From: Psittacicella hinzii
GTDB lineage: Bacteria > Pseudomonadota > Gammaproteobacteria > Enterobacterales > Psittacicellaceae
Assembly: GCF_003585885.1 (NCBI RefSeq)
Contig: NZ_NRHC01000094.1
Span: 1-40,596, forward strand
DNA length: 40,596 nucleotides
Reading direction: 5' to 3'
Notes under the pieces: model-generated
The model's database searches: none
The model's input: the letters and a program-made list of their open reading frames with translations, nothing else
What the model was told of the DNA's origin: nothing
Made by a program: the position numbers and the translations under genes
In this document: piece by piece, positions 1-40,596 of the stretch
Numbering within the stretch: the first letter of the stretch is position 1
Layout of the letters: each line of letters begins with the position of its first letter

Positions 1-147
1 CTAGAACCTAGAAACTAGAAACTAGAAACTAGAAACTAGAAACTAGAAACGAGAAACTAGAAACTAGAAACTAGAAGATAGAAGCTAGAAACTAGAAGCT
101 AGAAACTAGAAGCTAGAAACTAGAAGCTAGAAACTAGAAGCTAGAAA
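1..147. repeat. 7-bp tandem repeat, 21 units, upstream of the BspA-like gene
   Basis: Twenty-one consecutive 7-bp units of the form CTAGAAA run from the first base of the window to 147, with a few variants (CTAGAAC, CGAGAAA, CTAGAAG, ATAGAAG). In the second half CTAGAAA and CTAGAAG alternate, giving a 14-bp higher-order unit. A TAG in almost every unit and a period not divisible by 3 put stops in all forward frames, so it is not coding. It ends 38 bp before the start codon at 186, where promoter or leader sequence is expected. The array may continue to the left of the window. Confidence 0.93.
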
Positions 148-185
148 CCGAATCCTTTTTTAATTACTTTACTCTGCAAATTACT

Positions 186-1937
186 ATGCGCAAAATTATT
201 CTTCCAGTAGCGCTAGCTGCGCTTGTTCTTGGTGGCGGCTATTACGCTTACAACAAATTCAACAACCAACAAAACTTTATTGACCAAGCTTACACTGCTG
301 ACCTAGGTAAATACTACGGTGTTGACCTAAGTAAAACTAAAGCTAAATTTACTTTTACTTCTTCAGAGAAGTTAAAAGCCTTTGTTGAAGCTTACGTTGC
401 TGAACGTGCACAACACGATCAGATAGTGGACTTAAACTTTATCGATGTTTCACAACTAACAGATTTAGATTACCTCTTTGCAGGGAAGTATCGTTTTCTC
501 ACTGAAGATGACTTTGCAGATTCTGATGTACTAGAAAATAATTCCAAATTTATCTTCCTCGAAGAAGATCTGGCTTTTGTCTGTGAGACTACTCCAAGCT
601 ATGCTGTAGATATTTCTAAATGGAATACTAGCCAAGTTAAATCTCTGGCTTATACTTTTGCTTGTGGTGATAACCAGTTTGATCTAAGTAATTGGGATAC
701 TTCTAACGTTGAATCTCTCCGTGCGACTTTTGCATTAAACCAAGCGTTTAATGGAGATATCTCAGCTTGGAATGTTGCAAACGTACAAGACATGAATAAT
801 ACCTTTGCTGATGCAATTGCCTTTAAAGGAGATTTAAGTAAATGGCAAGTAGGCAAAGTAAAAACTATGATGTCGATGTTTTCTAACGCCTCAAGTTTTA
901 CCAGTGATTTAAGTAATTGGGATGTTGGGCAAGTAACTGACATGAGCTCGATGTTTTACGGAGCAACTAACTTTAATAGTGATTTAAGTAAGTGGAATGT
1001 TAGTCAGGTGACAGACATGAGTACTATGTTTAGTCAAGCACGTAACTTCAACTCTGACTTAAGTAACTGGCAAGTGGGTGCGGTAAAAGACATGTTCTCT
1101 ATGTTCTATCATGCAGAGAAATTTAACTCTGATCTTAGCAAATGGAATGTTGCCAATGTAACTGACATGGGTATGATGTTTACCAGTGCTAAAAGTTTTA
1201 ATAGTAACCTAACTAACTGGAACGTTAGTAAGGTTGATAATATGGGGGGTATGTTCTTTGGAGCGACAAGTTTTAACGGTGATGTTAGTAACTGGGACGT
1301 CTCTAAGGTAACAACTATGACTCATATGTTTGGCAATGCGACTAGTTTTAACCAAGATCTAAGCAAATGGAACGTTAGTGCGGTTGAAGATATGGACAGC
1401 ATGTTCTCAAATGCGAGTGCTTTTAACTCGGATTTAAGTCAGTGGAATGTTGCTAATGTTACAAGCATGGAAAGCATGTTTAACGGAGCAACAAGCTTCA
1501 ATAGTGACTTAAACAACTGGGACGTAAGTAAAGTTACCTCTATGGAAAGCATGTTTGCTGATGCAACTAACTTTGCTGGTAATATCAGTAAGTGGAACGT
1601 AAGTAACGTAACAAGTATGAGTGCTATGTTCCGTAACGCCTCTAACTTCAACTCAGACCTTAGTAATTGGGATGTAGGTAATGTCGATAACATGGCAATG
1701 ATGTTTGCTGGAGCAAAAAGTTTTACTTCTGATTTAAGTGGTTGGAATGTGAGTAATGTCACAGATATGTCGTTTATGTTTAGAGACGCTGCAAACTTTA
1801 CTTCTAACTTAAACAACTGGCAGTTAACTTCTCTACGTACCGCTCTTTACATGTTTACCGGTAGTGGTATTACTCCAGCTAGCGTTGCAACTTGGCAAAC
1901 CCAAAAACCAAAAATCTACGCTAACTTAGGTTTTTAA
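186..1937 (+). CDS. BspA-family (DUF285) repeat surface protein, membrane-anchored
   Basis: A 583-residue protein. Residues 1-24 form a short basic start followed by a hydrophobic stretch (LPVALAALVLGGG), so it is probably an N-terminal signal anchor; there is no lipobox cysteine. From about residue 135 to 565 it consists of about 17 copies of a 25-residue repeat with consensus FNSDLSNWDVSNVTDMSxMF, the signature of the DUF285/BspA-like family known from surface proteins of mycoplasmas and many host-associated bacteria. At DNA level the repeat is 75 bp (GAT at 906 and 981), so copy number could change by recombination without frame loss. A 5-kDa-scale N-terminal region (residues 25-130) is not repeated and not recognised. 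No clear Shine-Dalgarno precedes the ATG; it is the only start that yields the membrane segment. Likely extracytoplasmic and possibly an adhesin, by family analogy. The gene stands alone, between a 7-bp repeat and a terminator. Confidence 0.9.
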   Translation: MRKIILPVALAALVLGGGYYAYNKFNNQQNFIDQAYTADLGKYYGVDLSKTKAKFTFTSSEKLKAFVEAYVAERAQHDQIVDLNFIDVSQLTDLDYLFAGKYRFLTEDDFADSDVLENNSKFIFLEEDLAFVCETTPSYAVDISKWNTSQVKSLAYTFACGDNQFDLSNWDTSNVESLRATFALNQAFNGDISAWNVANVQDMNNTFADAIAFKGDLSKWQVGKVKTMMSMFSNASSFTSDLSNWDVGQVTDMSSMFYGATNFNSDLSKWNVSQVTDMSTMFSQARNFNSDLSNWQVGAVKDMFSMFYHAEKFNSDLSKWNVANVTDMGMMFTSAKSFNSNLTNWNVSKVDNMGGMFFGATSFNGDVSNWDVSKVTTMTHMFGNATSFNQDLSKWNVSAVEDMDSMFSNASAFNSDLSQWNVANVTSMESMFNGATSFNSDLNNWDVSKVTSMESMFADATNFAGNISKWNVSNVTSMSAMFRNASNFNSDLSNWDVGNVDNMAMMFAGAKSFTSDLSGWNVSNVTDMSFMFRDAANFTSNLNNWQLTSLRTALYMFTGSGITPASVATWQTQKPKIYANLGF

Positions 1938-1949
1938 TTAGTTGTGGCT

Positions 1950-2118
1950 TTAACACTAGTTACTTCTTTAGAAGCTGTGGCTTCGAGTAAGTTGTAGCTT
2001 TAACAAGTTAGAGCTTTAAGTAATCTAATAAGTTATGGCTTTAAACAAAATAGTGCGTTAGAGCCTTAATATAAACTAATGAGTTAGAGTTGTAATAAAC
2101 TAGCAAGTCGGAGACTTA
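1950..2118. repeat. Degenerate tandem repeat with AGTTNNGGCTTTAA motif
   Basis: Seven or so imperfect copies of a motif like AGTTGTGGCTTTAAC / AGTTAGAGCTTTAAG lie between the BspA-like gene and its terminator. The spacing is irregular, about 20-35 bp. A similar motif (AGTCGGAGCTTTA) recurs at 28274-28375, so it may belong to a dispersed family of this genome. Confidence 0.55.
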
Positions 2119-2125
2119 AATAAAC

Positions 2126-2165
2126 AAGAACCCCATAAAAGACTAAGCGCTTTTGTGGGGTTCTT
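2126..2165. terminator. Rho-independent terminator after the BspA-like gene
   Basis: A 16-bp stem (2126-2141 with 2150-2165, one G-U wobble, core ACCCCATAAAAG/CTTTTGTGGGGT) closes an 8-nt loop. The stem itself ends in AAGAA/TTCTT and is followed by TTG, so the T tract is short. It could work in both directions. Confidence 0.8.
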
Positions 2166-2876
2166 TGCTGTTAGTAATAAGCAAGAGACATGAGAAGAGT
2201 TCGTCTAGAACTCTATAGCTCTAGATCGATCTATCCTAAAAAACACCGCAAATTAGGATCTAGAAGCTTGTTAAAAAGATTACTATTACTACTATTACTA
2301 GAGATAGCTTGTTGAAACGGTAACAGCTAAAAGAGTTTACTAGGGGTAGTTAGCTAAATAGGTTTATAGAGGTAGCCAGTTAAAAATGGTACTGCAGAAA
2401 GGGCTTACTAGTTTGAAGTCTCTTCAGTTTGTACTTATACGTAGTTCTATGCAGTTATATGGGGAAGTGTGGAGTTATATGGCGAAGTATGCAGTTTATA
2501 AGCGCTATTTTATTGTGTATGCTTATAAGACCATCAGGTAACTTTAAATAGGATTAGCTAACCTCAATCTAGTTAACCACTTATTTAAGAACTTTATTTC
2601 AACATCGAGTAGCGTTATTTTTTAATTTACTCTGATTTGAAGTTTAGCTAAAAATAGGATTTACAAATCAACCCTCAAATTCGCCTTATTTTTGCATTTT
2701 TCCTTTACCACTTTTAATTTGGGGCAAAAATGCAATTTTTGCTCTTAAAAGTGAAAAAATTTTTATACAAAAAGTATATCAAAAACCACCTTATTACCAT
2801 TGATAAGTTAGGGTTATTAGCCTTTTTTGTGAAATTTTGAAATATTTTTAACCTTAAAAATCAACAATTTGTAAAA

Positions 2877-2910
2877 TTGACGGGGGGGGGGGCAATTATT
2901 TAGATATAAA
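2877..2910 (+). promoter_or_regulatory. Candidate phase-variable promoter with 11-G spacer (fimbrial operon 1)
   Basis: TTGACG (2877-2882) is a good -35 hexamer. It is followed by a run of 11 G (2882-2892) and then by TAGATATAAA (2901-2910). With TAGATA as -10 the spacer is 18 bp; with TATAAA it is 22 bp. Changing the G count would change the spacing, the known mode of switching for Neisseria porA/opc and the Bordetella fim promoters. The first downstream gene starts 1.33 kb away, so the link to the pilin gene is an inference. Confidence 0.45.
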
Positions 2911-3754
2911 TGCCGTTAATCTGTGCTTTAATACTATATATCAGTTAAATTAGTTACTTAAAAAATACAATTTTACCTAAAGTTAAAATAACTGAGACAA
3001 TGCCAAGAATCTGTCCAGTTTATAACTGGTTTTCTAGGTATTTTCTTAGATAAATTTAATTTAGTGGTAAAGTTATTTTGCACTTTTTAAGAAAAACGAA
3101 GATTAACTAAGTAGCGCACTTTAGAGTTGAGTTTTTACAGCAATATCTACTTTTGGTTGTTAAAAATAAACGAACAAAATGGTAAATCTGTATAGCTAAA
3201 GTTGCTAAAGCTTGTAATTAGATAGTTTATCTGGCTGAATAAAGTTATTTTATGCAGTTTAGTGTGGCTAACTTTTACTAGTGACTAGGTTTCTTTTATG
3301 GTAACCACAGGTTAATCACAGTGTAACCTTTTGTTAACATTAGGGTAACATTAGGGTACATTGAAGCAACTAAAGGTATAACCCTAAGTAACCATAGGTA
3401 ACCCAAATTTAGCAAACCAATAAACTCATTTTATCTTTGCACCTTACGATTAAAGATTTTAACCACATTTATTTTGTCTCTCTTTTAATTTGTTTATAAC
3501 AAATTACTCGCTTAACTACTTTCTTTAACAATTTTTACTACTTTCTTGTCATTTATTTATCTTGCTCTAGGTATTTAGTACTTAGTAAAAGCAACCATAT
3601 TAGTGACAAAGACTTTTCTTACTTGCCAAGTCTATTTGCTTATTTGCATTTATTGGGTATATAAGATCTATTACAGCCTTTACAAAACTTAGGGTATTGC
3701 TCTGTTTGGCATATTACAATTTTGGCATATTCAATACTTGTACGTAATAACCCT

Positions 3755-3847
3755 AACGTAAACGTAAATTTAAACGTAAATTTAAAAGTAAGTTTAAATG
3801 CAAGTTTAAACGTAAATTCAAACGCGTAAATTAAACGTAAACGTAAA
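3755..3847. repeat. 12-bp tandem repeat AACGTAAATTTA
   Basis: About six to seven 12-bp units occur: AACGTAAATTTA at 3761 and 3773, then AAAGTAAGTTTA, AATGCAAGTTTA, AACGTAAATTCA and shorter AACGTAAACGTAA remnants. It lies about 400 bp before the pilin start within the presumed leader. Function unknown. Confidence 0.8.
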
Positions 3848-4240
3848 GATGATAAATACTGTTCAGCCTAAAGTAGTTCGCTGTTTCTGAGAGTGTTTAG
3901 TGTAAAGAAAACACAAGATAAGTAATCTCTTAGATCAAAGTACATTAGTCCTAGTTCCTTGTTTGTTCTTGCTTGACATGCAAGGGATAACATAACGGGC
4001 TAACCTATCCTCTAGCAAGGATTTTGTATTTAGTTAGGTATTAGCTAAAGATAAATCTCTCTAACTTGCTCACGCCTCCTTACTACCCTCTTGTAGCGGT
4101 AGCATTTCCCTAGTCTTTATTTTTCTTTTTAATTGCTGGTTAAGTACCTTTTTTATTCTGATTTGAGTTGTCCACTTACGTATGGCAGATGTTGGTGGTC
4201 ATTATGAATTTTAAAAAATGAAATAATTAAGGTTTTTAAC

Positions 4241-4801
4241 ATGAAGAAATTCGCTCTTCCGTCTCTTTTAACTCTGGCATTAACAGCAGTTTTAGCTCCA
4301 AACACTTTAGCTAACCAATCAGGTAAAGTAACTTTCAATGGCAAAGTTATTGACACAACTTGTGTTATTAAATCAGGTGATGAAAACAAAACTGTAGCAT
4401 TACCAACAGTTGCAAAATCAGTATTTACAAATACAGGTGATGTAGCTGGTCAAACTCCATTTGAATTAACTATCAACGGTTGTACTAACGTAGGTTCATC
4501 AAGTGCAAGCCAAGGTGGTATCCACTGGTTAACAGACGCAAACGTTGATTTAACAACTGGTACTTTAAACAACGTTTTAACATCAAACCAAGCTTCTGGT
4601 GTTAACATTCAATTATTAGATAACACATTTGCTGCGATCAAAATCGGTTCAACTGATGACATCAGCAGTATCAAATACGTAACTTTACAAAACAACCAAG
4701 ACATCACTGTACGTTTCTACGCACAATACTACGCAACTAGCGGAACTGTAACAGCTGGTGACGTACAAGCTGTAGCTAAATTCGAACTAGTTTACAAGTA
4801 A
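4241..4801 (+). CDS. fimA: Major fimbrial subunit (type 1 pilin), operon 1
   Basis: A 186-residue pilin of the chaperone-usher family. Residues 1-24 are a Sec signal peptide (basic MKK, hydrophobic core, cleavage after NTLA). The mature protein begins NQSGKVTFNGKVIDTTC, the typical donor strand and first beta strand, and carries the conserved cysteine pair C41 and C81. It ends in FELVYK with the penultimate tyrosine that the chaperone groove recognises. AAGG lies eight bases before ATG and supports this start; the paralog at 11234 has the same arrangement. By eye it matches the paralog over about two thirds of positions or more, with the differences in surface-loop stretches. It is first gene of a pilin-chaperone-usher-adhesin operon and is followed by a terminator-like hairpin that should make it the most abundant product. 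The symbol is generic. Confidence 0.95.
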   Translation: MKKFALPSLLTLALTAVLAPNTLANQSGKVTFNGKVIDTTCVIKSGDENKTVALPTVAKSVFTNTGDVAGQTPFELTINGCTNVGSSSASQGGIHWLTDANVDLTTGTLNNVLTSNQASGVNIQLLDNTFAAIKIGSTDDISSIKYVTLQNNQDITVRFYAQYYATSGTVTAGDVQAVAKFELVYK

Positions 4802-4821
4802 GATTACACAGTTACAACAAT

Positions 4822-4857
4822 AGAGGGCTAGTTCTCTTAGCCCTCTTCCTTTTTTTA
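4822..4857 (+). terminator. Intercistronic terminator-like hairpin between pilin and chaperone (operon 1)
   Basis: A perfect 9-bp stem AGAGGGCTA/TAGCCCTCT (4822-4830 with 4838-4846) with a 7-nt loop is followed by TCCTTTTTTTAT. It has the form of a Rho-independent terminator but sits inside the operon, 21 bp after the pilin stop. The likely role is partial termination or mRNA 3'-end stabilisation, giving excess pilin over chaperone and usher. The same arrangement occurs at 11809-11840. Confidence 0.8.
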
Positions 4858-4867
4858 TAGAGGTGTT

Positions 4868-5584
4868 ATGTTAAAACGTTTTCTTGCAACTGTTTTCCTT
4901 GGAGCTTTTACCTTACAGCAAAGCTTTGCCAATGTAATCATGGCAACTCGCGTGGTGTACCCCGCTAATCAAAAAAGCGTAGTTTTTAATTTAACAGCTT
5001 CGGGAGAAACTCCCTCTTTAGTACAAGTTTGGATTGACAGTGGTGATATAAACTCAAATCCAGCAACAACCAAATCTCCTTTTGTTATCACCCCACCAAT
5101 TTCTCGTGTTGACCCTGGAAAAGGGCAAACTTTAAGAATTACTTACACAGGTCAGGATTTACCAACTGATCGTGAATCGATTTTTTATCTCAATATTTTA
5201 GATATTCCGCCAAAACCAACAGGTGAGAAAGCTCCTGCTAACTATTTGCAAATTGCGATCAAGAGTCGTATTAAACTCTTTTATCGTCCAGCTTTAGATA
5301 TCAGTTTATACGAAGCTTTTGCAAAAGTAGAGTGGAGTGTAAGTAAAGAGGGGAAAAAGAATTACCTTGTAGTAACCAATCCTACTCCTTACTATATTAC
5401 CTATGAGCAAATTGAGATAGTGGCAGGCAACAGCACGGTAAAAGTACCGGACGCTGATATGGTAGCTCCTTTTGCAAGTGTGCGTTATGAGATCTCGCGT
5501 GCGGTAAATGCTAACGCTGAAGTACGTTGGGTAACAATTGATGATAATGGTGCTCGTCCTCAAGGAAGCAGCAAACTCAAGTAA
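4868..5584 (+). CDS. fimC: Periplasmic fimbrial chaperone (PapD/FimC family), operon 1
   Basis: A 238-residue PapD-like chaperone with a signal peptide of about 21 residues (cleavage after SFA). Its two immunoglobulin-like domains show the family signatures: ATRVVYPANQKSV with R28 (the PapD Arg8 equivalent), SRVDPGKGQTLRI at 79-91, DRESIFYLNILDIPP at 101-115 and IKSRIKLFYRP at 131-141 with K136 (the PapD Lys112 equivalent). R28 and K136 anchor the C-terminus of the pilin in the groove. It stabilises subunits in the periplasm by donor-strand complementation and delivers them to the usher. GAGGTG five bases before ATG is a good ribosome site. The paralog at 11857 is very similar along its whole length. 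Confidence 0.96.
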   Translation: MLKRFLATVFLGAFTLQQSFANVIMATRVVYPANQKSVVFNLTASGETPSLVQVWIDSGDINSNPATTKSPFVITPPISRVDPGKGQTLRITYTGQDLPTDRESIFYLNILDIPPKPTGEKAPANYLQIAIKSRIKLFYRPALDISLYEAFAKVEWSVSKEGKKNYLVVTNPTPYYITYEQIEIVAGNSTVKVPDADMVAPFASVRYEISRAVNANAEVRWVTIDDNGARPQGSSKLK

Positions 5585-5670
5585 GGCAACTTAAATTAAC
5601 AGAAAAAATTTAGTTAAATCGCAAGCAGTTTATTGCGTTTAGTCAACAGTAGCTAAGGGTTACTGTTTAG

Positions 5671-5696
5671 GTTACAGTTAGTTTCTAACTGTTAAC
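5671..5696. other. Hairpin between chaperone and usher genes (operon 1)
   Basis: GTTACAGTTAG pairs with CTAACTGTTAAC (one bulged T) around a 3-nt loop. No T tract follows, so it is not a terminator. It may be an mRNA processing or stabilising hairpin in the 169-bp gap before the usher gene. Confidence 0.45.
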
Positions 5697-5753
5697 AGTC
5701 TAAATTCACTGCTTCTTGGCATTTAACTAAAAGGCATGAATAAAAATTATTGT

Positions 5754-8288
5754 ATGAAGAAATTTAAAAGGTTCTCTCAAAAACCTATAAACTCTCTTTG
5801 TCTTGCCTTGCTTAGTTTGACTTTACCAGCTACCACTTATGCAAACTCTGATTATGTTGAGTTTGACGCTAGCTTTTTACAAGCTATGGGTGGAGAAAGT
5901 ATCGACATTTCTCGCTTTAGTCGTGGGAACTATGTTCCTCCTGGAGACTATATTGCTGATGTAGTGTTGAATAACAAATTTCTTGGTAAAGTAGAGCTTG
6001 TATATGTTGATGACCCTGCAAACAACACGACCAAACTTTGCGCCACACCAGCACTTTTGGCAATCCTAGATTTAACCTCTGAGGCAATTAATTCTCAAGC
6101 CTTAGCAGGGGAAATCTGCCCGTCAATTGCGCAAGTAGTACCTGAAGCTAAATTTGAGTTCAACATGGCAGAATTAGAACTCAGAGTTGGCATAGCTCAG
6201 GCATATGTGCGTCAAAGACCATATGGTTATATTTCACCAGCCCGCTGGCAAACAGGGGTTCCAGTGTTGTATGCTCGTTACAACCTCAACCGTTATACAA
6301 GTAGCAATCAAGGACACAAGACAGACCAATATTATCTTGGTGTTGCTGCTGGTTTAAATGTCGGTCGTTTTAGTATCAGACACTTTGGCTCATTAGTTTG
6401 GTCTAATCGTCAAAGTAAACAATATAGTAGTTCCTATACTTATTTACAACATGATATTGCTCCTTTACGTGCGCAATTACGTTTAGGTGACTTTTATACT
6501 AACAGCGCGATAACAGATAATGTATCTTTACGTGGGGTTATGCTTTTCTCGGACGATCGTATGTTAGCCTCATCAGAGAGGGGATATGCGCCAATCATTC
6601 GTGGGATAGCAAACACCAATGCGCTAGTAACCGTAAGACAAGGGGGTAATATCCTCCGTCAGCTAACAGTCCCAGCTGGACCGTTTGCGATTACAGATCT
6701 TTTCCCAATTGCCTATAACGGTAATCTTGAAGTAGAAGTACAAGAAGCCAATGGGCAAGTGCAAAGATTTGAAGTACCTTATACAGCCACTGCGGAACTA
6801 ATGCGTCCAGGCTATAGTCGTTATATGCTAGCAGCAGGGCGTTATCGTGAAGGTACGCATGTTTTTAATCAAGATATAGTCCAAGCTTCATGGCAGTACG
6901 GCTTAACCAATGACGTAACGTTAAACCTTGGTTTTAATGGAGCTAAAGGTTATCACTCTGAAGTTATTGGTACGGCAATAAACACACCAATCGGGGCTTT
7001 TGCGACGAATATGACTTTCTCGCACGCCTTACTCGATGGAGTTGTGTTTAGTGATGAAAGCAGTAAGTTCCGTGGTTATAGTTTCTCGGTGTCTTACAAC
7101 ACTGTAATTAAGCCAACAAATACCAATGTAACCGTAGCAGCTTATCGTTTCCTATCCAAAGAATACTTAGCTCTGTCCGACTACATTAACTTGATTAACC
7201 TTAGAAATGTGAGAATAAAACCACGTCACGATATTATTGGTAACTATCAAGCTAAGCACCAATTGCAACTGACTGTTAGTCAGCAGTTAGCCCAAAACTA
7301 TGGTTACTTTTATGTACGTGGGATAATGAACTCTTACTGGGCAAATCGTGCGAAACAGTTTAACTACCAAGTGGGTTATTCAAATAACTTTAAAGGGGTT
7401 ACTTATAGCGTTTCACTCTCACAAACTCGTGATAGTTACGGAACTAAAGATAGTCAACTTTATGTTACTTTCTCAGTGCCGTTAGAATTTGCTCGTAGTG
7501 GGAACAATCGTCCTTACCTAACGCAAACTATTTCGCAAAGTAGTAGTAACAACTTCTCAAGTAATACTTCATTGTATGGTACTTTAGGAGATGATGGACG
7601 TTACTCTTATAACGTTTCTTATGATCACGCAAACAACTCGAAGTATAACGCGATTAACTTAAGTAACTCTTACGTTAGTCCTTATGCAACAGTAAATGCG
7701 TCTTTTAGTAAGGACAACAAAGATAATCGTCAGTTCTCTTATGGTATTTCCGGAGCGGTAGTTGCTCATCCAAGAGGTGTAACTCTTGCTAATGACGTGA
7801 GTGATACCTTTGCAATAGTTCATGCTAAAGGTGCAACTGGGGCAAAAATTTCTGGAACCTTAGGAAACCAAATTGATATCTTTGGGAATGGTATCCTACC
7901 TTACCTCATTCCTTACGCACTAAATACTGTTGGGTTAAGGATTGACTCAATTCCAGACAATGTGGAGTTTGAGGCAACAAGTACCCAAGTTATTCCACGT
8001 GCAAATACGGCAATGTTGGTAGAGTTTGATACTACAGTAGGGAATACGGTATTCTTTGATATCACTAACGAAGGAGTTGCTCCACCTATGGGTACTTTAG
8101 TATTCAATGGTGACGGTGCCAATATCGGAGTGGTAACTCAAGGAGGACGTATCTACACCAGAGGCGTATCTAATAGTGGTCAACTAAACCTCAGTTGGGA
8201 TAATAAAACTTGTAAGATTGACTATAAGCTTTCAGCAAATATAGATCCGTCTTTACCAGTAATTGTTCCGGTGAGTTGTAAATTCTAA
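5754..8288 (+). CDS. fimD: Outer-membrane fimbrial usher (FimD/PapC family), operon 1
   Basis: An usher of 844 residues (850 if the upstream ATG at 5736 is used). A signal peptide ends near TTYA. The N-terminal periplasmic domain begins YVEFDASFLQAMGGE with DISRFSRGNYVPPGDYIADV. The barrel/plug signature follows: RGYAPIIRGIANTNALV, PAGPFAITDLF, GNLEVEVQEANGQ and RPGYSRYMLAAGRYR. The C-terminal domain ends CKIDYKL...VPVSCKF with a cysteine pair. These are diagnostic of the 24-stranded usher pore that assembles and secretes fimbriae. I chose 5754 because MKKFKRF aligns with MKRFKRL of the paralog, while the residues before it do not, and AAGG is only one base from the ATG at 5736; the start remains uncertain. 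Length is normal for the family. Confidence 0.95.
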   Translation: MKKFKRFSQKPINSLCLALLSLTLPATTYANSDYVEFDASFLQAMGGESIDISRFSRGNYVPPGDYIADVVLNNKFLGKVELVYVDDPANNTTKLCATPALLAILDLTSEAINSQALAGEICPSIAQVVPEAKFEFNMAELELRVGIAQAYVRQRPYGYISPARWQTGVPVLYARYNLNRYTSSNQGHKTDQYYLGVAAGLNVGRFSIRHFGSLVWSNRQSKQYSSSYTYLQHDIAPLRAQLRLGDFYTNSAITDNVSLRGVMLFSDDRMLASSERGYAPIIRGIANTNALVTVRQGGNILRQLTVPAGPFAITDLFPIAYNGNLEVEVQEANGQVQRFEVPYTATAELMRPGYSRYMLAAGRYREGTHVFNQDIVQASWQYGLTNDVTLNLGFNGAKGYHSEVIGTAINTPIGAFATNMTFSHALLDGVVFSDESSKFRGYSFSVSYNTVIKPTNTNVTVAAYRFLSKEYLALSDYINLINLRNVRIKPRHDIIGNYQAKHQLQLTVSQQLAQNYGYFYVRGIMNSYWANRAKQFNYQVGYSNNFKGVTYSVSLSQTRDSYGTKDSQLYVTFSVPLEFARSGNNRPYLTQTISQSSSNNFSSNTSLYGTLGDDGRYSYNVSYDHANNSKYNAINLSNSYVSPYATVNASFSKDNKDNRQFSYGISGAVVAHPRGVTLANDVSDTFAIVHAKGATGAKISGTLGNQIDIFGNGILPYLIPYALNTVGLRIDSIPDNVEFEATSTQVIPRANTAMLVEFDTTVGNTVFFDITNEGVAPPMGTLVFNGDGANIGVVTQGGRIYTRGVSNSGQLNLSWDNKTCKIDYKLSANIDPSLPVIVPVSCKF

Positions 8289-8296
8289 GGGTACTT

Positions 8297-9346
8297 ATGC
8301 AAATTTTTAAATATATCATAACTTGCTTGTTGGTAGGTTGCCTCTTGCATACACTTCCAGCTTCGGCAACGACTATCCAGTTAATTGGTAGAGTACTTGA
8401 AGATGGCAAAACCGTTAGATACGAGTCAACTGCCTATTACAATGTAAACTCTTTACTCTGTGGTAATGCTGACTATAGTTTCGAATTCCGCATTATAGAC
8501 TGGCATTTCTATGTTAGTGGCGGTGGCGTCGATCAAGCAGCTGGTCAGTTCTTTACTCTAAAGAGAATTGGTTTTAACGTGACAGGACGTGGCTCTAGTC
8601 AGGATCATGTGGCAGTAGGAGATAATGCAGGTTCATATCGTTTTACTTCTAACTTTCATAAAAATGCTAATATCAAAATCTATTTTGATTTACTTTTTAA
8701 TAACGATGACTACATCTTAAACGATACTGATATTACCATTCCTCCTAGCAGTCTACTACGTATGACTTCAAGTAACTGCTACATGGTACCTGCAATGAAC
8801 TCTAAATTTAGTAGTTATAACCAGTCAGCGTATTTATTAAAGTCTAATTTATCTTTACGTTTAGAATCATCTAACTCTGTTAAGGTAAACCCTGATATAA
8901 AAACTTGTGCAATCGATGGGGCAACTGATCAGACAGTGCAACTTGATACAGTTTTTAAACATGAGTTAGATCGAAATACTACGGTGCAAGCAGGTAACTT
9001 TGCAATTAGGTTAAACTGTTCACAGGCTACAGCAACCCATTCGTACATAGTTTACTCGGACGGTAACAACAACGCTAATACGTCAAACTTACTTACCCTA
9101 GATAGCAGATCAACTGCCAAAGGGGTAGGAATCCAAGTAGTTGATGAAACAACTGGGGCTGCAATCAAGTTTGCTCCAATACCAACTGCACAATTTATTA
9201 AAGTAAGTCAAGTAACTAGCTTTAGCGCAGTAAATAGTGCAAATAGATATATTACGCGTAACTACACGGTTAACTATGTTAAAAATGGTACAGTAACTGC
9301 TGGAGATCTCTCGGCAAAAATGGTTTACACCTTATTGTATCGTTAA
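8297..9346 (+). CDS. Two-domain fimbrial adhesin-like tip subunit, operon 1
   Basis: A 349-residue secreted protein with a signal peptide (cleavage near PASA). It is about twice pilin length. The N-terminal half (about 25-195) has no recognisable pilin pattern but has a cysteine pair C55/C161. The C-terminal half (about 200-349) looks like a pilin domain: TCAIDG with C204, RLNC with C241, then NYTVNYVKNGTVTAGDL and a final YTLLYR. This receptor-domain-plus-pilin-domain layout is that of FimH/PapG-type tip adhesins, so it probably caps the fimbria and binds a host ligand; the ligand cannot be predicted. It starts eight bases after the usher stop with AAGGG as ribosome site, so it is co-transcribed. 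Its N-terminal half differs more from the operon 2 homologue than the chaperone and usher do. Confidence 0.8.
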   Translation: MQIFKYIITCLLVGCLLHTLPASATTIQLIGRVLEDGKTVRYESTAYYNVNSLLCGNADYSFEFRIIDWHFYVSGGGVDQAAGQFFTLKRIGFNVTGRGSSQDHVAVGDNAGSYRFTSNFHKNANIKIYFDLLFNNDDYILNDTDITIPPSSLLRMTSSNCYMVPAMNSKFSSYNQSAYLLKSNLSLRLESSNSVKVNPDIKTCAIDGATDQTVQLDTVFKHELDRNTTVQAGNFAIRLNCSQATATHSYIVYSDGNNNANTSNLLTLDSRSTAKGVGIQVVDETTGAAIKFAPIPTAQFIKVSQVTSFSAVNSANRYITRNYTVNYVKNGTVTAGDLSAKMVYTLLYR

Positions 9347-9445
9347 AACAAAATTTGGTTACTTAGGCTCTCTCAAGATAGAAGCAAAAGTAACTTTACA
9401 AACTCCCTTTGGGCAAAGTCCATTATAGGGTAGAAACTGAAGTGG

Positions 9446-9472
9446 AACTCAGACGCAAGTCTGAGTTTTTTA
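9446..9472 (+). terminator. Terminator of fimbrial operon 1
   Basis: A perfect 9-bp stem AACTCAGAC/GTCTGAGTT (9446-9454 with 9459-9467) has a GCAA tetraloop and is followed by TTTTA. The arm AACTCAG is shared with the terminator of operon 2, as expected for duplicated operons. Confidence 0.9.
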
Positions 9473-10024
9473 TGTCTGGTCATAGAGGGGTTAATTTACG
9501 CCTCTCTATCTGATCTTCTGAACTATAGGGATGCTGTTGTTCTTAAAGAGGGGTTAATAAGAAATTAATAGCATGAGTTATTGTACTTCACTTACTTAGA
9601 TTTACTTAGACTTACTTAAACTAAAACTTCTCTTAACCTACTTATCTAGGTAAATTTGAGATTTTTATATGATTAAGTTGGCTGTAATTAAAATTTTATT
9701 TGCTTAGCTTTAGTTCAGTGCACTTTTGCTTGTTTAAGTTAGTTGTTGTTAAAACTCTGTGCAGTTAAAAGTGTTGTGAATTAGTTTTTGTAAGGATAAA
9801 TAGCTTAAAGTGCTCGATTTTATTGCTAAATTATGAGCTAGCTTGTAGGTTTATTTTGCTAAAAAGCTTAGTTTGCAAAATAAAAAAATCCATTTATTTT
9901 CCTTTAATTTGCAATTAAAAGTGAGTAACAACTACCCTATTACCACTTACCTCTTGGGGTTATTAGCATTTTTGCATAAATTTTTGACCAGAATTTTGCT
10001 CTAATAAACAATAAGTTACGTAAA

Positions 10025-10058
10025 AAGTCGGGGGGGGGTAAAATTTCTTAGGTGTAAA
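10025..10058 (+). promoter_or_regulatory. Candidate phase-variable promoter with 9-G spacer (fimbrial operon 2)
   Basis: AAGTCG (10025-10030) runs into a tract of 9 G (10030-10038), and TAGGTGTAAA (10049-10058) follows. Positions align with the operon 1 site: GTAAAA before the tract, TTAG-TG/TATAAA after it, and the same 18-bp distance between the CG and the TAG although the G count differs (9 versus 11). The -35-like element is weak here (AAGTCG against TTGACG), so this copy may be less active or need an activator. The pilin start is 1.18 kb downstream. Confidence 0.35.
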
Positions 10059-10803
10059 AATTGTCTAATTTTGTGATTTAATAAGTACATCAATCTAATA
10101 GACCTTTAATTCTAAAGCACTTATTTGCACTTAAAAAAATTAAAGGTTATAAACTTAATAAGCGATTATTAAATTGCTAATTTTGCAAAGCAACGTCTCA
10201 TAAATCAGTTTTTACTGGTCAAGTTGTTTTGCTCTTTTTAAGAAGAAATAAGATTAAAAAATTAAGCGATTTAGAGAACAGCTTGTTGACCGTTAAATTA
10301 AGTAAACTAAGCTTTATCCAAAAAAATAAACTTTGAAAAACCTGATTTAGATCGGTTAGTTAGCATAACTAGCAAAATCCTAGTTTAACTAGCGATTTTA
10401 AATACTTTTTGTATTTAAATTTACATATCTACAAATAAATATATAACCTAACTTATTTAGACAAGTTACGTTAATCGTTCATTTATCTCCTGCAAGACTT
10501 TAAGACTGAAGACTTTAATTTAAATTAAAGTTAACTTTTAACTGCGTTAAAAGTTAACAAGAAAGTAAATAATGCAAATAAAGTAAATAACGTCAATAAA
10601 GTGAATACGTCTTAAAGTTCTCAAGTAAGAAGTACATTCGATATTCGATATTAACAATAGCGACAATTGAATGTTAAGTCTAATCTCCGGTTGGACGGTT
10701 TAAGCATACTAAACATACTAAGCATACTCAAGTAAGCCAAGTACCCAAAAAGTATTTATCCAAGTACACTAAATTCTTTGACCAAGACCAAGATTAAACT
10801 CCC

Positions 10804-10826
10804 ACGATATTAGCCAAAAATATCGT
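10804..10826 (+). other. Perfect hairpin in the leader of fimbrial operon 2
   Basis: ACGATATT (10804-10811) pairs with AATATCGT (10819-10826) around a 7-nt loop and is followed by TTCTCTT. It might attenuate transcription arriving from the G-tract promoter or be an operator. No equal hairpin was found in the operon 1 leader. Confidence 0.4.
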
Positions 10827-11233
10827 TTCTCTTCTCAACTTCCTCCATTCTAGTATTGACCAAATACTATCTGCATGAGACCATAATGACGAGATTATAC
10901 GTAATAGCGTACGCTGTAATTCTGTCTTTATAAGTCGACTATAAGCCCACGTATATACCTTTCCTTTCTCAAAAGTATCTACTTTTCTCTTATATTCTTA
11001 TCTAGAGTTTTTATGTTTATCCTTTAGTTAGTTTATGTAACAAGCTAAGTTAAACCCTTTGCCTCCATTTTGCCTCGTTCTTCCCAAATTATTTTTTAAA
11101 TTCTCCGCTACTATCTAATTTTTTCTCTTATTTTTCATCTTAATTCTAAGTTATTTCATTAGGTTGTAATTATCTATACCTACAAGTCTATGTGGGTCTC
11201 TATTAATTAGTAATGAATAAAAAAAGGTTTAAC

Positions 11234-11791
11234 ATGAAAAAATTAGCACTGGCGTCTGCTTTGGCTTTAACTCTATTAGCTCCAAGCGCGTTTGCAAACA
11301 CTGCGGTTCAATCTGGTAAAGTAACTTTTAGTGGTAAAGTTATTGATACAACTTGTTATGTAAAAACAGATGATCAAAACAAAACTGTAACTTTACCAAG
11401 CGTTGCAAAATCTGCTTTCACTAAGAAAGGTGACGTTGCTGGTCAAACAGCTTTTGAAATTACAATTACTGGTTGTACAAATGTAGCTACAGGTAGTAAC
11501 CAAGGAGGCGTTCACTGGTTAGTTGATGCAAATGTAGATGTAACAACAGGCACATTAAAAAATACATTAACATCAGGTCAAGCAACTAATGTAAATCTTC
11601 AGTTAGTGGATGCTAATTTAAAAACTATTAAGATCGGTGCTACAGATGATGTAAGCAACATTAATTATGTTGCCTTACAAAATAATCAAGATAAAACTGT
11701 ACGTTTCTATGCGCAGTATTATGCAACAGATACAGGTGTAACTGCTGGCGACGTACAAGCTATCGCTAAGTTCGAATTAGTGTACAAGTAA
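11234..11791 (+). CDS. fimA: Major fimbrial subunit (type 1 pilin), operon 2
   Basis: A 185-residue pilin, paralogous to the one at 4241. The signal peptide is MKKLALASALALTLLAPSAFA. The mature protein has QSGKVTFSGKVIDTTC, the second cysteine in ITGCTNV, and the same C-terminus KFELVYK. Start choice: AAAAAGG six bases before the ATG at 11234 matches the operon 1 arrangement, whereas the in-frame ATG at 11213 would add MNKKRFN in front of the signal peptide and has no ribosome site. Conserved segments (DVAGQT, TTGTL, VRFYAQYYAT, VTAGDVQA) alternate with changed segments (for instance DNTFAA against DANLKT), which suggests diversification of exposed loops. First gene of the second operon. The symbol is generic. 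Confidence 0.95.
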   Translation: MKKLALASALALTLLAPSAFANTAVQSGKVTFSGKVIDTTCYVKTDDQNKTVTLPSVAKSAFTKKGDVAGQTAFEITITGCTNVATGSNQGGVHWLVDANVDVTTGTLKNTLTSGQATNVNLQLVDANLKTIKIGATDDVSNINYVALQNNQDKTVRFYAQYYATDTGVTAGDVQAIAKFELVYK

Positions 11792-11808
11792 AGACATAGT
11801 TTTAAGTT

Positions 11809-11840
11809 AGGGCTGGGCTTTGTTATTCTCAGCCCTTTTC
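11809..11840 (+). terminator. Intercistronic terminator-like hairpin between pilin and chaperone (operon 2)
   Basis: AGGGCTGGG (11809-11817) pairs with CTCAGCCCT (11828-11836), nine pairs with one wobble, and TTTC follows. The stem differs in sequence from the operon 1 hairpin but keeps place and GGGCT core, which supports selection for the structure. Confidence 0.7.
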
Positions 11841-11856
11841 TTGTGATGAGGTGTTT

Positions 11857-12573
11857 ATGTTTAAACGTATCCTAGCTACCGCGTTACTTGGAGCCTTTAC
11901 TTTACAGCAAAGCCTAGCCAATGTAATCATGGCGACTCGCGTGATTTACCCTGCTAACCAAAAAAGCGTTGCTTTTAGTTTAACAGCTTCAGACGACAGT
12001 CCATCTTTAGTGCAAGTATGGATTGATAGTGGTGATCCGAACTCTAGTCCAGCAACAACCAAAGCCCCATTTGTAATTACGCCACCAATTTCTCGTGTTG
12101 ATCCAGGTAAAGGTCAAACTCTAAGAATTACCTACACAGGTCAGGCGTTACCTGCAGATAGAGAATCTATTTTCTATCTCAATGTTTTAGATATTCCCCC
12201 AAAACCATCAGGAGAAAATGCTCCGGTGAATTATTTGCAAGTTGCAATTAAGAGCCGTATTAAGCTTTTTTATCGTCCTGCGCTAGATATAAGCCTCTAC
12301 GATGCTTTTACCAAAGTAGAGTTTAGCTTAATCACAGAAAAGAATAAAAACTATCTTGTAGTGAATAACCCAACTCCTTACTACATTACTTATGACCAAA
12401 TTGAGTTAATGGTAGGTAAAAATGCCGTGGCTGTGCCAGAGGCAGATATGGTTGCCCCATTTTCAACTGTGCGCTATGCCTTACCGCGTGCGGTAAGCCC
12501 AAGCGCTCAAGTACAATGGACTACCATTGATGACAATGGTGGACGTCCAAAAGGAGTTACTCCTTTAAAGTAA
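11857..12573 (+). CDS. fimC: Periplasmic fimbrial chaperone (PapD/FimC family), operon 2
   Basis: A 238-residue chaperone starting MFKRILATALLGAFTLQQ, with a signal peptide cleaved after SLA. It has the same diagnostic set as its paralog at 4868: ATRVIYPANQKSV with the groove arginine, SRVDPGKGQTLRI, DRESIFYLNVLDIPP and IKSRIKLFYRP with the groove lysine. GAGG four bases before the ATG at 11857 fixes the start and equals the operon 1 layout; the GTG two codons earlier overlaps that ribosome site and is unlikely. Domain 2 differs most from the paralog (residues about 150-190), which may reflect tuning to its own pilin. It acts in the periplasm with the usher encoded next. Confidence 0.96.
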   Translation: MFKRILATALLGAFTLQQSLANVIMATRVIYPANQKSVAFSLTASDDSPSLVQVWIDSGDPNSSPATTKAPFVITPPISRVDPGKGQTLRITYTGQALPADRESIFYLNVLDIPPKPSGENAPVNYLQVAIKSRIKLFYRPALDISLYDAFTKVEFSLITEKNKNYLVVNNPTPYYITYDQIELMVGKNAVAVPEADMVAPFSTVRYALPRAVSPSAQVQWTTIDDNGGRPKGVTPLK

Positions 12574-12656
12574 TGGCTGTAATGTCTGGTTATTCCTACA
12601 AAAATAACTAATGGTTTGTAGAGAGTAAAGAGAGGTTAAAGAGAGACTTTGAGCTT

Positions 12657-12734
12657 TTTAGATCAGTAAGGTTGCTTAGGTCTTTAGAACAGTGAGGTCG
12701 CTTAGGTCTTTAGATCAGTTAGAGCTCTGGGTTC
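12657..12734. repeat. Three 26-bp direct repeats between chaperone and usher (operon 2)
   Basis: Units start at 12657, 12683 and 12709 (TTTAGATCAGTAAGG, TTTAGAACAGTGAGG, TTTAGATCAGTTAGA) and each ends in a form of CTTAGGTC. They lie in the 257-bp gap before the usher gene; operon 1 has no counterpart. They could be protein-binding sites, mRNA structure elements or a neutral tandem expansion. Confidence 0.75.
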
Positions 12735-12830
12735 TTTTAGGTTTCCATACCTTAGCTTTATCTAGGTTTCTATGGTCTCAGCCTTATCCCTATCTTGTTC
12801 TTTCTCTCGCAAACAAGATCATTTTTCCCT

Positions 12831-15365
12831 ATGAAAAGATTTAAGAGATTAGCACTTGGATCAATAAATTCTCTTTGTCTTGCCTGCTTAAGTGCGACAT
12901 CATCGCTAGCTTTGGCAAACTCGCCTTATGTGGAGTTTGATGCTAACTTCTTGCTAGCTACTGGAGGAGAGAATATTGACATCTCTCGCTTTAGTCGTGG
13001 GAACTACATTCCTCCAGGTGAGTATATTGCTGATGTCACTTTAAACAATGTCTACCTTGGTAAGGTAGAGCTGGTATATGTCGATGACCCAGAAAACAAT
13101 ACTACCAAACTTTGTGCTACTCCAACTCTACTTGCTATCTTGGATTTGACACCCGAAGCTATAGATTCACAATTGCTAGCTTCTACAATCTGTCCGTCCA
13201 TTGCGCAAGTAGTACCAGAAGCCAAGTTTGAGTTTGATATGGCAGAGCTTGACTTGCAAGTGGGTATTGCCCAAGCCTATGTTAAGCAACGTCCTTTTGG
13301 TTACATCGCACCAGCACGTTGGCAAACAGGGGTTCCTGTGCTATACACTCGTTACAATATCAATCGTTATATGAGTAACAGTAAAGGTTTTAGTTCCAGT
13401 CAATACTACCTTGGTGTTGACGCGGGCTTAAACCTTGGACGATTTAGTATTCGTCATTTTGGTTCTCTGGTATGGTCAAAGCGCCATGGGAGAGAATATG
13501 CAAGTTCTTATACTTACTTGCAACATGATATTGCCCCAATTCGTGGACAAATCCGTTTAGGTGACTTCATTACCAACAGTAGTATTAGTGACAATATTAG
13601 CCTACGCGGAGCGATGGTATTTTCCGATGATCGTATGCTAGCTAACTCTGAAAGAGGTTATGCTCCGATCATTCGAGGCATTGCTAATAGCAATGCTTTA
13701 GTTACCGTTAGTCAAAATGGTAACATTCTCCGTCAAATGACAGTTCCACCTGGTCCTTTTGCTATTTCCGACCTCTTCCCGATTGCCTACAATGGTAATC
13801 TTGAGGTTGAAGTCAAAGAAGCCAATGGGCAAGTACAAAGATTTGTCGTACCTTATACAGCTACAGCCGAGCTTATGCGCCCTGGCTATAGCCGTTATAT
13901 GCTGGCAGCTGGACGTTATCGCGAAGGCTCCAAGGTATTTAACAATGAAGTGGTGCAAGCTTCATGGCAGTATGGTTTAACTAACAACATTACTCTTAAT
14001 TTAGCTTTTAATGGTACCAAAGGGTATCATTCGGAGGTAATAGGTACGGCATTTAATACTCCAATTGGGGCTTTTGCTACCAATGTTACTTTCTCGCATG
14101 CCTTGCTAAATGGTTTGGTGTTCAGTGATGAAAGTGGTAAGTTCCGTGGGTATAGTTTTTCCGTATCTTACAATACTGTTATTAAGCCAACAAATACCAA
14201 CGTAACTGTAGCAGCTTACCGCTTTCTCTCCAAAGAGTACTTAGGTTTACAAGACTATATTAATCTAGATAATTTAAAGAATCAGTTTATCAAACCACGT
14301 GATCGTATTATTGGGCATTACCAAGCTAAGCACCAGTTGCAACTCACAGTTAGCCAACAGCTAGCTAAAGGCTATGGCTACTTTTACGTCCGAGGCATAA
14401 TGAATACTTACTGGATAAAGCGCTCCAAGCAGTTTAACTACCAAGTAGGTTATTCGAATAGTTACCGCGGGGTTAACTATAGTATTTCCCTTTCACAAAT
14501 CCGTGATAGCTTTGGATTTAAAGACAGTCAGGTATATCTCACTCTGTCTTTACCGCTTGATTTTGCTGCTAAGGGCAATAACCGTCCTTACCTAAGCCAA
14601 ACTCTGTCGCAAAGTAGTCGTAATAACTTTAGTAGTAATACTTCTATTTCTGGGTCGTTAGGTAAAGACGGACGTTATTCTTATAACGTCTCTTATGACC
14701 ATAGCAACAACTCACAGTACAATGCGGTTAGTCTAAGCAATACTTACGTCAGCCCTTACGCTACTTTAAATGCTTCTTTTAGTAAAGATAACAAAGACAA
14801 CCGTCAGTTATCTTACGGTATGTCTGGCGCAATTGTTGCCCATCCAAAAGGTGTTACCTTAGCCAACGATTTAAGTGAAACCTTTGCCATAGTGCACGCT
14901 AAAGGTGCCAAAGGAGCACAAATTGACGGAACTATTGGTAACCAAATTGACCGTTTTGGTAATGGGATTGTGCCGTATTTAAACCCATATGCTTTAAATA
15001 CGGTGGGGTTAAACATTGATAGTATTCCAGACAATGTAGAGTTTGCAGCTACAAGTATGCAAGTTATTCCACGTGCGAATACGGCAATGTTAGTTGAGTT
15101 TGATACTACCATTGGCAATACTGTTTTCTTTGATATTACCAATAGCGATATGTTACCTCCACCTATGGGAACCTTAGTGTTTAATGGTGCAGGAGAGCAT
15201 GTCGGAGTGGTAACTCAAGGAGGACGTATATACACTCGTGGAGTTTCAAGCTCTGGGGAGTTAAACCTCAGCTGGGGCGAGCAAAGCTGTAAGATTGACT
15301 ATAAGCTTAGCAGCAATATAGATAGTAATTTACCGGTAATTGTTCCGGTTAGTTGTAAATTCTAA
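12831..15365 (+). CDS. fimD: Outer-membrane fimbrial usher (FimD/PapC family), operon 2
   Basis: An 844-residue usher closely related to that at 5754. The signal peptide ends near SLALA. The N-terminal domain begins YVEFDANFLLATGGENIDI. The plug/barrel signature is present: RGYAPIIRGIANSNALV, PPGPFAISDLF, GNLEVEVKEANGQ, RPGYSRYMLAAGRYR. The C-terminal domain ends CKIDYKL...VPVSCKF with its cysteine pair. A longer reading from 12795 would add MFFLSQTRSFFP, which is unlike the paralog, so I start at MKRFKRL (12831). No strong Shine-Dalgarno is visible for either. Differences from the paralog are spread through the barrel. It is the assembly pore for the second fimbria. Confidence 0.95.
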   Translation: MKRFKRLALGSINSLCLACLSATSSLALANSPYVEFDANFLLATGGENIDISRFSRGNYIPPGEYIADVTLNNVYLGKVELVYVDDPENNTTKLCATPTLLAILDLTPEAIDSQLLASTICPSIAQVVPEAKFEFDMAELDLQVGIAQAYVKQRPFGYIAPARWQTGVPVLYTRYNINRYMSNSKGFSSSQYYLGVDAGLNLGRFSIRHFGSLVWSKRHGREYASSYTYLQHDIAPIRGQIRLGDFITNSSISDNISLRGAMVFSDDRMLANSERGYAPIIRGIANSNALVTVSQNGNILRQMTVPPGPFAISDLFPIAYNGNLEVEVKEANGQVQRFVVPYTATAELMRPGYSRYMLAAGRYREGSKVFNNEVVQASWQYGLTNNITLNLAFNGTKGYHSEVIGTAFNTPIGAFATNVTFSHALLNGLVFSDESGKFRGYSFSVSYNTVIKPTNTNVTVAAYRFLSKEYLGLQDYINLDNLKNQFIKPRDRIIGHYQAKHQLQLTVSQQLAKGYGYFYVRGIMNTYWIKRSKQFNYQVGYSNSYRGVNYSISLSQIRDSFGFKDSQVYLTLSLPLDFAAKGNNRPYLSQTLSQSSRNNFSSNTSISGSLGKDGRYSYNVSYDHSNNSQYNAVSLSNTYVSPYATLNASFSKDNKDNRQLSYGMSGAIVAHPKGVTLANDLSETFAIVHAKGAKGAQIDGTIGNQIDRFGNGIVPYLNPYALNTVGLNIDSIPDNVEFAATSMQVIPRANTAMLVEFDTTIGNTVFFDITNSDMLPPPMGTLVFNGAGEHVGVVTQGGRIYTRGVSSSGELNLSWGEQSCKIDYKLSSNIDSNLPVIVPVSCKF

Positions 15366-15373
15366 GGATATTT

Positions 15374-16426
15374 ATGCAAATTGTAAAATACCTTTGTACT
15401 AGCTTACTAGCTGGTAGTCTCTTGCATTACATCCCAGCACATGCTAATACCGTAGTACAGTTTACTGGTAAGCTCAATGCTGATGGTAAAACGGTGAACT
15501 ATGAATCGGTGAGCTACTACGACATTAACTCGTTTCTTTGTGGAAATGTAGACTACGATAACTATCGTTATCGTATCGTAGACTGGCGTTTTTCAGTTTC
15601 ACCTAACTCTGCTGAAACTAGTCGCTACCTTAAACTAAAGAGAGTTTACTTCCGTGTGCAAAGAGCTGCGGGTACAGGCTACAACCTTTACCCTGTGAGT
15701 GATGGCGGTGGTGCTCTACGTGTAACCCAGAACTTTTACTATCAAGATAGAATCAAAATCTATTTTGATTTGGAGTTTGATGAGAACTTTCTCTTTAACG
15801 GTGGGGATATAACCATCCCTGCCAATAGTTTACTGCGTACGACTGCAAGTAACTGTTTCTATGTCCAAAGAGATAATACTTCTCTTTCAACTGTTAACCA
15901 AAATATCTTCCGTGGAGGTCCGGCTAACTTCCAAATGGTATTTAGATCAAGTAACGCCGTTACTTTAAACTTCACGGAAAAAACTTGTCGTGTTGGTGGA
16001 CAAGCTAATCAAACCGTACAGCTTGATACAGTTCTTAAATCAACTCTTGATTCCAAACGTACAGTTAAAGGTGGAGATTTTACAATCAGAATTAACTGTT
16101 TACAAGCTACAGTTGCTAATGCTTACGTTATCTACACTGATAGTAACACTCCAAGCAATACTTCGCAAACCCTATCCTTAAGCCGTGCTTCCACGGCTAA
16201 AGGAGTACGTTTGCAGATAGTTGATAACTCGACTGGACAAGCGATTAAGTTTGCCAACCAACCAAGTTTTAATTTTATTGGTTTAAACGACGCAACGCTG
16301 TTTACGGCTGCTAATGGTACTCGTCGTGTAATTGATCGTAGTTATACGGTTAATTATGTAAAAAACGGTAATGTTAGTGCTGGAACAGTTAATGCGCAAA
16401 TGATTTATTCTTTTTACTACCGTTAG
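15374..16426 (+). CDS. Two-domain fimbrial adhesin-like tip subunit, operon 2
   Basis: A 350-residue protein with a signal peptide (cleavage near PAHA) and the two-domain plan of tip adhesins. The N-terminal domain has cysteines C56 and C161. The C-terminal pilin-like domain has C205 (KTCRVGG) and C242 (RINCLQ), SYTVNYVKNGNVSAG and a final YSFYYR. It starts eight bases after the usher stop. Compared with the operon 1 homologue, short blocks are shared (DGKTV, SLLCGN/SFLCGN, RIKIYFDL, TASNC) but the stretches between them in the N-terminal half are clearly different, which would fit different ligand specificity. The receptor is unknown. Confidence 0.8.
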   Translation: MQIVKYLCTSLLAGSLLHYIPAHANTVVQFTGKLNADGKTVNYESVSYYDINSFLCGNVDYDNYRYRIVDWRFSVSPNSAETSRYLKLKRVYFRVQRAAGTGYNLYPVSDGGGALRVTQNFYYQDRIKIYFDLEFDENFLFNGGDITIPANSLLRTTASNCFYVQRDNTSLSTVNQNIFRGGPANFQMVFRSSNAVTLNFTEKTCRVGGQANQTVQLDTVLKSTLDSKRTVKGGDFTIRINCLQATVANAYVIYTDSNTPSNTSQTLSLSRASTAKGVRLQIVDNSTGQAIKFANQPSFNFIGLNDATLFTAANGTRRVIDRSYTVNYVKNGNVSAGTVNAQMIYSFYYR

Positions 16427-16699
16427 CTACAGAGTACTATTGAGGTACCATTTAAGTACTAGTTAGTTGCTCGTTAAGTATCTATGAGTTATCTTTTGGT
16501 AGGTACGCTACGATAATAGGGTGCTGGTTAGGTGCTCATAATAAAGGGTACTTATAGGTATGCTTAGGTAAAACGTACTACTTAAGTGTAATAAGGTAAA
16601 AAGTAAAACAAATACCAAGCATTGTGGTTAGAGAGTAAATTAGAGGGGATAAATTAGTTAAGTAGGTGAAGAAGATCAGGCTTAGCAAGCGTTGATGAG

Positions 16700-16779
16700 A
16701 TGTAGAGGGGTTAATTTTTTAAAGTCTTAGATATGCTAAGACTAACAAAAGAGAACAAACCTCTTTACATTCTCTACAT
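16700..16779. other. Nested inverted repeats downstream of fimbrial operon 2
   Basis: The outer arms ATGTAGAG (16700-16707) and CTCTACAT (16772-16779) are perfect complements. They enclose a perfect 8-bp hairpin AGTCTTAG/CTAAGACT (16723-16730 with 16736-16743). The segment AGAGGGGTTAATTT is shared with 9485-9498 downstream of operon 1. It is probably a 3'-UTR structure of the fimbrial mRNA. Confidence 0.5.
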
Positions 16780-16849
16780 GCCCCGTTTTCTACTTTAACA
16801 TCTGCGCAGTTTATTTCTTAGGCAATAACCAAGTGAAAATGCAACAGTG

Positions 16850-16880
16850 AAACTCAGGTTTTTAAGACCTGAGTTTTTTT
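16850..16880 (+). terminator. Terminator of fimbrial operon 2
   Basis: A perfect 10-bp stem AAACTCAGGT/ACCTGAGTTT (16850-16859 with 16867-16876) is followed by a T tract to 16880. It is related to the operon 1 terminator. Confidence 0.9.
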
Positions 16881-16985
16881 CTGTTTTGTTTGTGCCTGTA
16901 CTCGTGGTGCTACTCTTGTCTTTTGTGCTCTGAGGTTCTACTCTTGTCTCTTGTGCTGTGTTACTTTTGTTTCTGTGCTCCTAAG

Positions 16986-17080
16986 TGCTCTTCTTGTGTT
17001 CTTCTTGTATTCTTCTTGTGTTCTTCTTGTATTCTTCTTGTGTTCTTCTTGTGTTCTTCTTGTGTTCTTCTTGTGTTCTT
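16986..17080. repeat. 11-bp tandem repeat TGTTCTTCTTG, eight units plus a partial
   Basis: Eight exact or one-base-variant units begin at 16986 and repeat every 11 bp, with TGCTCTTCTTG first and two TATTCTTCTTG variants, followed by a 7-bp partial. The pyrimidine-rich array directly follows the operon 2 terminator. A short open frame across it is a by-product of the repeat. Confidence 0.92.
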
Positions 17081-17092
17081 AGGTGCTTTTAG

Positions 17093-17266
17093 TAGGGATT
17101 CCCGAAATTGATCATTTTCTTCTAAATAAATTACTAAATAACATTAGGTTATCTCGATTTCTAGCAGGGCATACTACCCTTCTTTAAATCGATTGTTGAC
17201 TTAATCTAAAGGTAAGAAATTTAATAATATTTAATCATTAGCTTCTTCTTTGTTCGGGAATCCCTA
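17093..17266. mobile_element. MITE-like element, 174 bp, 14-bp terminal inverted repeats
   Basis: TAGGGATTCCCGAA (17093-17106) is repeated in exact inverse as TTCGGGAATCCCTA (17253-17266). Immediately outside both ends is the direct repeat TTTTAG (17087-17092 and 17267-17272), a probable 6-bp target duplication. Removing the element and one TTTTAG restores a run of TTAGGTGCTC-type repeats (17079-17292), which marks the insertion point. The interior is AT-rich, has no open frame, and contains a second inverted repeat (TCGATTT near 17156, AAATCGA near 17206). There is no transposase in the window, so it would be moved in trans. The family is unknown to me. Confidence 0.8.
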
Positions 17267-17298
17267 TTTTAGGTGCTCTTAGGTGCTCTTAGTAGAAA

Positions 17299-17333
17299 CA
17301 AAAATATGGCTCCCAATTGCTTGGGAGCCATAT
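17299..17333 (-). terminator. Terminator of giant gene A
   Basis: A perfect 13-bp stem ATATGGCTCCCAA/TTGGGAGCCATAT (17304-17316 with 17321-17333) has a 4-nt loop and is followed on the minus strand by TTTTTG. It lies about 60 bp after the stop codon of the giant gene. Confidence 0.88.
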
Positions 17334-17391
17334 AAGTATTTTTACGTTTATTATAGTAGTTAGTTTAACTAGTTAAGCAGTAACTTACTAA

Positions 17392-20300
17392 CTACTTGCT
17401 TTTGTTACCTTTGTTGTTGCTAGGGTAAACTTTACGTAAGTAAGCAAAGTAAGGATACCAATCAGTAGTTTCAAGTAAATCCAAGCTTTGTTCACGTGCC
17501 AGAGCAAGAGAGTTACAGATTTCACTTGCTTGGTGATTGTGGGCTAAGTAAATAAACTCAGCTGGGAATGGATTTTTATTACGATTGTCTTTGTCCCAAG
17601 CTTTTACTTGCTCTTTATCTGCTACAAGGTAGAGGTAAGGAGCTTTAGTTAAGCTTGGATCACTAGCAACCACTGCTTCAAATAAGCGTTGATCAGCAAC
17701 CAGCATAACTTTGAGCTCGGTGAACTTGTAGTAGAGATGTTTAAAGAGCTCTACCAGATCACACAGCGGTAGTTGCTGGTGCTCTTGGTTTACCTTGCTT
17801 AAATTATGCATAAGCACTTGAGCAGTTAAGTGGTAACTTTGACTAAGGTCTTTGAGGTTAAACTTCCAGTAAGGTTTTAACCCTGTTGCTTGGTAAATTT
17901 CAGTTAAGCTAACTTCACCTTGTTGGTTAAACTTAGCTAACAGAGCTTTAAGATCAGGATTTACTTTACCAAGATTAAAGGTGTTGCCTCTAATACGTTG
18001 TAAGTACTTACTGTTGTTATTACCTATAGTAACCTTATCTACCGGTAATGGGAACTGATAGTGTTGTGAAGTTACTGTTCCTAAAGTAATTAGTTCTTCA
18101 CTGGTTGGTTCCCCTTTCCATCCTAAAGTTGGTGCTAAACTTTGCTTATCAAACGCAAACTCTTGATAAGTTTCACTTGGATAAGCAAGACTTGCTTGGC
18201 GTTCACGCTCTAGGCTGTCAAAGTCCACATCGTCAAAGCAGTCATTGTCAAAGTCATCTTTGTTAACCTTGCCATTAACGTTTGTATTTACGCTAGCGTT
18301 TGCGTCAACGTCAATGATTGTACGTGTGCTTTGCTCATGCTCTGCTTGTCCAAAGAGCTCTTGCACTTGTGCCGGAGTTAATCTGCTTAAGTTCGGCACA
18401 GCTTCTTGATTACGATGCTCTTGCATTTTGAACACAGTGTTGAGAGTATCAAACTGGGCTTTAACTTCAGCTTTGTAATCTTGTGCCAGTTCTTCTTGAG
18501 CTAAGTCTTGGAGAAGTTTTTCGCGGTAGAAGTATACCGGAGTTAGACGCGAATAGTCTACGCCGATGTGGTGGAAGTTTAATTCACGTTCATAGGCGAT
18601 ATAAGACTTGTCGGTATTTTCCTGGTATAAACCAGCTAATTCCAGTTTGTGGTGGATCTTAGCTAGTTGTTCTCCGCTTAAAGTATCTAGACTTTGCTGG
18701 AAGAGTAACCAGTGTAAACGATCATTAACTAAGTCCTGACTTCTTGGTGGCGCAATTACCGGTGCTTGCGTTACTTCGCGACTAATAAAGTCGCGTAACT
18801 TGTCACTTTCAAATTGCACTGAATAGAACGGAGCTTTAGTTAAGGTTACACGCCAGTGTGATAAAGATTCAAATGGTAGAGTAACTAAAGAGGTTACCGC
18901 TGGCGGTAAGTCTTTATACTCTTGTAATGCATCGCTTTGTTGCATTACCGCATTGAATACTTTTTGTACCATTAATTGCGCATGTGCTTTAAAGGTAGCA
19001 ATAAGTTCGCTATGATCACGTCCCATAAAGCTACTTTCTTCGCTAGTTGCGTACACTAAGTGAAGTGGACGGCTAGGTAAGTACACTGCTTGTTCAAGTT
19101 GAGTACTTGCATTAATGCGAATTAAGTTACGGGCAATTTCACGCTCGGCATAAGTGCGACTTAACAGCAGTTTAAATAGTTCACGACCATAAGATTTAAA
19201 CAGTGACGTTGGTGTTAAATCTTGGGCATAACTAGTTACTGGTGAATAGTCGAACTTAATTGGCAATGGACGACCTTTTTTGCCATGAATTACAAACTCA
19301 TGATCTTGGTACCAAAGTTTTTGTAAACTACCAATTTGTGGAACATTTAACATTAATGGCCAGCTTGGATCAGGCAGTTTAATGTTATGCACTGCAAAAG
19401 GCATATACAGAGGTAAACGATAGAAACGCGGTAGCGTATCGTTTTGCTCCAAGAGGGTCATCTTGTTCATTGCCAACCAGTAGAGGTTATACGCCCCTAG
19501 CGCTGGTTGATAAGCAAAGCCAGCTTTGTGCATGAAAGTATTGTACTCTGGTACAGTGCGTGGCAATCTATCTTGTGGTGTAAATGGATAGATAAAGTCA
19601 TGCACTAAAGCCGCTTCCAAGAGCTTAGCTGGTAAAAACTCATTTGGCACTGGCACAATATGCTCTGAAGCTTCGAATTTTTGTTGTTCAAGGGCTTCTG
19701 GAGCAAGAATAACATAAGGCTGTTGGGTTTGTGTTTCTAGCTCAAAGTAGATATCTTTACCACGACGCGTTAGATAACGATCACCACGCAGTACTCCTTT
19801 AAATAACAGGTAACCCGGATCTAGAGTAAGCGTAATTGAACGTGAAGTCATAGCATCACGATTTACACTTTGATAGTTGTACGCTAAATGATAGTAAGCA
19901 TTGTTGAGGTGTTGGTTAACTTCAACAAGGCTAGCGTTGTTTTGACTAACAATGTGCTCTTCTTGATCAAGGCTATAACCAAGGTATGTAGCAAATGCTT
20001 GCTGATCTGGCGAAGTGAGTACATGCGCAGTATGCGCGTAGGCACGGAGTAAGTGCTCTGGGATAGTGTACTCGAGACTTAACCAAGCAGCGCGGTTGAG
20101 TTTAAGATCACGACGAGCAAACTCAAGCGCTTTATTTAGCTGTTGCTCCATTAACTCAAGGTTATAGAGAGGTGTCGCTAATAACTGTGGCATGATCTTG
20201 AAGTAGAGATACGCCACAAAGTTATTGGCAAAACCTTGCTCAATACTTGCTTTGTTTAATAAGCCTGTAGTTAACGGAGAACTTGCGAGAATTTTTTCAA

Positions 20301-23300
20301 GCTCGTGCTCTTTTAACCCCACCTGTTGCCAGAGGTATAGTAGTTGCGCTTTAGCGCTATTGAGATCAAGTTCTCCGGTTAGGGTCGGAACTTTAAACTC
20401 ATCTTGCCCTTTATTTGGGTTAAAGATGTTAAAGCGACTAAATAAACCATCTACTAAAGCATCCTCACCCTGGTAACCCACAGCCGGACGATACAGATTT
20501 GGCGAGTCAGCAAACACCGCACTTGGGTGCTGACTAAAGAGACGTAAAGCTAAACCTGTGTCTGCTTTAGTTTGCAACTGCTTAATTAAAGCTTGACGCC
20601 ATTGTAAGGCATACTCGGTGGTAGTTTTACCCGGAGCGAACATACTTTGCGTTAAAGACTGCTCAAGTTGGAACTTAGCAGAGTTGAGTAGTTGACGCGT
20701 TTGTTTGCCGAGTACTTTGCTAAGGTTGCGCCATAAGGCTGGTGCATTTGCTAGGGCAAATTGCTCATAACTTGGGTGGGCAAGTAACTCTTTAGAGGCT
20801 GGAGCAAAGTTTGTAAAACTGAGCTCTTTGCTTGCCTCTCTACTAGTACTTGCTTCCTTGTTTGCCTCTTTGCTACTAACTTTAGTTAGCTTACTAGCTG
20901 CGCGCATGGAAATTAGCGGGTAACTTGCACTTGGTGCTAGTTTAACCCCACCACTTAGGTAAGCACTAAAGCCAGCTACGTCTTTGATCTCTAGACCTTT
21001 GGCTTGTTCAAGGGCTACCGAGCTATCTGGGTTTAAGAAAGTTCCAGCTTGCTCTTGGGCTTTTAAGTTAGCATCTTGCTTACTTGCAAGGTTAGCTTGC
21101 CATAAAGCTGCGCCGTCTAAGTTCGCAATAATCGTTTGCGCGACTTCTACTTGCTCTGCCGTTAAGTCTTTTACCAGACTTGCGAGCTTGTGTGGTACAC
21201 CTTTGTCGGTTAGAGTTAGTAACCAAGTTAAGTTGTGCTCTTGGGCTAACTCTTGAACTTGCGCTTGGTTTAAGCTCACTTGCTCGCGGTAAGCGAGAAT
21301 ACGACCGCGCTCAAGCATGCTTGCCATGCCTTTTTCATCAAACTCGGCAAGGGTTGCTAGCGCTTGCTCAAGCTCAAGATCCGGCATAATGCGCGGAAGC
21401 ATTTGTCCGAGGCTTACTTGGTAGCGTTTGAGCTCTTTACTTGAGAGCTCGTAAGCTTCTTGTACTGCTGGTTCAAGCGCTTTTAAGAACAGAGATAAGT
21501 TGATCTTATCTAAGTTAGTTTGGATAAAGTCAAGGTTATCTTGTCCAAGTAAGTGGTAGATAAACCAAAGTTCAAGGGTACTTGGATTAACTGCATAAGT
21601 TAAAAGTTTAGAAGCGCTGTTGTATTGTTTAAGAGCTTCTTGGTAATCTTGCGCAGTTAAAGGTACACGCCATTTTTGTAATGGTGACTCTAAGTCCTTT
21701 TCTAATTGCGTTGCTTGATGGGCAACAGGAATTGGTACTAAGACCAAGTTACCTTCACGTGCACTATATTGCTCCCCAAGTTTTGGTAAAGCAAAAGCTT
21801 CTCTTACGCGTTCACTAATAAAACTTAGTTTGTCATCTAACTCTTGTCCTAGACTAGTGAAAAAGCCATCAGTTGAGGTTTTACTAGAGAGGAACACACT
21901 GTTAGTTAGAGTTAAATCTAAGTGTAAACGCTCGTAGAACTCTTCTAAGTGCTGGTAGTTAGTGAAAACATCAGAGGCATTGCGTACTAGCGGTAAAGGC
22001 TCGTAAGCAAATAACTCGATATTGTTACGATGCTCAAGCATGTTCATTAATGGATCAGCATCGTAAGTGTACACTTGTGGATCAAGGGTTGCTGAAGCAA
22101 TATACTGCCAGCTATTAGTTGGCAGGTTATAGCTTTGCAATACTGCCTTGCTCTTAAAGCGACGTTTGAGATCAGGTTGAGCTTGCTCAAGCTTATCCAG
22201 ACGACTAGTTTTGTTTGCCAGAGTTTTGGCTTTAAACTTGCTTGCTTTGCTGGTAGTAACTTCTTGAGCAAAGACATCAAGATACAGAGGCGTTAACTCT
22301 GGTAATAAAGTCGCTAGATGTGGCTCTACTTTTAAAGCTTGGTTAATGTTCTCGAGGGTTACACGGACAAAGTAGCTAACATTACCAGGGTGAGCTTCTT
22401 GACGGAACTCATATAACGACATGTTGAGAGAAACATAACGTGTACGGTTATACAGAGTTTTCATTAAGAGGCTTTCGTAGCTTTGACGTACAGGTAGAGA
22501 GCGGTAAATCTCAAGAAGTTGCTGATGAGTAACTGCTTGGAGTTGGTAAGCATTTCCTGTACGTAAGTACGGATACTCAATGCTATTTAACGCATTAGTA
22601 CTTATGTTGTATGCGGTAAAACCTAAAGCATTGTAACTAAGCACATGCGTTTGACGTTTGAGACGATTTTTTGCACGGAAAAAGTCCCAAGTTAAGTCTG
22701 AACGAGTTTCAAGCCACAGATCAAGCGGACGACGAGCGAAGTTAACTTGAGTAAGAGCAAGTTTGTCCTCCATGCTTGGATAAGGTAAGCTCTCTTCGCG
22801 CTCCATTTCCTTGATAAGGTCATGAGCAGGATCTGCTACAGTTGCAACCTTATCGTCATTTGCTTGGCTATTAGATACTTGGCTATGAGATGCTTGGGTA
22901 TTAGTGTTAGAGCTGTCTATTTCGTCTGCTTCTACTTCTCTCTCCACTTCTTCAACTGCCGAAGCTTCACCGCTTCTCTTCAGAGCCAGAGCTTCTTCAA
23001 AAGCTTTTCTGAGGAATTCGAATTCTTCAGGAGAGATTGCTAGCTCTTCAGCCTCATCATCTTCCTCATCATCTTCCTCATCATCTTCCCCATTTACATG
23101 AGCAGCAAAGCTTGCTGGTGCTTTACTTTTATCCGCAGGCTCTGCAGGAGCTTTAGTAAAGCTTTCAAGAGAACGCATGTGCGCTTTACTTGCAACTTCT
23201 TCAGTCGCTTCTTCAGAAAGACCAAGATAGTCACTTTCTTGTACTCCAGGAAGGATAGCTCGCACTACTTCAGGATCGGTACTCATGGCAAAAGCAGTAA

Positions 23301-25782
23301 TTAACTGTACTCCCGGCACGATATTTGCCGTTAGTTTAGGTTCTATGCTCTGCTTTCTAGCTTTGGCAATCTCGTCCTTATCAAAGATTTCCTCGAGTTG
23401 CTCTGGGAACATAAACATGTTCTCAATAGATTCTAGATCTACACCAAACTCTTCGATAATCTTGGTTAAAAGCAGTTTGCTTTTATCTGCCGTTAAGTAA
23501 TTGTCCGGATTGAGATCATTACCATGCTCATCTTTAAAACCGTGCATAAAGAGGAGATGGTAGAAAGCTTCCATTCTCTCTTCTTCGGTTACTAGTTGAG
23601 TAAAGCTATTGTCGTTAATGCTAGTATGCACCCCAACTTCTGGAGTAAAGCTAGCTCCGTCATCAAGGTTATATACTTGCTCTTTGTCAGCTTTACTTTT
23701 AGCTTTGCTTGCTTTTTTCTTGCTAGCTGAAGTTGTGCTTTCCTCTGAAGTTTTTGCAACTTGATCTTTGCTAGAGGTAGAAGTAGCGTCAGAGCTTGCT
23801 TTATCGCTAGATGTTTGACTATCAGCTTGGCTAGTTGCAAGAATTTGCCACGCATTGGTTCCTTGGTTAAGCTGCGGAGGCGCAATTAACGTAGGGTTAA
23901 AGTCATCAGCTCCGTTTTGGTTTTGAGCTTGACCTTGAGCTTGCTTAGTAGAGCTACCCTTACCTGCTTGTCCTAAAGCTGAGCTCTCTTTTTGTCCTTC
24001 GAGGGCAAAAAGAGACGCAAGGGCTTCTAAAGCACCGATTTCGATTGCTTCTTCTGTAGGAACAAACTGCGCATGTTGGGCGTCCTTAACAAGGAACTCT
24101 GGCACGAGGTATTTTGCCATGCTCGCATTTACGAGAACTGTACGATAGATAATTTGCTCGTAAGCTAGTGGGGTCGTATCTTCTAAGTGCACCGGTAAGT
24201 TAGTTGGTGTCACCGTATGGTCAGCCTGCATGAGGCGGTACTTTTCAAGAAGAATACGTTGTTTTGCACTAACAGTTAAGGCAACTGGCGCTGCTGGGTT
24301 TAAGTAAGAGTAAGAGCTACGTAAACTTGGGTGGTTATACTCCCCAAATAAACGTCCATACACAGCCACCATAAATGGGTTTACTAGGTAGTATGGTTGA
24401 TCAAACTTCCCAGTAGCTACTAAACTCGAGTCATAGTGACTCTCAAACATTTGTGAGAGACTAAAAGAGTTACTACGTCTTTTTACTTGCTCTGGGTCAA
24501 GATTGCTAATTGATCTTACACCTAGAGGAGCAATCCAGTTGAGATAGTGCTGATACTCCATCATGCGCACTAAGTTATTGCTGCGCTCTTGTTTTTTAGC
24601 ACTCTCAAGGGCTTTATGGTAAAGGGTTGGAATAGCGTCCGCTTGGTAGTGCTCAAGGTTTGCGGTTAAATTTTGGGCAAACTTAGCTAGCACCTCGGCG
24701 TAGGCAATACGCTGGGCGCGGGTTTTGTCTTTAGGAGACAGCGCGCGTTTAAGTTGACTAAGCTCTTTGCTTACTTGCTTATGAGCAAGTTGGAGTTGCT
24801 CTTGGAGTTGACCATAAGCTTGGGCATTTAACCATGCTGAATAAGGTGTTTGACTATAGTTAGTAAACGGAAAAACTTCAGCTACAACTGCAGGGATTTC
24901 TTTATAATTACTTACTAATGGATTTTTTAACGTTGCGAGCTCCATAAAGTAGAGGTAAGAAGCAAGATCTTTGAATGCAGTGTTTTTCTGTTCTATCCCC
25001 ATGAGGTAAACATCGTTTTCTTTTAACCCCGTATGTGAGAGGTAAGAAGCAATGCTTGCTGCGCCTTTGTCTTGCAACTCTTTATAAAAGAGTTGAGAGA
25101 CTGCTTCATTGCCTCCACTGCGTAGTGGGTAAAAAGAATAGTAGAAGCGATCTTTCGCCAGTGCTTTCGCAAGAATTTTTTTTGCTTCAGGATTACTTTC
25201 CTCAATAAACTGTACTTGGCTTCTTTGCTCCCAACTTTGGTTATGGGCAAAGTTTTTAGTTACAGATTTATAGTTTAAGTAGAGGTCAAGGTCAGCGTTA
25301 AAGAGCTTAGGGGCAACCGCTGGATTTGGTTGAGCAGGGGTATCTGTTGGTGAAGCAAGCGCGGGGATCTTGGCAATGTTATTTGCATTACGCGCTGGGT
25401 AGTTTTGGTAAAGTTCCTCGTAAACTAAACGATAGACACTAAAGTTATATAAAGCGTCTTTTAAGTTAGGGAAAGGGATAACTTTACGGGTTGCTTCTTT
25501 AAACAGAGGTAGGTTACCCATTAGTTTGGTGTCAAAAACTTCCTGCGGAAATAGGGGATTTGCCGAGTAGTTTAACTCTGGGTTACTGCGATATCTATCT
25601 ATCCCCATTTCACTAAGAAATGGCATAGAGTGCAGACGCCAGTTAGCAATGCTTTGATAGGTATAAGCATGCTTAAAATCATGTAAGTCTATGCGTGGAG
25701 ATAACTCTTCCTGCAAGTGCTGGAAAGAGTTCTCTCCATGAAAAGCATAGACTTGTAATGGTTGTCTTTTGTCCTTTGTCAT
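17392..25782 (-). CDS. Giant protein A (2796 aa), function unknown
   Basis: A single uninterrupted frame of 2796 codons from ATG at 25782; a TTG two codons upstream (25788) is possible but no ribosome site supports either. I do not recognise a domain. There is no signal peptide and no evident transmembrane segment, so it is probably cytoplasmic. Globular-looking stretches rich in Leu, Tyr, Gln and Lys are separated by low-complexity inserts: Ser/Thr/Gln/Lys-rich at about 600-705, an acidic run at about 895-915 (encoded by a 12-bp DNA repeat near 23045-23090), Ser/Asn/Gln-rich at about 955-985, Lys/Ser-rich at about 1635-1655 and Asp/Asn-rich at about 2485-2520. No Walker, nuclease, methyltransferase or protease motif was seen. 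An A8 run (minus strand, 25176-25183) near codon 200 could slip. It follows lpxH but is separated from it by a terminator, so it has its own promoter or depends on read-through. Confidence 0.85.
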   Translation of the reverse strand: MTKDKRQPLQVYAFHGENSFQHLQEELSPRIDLHDFKHAYTYQSIANWRLHSMPFLSEMGIDRYRSNPELNYSANPLFPQEVFDTKLMGNLPLFKEATRKVIPFPNLKDALYNFSVYRLVYEELYQNYPARNANNIAKIPALASPTDTPAQPNPAVAPKLFNADLDLYLNYKSVTKNFAHNQSWEQRSQVQFIEESNPEAKKILAKALAKDRFYYSFYPLRSGGNEAVSQLFYKELQDKGAASIASYLSHTGLKENDVYLMGIEQKNTAFKDLASYLYFMELATLKNPLVSNYKEIPAVVAEVFPFTNYSQTPYSAWLNAQAYGQLQEQLQLAHKQVSKELSQLKRALSPKDKTRAQRIAYAEVLAKFAQNLTANLEHYQADAIPTLYHKALESAKKQERSNNLVRMMEYQHYLNWIAPLGVRSISNLDPEQVKRRSNSFSLSQMFESHYDSSLVATGKFDQPYYLVNPFMVAVYGRLFGEYNHPSLRSSYSYLNPAAPVALTVSAKQRILLEKYRLMQADHTVTPTNLPVHLEDTTPLAYEQIIYRTVLVNASMAKYLVPEFLVKDAQHAQFVPTEEAIEIGALEALASLFALEGQKESSALGQAGKGSSTKQAQGQAQNQNGADDFNPTLIAPPQLNQGTNAWQILATSQADSQTSSDKASSDATSTSSKDQVAKTSEESTTSASKKKASKAKSKADKEQVYNLDDGASFTPEVGVHTSINDNSFTQLVTEEERMEAFYHLLFMHGFKDEHGNDLNPDNYLTADKSKLLLTKIIEEFGVDLESIENMFMFPEQLEEIFDKDEIAKARKQSIEPKLTANIVPGVQLITAFAMSTDPEVVRAILPGVQESDYLGLSEEATEEVASKAHMRSLESFTKAPAEPADKSKAPASFAAHVNGEDDEEDDEEDDEAEELAISPEEFEFLRKAFEEALALKRSGEASAVEEVEREVEADEIDSSNTNTQASHSQVSNSQANDDKVATVADPAHDLIKEMEREESLPYPSMEDKLALTQVNFARRPLDLWLETRSDLTWDFFRAKNRLKRQTHVLSYNALGFTAYNISTNALNSIEYPYLRTGNAYQLQAVTHQQLLEIYRSLPVRQSYESLLMKTLYNRTRYVSLNMSLYEFRQEAHPGNVSYFVRVTLENINQALKVEPHLATLLPELTPLYLDVFAQEVTTSKASKFKAKTLANKTSRLDKLEQAQPDLKRRFKSKAVLQSYNLPTNSWQYIASATLDPQVYTYDADPLMNMLEHRNNIELFAYEPLPLVRNASDVFTNYQHLEEFYERLHLDLTLTNSVFLSSKTSTDGFFTSLGQELDDKLSFISERVREAFALPKLGEQYSAREGNLVLVPIPVAHQATQLEKDLESPLQKWRVPLTAQDYQEALKQYNSASKLLTYAVNPSTLELWFIYHLLGQDNLDFIQTNLDKINLSLFLKALEPAVQEAYELSSKELKRYQVSLGQMLPRIMPDLELEQALATLAEFDEKGMASMLERGRILAYREQVSLNQAQVQELAQEHNLTWLLTLTDKGVPHKLASLVKDLTAEQVEVAQTIIANLDGAALWQANLASKQDANLKAQEQAGTFLNPDSSVALEQAKGLEIKDVAGFSAYLSGGVKLAPSASYPLISMRAASKLTKVSSKEANKEASTSREASKELSFTNFAPASKELLAHPSYEQFALANAPALWRNLSKVLGKQTRQLLNSAKFQLEQSLTQSMFAPGKTTTEYALQWRQALIKQLQTKADTGLALRLFSQHPSAVFADSPNLYRPAVGYQGEDALVDGLFSRFNIFNPNKGQDEFKVPTLTGELDLNSAKAQLLYLWQQVGLKEHELEKILASSPLTTGLLNKASIEQGFANNFVAYLYFKIMPQLLATPLYNLELMEQQLNKALEFARRDLKLNRAAWLSLEYTIPEHLLRAYAHTAHVLTSPDQQAFATYLGYSLDQEEHIVSQNNASLVEVNQHLNNAYYHLAYNYQSVNRDAMTSRSITLTLDPGYLLFKGVLRGDRYLTRRGKDIYFELETQTQQPYVILAPEALEQQKFEASEHIVPVPNEFLPAKLLEAALVHDFIYPFTPQDRLPRTVPEYNTFMHKAGFAYQPALGAYNLYWLAMNKMTLLEQNDTLPRFYRLPLYMPFAVHNIKLPDPSWPLMLNVPQIGSLQKLWYQDHEFVIHGKKGRPLPIKFDYSPVTSYAQDLTPTSLFKSYGRELFKLLLSRTYAEREIARNLIRINASTQLEQAVYLPSRPLHLVYATSEESSFMGRDHSELIATFKAHAQLMVQKVFNAVMQQSDALQEYKDLPPAVTSLVTLPFESLSHWRVTLTKAPFYSVQFESDKLRDFISREVTQAPVIAPPRSQDLVNDRLHWLLFQQSLDTLSGEQLAKIHHKLELAGLYQENTDKSYIAYERELNFHHIGVDYSRLTPVYFYREKLLQDLAQEELAQDYKAEVKAQFDTLNTVFKMQEHRNQEAVPNLSRLTPAQVQELFGQAEHEQSTRTIIDVDANASVNTNVNGKVNKDDFDNDCFDDVDFDSLERERQASLAYPSETYQEFAFDKQSLAPTLGWKGEPTSEELITLGTVTSQHYQFPLPVDKVTIGNNNSKYLQRIRGNTFNLGKVNPDLKALLAKFNQQGEVSLTEIYQATGLKPYWKFNLKDLSQSYHLTAQVLMHNLSKVNQEHQQLPLCDLVELFKHLYYKFTELKVMLVADQRLFEAVVASDPSLTKAPYLYLVADKEQVKAWDKDNRNKNPFPAEFIYLAHNHQASEICNSLALAREQSLDLLETTDWYPYFAYLRKVYPSNNKGNKSK

Positions 25783-25854
25783 AAACAATTAATCAATAAA
25801 TATTCTTGGCTTCAAAGGGATTTTTAAGCCTTACTATATTTTAACAATTTTTTA

Positions 25855-25884
25855 TAAAAAAAAGAGTACCAAATTAGGTACTCT
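25855..25884 (-). terminator. Terminator of lpxH, overlapping its stop codon
   Basis: On the minus strand AGAGTACC/GGTACTCT (8 bp, 25884-25877 with 25870-25863) has a 6-nt loop and is followed by eight T. The first stem base pairs fall within the TAG stop codon of lpxH. Confidence 0.88.
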
Positions 25885-27598
25885 ATAAGTTTTCCGGATC
25901 AATAAATGCAAATGTAAAACGGTTAATTGCTTTGCCTTCTTTAAAGGCTTCTTGTACAAGTAAAGCTACGGATGCACGACTTTGTGGTTGCGTGCAAAGG
26001 GCAATAGCTTTTTCCATACGTTCTTGCAAATCTTGAGGATTGCAAGTTTGTACACGAAGAGGTTCTTGGGTGTTAGTGCCTGTGCTTGCATTGGCATTAG
26101 TATCTGCACCAGTAGTTACACCTGAACCTGCATTTGCACTTGCACCTGTATTTTGTGCAGAAGCAACCTCTGGAGGATTAGTTTGAGAGCTTGCTTGCGC
26201 ATTAGTTTGTGAACTAGCTTGCGAAGTTGTTGCACTCTTGCTCTTTGGACAAGTTGCTTGGGCACTTTCTTGCTCTAGGTCATCTTGGGCAGTTTCTTGC
26301 CAAGCGCGAAGCGCTTGCTCTTGACGAGCTTGTTGCTTATCCAAATCTGCTTGACTTAACCAGTCCGCCATAGAAATGCCATAAAAGCTTGAGTTGTTTT
26401 CTTGCGGATCAAGCACAAAAAAGTCTTGATTTAGGAGCTGTAACTTATCCCAAGTGGTTAGGGCTTGCTCTTGTTCTTTAACCCCACGTAGGTTGTTACT
26501 TGCAGTAAAAGTACGAATTTTACCCACCGGAATTGGGTAAAGAGAATCTACTTCACTGTAAGCCTCACGGTCTCGCATTTTTGCCAGATTACCAAAATCA
26601 ATAAACTCATGGATATTTTGGTAAGAATGGATTTGCGGTGCTCTTTGTCCATAAGCTTGTGACCAATTGAGCATACGCTGGCGATGGATATGACCGTAGA
26701 TCATGAGGTTAGCTTGGCTCATATGCGCTAAGTAAGCAGTGTAGTTTAACTCTATGTCAGCCATATCTAGGGTACTTGCTTGCCCTAGAGAAGCTTGCTC
26801 TTGGTTGCTTAGGCTTGCAGAATTACTAGAGTTGTTAGCGTTAATTGTAGCTGTTAACAGCTCTTCTTGCTGTTTACGTTTAGCTTTCGAAGCTTGTGAG
26901 ATACGATTAGCGATTGCTTTTACTAAAAAAGTAGGAATGATCTTTTCGATAAAGCGAACAAAACCAGAACGGACAACACGGCGATATCTTTGGTAAGCTT
27001 CGTCAGCTAAACAAAGGTTATCTCCATGACAGAGCCAGAGGCGTAAGCCCTCTGGGTCTTGCGCTTGATCTAAAGTTTTACTCTTGTATCTTAGTTCATT
27101 AAGTAAGCTATCACGATTTGTAAAGGTATAGTTACTTAGAGTTGCAACTTGAGGATCAAGTTGGGTAAAAGTTGCAAGAGTTGCTTTGTCTCCCTCTTGG
27201 TTAATAGAGAAGTCGATTAAAGTATTTTCTGGTAAGTAAATAGCACCTATGGCTTTACAAAATTTCTTCCCGAGTAAGAAATCACGGTTACCTACCATAA
27301 AGAAGATCTCGCCTCCAGCTTCTTTAAACGCCAGAAGTTTAGCTTGGATAGGTTTAAACCAGTCAGGAATAAAATCCCCAATCCCTAGTGCTAAAAAATC
27401 CCCAAGGATAAAGAGACGAATGTGTGCTTGTAAACGGTGGTCAATGGCAAGCTGGGTTAGCTTGTCCACAAAGTTAGTAAAGAGTTGTTCTAACTCATTG
27501 GTACTTGCATCAAGATGCAGGTCACTAACAAAGAAGTTGTAGAGGGTCAGGTCATCACCTTCAATGCGAGTTAGAAATGGTAGAGTGTAATTGTCCAT
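25883..27598 (-). CDS. lpxH: LpxH-type UDP-2,3-diacylglucosamine hydrolase with long insert and C-terminal tail
   Basis: LpxH cleaves UDP-2,3-diacylglucosamine to lipid X and UMP in lipid A synthesis at the inner membrane. The calcineurin-like metal site is complete: D26 and H28 (SDLHLD), D67 (LGDF), N104 in GNRDFLLGKKF (a very LpxH-like block), H191 in CHGDNLCLADEAYQRYR, and H303/H305 in GHIHRQ. The helical cap region KAIANRISQASKAKRKQ also fits. The protein has 571 residues, while LpxH is usually about 240. The extra length comes from an insert at about 131-187 before the HGD motif, an Asn/Ser/Gln insert at about 253-280, and a tail from about 345 that includes Ala/Ser/Thr/Gln/Asn-rich low complexity (about 450-520) before an ordered-looking end (QERMEKAIALC...FTFAFIDPENL). 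The reading frame is intact. No clear ribosome site. A relaxed-specificity metallophosphoesterase is the alternative. Confidence 0.82.
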   Translation of the reverse strand: MDNYTLPFLTRIEGDDLTLYNFFVSDLHLDASTNELEQLFTNFVDKLTQLAIDHRLQAHIRLFILGDFLALGIGDFIPDWFKPIQAKLLAFKEAGGEIFFMVGNRDFLLGKKFCKAIGAIYLPENTLIDFSINQEGDKATLATFTQLDPQVATLSNYTFTNRDSLLNELRYKSKTLDQAQDPEGLRLWLCHGDNLCLADEAYQRYRRVVRSGFVRFIEKIIPTFLVKAIANRISQASKAKRKQQEELLTATINANNSSNSASLSNQEQASLGQASTLDMADIELNYTAYLAHMSQANLMIYGHIHRQRMLNWSQAYGQRAPQIHSYQNIHEFIDFGNLAKMRDREAYSEVDSLYPIPVGKIRTFTASNNLRGVKEQEQALTTWDKLQLLNQDFFVLDPQENNSSFYGISMADWLSQADLDKQQARQEQALRAWQETAQDDLEQESAQATCPKSKSATTSQASSQTNAQASSQTNPPEVASAQNTGASANAGSGVTTGADTNANASTGTNTQEPLRVQTCNPQDLQERMEKAIALCTQPQSRASVALLVQEAFKEGKAINRFTFAFIDPENL

Positions 27599-27753
27599 TG
27601 TTTGTCTGTGTTGATTGGAAAGTTAAAATTAGGGGATGGTAATAATAGGATAGCATAAAGGTCGGAGGTTTAGGGGAATTTAGTTGGAAGTTATTATAGG
27701 AGGCTAGAGGTTATAGTAGGAGGTTGTAGCGTGGGGTTAGAGAGATCGGCAGG

Positions 27754-27779
27754 AAAAAACCGAAACTAGGCTTCGGTTT
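27754..27779 (-). terminator. Minus-strand terminator upstream of lpxH
   Basis: On the minus strand AAACCGAA/TTCGGTTT (27779-27772 with 27764-27757), with a 7-nt loop, is followed by TTT (six T in all, three of them in the stem). It lies 156 bp before the lpxH start, so a minus-strand RNA from around 27800-27950 would end here, or lpxH transcription would be attenuated here. Confidence 0.75.
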
Positions 27780-27844
27780 ATCAGGTTAGTTTATAGCAAT
27801 TAGAATGAGCGCCTTGTAAAATTAGCGCGCAAATAGAAAACAAC

Positions 27845-27939
27845 GTATCGCTTTTCAAAAACAGTATGTGTCTGCCGAATCTCTCTATTATAAAACTGGC
27901 GTGTGGCACCAGCTTTCCCTTTGAATTGAAAAGCGATAC
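27845..27939. other. 95-bp inverted-repeat element between two minus-strand terminators
   Basis: GTATCGCTTTTCAA (27845-27858) is exactly complementary to TTGAAAAGCGATAC (27926-27939). The interior has a further small hairpin (CTGG...CCAG near 27896-27912) and a TATAAT on the minus strand. It has no open frame and no obvious target duplication. It lies between the hairpins at 27946-27980 and 27754-27779. It may be a small structured RNA, a leader element of lpxH, or a MITE remnant. Confidence 0.6.
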
Positions 27940-27945
27940 TAAGGG

Positions 27946-27980
27946 GTAAAAACCATTATGAGGTTAAACTCGTAATGGTT
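27946..27980 (-). terminator. Probable minus-strand terminator
   Basis: A 12-bp stem AACCATTATGAG/CTCGTAATGGTT (27951-27962 with 27969-27980), with one wobble and a 6-nt loop, is followed on the minus strand by TTTTTACC (the first two T belong to the stem). It would end a transcript coming from the structured region at 28000-30000. Confidence 0.55.
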
Positions 27981-28273
27981 AAATTTAGGAGATAACAAAT
28001 GTTTAAGAACGTTTATAGTTTTTTGTCGGTACTTAACCAACGGAGGAGGAAGTTAAAGGTTTGGCTTGTAGATTCAAACTTTTTAACTGTTTAGGGAAAG
28101 AGTTTAAGTAAAAAATAAAAAGAACGGATCTTCTAAAAACTTAGAAAAAAGGTAAGGGGGAATTCTTAAATATCTTTTACAAAAAAGGTTGCTTTGTTAG
28201 TAATTATTAGTTGCTTGTAGGCAACTAGTAGTAGTCGTTAAAATTTGGCTTTGTTAATTTTTTTAGTAACTTT

Positions 28274-28375
28274 AAGTCGGAGCTTTATTTAAAAATAGTC
28301 GGAGCTTTTATTACTTTGATAAGTTTGGAGCTTTAAAAAGTTTTGCTGGAGCTTTAAAAGTTTTGCTGGAGGTCT
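28274..28375. repeat. Tandem AGTCGGAGCTTTA-type repeats
   Basis: AGTCGGAGCTTTA (28275), AGTCGGAGCTTTTA (28297), AGTTTGGAGCTTTAAAA (28321) and two copies of a 20-bp GCTGGAGCTTTAAAAGTTTT-type unit follow one another. The motif resembles the degenerate repeat at 1950-2118. Confidence 0.7.
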
Positions 28376-28487
28376 AGTGACTTTTTAAGTAGTCGATTTT
28401 AGTTATTTAAATAAGCTTAAAGTTTACTAGTTTTAAATTCTTAGTAGGTTTTATAAAAGGTTTTAAAGCAGATTTGTTGCCTTGTTT

Positions 28488-29990
28488 TATCAGTTTTGGA
28501 CTGATTTATAAATTTGGGCTGTTTTATCCTTATGTCCTTTGCTGTTTTAGCTTATTAGAGGTAAAAAAGGGTTAATATTCTTTTTCTTTTCCCTTTAATA
28601 AAACCAGAAATAAAAAACATAAAGGGAGAAAGAGGAAAGAATATTAACTCTAAGAATTACATTTTTAGGACAGGGATACATGACTAAGTTTAAGAGGATT
28701 AAGTAGCGAGCTGCCACAAGCTACAAGAGAGTTTTGAGTTAATCCTGCTTAAACTTAGAAAGTACAAAATGCATACTCATAGCACCTATTTTTATAACGT
28801 GGAATTTTTTCTTCAAAGAGAATCTCTACTAAAGAAAAAGAATGAGTAATATGCCAGATTCTACCTCTTCCTCACAAATATTTCAGCCAAGTCTATGGAG
28901 GAAAAGATAGTTGAACTACAAGTATGCATATTTTAGCTTTGCCAAAAAGCTAAAATATGAAAACTTAGTGATTTTTCAATTTGAAAAAAATAAAAAAATC
29001 TGAGAGAAATAACAGTAGACTAATTTGCTTATTAAATGTTAGGCTACATCATTTAATAACACAACATTAGTACATTAAAAGAAAATCATCCCCGAATTTA
29101 CTTTTAACTGACAGCTTTCGGTCAGAGGCTTATTTGCTCTATTATGTTACTTTATAGGAAGAGGAATTACAAAGTAACGCGGAAACATTTTTATTCCTGT
29201 GGAAGAGAGTAAAAACTGAAAGAGATCCTTTCGTCAATGCCAGAGAAAATTTTTCTCTGCAGTGGCACATTGATGAACTGTACAGAGGAGATAGTACAGG
29301 TAGTCAAAAAAGGCTATTTTCTGTTTCTCTTAATAAAGCAAAATGGTAAAAGCTATCCTAGCTGTTACAACTCTCGGATTTAAACTGAGAGTATCTTAGT
29401 TGTTTTAAGTAGGAATGTATAAAGAACTTTGTATGTGATTGGTCTTTATGCTTCTTAATATAAAAGGGAGTTCACAACTAAGAAAACAGATGGTTTTGAC
29501 AAAACTTACTAAATGTTTAGTTGAGACAAATGAGTTTATTTATAAAAAAGATTAGTCTAAAAATTAAATTAATAAAGTGCCATTAAAAAGATAAAGAACG
29601 CAATTATTAAATTAAATATTATTTTTAATCTAAACATATTATAAAACAGAAAAAATAAAAATTATTAAAAAATGATAAAATAGAAGATATAAATTTATCA
29701 AACTGTGAAGTAGATCACACTTTTGTCTGGAGCTCAACAAAAAGAATGAGATATTTCCTAGGGAAAAGACATATAGCTTTAATATCCTCATGGTTTCGTA
29801 GGTTAAAACGAAAGTTTAACTTAGATTTACTCATATCTATATAAGTATAATCAAAAAGTTTATTATCTTTTGACTTAGAGATTATTGTGATTTATTGATA
29901 TAAATAAAAATAGCATTATCTACCTTTGTTATATAAATAATTAAAAAATTGAGAAATTAACTATATTTTTCGTAGATCGTTTATTTTTAT
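28488..29990. ncRNA. Candidate large structured RNA: about 1.5 kb of consecutive stem-loops
   Basis: There is no coding frame, but complementary arms follow each other almost without gaps: 28488-28504; 28571-28648 (arms of about 28); 28684-28758 (19 bp, one bulge, inner GTAGC/GCTAC); 28771-28854 (GCATA-CTCAT arms with two nested stems); 28861-28910; 28927-28959 (perfect 14 bp); 28972-28988; 29019-29071 (ACTAAT outside a perfect 10-bp stem); 29075-29107; 29108-29125; 29146-29178; 29234-29273; 29278-29299; 29367-29403; 29419-29449; 29475-29523; 29747-29790 (nested). After about 29530 the sequence is so AT-rich that weak stems are expected by chance. Strand is undetermined: the minus-strand terminator at 27946-27980 favours minus, but this is not proof. 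It does not show the conserved cores of RNase P RNA, tmRNA, SRP RNA or 6S RNA. A graveyard of small palindromic elements is the main alternative. Confidence 0.4.
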
Positions 29991-30074
29991 TTAGACGAGA
30001 GTGATAACAAATTACCAAGAAAGTGGCAGGTTGAGGATTGAGTAAAACTAGCTTTAAACTAGTCAAGAAAAAGG

Positions 30075-30350
30075 AAAGCTAGACCTAAAATCGTAATTTA
30101 AGGCAAAGGCGTTAAAAATAAAGCTAGACCTAAAATAGCAAGTTAAGGCAAAGGCTTAAAAAGAAAGCTGGGCTAAAAATAGCAAGTTAAGGCAAAGGCT
30201 TAAAAAGAAAGCTGGGCTAAAAATAGTAATTTAAGACAAAGTCGTAAAAAGAAAGCTAGGCTAAGAATAGTAATTTGGGGTACAGCTCAGGTAAAGGCGT
30301 AAAAAATAAAGCTTGACCAAAAATAGTAAGTTAAAGTAAAAGTGTAGATG
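30075..30350. repeat. 44-bp tandem repeat, six units, upstream of thiI
   Basis: Units begin with AAAGCT at 30075, 30120, 30164, 30208, 30252 and 30308, so the period is 44-45 bp and the last interval is 56. The core is AAAGCTNGRCTAAAAATAG then TAAGTTAAGGCAAAGGC. The third and fourth copies are nearly identical. The units are contiguous, without unique spacers, and the period is not a multiple of 3. Confidence 0.9.
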
Positions 30351-30522
30351 GTTAAGTAAAGTCCTCCTCATTAAAGGCAAACTGCGCAAATCCTACCTCA
30401 AAGCTACATGCTCCAGCACAAGGTTTAACTTGCTCTTCAATTCATAATTCTCCCCTCCCTTTCTCCTGTGATTTCTTCGCTAAATTAGTCCAAATTCCCG
30501 CAAATTACATCAAAAAAGACGG

Positions 30523-30528
30523 TATAAT
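30523..30528 (+). promoter_or_regulatory. Probable -10 element for thiI
   Basis: A perfect TATAAT lies 63 bp before the thiI start. The -35 region 17 bp upstream (GCAAAT) is poor, so an activator or a relaxed promoter is implied. Confidence 0.45.
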
Positions 30529-30590
30529 ATAGCAACTTGGAGACTAAAGTTTTGCTCCAATAATTTAGTATTAAAATTCACCGGTATATT

Positions 30591-32069
30591 ATGTATTTAC
30601 GAATTAAACTACATCCTGAGATTGTGACTAAGTCAGACTCAGTACGTAAACGTTTTGTAAAGATCCTTTCTTCGAACATTAGACAAAGTTTAAAAACTTA
30701 CAACCTTGATTGTTCAATTCAACCTAACTGGGATAATATCCTAGTTAGAGCCAAATGCGAACCTACACTCTACCCTGTATTTGTCCAAATCCTCCGTCAA
30801 GTACCAGGTATCCAAAAGATCCTCAAAATCAAACTTGTTCCTTTTACTGACATGCATCAACTCTTTGAAGAAGTTTTAGAGTTAAACCGTGAGCGTTTAC
30901 AAAATAAAACTTTCTGCGTGCGTGTAAAACGTAAAGGTAAGCATGAAGTGCGTTCAATTGATATTGAGCGTTATGTTGGTGGTGGGTTACGCCAACATAT
31001 CGAGGGTAGTAAAGTACAACTAACTAATCCTCAAGAAACCGTACAAATTGAAATCGAAAACGATCAAGCTTTCTTAATTGAGCATGTTTTCTCTGGTTTA
31101 GGTGGCTTCCCAATTGGAACCCAAGACGCAGTATTGTCAATGATCTCTGGGGGTTATGACTCTGCGGTTTCTTCTTACCAAATGATTCGTCGTGGTTGTA
31201 AACTGCACTACCTCTTCTTTAACCTTGGTGGTCAAGAGCACGAGTATTACGTAAAACGTATTGCGCGTAAAATTTGGCAAGGTTATTCAGCTTCACACAA
31301 TGTGAAGTTTGTAACCGTAGACTTCTACGACATTATGATCAATATTGCCAACGCAGTAAGCGATGGCTATACCGGCGTTTGTTTAAAACGCATGTTCTAC
31401 CGTGTTGCCAATGCGATCGCTCAACGCTTACGCATTGATGGTTTAGTAACCGGTGAAGCTTTAGGGCAAGTGAGCTCGCAAACGTTAAAGAATCTTGCAG
31501 TAATTGAACAGGTAAGTGAGCGTCCAATTCTTCGTCCATTAATTGCCATGGACAAAGAAGAGATTATTCACTTAGCGCAACAAATTCAAACTGCTGAGAT
31601 CTCTGCACGTGTCCAAGAGTTCTGTGGCATTATGGGGAAAAAACCTACCATTGCTGCTGACGTTAAACAGCTTGAACAAGAAGAAGCTAAACTTGATATC
31701 GACGCCTTAGTAGCAAAAGCTATTGAGACTGCCAAAGTTGAAAACATGCGTGAACTTGCACAGCAAGATCTAGCGCATATCGAAGCAACGCAATTAACTT
31801 TTGTTTCTCAACTATACAGCGACAAAGATGTAATCATTGACGTACGTGACCAAGAGACTTTTGAAAATGCAAATAACCCTTGGCCTGTACCGGCGATTAA
31901 CATTCCATTCTTCCACTTAGTTGACAAGTTTGGTGACCTTGACCAAAGTAAACGCTATGTTCTTTACTGTACTAAAGGCTTATTAAGCCGTATCCAAGCA
32001 GTTAACCTTATTGAGAACGGCTATAAAAACGTTGTAGTTTTAAGTAAAGATTACAAGTTTGAACAATAG
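30591..32069 (+). CDS. thiI: tRNA 4-thiouridine synthase / thiamine sulfurtransferase ThiI
   Basis: ThiI adenylates U8 of tRNA and transfers sulfur to it, and in bacteria with the rhodanese domain it also feeds sulfur to the ThiS carrier for the thiamine thiazole. The protein has 492 residues, close to the E. coli length. Order: N-terminal ferredoxin-like and THUMP region (1 to about 165), PP-loop SGGYDSAVSS with S186-D190, the adenylation domain with C345 in EFCGIMGKKPT, and a rhodanese domain (about 395-492) with the active-site C460 in LYCTKG. Both redox cysteines are thus present. The start ATG has no obvious Shine-Dalgarno, but the first residues (MYLRIKLHPEIVTKS) match the family N-terminus. 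It is followed 135 bp later by rsmE on the same strand. Confidence 0.97.
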   Translation: MYLRIKLHPEIVTKSDSVRKRFVKILSSNIRQSLKTYNLDCSIQPNWDNILVRAKCEPTLYPVFVQILRQVPGIQKILKIKLVPFTDMHQLFEEVLELNRERLQNKTFCVRVKRKGKHEVRSIDIERYVGGGLRQHIEGSKVQLTNPQETVQIEIENDQAFLIEHVFSGLGGFPIGTQDAVLSMISGGYDSAVSSYQMIRRGCKLHYLFFNLGGQEHEYYVKRIARKIWQGYSASHNVKFVTVDFYDIMINIANAVSDGYTGVCLKRMFYRVANAIAQRLRIDGLVTGEALGQVSSQTLKNLAVIEQVSERPILRPLIAMDKEEIIHLAQQIQTAEISARVQEFCGIMGKKPTIAADVKQLEQEEAKLDIDALVAKAIETAKVENMRELAQQDLAHIEATQLTFVSQLYSDKDVIIDVRDQETFENANNPWPVPAINIPFFHLVDKFGDLDQSKRYVLYCTKGLLSRIQAVNLIENGYKNVVVLSKDYKFEQ

Positions 32070-32093
32070 TTAGTTAAGGTTATTTACAGTAAT

Positions 32094-32128
32094 GCGCTAC
32101 TAGGGTAACTGGGTTACCTAAGTAGCGC
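32094..32128. other. Hairpin between thiI and rsmE
   Basis: GCGCTACT and AGTAGCGC form an outer 8-bp stem, and GGTAAC and GTTACC form an inner 6-bp stem, with a small internal loop. No T tract follows, so it is more likely a processing or stabilising hairpin than a terminator. Confidence 0.55.
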
Positions 32129-32132
32129 TATT

Positions 32133-32181
32133 GTGAAATAGCACCATAGTGACACTACTGTGAAATAGCACTACAGTGACA
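32133..32181. repeat. Two 22-bp direct repeats upstream of rsmE
   Basis: GTGAAATAGCACCATAGTGACA (in two halves: GTGAAATAGCA, CCATAGTGACA) at 32133 recurs at 32160 with three base changes (GTGAAATAGCA, CTACAGTGACA). They lie 24-70 bp before the rsmE start and could be operator-like sites. Confidence 0.65.
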
Positions 32182-32204
32182 TAGCAATAAGGGAAATAAA
32201 AAAG

Positions 32205-32954
32205 ATGCGTCTATATCGAACTTACCATCCACAAGTGTTAGAGGTAACTTTACCTTATACGCTTGAACTTGAAGAGGGCTCGTTTAACCACTTATGTAAA
32301 GTTCTCCGTCTTAAAGACGGAGAAACCATTCACGTCGTTGATGGCTCGGGTGGACATTACGTAGGAATGCTTGTAAACGTGAGTAAACGTAGTGCCCAAG
32401 TTGACCTGCAAGAATACGTGCAAGCTACCAACGAATCACCTCTTCATCTTCACTTAGTCCAAGGTATCTCTCGTGGTGACCGTATGGACCTCACTATTCA
32501 AAAAGCGGTTGAGCTGGGAGTTAAAGAGATTACTCCAGTATTTACCGAGAGATGTGAAGTACGCCTAAGTGGCGAGCGTTTGGAGAAAAAAATGCAACGC
32601 TGGCGTGAGATTATTATCTCAGCTTGCTTACAAAGTTATCGCGATACTATTCCGCAGTTAAATCCGGCAATAGATCTCGCAGATTTTTATAAACAAATTG
32701 CAACAAACGATCATAGTCAAGAATTGTTTGTGAACCTCAATCCTTTTGCTGGACAAAGACTAGGAGAAGTTAGTGGCTCGTACACTCGTATTAATCTTCT
32801 CATAGGTTCAGAGGGAGGATTGTCAGATAAAGAAATTGCTGATGCAACTAAAGTTGGCTTTAGTGACTATAACCTTGGTCCGCGTGTACTACGCACTGAG
32901 ACCGCAGGTTTAGCAGCCATCTCGATCTTGCAAGCAGTATTAGGTGACCTTTAA
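32205..32954 (+). CDS. rsmE: 16S rRNA (uracil1498-N3)-methyltransferase RsmE
   Basis: RsmE methylates N3 of U1498 in 16S rRNA of the 30S subunit with S-adenosylmethionine. The 249-residue length is normal. The N-terminal PUA-like domain has the pattern MRLYRTYHP and HLCKVLRLKDGETIHVVDG. The SPOUT knot domain shows QGISRGDRMDLTIQKAVELG, TERCEVRL, the SAM-binding loop IGSEGG (G201-G205) and LGPRVLRTETAGLAAI near residues 224-239, all characteristic. It follows thiI on the same strand and precedes giant gene B by 61 bp, so these three may be co-transcribed. AAAG directly before the ATG is a weak ribosome site. Confidence 0.97.
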   Translation: MRLYRTYHPQVLEVTLPYTLELEEGSFNHLCKVLRLKDGETIHVVDGSGGHYVGMLVNVSKRSAQVDLQEYVQATNESPLHLHLVQGISRGDRMDLTIQKAVELGVKEITPVFTERCEVRLSGERLEKKMQRWREIIISACLQSYRDTIPQLNPAIDLADFYKQIATNDHSQELFVNLNPFAGQRLGEVSGSYTRINLLIGSEGGLSDKEIADATKVGFSDYNLGPRVLRTETAGLAAISILQAVLGDL

Positions 32955-32966
32955 TCGGTAGCATTA

Positions 32967-32998
32967 GCTTAGGTGAAGTTATCTAACTTCAACTAAGC
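32967..32998. other. Hairpin between rsmE and giant gene B
   Basis: GCTTAGGTGAAGTT pairs with AACTTCAACTAAGC (13 of 14 pairs) around ATCT. No T tract follows, so read-through into the downstream gene is plausible. Confidence 0.6.
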
Positions 32999-33015
32999 GC
33001 TAATCTAAGGATAAT

Positions 33016-36000
33016 ATGCGTAACTACTTAAATAAGTATTTTGTCTTTAATTACAAGGCAAGTGACTTTGCTTTACCAAGTGACAAGTACTATTTAATTT
33101 TACATAGAGTAAAGCAACCGGACAGAGATGGCGAAGCGCCATCACTAAGCGATTATCTTGGCACTACCAGCCAAGACTATCGCACGTTTTTTGATAACCG
33201 TGCCGGGTATTTAGCACTTGATCTGGGACAAAAAACTGAACATACTTTTTCGCTGAAATTAGATCCAGAGCTAGCTAAGCTCGCTGGAACTGATTTAAAT
33301 AACATCCCCGTTTATTACGGGGGTGAAGTAGCTGATCTTGGCTTACTAATGTATGACAATGCTAATCAGCATACTTACTACCTTGACCGTAAGCACACTG
33401 GACGCTTTTTAACTGAGATCAAACAGTTCTTTGTTGATTACCAAGACGACTTACGTGCAGTTAACCAAGCAAGTGCGGATTTACGCGCGAGCTACCAAGA
33501 GTCTCTTGAGCGTGACTACGCTGCAGAGACCATGGAAAAGCTTAAGCTCAAGAATGACTATAGCGCTAAGTTAGCACAAAACAAACTAAAATCTTTACAA
33601 CAAGGTTTACGTTTTTCCTGGCGAGAAGAGCCAGCGCAAGTAGTGCTGCGAGCTTCTTATTCGGAAGAAGAGGTGGACAACCTCATTGATGAGGTTGAAG
33701 ATGAAGGGATTTTTGGGACAAGTGCAAAGGTAAGTAACAATAGTGAAAGATTACGTGCTTATCTTGAGAAATCTGACCAAGAGTTCAATGACTTCTTAGC
33801 TGCTAAGAAATTCGAAGTAGCGCAAATGCTAGGCGAAGATGATCCTGCAGGGCAAGGTAAACTAGACGAACAAATTGGTCAAGACTGGTTTAATCGTGCA
33901 ATCATTGCAATTACTGACAAGAAAACTCGTGACTATGACTGGTACGAGCAATCTCAACTTGATAAAGAAGCGCAAGAAAAGCATGGTAAACGCCTTGAGC
34001 GCGCTTTACACAAAATGATCGAGCCAGGTCCTCCTACTTTAATGCAAGAGCTTGAAGTGTACCCATCGGGTGATGAAGTTTATCCATCTCTTCATCCAGA
34101 GCTGGGAAAAATCATGGCTCTGCAAAAAGCAACTTTAGAGCCATGTACACAGTATGACGAGCTCATTAATTACTTTGAGTTTGAGTACAAAGAACATGTA
34201 GCTAATGAGTTAGATAAAGTTGAAGCGCAGATTCAAAAGCAACTTCGTAAGCAAAACCACAGAGTTGATTTTGTTGATGTAATTCTTAAGGACAAAGACT
34301 ATAGTCAGTCTCTAACCGAGTTATATCCCTTTGACCTGAGCCATAGCTATGAAAAGCAACTAGTTTTCTTAACAGACCTACAAGCAGTTATTCAAAGTCT
34401 TCCTCCAAGAAAAGGCTATGTTAATGTCCACAAGCATGCTTGTCGTGAGTTAGAGAAAATTGCCGCTAGCTTTTGGAAGAAAAACGTTAACGACAAAGAG
34501 TTCCAAACTCTGGTGCAAAAATTCTTATCTTCACTGCAAAGTGCTATTAGCTCAGACAGCTTTGTCCATCGAATGGCAACAGACGATAGCTTAAAAGAGT
34601 GGAAAAGAGTTTACAAAAAAGAGTTTATTAGCCCAGAGAAATTAGCGCATAAACTGCAAATTCCGTACCAACAGTGGTTTACCGCGCCAACAGAACTAAC
34701 AACTTGGGATTACCTTGGAGCTCTGTTAGGGGCAGATAGTCGTGTCGATAATGCCTTTACCGCTCTGACTAAAGCATTTGTCCGTAAGAAAAAGCTTGAT
34801 GAAAGCGATTGGCATATGCTAACTCCAGGACATCTGCAAGGCTACTTTGCTGAGATCATGGGTCTTGACTATATTGAAGATCTAGATCTCTACTACCGTG
34901 TCCTTGGTAGCGTTGCTCCAGGCAGAGAAGCCAAAGTTTTTATCAACAATTTAAAAGTTTTACAGCTCAAACTAGAAAAACTGTTTTTACGCAAATACAA
35001 GTTTAGACGTCAGTTGTTTGCCAATGTTGGTAAAAGCCAATTCCAACAAGCTGAAAGTATTAATGAAAGTGCGCTTAGCCTCCACACAGGGAAAGCTACG
35101 CCAAAATATACTTCTAAAGCCTTTAAACAACTGCTTGAAGAACTTGAAGGACCTTTAGCTCAAGCTGGTACAGAAGCAGGCGAACAAGCTGGTAATCAAG
35201 CGGGTGAACAAGCAGGCAAGCAAGCTGGTAAAGAAATAGAAAGTGCTGCCCAACTACTTAATGCCAAAATCGACAAAGAAAACTTTGTTGAGCATCAAGT
35301 GTTTACCGAGATCTTCAAAGAGATCCTTGAAGAAAAAGGGGATATAGATCCGCGAGCTATGGCAAATGTGCATAACATTTACCATTCTTATCTTGCGGAC
35401 AAAGAAAACACGCCAGAGTTTGCTTTCTATATCGACTATATTACCCTGCAGTTTGCTTTAGGTTACTTAAGTATCGATGAATACTTTTTAGCGCGTTTAC
35501 GCGGCTTAGAAGTAATGCATGCACTGCGCAAAGTAAACCGTGAAGTGCGTCAACTCGAGCAAAATTACGACATTCCAGATCTTGGTAGTGTGGTAATGCA
35601 AAAATATGCTGCCCAACTCGAAGATTACGCCACTGACACTAACTCAATCATTACTTTCCCGCAAGAGCAACTCGAAGTGCTCAGCAACGCTTACCTTGAT
35701 GAACGTGTAAAACCACTAGTAAACACGGTTTATCAAACTTTTAAAGCAGCGGGGTTAATTGGTAAAACCTTGGCAGAGGCGGTTAAGCTGGTAAGTGCAC
35801 CAGAGGTTGCAGATAAAGAGCCAGAGTTTACCTTTGGTGGGGTAAAAGTAAAACTGTCAGCACTTGTTAAGGACAAACTAGTTAACGCAGACGAGGTTGA
35901 AGAGAACTACCATATCCCGCAAAGTGCAGAGTTTAGTCAAGAGCGTCAAGCGCTTGAAAGCCAAGCGCAAGCTGAGCGTAAGTACAGCAAGGGCAATAGT

Positions 36001-39000
36001 AAATTCAACCATGTTCATGTTGAAAAACAACTAGCAACCTTAAATACTAAGCGTAAAGAAGTTATTGACTTTAACTTTATTGTGCAAAATGTGCAAAAAC
36101 TGTTAACGCTGCAAGCCGAGCATCAGTTTGCGTGCAAACTGGCAGCGCGCAGTGCCCGTGCATGGCATGAGTTACGTAAAGACAAAACTAAGTTCTTAAT
36201 TCCAGAGAACTATGCTTTACCTCTAGTATTTGACAAGTATCGTTTAGCTGACCTAGTTAACTTCGATGATTTAAAACGCTTAGAGTTTAAAATCTACGTG
36301 GGGACTGATATTGTTTTCTATCGTCCAGTATCACAAGAAGATAGTGCGCGCGTAGGACGCGCGAACAATAAGTTCTCGTACACGCGTGTTTTACCTAAGC
36401 TTCTAGCCGTACCTATGTACGAGCGTGCTCTTTTTGACAATAATCTGTCAGAACTTGCTAATTATCAAGTGACCGAAGAGCCAAAACCTCTTAGTCTGGT
36501 AGTTAACCTGCAAGATAATGTCTTTGCTAAGTTCTTTGCAAGTAGTATCTGGCAACATGAGCAACCTACTTATTACAAAGTACAAGTAGACTACTCGCTT
36601 GAACCAGCAAAAGATTATGGAGCTCAAGCAAATATTCCTTGGGTTTTACTGCACCAGTTAATTGAGAAAGCAACGCCAACACACGAGGGACATATTGCTA
36701 TCTATAGATTCTTGATAGATATGCACTTCAACAGCAAAGAGAAGCATGAGAAGTTAGGAGTTCCGCATTTTAACCAAAGCTTAAAAGCTAAAGAAGCTAA
36801 AGAAGCTAAAGGCAAAGCTCCTGCAAGTAAAGCTAAACAAGCTAAAGGTAAACAGGCAGCTGCTACCCGTGAGTTTCCGTACCTTGGGAATAGCGAAGAA
36901 ATTAGTTATGCTGCTTTCTTCCAGCAAGCAATTATTCAGTATGCTGTACAGCATAAAATTCCATTTAAGCCGTACAAAACTGTAAGCACGGAAATCTTTG
37001 CCGAGCTCATGCGTAGCTTTACCCAACTTCTTACTCCGCATTTAAAAGAGTTAAATGAGAGAGTAGTACCAGTAAACTACCATGCCCAACTTGAACAGCT
37101 TGAAAAACTACTGCAAGCATTACAAGGGGAAGAGAGCCTAGAAGTTGATCCAGCTTACACTGTGGCTTATACCAAGGAAACTACCGCTATTTCGCCACCA
37201 AACTTTGCTGTGCCGAACTATGCAGAGTTAGCTTTTAATCAAGAGCGTGCAACGGGGCAGTTCCATGACTTAATGGCAGTGCTTTATATTGCCAATGATT
37301 ACAGTAACACTCGTAAACGCCTCAATAGTTGGGCAGTAAGACGTAATAGTAATCTCTTACGTAATAAAGAGCAGTTGTTGCAAAATGATAAAGAAGTGTG
37401 GATAAACTTCCGTCAAGCTTTTATGCGCGGTGGGGCTAAAGCCTATGCGCTTAGACAGCTCCTTGAAGGTAAAGAAAGTATTCTTCTTTCTGCAGCTGAC
37501 AGTAAGTTTAATTCCGAAGTTGGTAGTACACCAATCTTTGATCTGCAAGAGCGTGCCAATGACTTCTATGAAAAATCTTTTAAACTAGATAGCAGTAGAA
37601 AAAATAGTTTAAAAGAGTGCATTTCACAGGCAATGAGTGACTTTAACCTTGTGGTTAATGAACTCCTAGCGGTCAATGATTTTAGAGCAAGCGTAGATGA
37701 CTTCCTTGCGACCGTTAACCATGTTAACCTCGCAAAAATGCAGCACTACGCTGATGCTTACTTGTATTTACAAAATCCAGCCGCTGCGATTAAGCAAATT
37801 CTCACCGACTTTAAAGAGAAAAACAAAGAACGCTTAATTAAACTCAAAGTAATCAAACGTAACTTAAATCCAAAAGTTGATGCTTCAACTTTATATGTGG
37901 AGCAACAACAAAGCGCGATGATGCAAGAGGCGTTTGAGCTCGAGTTAGATTGGTGTAAAGATCTTGCACGCGTTTTAAGTGTAAGTCCTGGTACCCAAGT
38001 AATTAACCAGATCTTTGAAGAGGTAACGCCTCACTTCCATTTAAGTCTGCTTGAGTATGTTTACAAGTACATTCATCGTAATCGCAAAAGCTTAGAAACT
38101 GCCCAAGACCTCAAAAATGCGTGGCTTAAACGTACTAAACAAACGTTACAGCTACCAGCAGTTGAGGGTAATGTTTACGAGGGGCAAGTTGATTTTGACA
38201 AATACCAAGCGCTATTACAAGTTGTAGAGCAAGGTCAAGCCTTTATTCAAGGGAACCCTCTGGCTGCAAGTGTTTTAAATGTTACCGGTGCTAGTGGACA
38301 AGGTACTAAAGGTATTAAAGGGTCTAGTGGCAAAGGTACAAGCAAAGAGGGCGAGGGCAAAGAGTTAGCTCCACTTGAGCCTTTACCGCGCGTAAGTAGA
38401 CGTAAACGTGTAGAGATGACTTATCGTCAACGTGTTGAAGATGAGTTCTTTAAACAAACTCCAGCACGTGTATATCGTCGTATCTACAACGACGCTATGA
38501 ATAACCTCGATGACTTCTTATTAAAACAAGCAGTTAACGAGTTAAGCGACTACTATGAGCAAATTAAGTTCTCCGTGCGTAACTTCCGTAAGCTCAAATA
38601 CGAGCATGTGCGTAAAGTACTTGAAGATCCTGCGCTCTACCAACGCCTAGCTGCGCGCTATCCATTGCTCCCAGCTAAAGCGCTCATTGATCTTTTTGCC
38701 CGTCAGATAGTGCAACAAAAATTCCAGTTCCGCCGTTTAATTCGTATAAATGGCATTACCGGACGTAAAGGGGTTGACTATTACCACATGCATCAAGAGC
38801 AAGACTCTAAGCAAATAGATCTAATCCAAGATCTAGTTGGTGCTTGCTTTATCTTAAAAGCACGTGGTTTTACTCCACGCATGGCAGTAAACGGCATGCA
38901 CACTTTATCGCAAATGCTTGATGCTCGCATTGCTCGTAATAAAGAAAGAGACAATGCTAAGTATGAAGTTAAAGAACGTACCGATTATTCGGACGCAGAG

Positions 39001-40596
39001 CGTTTTAATCTGCGTACTAAGTTCTTGGCAGATAAAGAGTACAATCCGCTGGCAGATCAGGGCATGGTTATAGCTAACGATCGTCCATACTTTGCTTCTG
39101 AAGATGATTGTGAAGAGTTTGTTGACCATGTGGCTAAACAAGCACTCACAGGTCGCGAGGAAGAGCTAGATCCTGAACTAGCTGCGCGTTTACCGCAAGC
39201 TCTAGTGCATGAGGTTGAAGGTGTAATTCCAGAAGCAAATTCTTTATTTGACATCCTCGTGAGCGAAGCTAACGATCGTAACTTTGTCAACTACTCAATC
39301 CTTTCTCAAGAAGAAGAGATAGCTTTACGTAAAAAACTATACGCACGTATTGTTGAAGGTAACCTGCAAGATCTCTTTAAACTAGAAACTTGGGAAGAGA
39401 TCCAAATAGACAAAGCCAAAAAAGCTAGTCGCCAAGCTCTTGAGCAAAAACGTACTGCTTACTTTGCCCAAGTAGCAGAACAAAGACGTGCCATCCAGCA
39501 AGAAGCCCATGCCTTTTTACAATTAAAAGAGCAAGCTTCGCAAAAAACTCTGGATAAGGTTAAAGATGATACCCTAGCCCAAGGTAAACTCTCTGCAGAG
39601 CAAGTTTCGACTTTAACTCGTGAGCCTGGAATTAAACTACCTCCAGTTACGCATGAGGTTGGGGTTACCGAGTTATACGAGCTGGTAAGAATGGAGCAAG
39701 CGCTTGAAGCTCAGGTACAAGTAAATGAAACTAATAAATTTACTTTACCTAAACCGAGTTTACAAGATAAGTCTCTGAGCGAGCAAATCATGCAGGTCAA
39801 AGATCAAATTAATGAGTATCAAGAGTTATCTTTATACCAAAGAGATCTTGCTCTGCGTGCTACCGAAGCAAATCTAAGTAAACTTGGACGCTACCATGAG
39901 TTTGTTAAAGATGTCCCTAACCTTGACCTCTTTGATATCCTTTCTCCAGAAGCTGATCTTGTCGCTAAAGTGCAAGAGAAAATCCAAAAACTTGCACCAA
40001 AAGGTGCAACTGGAGCTAAAGTTGTTCCGGCGCCAATGGTGGGTTCTGCGGGACAATTGCCAGTGGTAAATCAGTATCTTGGAGTAATAGCTTCGGGAGA
40101 TAACTCTAGTCAAGATCTATCTAGCCAAGAGCTAACTGAGATGCTTAGCAAAGAGTTAGATCGACTTGCTAACAACTCAACCGGAGATGATGCGCACCTA
40201 AGCTCGAAGCAAACTTCAAGCAAAGGGCGTAATAGCCAAGCGCAAAGCAAAGGTAAACCTCAGCGTGGTTATCTCGGAGCGGTTAAAGGTGAGCTCTTTA
40301 AAATCCATTATCGTGGAACCGTTGACTTTGATTGGTACTATAACTTCTCTTTAAATAGAGAGAAAAGGTTTACTAATCAGGTAGAGCAATCGTTAGCTGA
40401 TACGATTTTTGAGTACTATTGGAATCTTGAGCAAGAAGCTGAAGTTGAACCTTTAAGTCAACAACAGCTAATTGAGATCTTTGACCGTATTGTGGGACAA
40501 AACTTAAATAGCCAAGAGGCTACCAAAGCAGAGGACAATACAGAAAAATCTCAAGCTCAAACTCAAGAACAAACTCAAGAGCAAACTCAAGAGCAA
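33016..40596 (+). CDS. Giant protein B, partial (at least 2527 aa), function unknown
   Basis: The frame opens at ATG 33016 after a good ribosome site (TAAGGA, four to five bases upstream) and is still open at the end of the window, 2527 codons later. I do not recognise any domain. It begins MRNYLNKYFVFNYKASDF, with no signal peptide, and no membrane segment was seen, so it is probably cytoplasmic. Residues about 145-200 look like a charged coiled coil. Much of the rest is helical, rich in Leu, Lys, Glu, Gln and Tyr. Low-complexity inserts occur at about 714-740 (EQAGNQAGEQAGKQAG), 1256-1285 (KAKEAKEAKGK), 1758-1783 (Gly/Lys/Ser), 2385-2416 (Ser/Gln/Lys) and from 2516 (TQEQ repeats) at the window edge. 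It shares size and style with giant protein A but I found no alignable segment. It starts 61 bp after rsmE, so it could be in a thiI-rsmE operon. Confidence 0.88.
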   Translation, partial: MRNYLNKYFVFNYKASDFALPSDKYYLILHRVKQPDRDGEAPSLSDYLGTTSQDYRTFFDNRAGYLALDLGQKTEHTFSLKLDPELAKLAGTDLNNIPVYYGGEVADLGLLMYDNANQHTYYLDRKHTGRFLTEIKQFFVDYQDDLRAVNQASADLRASYQESLERDYAAETMEKLKLKNDYSAKLAQNKLKSLQQGLRFSWREEPAQVVLRASYSEEEVDNLIDEVEDEGIFGTSAKVSNNSERLRAYLEKSDQEFNDFLAAKKFEVAQMLGEDDPAGQGKLDEQIGQDWFNRAIIAITDKKTRDYDWYEQSQLDKEAQEKHGKRLERALHKMIEPGPPTLMQELEVYPSGDEVYPSLHPELGKIMALQKATLEPCTQYDELINYFEFEYKEHVANELDKVEAQIQKQLRKQNHRVDFVDVILKDKDYSQSLTELYPFDLSHSYEKQLVFLTDLQAVIQSLPPRKGYVNVHKHACRELEKIAASFWKKNVNDKEFQTLVQKFLSSLQSAISSDSFVHRMATDDSLKEWKRVYKKEFISPEKLAHKLQIPYQQWFTAPTELTTWDYLGALLGADSRVDNAFTALTKAFVRKKKLDESDWHMLTPGHLQGYFAEIMGLDYIEDLDLYYRVLGSVAPGREAKVFINNLKVLQLKLEKLFLRKYKFRRQLFANVGKSQFQQAESINESALSLHTGKATPKYTSKAFKQLLEELEGPLAQAGTEAGEQAGNQAGEQAGKQAGKEIESAAQLLNAKIDKENFVEHQVFTEIFKEILEEKGDIDPRAMANVHNIYHSYLADKENTPEFAFYIDYITLQFALGYLSIDEYFLARLRGLEVMHALRKVNREVRQLEQNYDIPDLGSVVMQKYAAQLEDYATDTNSIITFPQEQLEVLSNAYLDERVKPLVNTVYQTFKAAGLIGKTLAEAVKLVSAPEVADKEPEFTFGGVKVKLSALVKDKLVNADEVEENYHIPQSAEFSQERQALESQAQAERKYSKGNSKFNHVHVEKQLATLNTKRKEVIDFNFIVQNVQKLLTLQAEHQFACKLAARSARAWHELRKDKTKFLIPENYALPLVFDKYRLADLVNFDDLKRLEFKIYVGTDIVFYRPVSQEDSARVGRANNKFSYTRVLPKLLAVPMYERALFDNNLSELANYQVTEEPKPLSLVVNLQDNVFAKFFASSIWQHEQPTYYKVQVDYSLEPAKDYGAQANIPWVLLHQLIEKATPTHEGHIAIYRFLIDMHFNSKEKHEKLGVPHFNQSLKAKEAKEAKGKAPASKAKQAKGKQAAATREFPYLGNSEEISYAAFFQQAIIQYAVQHKIPFKPYKTVSTEIFAELMRSFTQLLTPHLKELNERVVPVNYHAQLEQLEKLLQALQGEESLEVDPAYTVAYTKETTAISPPNFAVPNYAELAFNQERATGQFHDLMAVLYIANDYSNTRKRLNSWAVRRNSNLLRNKEQLLQNDKEVWINFRQAFMRGGAKAYALRQLLEGKESILLSAADSKFNSEVGSTPIFDLQERANDFYEKSFKLDSSRKNSLKECISQAMSDFNLVVNELLAVNDFRASVDDFLATVNHVNLAKMQHYADAYLYLQNPAAAIKQILTDFKEKNKERLIKLKVIKRNLNPKVDASTLYVEQQQSAMMQEAFELELDWCKDLARVLSVSPGTQVINQIFEEVTPHFHLSLLEYVYKYIHRNRKSLETAQDLKNAWLKRTKQTLQLPAVEGNVYEGQVDFDKYQALLQVVEQGQAFIQGNPLAASVLNVTGASGQGTKGIKGSSGKGTSKEGEGKELAPLEPLPRVSRRKRVEMTYRQRVEDEFFKQTPARVYRRIYNDAMNNLDDFLLKQAVNELSDYYEQIKFSVRNFRKLKYEHVRKVLEDPALYQRLAARYPLLPAKALIDLFARQIVQQKFQFRRLIRINGITGRKGVDYYHMHQEQDSKQIDLIQDLVGACFILKARGFTPRMAVNGMHTLSQMLDARIARNKERDNAKYEVKERTDYSDAERFNLRTKFLADKEYNPLADQGMVIANDRPYFASEDDCEEFVDHVAKQALTGREEELDPELAARLPQALVHEVEGVIPEANSLFDILVSEANDRNFVNYSILSQEEEIALRKKLYARIVEGNLQDLFKLETWEEIQIDKAKKASRQALEQKRTAYFAQVAEQRRAIQQEAHAFLQLKEQASQKTLDKVKDDTLAQGKLSAEQVSTLTREPGIKLPPVTHEVGVTELYELVRMEQALEAQVQVNETNKFTLPKPSLQDKSLSEQIMQVKDQINEYQELSLYQRDLALRATEANLSKLGRYHEFVKDVPNLDLFDILSPEADLVAKVQEKIQKLAPKGATGAKVVPAPMVGSAGQLPVVNQYLGVIASGDNSSQDLSSQELTEMLSKELDRLANNSTGDDAHLSSKQTSSKGRNSQAQSKGKPQRGYLGAVKGELFKIHYRGTVDFDWYYNFSLNREKRFTNQVEQSLADTIFEYYWNLEQEAEVEPLSQQQLIEIFDRIVGQNLNSQEATKAEDNTEKSQAQTQEQTQEQTQEQ

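Follow-up and report, generated by a model that had tools for sequence, protein, structure and literature searches.

What is a protein of nearly 2800 residues that matches no known family, and how did it come to lie beside lpxH in the chromosome of Psittacicella hinzii? The window that we analysed, 40,596 nucleotides of contig NZ_NRHC01000094.1, carries such a frame, which we call giant protein A. A preliminary description of its letters had proposed it as a strong candidate for an undescribed protein family. Psittacicella is a bird-associated genus of the Pasteurellales, and the literature on it yielded microbiome mentions only. We compared four Psittacicella genomes: that of P. hinzii (G000, the source of the window), G001, G002 and G003, the last being the most distant of the four. 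Named relatives of P. hinzii are Psittacicella gerlachiana (NZ_NRJF01000023) and P. melopsittaci (NZ_NRJH01000003).

The open frame occupies positions 17392-25782 and comprises 2796 codons, from an ATG at 25782 to a TAG stop ending at 17392. Its existence and length were as first described, with the strand corrected to minus; in this interval the plus strand is riddled with stops. An in-frame TTG lies two codons 5' of the ATG and would give 2798 codons; in the alignment, both orthologues begin at the equivalent of ATG 25782, not at the TTG. The other five reading frames across the gene contain 150-323 stops each, and the chance of a stop-free run of 2796 codons is about 10^-74 at the local base composition. 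Codon usage was close to that of the neighbouring genes (r = 0.94). The terminator previously ascribed to the gene was also found, as a strong intrinsic terminator at 17304-17333 on the minus strand, with a 13-bp stem read from 17333 to 17304 and then T's; the other strand is T-rich too. A second terminator-like hairpin (25863-25884, minus strand) lies between giant A and the upstream lpxH-like gene, behind the latter. Promoter-like matches were no more frequent than in shuffled sequence. The protein has no apparent signal peptide and, as had been claimed, no membrane segment (the Kyte-Doolittle mean over 19 residues peaks at 1.22), and a search for internal repeats or internal duplication found none.

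The orthologues in G001 (2470 aa) and G002 (2467 aa) were 39 and 42% identical to giant A over their length. Differences among species at codon positions 1, 2 and 3 were 0.49, 0.36 and 0.63. Of the residues common to the orthologues, about half were encoded by differing codons. The codon-position differences and the switched codons at kept residues indicate a translated frame on which purifying selection acts. Giant A is thus a real coding frame maintained by purifying selection, as the preliminary description had argued from its size, and this coding-type conservation contradicts the possibility that the frame is untranslated. By the same comparisons, it evolves much faster than its neighbours: identity among the same species was approximately 40% for giant A, approximately 50% for LpxH and 77-87% for ThiI and HemE.

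The best-conserved core spans residues 1001-1900 (20089-22788, minus strand) and is 49% identical to both orthologues. Upstream of it lies a partly low-complexity insert at about residues 585-985 (22834-24036, minus strand; alignment columns about 850-1210); sequence entropy is lowest at residues 581-700 and 901-960. It had been suggested that low-complexity inserts split the protein into several globular parts. That suggestion failed for the main insert, which is largely missing from both orthologues and is therefore private to P. hinzii and does not serve to link conserved domains. The structure prediction that had been proposed for such parts was run on two slices of about 1200 residues and gave no usable model: AlphaFold2, with an alignment of three sequences only, returned a pLDDT of 31 for the C-terminal 1197 aa of the P. 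hinzii protein and 30 for the first 1200 aa of its P. gerlachiana orthologue. At these values a fold search would yield meaningless matches, and we draw no structural claim from the models.

We searched for relatives of giant A at several depths. Nothing above chance level was found in Pfam, NCBIfam, PHROGs, PADLOC or PDB sequences; the candidates TetR_C_34, MIT, Helicase_C_3 and RpnA (E = 0.01-0.1) were inconsistent between orthologues and were rejected. A whole-protein search of 59 genomes and a profile of the core run against 394 genomes of the order found no relative beyond the genus. Neither did a peptide-pattern scan of approximately 85,000 species genomes, which reaches close relatives only, so that very remote homologues may escape it. 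No match was obtained by tblastn in phages and plasmids, or in viral contigs. Giant A is thus genus-restricted in the collections searched. With orthologues under purifying selection in two congeners and no confident match to a known family, its proposed status is upheld: judged from sequence, giant A is a real, undescribed, genus-restricted and fast-evolving giant protein family.

The chromosomal setting is a housekeeping one. In all three giant-bearing species, giant A shares its strand with the lpxH-like gene and follows it directly, and thiI, rsmE and a second giant gene diverge from this pair. The conserved upstream neighbour in P. hinzii (25883-27598, minus strand) encodes an enlarged LpxH-like phosphoesterase of 571 aa, double the usual length, which scored 129.7 bits, just under the NCBIfam cut-off of 134 bits; family models still recognise it as LpxH. 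Its metal-binding motifs SDLH, GNRD, HGD and GHxH are retained, and its C-terminal extension is low-complexity. LpxH is 456-584 aa long in Psittacicella compared with about 240-274 aa in relatives. HemC usually has a length of about 310 aa; in Psittacicella it has approximately 400 aa. The genus enlarges some proteins, namely LpxH and HemC, while ThiI, RsmE and HemE are near normal size. LpxH is like giant A in being enlarged in Psittacicella, and unlike it in that its family remains recognisable.

On the divergent side, the conserved plus-strand genes at 30591-32069 and 32205-32954 encode what we take, from family knowledge, to be ThiI and RsmE. Directly after rsmE lies giant protein B (33016-40596, plus strand), of which at least 2527 aa precede the end of the window. 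It was found in all four species, at 23-28% identity, the G003 copy reaching at least 1753 aa before its contig ends. Giant B had no family match and was genus-restricted in the genomes searched. Profile-profile comparison of the two giants gave a best E of 0.017 over a short segment and an hhalign probability of 0.1, and we regard them as unrelated. Elsewhere in the window, a 3-kb AT-rich stretch (27600-30590, approximately 28% GC) without long ORFs separates lpxH from thiI; in G001 and G002 this spacer is shorter, at about 1.4-1.5 kb. Two paralogous fimbrial operons of the chaperone-usher type follow one another at 4241-9346 and 11213-16426 (plus strand), each with a major pilin, chaperone, usher and tip protein, as named from their translations. 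A plus-strand gene at 186-1937 encodes a protein with many BspA/DUF285-type repeats, and genes resembling it also occur near giant B in G001 (L035:3068-6672).

The fourth genome differs at this locus. In G003, lpxH, thiI, rsmE and giant B are all in place, and the giant A core is absent throughout the genome, which is 86% complete. The slot between lpxH and a conserved gene of about 100 aa holds instead a single 639-aa ORF, on the strand opposite to that of giant A. The flanks of the slot are identical: it is bounded by lpxH and, at its other end, by a homologous gene of 101/104 aa; the same small gene also lies beyond giant A in G001 (40% identity, E = 7e-24, to the G003 copy). A nearly ORF-free stretch of 6 kb beside the 639-aa ORF (L032:5229-11304) holds the 104-aa gene at 6516-6830, with an orthologue at L048:21000-21305, and contained no remnants of giant A. 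The three giant-bearing species had no copy of the 639-aa ORF elsewhere.

The first 50 residues of the 639-aa ORF resemble the N-terminus of giant A. When the N-terminal 110 residues of the P. gerlachiana protein were compared with those of the ORF, the score was 60, which was reached by none of 2000 shuffles; the next-best of approximately 224 real control proteins scored 37. BLAST E-values between the ORF and giant A were 0.008-0.045. By shuffling, a profile of the three giants matched the ORF with P = 0.002; a higher score, though, came from one of approximately 150 real controls, and C-terminal similarity was not significant. We consider homology between the 639-aa ORF and giant A likely but unproven.

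On these grounds we tentatively favour, at a little short of an even chance, a reading in which giant A is an intracellular, vertically inherited protein that changed length at a fixed locus, most plausibly by growth from a shorter form. Giant A would be a soluble Psittacicella protein held at a core-genome position beside lpxH, with a length of about 2470 aa in two species and 2796 aa in P. hinzii through the private insert. The 639-aa protein of the outgroup G003 would be its counterpart, keeping the N-terminal segment. Insertions would have lengthened a shorter protein at the lpxH slot and, to a lesser degree, the LpxH next to it, and the giant form may perform a cell-internal task, enzymatic or scaffolding. 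Three parts of this reading we infer: the homology to the 639-aa ORF, the intracellular enzymatic or scaffolding role, and growth rather than shrinkage, whose polarity rests on one outgroup, G003, too few to give direction. Because the ORF lies on the opposite strand, a common slot would also need one inversion.

That strand difference suits a second explanation, which we rate as a real possibility, if a somewhat improbable one: giant A may be a lineage-specific orphan without any shorter ancestor, the G003 ORF being unrelated and there by chance. The similarity between the two is weak and confined to approximately 50 residues, and G003 has no trace of the giant A core. Chance placement sits poorly with a slot whose flanks are identical on both sides and whose two occupants are mutually exclusive, and with the ORF being by far the best match to the P. 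gerlachiana N-terminus when set against controls.

Heme synthesis offers a more specific identity for giant A. HemC and HemE were found in all four Psittacicella genomes, and HemD was undetectable in all four, both with the Pfam HEM4 model, which does detect it in most families of the order, and with an alignment of 25 gammaproteobacterial HemD sequences. HEM4-like matches elsewhere in Psittacicella were helicases, and an ORF behind hemE was rejected as HemD. The missing HemD appears from these genomes to be a genuine puzzle, a missing step in heme synthesis, and with HemC and HemE present, HemD may be present somewhere in divergent form, or may have been replaced. Giant A and the 639-aa ORF could then be grossly enlarged uroporphyrinogen-III synthases (HemD), in which an N-terminal beta-alpha-beta and a C-terminal beta-alpha-beta-alpha element would together make up domain 1, separated by huge insertions. 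We consider this unlikely. In its favour, an enzyme that the pathway needs is otherwise missing from four of four genomes, and the 639-aa ORF has one HemD-like stretch at the expected position (CISILFFASAHAVESLL, VVCLAPGDSTRQAI), a motif around SxxAV followed by a GxxT segment, with a block-chain score matched by none of 1000 shuffles; further HemD elements follow in order, by eye.

However, neither giant A nor the 639-aa ORF, which are 2.5 to 10 times longer than HemD, had a significant HMM or profile-profile match to it (HEM4, PF02602). Among real-protein controls, HMM scores placed the ORF only third and global alignment about sixth, and the unrelated N-terminus of giant B scored nearly as high in the HemD block chain. 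The giants themselves have no consistent HemD blocks, and key residues are absent: alignments read directly lack the near-invariant HemD arginine of the N-terminal TRP and the GxGGR motif. It is unlikely that giant A is a core metabolic enzyme, with HemD the leading candidate, that grew approximately tenfold by insertion within one genus. If it were, an ordinary enzyme of about 250 residues would have become a 2800-residue protein unrecognisable by sequence, with a 639-aa intermediate persisting in a sister species.

Its size, its fast evolution and the host association of the bacterium would also fit a large secreted toxin, adhesin or contact-dependent effector. This seems to us improbable for a protein without apparent signal peptide, transmembrane segment or repeats, that matched no adhesin, RTX, Rhs or toxin family in Pfam, NCBIfam or PHROGs, and whose housekeeping neighbourhood is fixed in three species. 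Among giant bacterial genes of unknown function, a near comparison is with Giant1-5 of Apilactobacillus kunkeei, which encode surface proteins located outside the cell and lie one after another (PMC12863079). They resemble giant A in being very long, intact and fast-evolving frames with few or no homologues outside the genus; giant A differs in having no apparent export signal or repeats and in lying in a housekeeping neighbourhood. It is highly improbable that giant A belongs to a phage, a plasmid or a defence island: it is a large orphan and patchy within the genus, but its synteny is vertically conserved, and searches of phages, plasmids, viral contigs, PHROGs and PADLOC gave no match.

Giant A is a giant gene without known relatives, fixed in a small host-associated genome, beside a neighbour whose protein is swollen too. 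The fourfold length difference at one slot within one genus would offer a way to study how large insertions arise and persist in bacterial proteins.

Follow-up and report, generated by a model that had tools for sequence, protein, structure and literature searches.

In the window, the whole 40,596-nucleotide stretch of DNA analyzed here from the bird-associated bacterium Psittacicella, an lpxH-like gene (25883-27598, minus strand) and thiI (30591, plus strand) are separated by a 3.0-kb gap, which is on balance best read from its sequence as encoding a CRP-activated, fast-evolving long noncoding RNA on the minus strand, probably a trans-acting regulator. The predicted existence of a minus-strand noncoding transcription unit at this locus is likely in its own right; the trans-acting role is the weakest step, and the combined statement is for this reason put forward with less confidence. 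The original prediction had placed a large structured RNA at 28488-29990 on the basis of dense, nested hairpins. A large structured RNA is still the best-supported reading, whereas its strand (minus), its limits (29631-27754) and the reasoning behind it were revised. The main support is now a predicted promoter, CRP box and terminator found in four species, together with a covarying element that lies outside the interval first proposed (Table 1).

Table 1. Features predicted or located in the lpxH-like/thiI gap (positions of the window)
Feature	Position	Strand	Remarks
Predicted noncoding transcript, ~1878 nt, 29631 to 27754	27754-29631	minus	Bounded by TATAAT/CRP box and terminator
CRP box TGTGATCTACTTCACA, AAAG just before	29704-29719	minus	Matching relative place in 4/4 species
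-10 element TATAAT, 60 bases past CRP box	29638-29643	minus	
Rho-independent terminator AACCGAAGCCTAGTTTCGGTTTTTT	27754-27781	minus	Recognized by eye
Conserved element, consisting of closing helix 27926-27939/27845-27858, a variable inner hairpin and the conserved junction	27845-27939	minus	
Conserved junction: GAGAGAUUCGG (27885-27875) and CACAUACUGU (27870-27861)	27861-27885	minus	Invariant in three species
Perfect 14-bp hairpin	28927-28940/28946-28959		Loop of 5
Nested hairpin, 10 bp (29029-29038/29050-29059) within 6-bp ACTAAT/ATTAGT stem	29020-29073		
Stem of 19 bp with one bulge	28684-28758		
Long stem, 13-bp perfect core plus inner pairing	28571-28648		

The divergent lpxH-like/thiI pair flanks a gap in all four Psittacicella species examined, namely the window genome, P. 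gerlachiana (L027), P. hinzii (L028) and P. melopsittaci (L029), each represented by one sequence and the window genome being incomplete (92%). P. melopsittaci and P. gerlachiana have gaps of approximately 1.4-1.5 kb; that of P. hinzii is 5.4 kb long and additionally contains two ORFs, 164 and 151 aa in length, in its thiI-side part. The original prediction noted that no open frame exists in 28488-29990; the whole gap of the window was found to have no ORF of at least 80 aa, and no convincing small ORF or frame is conserved across the gaps of the four species. The position of the gap is constant in all four; its letters are almost wholly changed, and the body of the predicted transcript is not alignable between species. 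Apart from weak AT-rich matches, a DNA search of 59 genomes with the region recovered nothing but the locus itself. No similar phage or plasmid DNA was found, and an origin from either was rejected on that ground. Between the CRP box and thiI, an imperfect 44-bp tandem repeat is present in five to six copies at 30069-30334, and shorter A-rich repeats occupy the matching position in P. melopsittaci.

The control sites are conserved across the four species. The pattern AAAGTGTGATCTANNTCACA, which we take to agree with the CRP-site consensus, is present on the minus strand in each of them, and an exact TATAAT follows at a distance of 60, 50, 50 and 39 bases in the window genome, P. gerlachiana, P. 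hinzii and P. melopsittaci, respectively. The chance probabilities of the TATAAT spacing across the four species multiply to approximately 1e-4. These distances differ between species by about one helical turn, which CRP class I promoters tolerate, and the box occupies a class I position ahead of the -10 element in every species; the -35 regions of the predicted promoters are weak. Each of the four genomes encodes a CRP-family protein, with a score under the curated cut-off for Crp itself. Elsewhere in the genus, surveyed for both boxes and hairpin density in stretches totalling approximately 0.9 Mb of Psittacicella DNA, boxes of the AAAGTGTGATCTANNTCACA type are nearly all intergenic, and in several of them the AAAG side points away from the following ORF, a polarity that agrees with minus-strand transcription at the locus. 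A second AAAGTGTGATCTANNTCACA box, at L102:13314-13333 (G000:C24), lies upstream of an ORF of approximately 68 aa in a hairpin-dense spacer. At the downstream end, the predicted unit has a rho-independent terminator of its own, which the terminator scan missed in the window owing to a T tail that is too short; the scan recovers minus-strand counterparts ahead of the lpxH-like gene in the three relatives. The transcripts predicted from these sites measure 1878, 840, 2304 and 760 nt in the species order given above.

Between the control sites the DNA folds in excess of shuffled sequence. All hairpins named in the original prediction were located within 28488-29990, with adjacent stems abutting exactly at 29107/29108, and the interval falls below 60 of 60 dinucleotide shuffles (z -7.2 on the plus strand and -7.6 on the minus strand). 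The folding of this interval was thus borne out and its limits were not: 29632-29990 barely beats shuffles (z -2.0 plus, -1.3 minus), 27754-28487 to the left also folds in excess (z -2.8 plus, -3.6 minus), and the structured part runs from approximately 27754 to 29631. With base pairs limited to 150 nt (span-150 folding), the minus strand inside the predicted transcripts reaches z values of -8.1, -8.7, -11.9 and -5.1 in the window genome, P. gerlachiana, P. hinzii and P. melopsittaci, and the DNA upstream of the CRP box gives 0.3, -4.3, -0.6 and 0.1 in the same order, so that the excess folding largely ends at the predicted transcription start. Within each of the four species z is more negative on the minus than on the plus strand; a strand call by stem G-U content did not favor minus. 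The density of ungapped Watson-Crick stems is 3.7-7.1 per kb, compared to 0.4-1.3 in shuffles. Some coding stretches reach z values of -5 to -7, and one -9.8, in span-150 folding, and the folding z alone is therefore not diagnostic.

Hairpin density and nesting, which had been considered not typical, proved to be common in Psittacicella intergenic DNA. The stem score of intergenic pieces from the four species is 36-48 per kb against 7-10 in shuffled sequence (approximately four- to fivefold). Among 92 intergenic pieces of at least 600 bp, the predicted transcript of the window lies near the 65th percentile, and the orthologues in the three other species rank at percentiles 91, 91 and 99. The orthologous regions made up five of the top seven among 191 windows of 1.2 kb in a first sample, and in a larger sample other Psittacicella spacers equal their stem density. 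Stem scores at least threefold above shuffles were also seen, on small samples, in certain other genomes of the order, which makes part of the hairpin excess general. As spacers of the genus are hairpin-rich in general, hairpin density alone is weak evidence, and it was rejected as proof of a structured RNA. A further very long stretch tiled with hairpins, 6.7 kb in length and lacking an ORF of 100 aa, is found in the window's own genome at 5655-12397 of L099 (G000:C21).

This background lends weight to a rival reading in which the region is an ordinary hairpin-rich spacer, its inverted repeats produced by a DNA-level process, its CRP box having another use and a functional long RNA not being made, which would also agree with the roughly equal folding of both strands and with a body that is unconserved between species. 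We consider this explanation unlikely, but one to be taken seriously; against it stand the constant order and orientation of promoter, box and terminator in four species, the folding excess that is largely bounded by promoter and terminator, and the presence of a covarying single-copy element.

That element has the junction layout GAGAGAUUCGG-N-CACAUACUGU, common to the window genome, P. gerlachiana and P. melopsittaci. Its closing helix comprises 11 aligned pairs, four of them compensatory with both sides changed, and 97% of cells are paired, compared to at most 56% paired and at most one compensatory pair in slid controls; with three sequences only, this covariation is good but small evidence. 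Covariation in relatives was accordingly found for the helix of 27845-27939 and not for the body, which is mostly unalignable between species and leaves the element as the one part where covariation can be shown. A covariance model of the element scores 89-98 bits on the minus strand versus at most 24.5 on the plus strand, with three convincing loci and no others. The element is single copy in each of the three genomes having it; of the 395 genomes searched in the order, three carry its motif, and these are all Psittacicella. It was not found in P. hinzii, even with filters off. Conservation between species is limited to the control sites and the hairpin-chain character, plus the element junction in three of the four. 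A search of the window's own genome for complements of the two conserved 10-mers found none elsewhere, so that no antisense target is evident, and antisense action through these 10-mers was rejected.

The location of the element raises the alternative of a short 3' sRNA consisting of element and terminator only (approximately 27950-27754, about 200 nt), processed or made from an internal promoter, with the rest being spacer. The sole strongly conserved and covarying part does lie there, near the terminator in the window and in P. melopsittaci. However, no conserved internal promoter was seen, the conserved CRP promoter lies far upstream, an extra hairpin block separates element from terminator in P. 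gerlachiana, and P. hinzii has box and terminator without the element; we regard such a short RNA as improbable. Far less plausible is that the RNA forms a long 5' leader to the lpxH-like gene and that the terminator serves as its attenuator: that gene is the next one on the minus strand in each of the four species, but the terminator precedes it in every one, a TATGCTAAAAT-like sequence past the terminator in three species (by eye) suggests a promoter of its own for the gene, and no antiterminator alternative was identified. A CsrB-like, CsrA-binding sponge on the plus strand, suggested by the G-richness of that strand (GC skew 0.14-0.23), GGA in some of its loops and an encoded CsrA-like protein, is scarcely credible, since the conserved promoter and terminator indicate the minus strand, where GGA is unenriched and mostly paired, the element model favors minus, and no conserved plus-strand promoter or terminator was found.

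A CsrB-like sponge on the minus strand was rejected as well: the predicted transcript of the window's own species carries GGA 10 times, mostly paired, compared to 8.9 in shuffles, and those of the relatives show no GGA enrichment either, which makes a CsrB-like sponge unlikely. The locus shares with CsrB/CsrC-type sponges a chain of stem-loops and an encoded CsrA-like protein, whereas the predicted RNA is much longer and GGA is unenriched on its strand. Anti-Shine-Dalgarno loops were also rejected, CTCC being enriched in the window's own species only (12 versus 5.1) and not in the relatives; C-rich stretches are overall no more unpaired than in shuffles.

The expectation that the locus would not match known housekeeping RNAs was confirmed with the families of Rfam 15, none of which matched at gathering score in the window and three relatives; permissive scans of the locus gave sub-threshold matches only. 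RNase P RNA (RF00010) does not match at the locus and lies on another contig, and it is present in all four Psittacicella genomes; 6S RNA (RF00013) has no match in any of the four. CyaR and Spot 42 are CRP-regulated trans-encoded sRNAs of enterobacteria, a group typically about 100-300 nt long. Like these, the locus is an intergenic noncoding unit with predicted CRP control and its own promoter and terminator; unlike these, it spans a predicted 0.76-2.3 kb and is hardly conserved in sequence within the genus. CRP control has been documented for many sRNAs in Yersinia pseudotuberculosis (PMC4376681). OLE, GOLLD and ROOL are large ornate RNAs with conserved sequence and elaborate conserved secondary structure (PMC12286853); the predicted RNA resembles them in being long, highly structured and noncoding, but it has no Rfam match and one short conserved element only, and their covariance models do not match the locus. 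The sRNAs predicted in Pasteurellaceae are conserved among related Pasteurellaceae (PMC4986893). They are likewise intergenic, sequence-predicted and from related bacteria, whereas the present element was found in Psittacicella only among the 395 genomes of the order searched.

For the favored long minus-strand RNA, we infer transcription, CRP control and a role along the following lines. CRP-cAMP would bind the box at 29704-29719 and activate the promoter with TATAAT at 29638-29643. Transcription would start near 29631, pass through the stem-loop chain and then the element (27939-27845), and end at the terminator near 27754, ahead of the lpxH-like gene. The RNA would act as a trans-acting regulator of the CRP regulon, with the hairpin chain stabilizing and spacing it and the junction GAGAGAUUCGG...CACAUACUGU as the obvious candidate for the site where a protein or RNA partner would bind. 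As the 10-mer complements are absent elsewhere in the genome, a protein partner or short, discontinuous pairing appears likelier than a long antisense match.

More speculatively, and with considerable doubt, the locus could represent an undescribed class of CRP-switched hairpin-chain RNAs of 0.8-2.3 kb, in which selection acts on promoter, terminator, stem-loop character and one junction only, the RNA being a scaffold or sponge that can drift almost freely in sequence. Further members may sit in other hairpin-dense Psittacicella spacers. If transcribed, the RNA would be unusually long for a noncoding member of a CRP regulon, one that kept its control sites and fold density while drifting past alignment within one genus, and it would offer a test case for the minimum sequence that a functional bacterial RNA must conserve. 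The locus was recognized through synteny, promoter and terminator; sequence-based homology searches would miss such RNAs.

Other repeats and gene clusters were noted in the window. A 7-bp repeat (CTAGAAA) is present in approximately 21 copies at 1-148, immediately ahead of a DUF285 repeat protein (186-1937), and is possibly a phase-variation tract. Nearly nine copies of the 11-bp repeat GTGTTCTTCTT at 16985-17080 lie past the stop of a 2798-aa ORF (17392-25788), and this tract could shift the frame of the end of that ORF. Finally, two similar chaperone-usher-type fimbrial gene clusters are arranged in tandem at 4241-9346 and 11213-16426.

Follow-up and report, generated by a model that had tools for sequence, protein, structure and literature searches.

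A giant, fast-diverging gene behind thiI and rsmE in Psittacicella and its possible product, a cytoplasmic scaffold-type protein

Introduction

Giant bacterial proteins are chiefly surface proteins or assembly-line enzymes. The 40,596-nucleotide stretch analysed here (the window), from a Psittacicella genome (Pasteurellales, psittacine birds), ends in a reading frame of at least 2527 codons, named gene B, which lies directly behind two RNA-modification genes and resembles no protein that we could recognise. This raises the questions of whether B is a real gene, what kind of protein it would encode and whether it is related to a second giant gene, A, on the same contig. In the literature on the genus Psittacicella we found no paper dealing with these genes.

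Results

Gene B is a genuine giant gene

Gene B starts with an ATG at position 33016 on the plus strand and runs to position 40596, the last base of the window, through 2527 codons without a stop (ORF listing). When the B DNA was shuffled 200 times, no run without a stop exceeded 173 codons, chance expectation being about 100-170, and the remaining five frames of the region contain 119-327 stops each. The window is the entire contig C157, so that the 3' end of B is cut by the assembly; the break falls within a 12-bp in-frame repeat coding QEQTQ (40542-40596, plus strand). A near-identical repeat terminates contigs C35 and C142, which were considered as the source of the B end and rejected, since what they encode are pieces of an oligopeptide ABC transporter ATPase (named by eye) and not of B. 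The halves of an ATPase of this kind (L006:2-889 and L007:3116-3868, both on the minus strand) are apparently linked via QEQTQEQ, with a break in the assembly at that place.

We compared B in four genomes, namely that of the window, P. gerlachiana EEAB3T1, P. hinzii 111 and P. melopsittaci B96_4. Orthologues occupy the same place in all three other genomes, and each genome has one B locus. The gene is complete in P. melopsittaci (2254 aa) and P. gerlachiana (2424 aa), while in P. hinzii 111 it comes in two pieces, of 1753 codons ending C24 and of 2184 codons ending C200. A 33-bp acidic repeat is common to these two contig ends, which overlap by 54 identical bases; from this we infer a protein of about 3.9k residues in total; the length of B within the genus would then range from about 2,250 to 3,900 aa. 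The stop-free frame, the shuffles and the orthologues thus bear out the first-pass annotation, which had described a frame of at least 2527 residues still open at the window edge.

Gene B is probably the last gene of an operon with thiI and rsmE

B is preceded by thiI (30591-32069, plus strand), which, judged by its sequence, codes for the tRNA 4-thiouridine synthase with a rhodanese-like end, and by rsmE (32205-32954, plus strand; Pfam PF04452), coding for the 16S rRNA m3U1498 methyltransferase. All four Psittacicella genomes examined have thiI, rsmE and B in this order on one strand, with gaps of 12-208 bp. In the window, rsmE and B are 61 bp apart, with CTAAGGATAAT in front of the ATG of B. 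This gap is widest in P. hinzii 111, at 208 bp, and P. melopsittaci and P. gerlachiana have one of about 13 bp each. The plus strand of the window's rsmE-B gap showed nothing resembling a terminator; this gap holds a stable RNA hairpin (32960-33000, plus strand; z -3.5) that has no U tract and did not appear when two of the orthologous gaps were folded. The locus thus has the marks of an operon (kept order, one strand, short gaps, no terminator) and, judging from order and spacing, B is probably co-transcribed with thiI, the likely first gene, and rsmE, in agreement with an operon with two RNA-modification genes as initially proposed. A link of B to rRNA or tRNA modification is suggested by gene order alone. 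In other families of Enterobacterales rsmE is followed by gshB, by a yqgE-like gene or by an unrelated gene, not by a B-like one (genes named by eye), and a derivation of B from these gshB/yqgE-like genes was rejected, as they are unrelated to it.

The window has several other features. Its coding density is low, and the interval between lpxH and thiI (27599-30590) comprises 3 kb without an ORF above 50 aa; a 44-bp tandem repeat lies there at 30069-30270, and the interval has no Rfam match. A tandem pair of similar chaperone-usher fimbrial operons is located at 4241-9346 and 11213-16426, and the contig starts (1-148) with about 21 copies of the heptamer CTAGAAA upstream of a gene for a DUF285 protein.

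Gene B has so far been found only in Psittacicella and diverges fast

Over its whole length B is 23-28% identical within the genus, when in the same genomes the identity is 80-87% for ThiI, 64-82% for RsmE, 51-57% for LpxH and 32-38% for RecC (the latter computed over parts of about 1,200 residues). Sequence searches of 55 order-level genomes returned no relative outside Psittacicella, and a profile search of 295 order-level and 369 class-level genomes returned no credible one. The few profile matches beyond the genus (E 1e-4 to 1e-2) are short, low-complexity or coiled-coil-like, and located in helical or interrupted stretches; they were treated as chance. Likewise, no B was found outside Psittacicella in GTDB contigs, and phages, plasmids and viral contigs gave no match, so that an origin of B in such elements was rejected. 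Comparison with Pfam, NCBIfam, PHROGs, PADLOC and PDB yielded nothing credible: SAS049, DUF5344, FliT, KorB, ESCRT-IIIB and LM2363 were all rejected as the family of B, the matches being short, confined to a single member or coiled-coil-like. B was hence rightly called unrecognised and fast-evolving in the first reading of this DNA and, in the genomes searched, it has been found so far only in Psittacicella.

The B protein has conserved ends and a variable middle

The divergence is unevenly spread along B. In window numbering, conserved blocks are found at residues 1-150, 801-850, 901-950, 1001-1150 and 1801-1850. Residues 1-140 form the best conserved block (33016-33435, plus strand), with 43-53% identity per 50-residue bin over residues 1-100 and 40% over 101-150; a weak prediction gives it mixed strands and then a long helix. 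The internal blocks, all on the plus strand, include QFALGYL...YFLARLRGLE at residues ~801-860 (35416-35595), VIDFNFI...LKRLEFKIYVG at residues ~1017-1150 (36064-36465) and MTYRQRVEDEFF at residues ~1801-1850 (38416-38565). Between the blocks lie species-specific in-frame inserts, such as a tandem repeat coding AGEQAGKQAG (35160-35231, plus strand) and a 9-bp repeat coding KAKEAKEAK (36777-36811, plus strand). The C-terminal ~290 aa are conserved in the three other genomes; in the second B piece of P. hinzii 111 only these last ~290 residues match the other genomes, and about 1,880 unmatched residues precede them. A C-terminal profile did not find this domain in the assembly of the window, some stretches of which read as N; since the B of the window is without the conserved C-terminal domain, it most likely continues beyond the contig edge.

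Such blocks bear on whether B is under constraint at all. Were it a weakly constrained relic, its frame would have survived by little beyond chance and by low purging in a host-bound lineage, as the 23-28% identity, the big unmatched middle in P. hinzii 111 and the low coding density nearby might suggest. Yet none of the four frames is interrupted over its 1,753 to 2,527 or more codons, and identity within the conserved blocks reaches about 50% despite the extent of divergence, which makes a relic extremely improbable, the least likely of the readings that we weighed.

We looked for indications of location and activity in the protein. No 19-residue stretch of the window B exceeds a Kyte-Doolittle value of 1.3, no membrane helix is apparent, and no signal peptide is seen, as judged from the N-terminal sequence. 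The B copies have no catalytic motif in common among those looked for (Walker A, HExxH, GxSxG). An SMC/MukB- or RecB-like ATPase was considered and rejected, as a Walker A pattern occurs in only two of the four copies. In the first half of B, 72% of the invariant residues are hydrophobic, aromatic or Gly. AlphaFold2 models reached a mean pLDDT of 36.9 for residues 1-1195 and 45.1 for residues 1-207, below useful confidence; they show a mixed N-terminal part followed by nearly all helices and, because both values are low, the helices and domains are to be read as suggestions only.

These results also speak to the idea that B is a surface or host-directed protein of a bird-associated bacterium, for example an adhesin or a large exported effector under diversifying selection. 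Divergence is fast, the length changes are driven by repeats, the genus is host-associated and the neighbourhood contains fimbrial operons and DUF285 surface proteins. However, B displays no signal peptide, membrane segment, known repeat or export, toxin or anchor domain, its N-terminus is the best conserved part, and it shares its likely operon with housekeeping RNA genes; moreover RecC, which is clearly cytoplasmic, diverges nearly as fast. Altogether, we consider a surface or exported B quite improbable.

Other Psittacicella proteins are inflated as well

Inserts and growth in length are general in Psittacicella. RecD has 1254 aa (L060:14924-18685) and FtsK 1656 aa (L054:3610-8577), the RecC frames count 1467-1704 aa (L073-L076), and LpxH has 456-584 aa across the genus versus about 250, the window copy (25883-27598) having 571 aa. 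The RecC model is matched only at E 1e-7 to 1e-17. We also noted a 1878-aa frame (L052:9359-14992) whose glycosyltransferase family 25 (GT25) domain is confined to residues 1622-1741, near the C-terminal end, the protein having no Pfam match elsewhere.

Because the genus has demonstrably inflated other proteins, the main rival explanation derives B from an ordinary gammaproteobacterial protein of old standing that was enlarged by inserts, diverged past recognition and still does its ancestral job. RecD, FtsK, RecC and LpxH have been lengthened in just this way, RecC matches its model weakly, and its identity within the genus comes close to that of B. Nevertheless, these four proteins are recognised by their own families and B credibly by none, no B-like gene follows rsmE in the other Enterobacterales families (named by eye, as above), and the ancestor would have to be very long already or to have grown more than two-fold. 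We therefore regard this explanation as serious, if somewhat unlikely.

A common family of genes A and B finds no support

Gene A (17392-25788, minus strand) lies downstream of lpxH. It is also confined to Psittacicella but diverges more slowly than B (39-42% identity). Parts of A are kept particularly well, with identity peaking at 69% per 100 residues around residues 1201-1300, and yet it has no known relative; of the two proteins it would be the more suitable for structure prediction. RecC was rejected as the identity of A or B, being located elsewhere in the genome.

The first-pass annotation, while stating that no segment of the two aligns by eye, had suggested that A and B are either one fast-evolving family or proteins of common function, on account of a shared composition and shared inserts. 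The lack of alignment was confirmed by sequence and by profile-profile comparison, in which hhalign gave no similarity between A and B (probability 0.1%, E 0.46). The likeness in composition and inserts also stands, but it is not specific: the composition distance is 0.087 between A and B, 0.070 between B and RecD, 0.079 between B and the GT25 protein and 0.076 between A and RecD, other large proteins of this genome come equally near, and inserts are found in LpxH, RecC, RecD and FtsK too. A and B lie within 8 kb of each other in three of the four genomes. P. hinzii 111 carries B alone, an outcome named in advance as speaking against the pair: A is absent from this genome as searched throughout and behind lpxH, where an unrelated convergent gene takes its usual place, although the draft assembly could hide A elsewhere. 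The pair is thus not obligatory. That both genes are giant, Cys-poor, genus-restricted and mostly less than 8 kb apart would fit a single fast-evolving family or obligate partners; with unlike profiles, a composition common to RecD and the GT25 protein, the slower divergence of A and a genome with B and without A, we hold this to be very improbable, and the claim of one family or common function is not sustained.

Discussion

We tentatively favour, as the best explanation of the whole, that B encodes a lineage-specific cytoplasmic scaffold-type protein. According to this proposal, B would be a single-copy, vertically inherited gene of Psittacicella only, translated as the last gene of the thiI-rsmE-B operon, and its product a giant soluble protein that remains in the cytoplasm. 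Connectors, helical for the most part and free to expand, would link the end domains and internal blocks and may lengthen and shorten via in-frame tandem repeats. Rather than catalysing a reaction, B would then serve as a scaffold or tether that holds partners by its ends and blocks and tolerates change in its connectors. Kept ends and islands, growing connectors and the lack of an enzyme or export signature fit a soluble scaffold better than an enzyme or a surface protein; an enzyme that has diverged and retains few fixed residues could look like B, given four sequences.

Comparison with known systems places B apart from its closest analogues. Like Giant1-5 of Apilactobacillus kunkeei, which are reported to be giant extracellular surface proteins (PMC12863079), and like large adhesins, B comprises thousands of residues, is restricted to a lineage and varies in length. 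Those proteins are extracellular, whereas B, encoded behind housekeeping genes, lacks a signal peptide and a membrane segment. B shares with RecC, RecD, FtsK and LpxH of Psittacicella the genome, the inflation by inserts and a similar composition, and with RecC the fast divergence, but those proteins are recognised by their families and B is not. Gene A resembles B as a giant, soluble, Cys-poor protein of the same genus, and differs in having no sequence or profile similarity to it, in its place behind lpxH, in its slower divergence and in its absence from P. hinzii 111.

What makes B unusual is that an intact giant without export signals has been kept beside housekeeping genes though only about a quarter of its residues are alike. 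B may even be the first of a novel class of giant proteins of the bacterial cytoplasm, serving one genus as a scaffold tied to its RNA-modification operon, with ends that are kept and connectors that vary freely in length (2.2k-3.9k residues), but this we consider unlikely. The interest of B lies mainly in its being part of the proteome-wide trend to inflation in Psittacicella that also includes RecC, RecD, FtsK and LpxH, and this trend could serve to study how proteins lengthen by inserts and repeats in a host-bound lineage.
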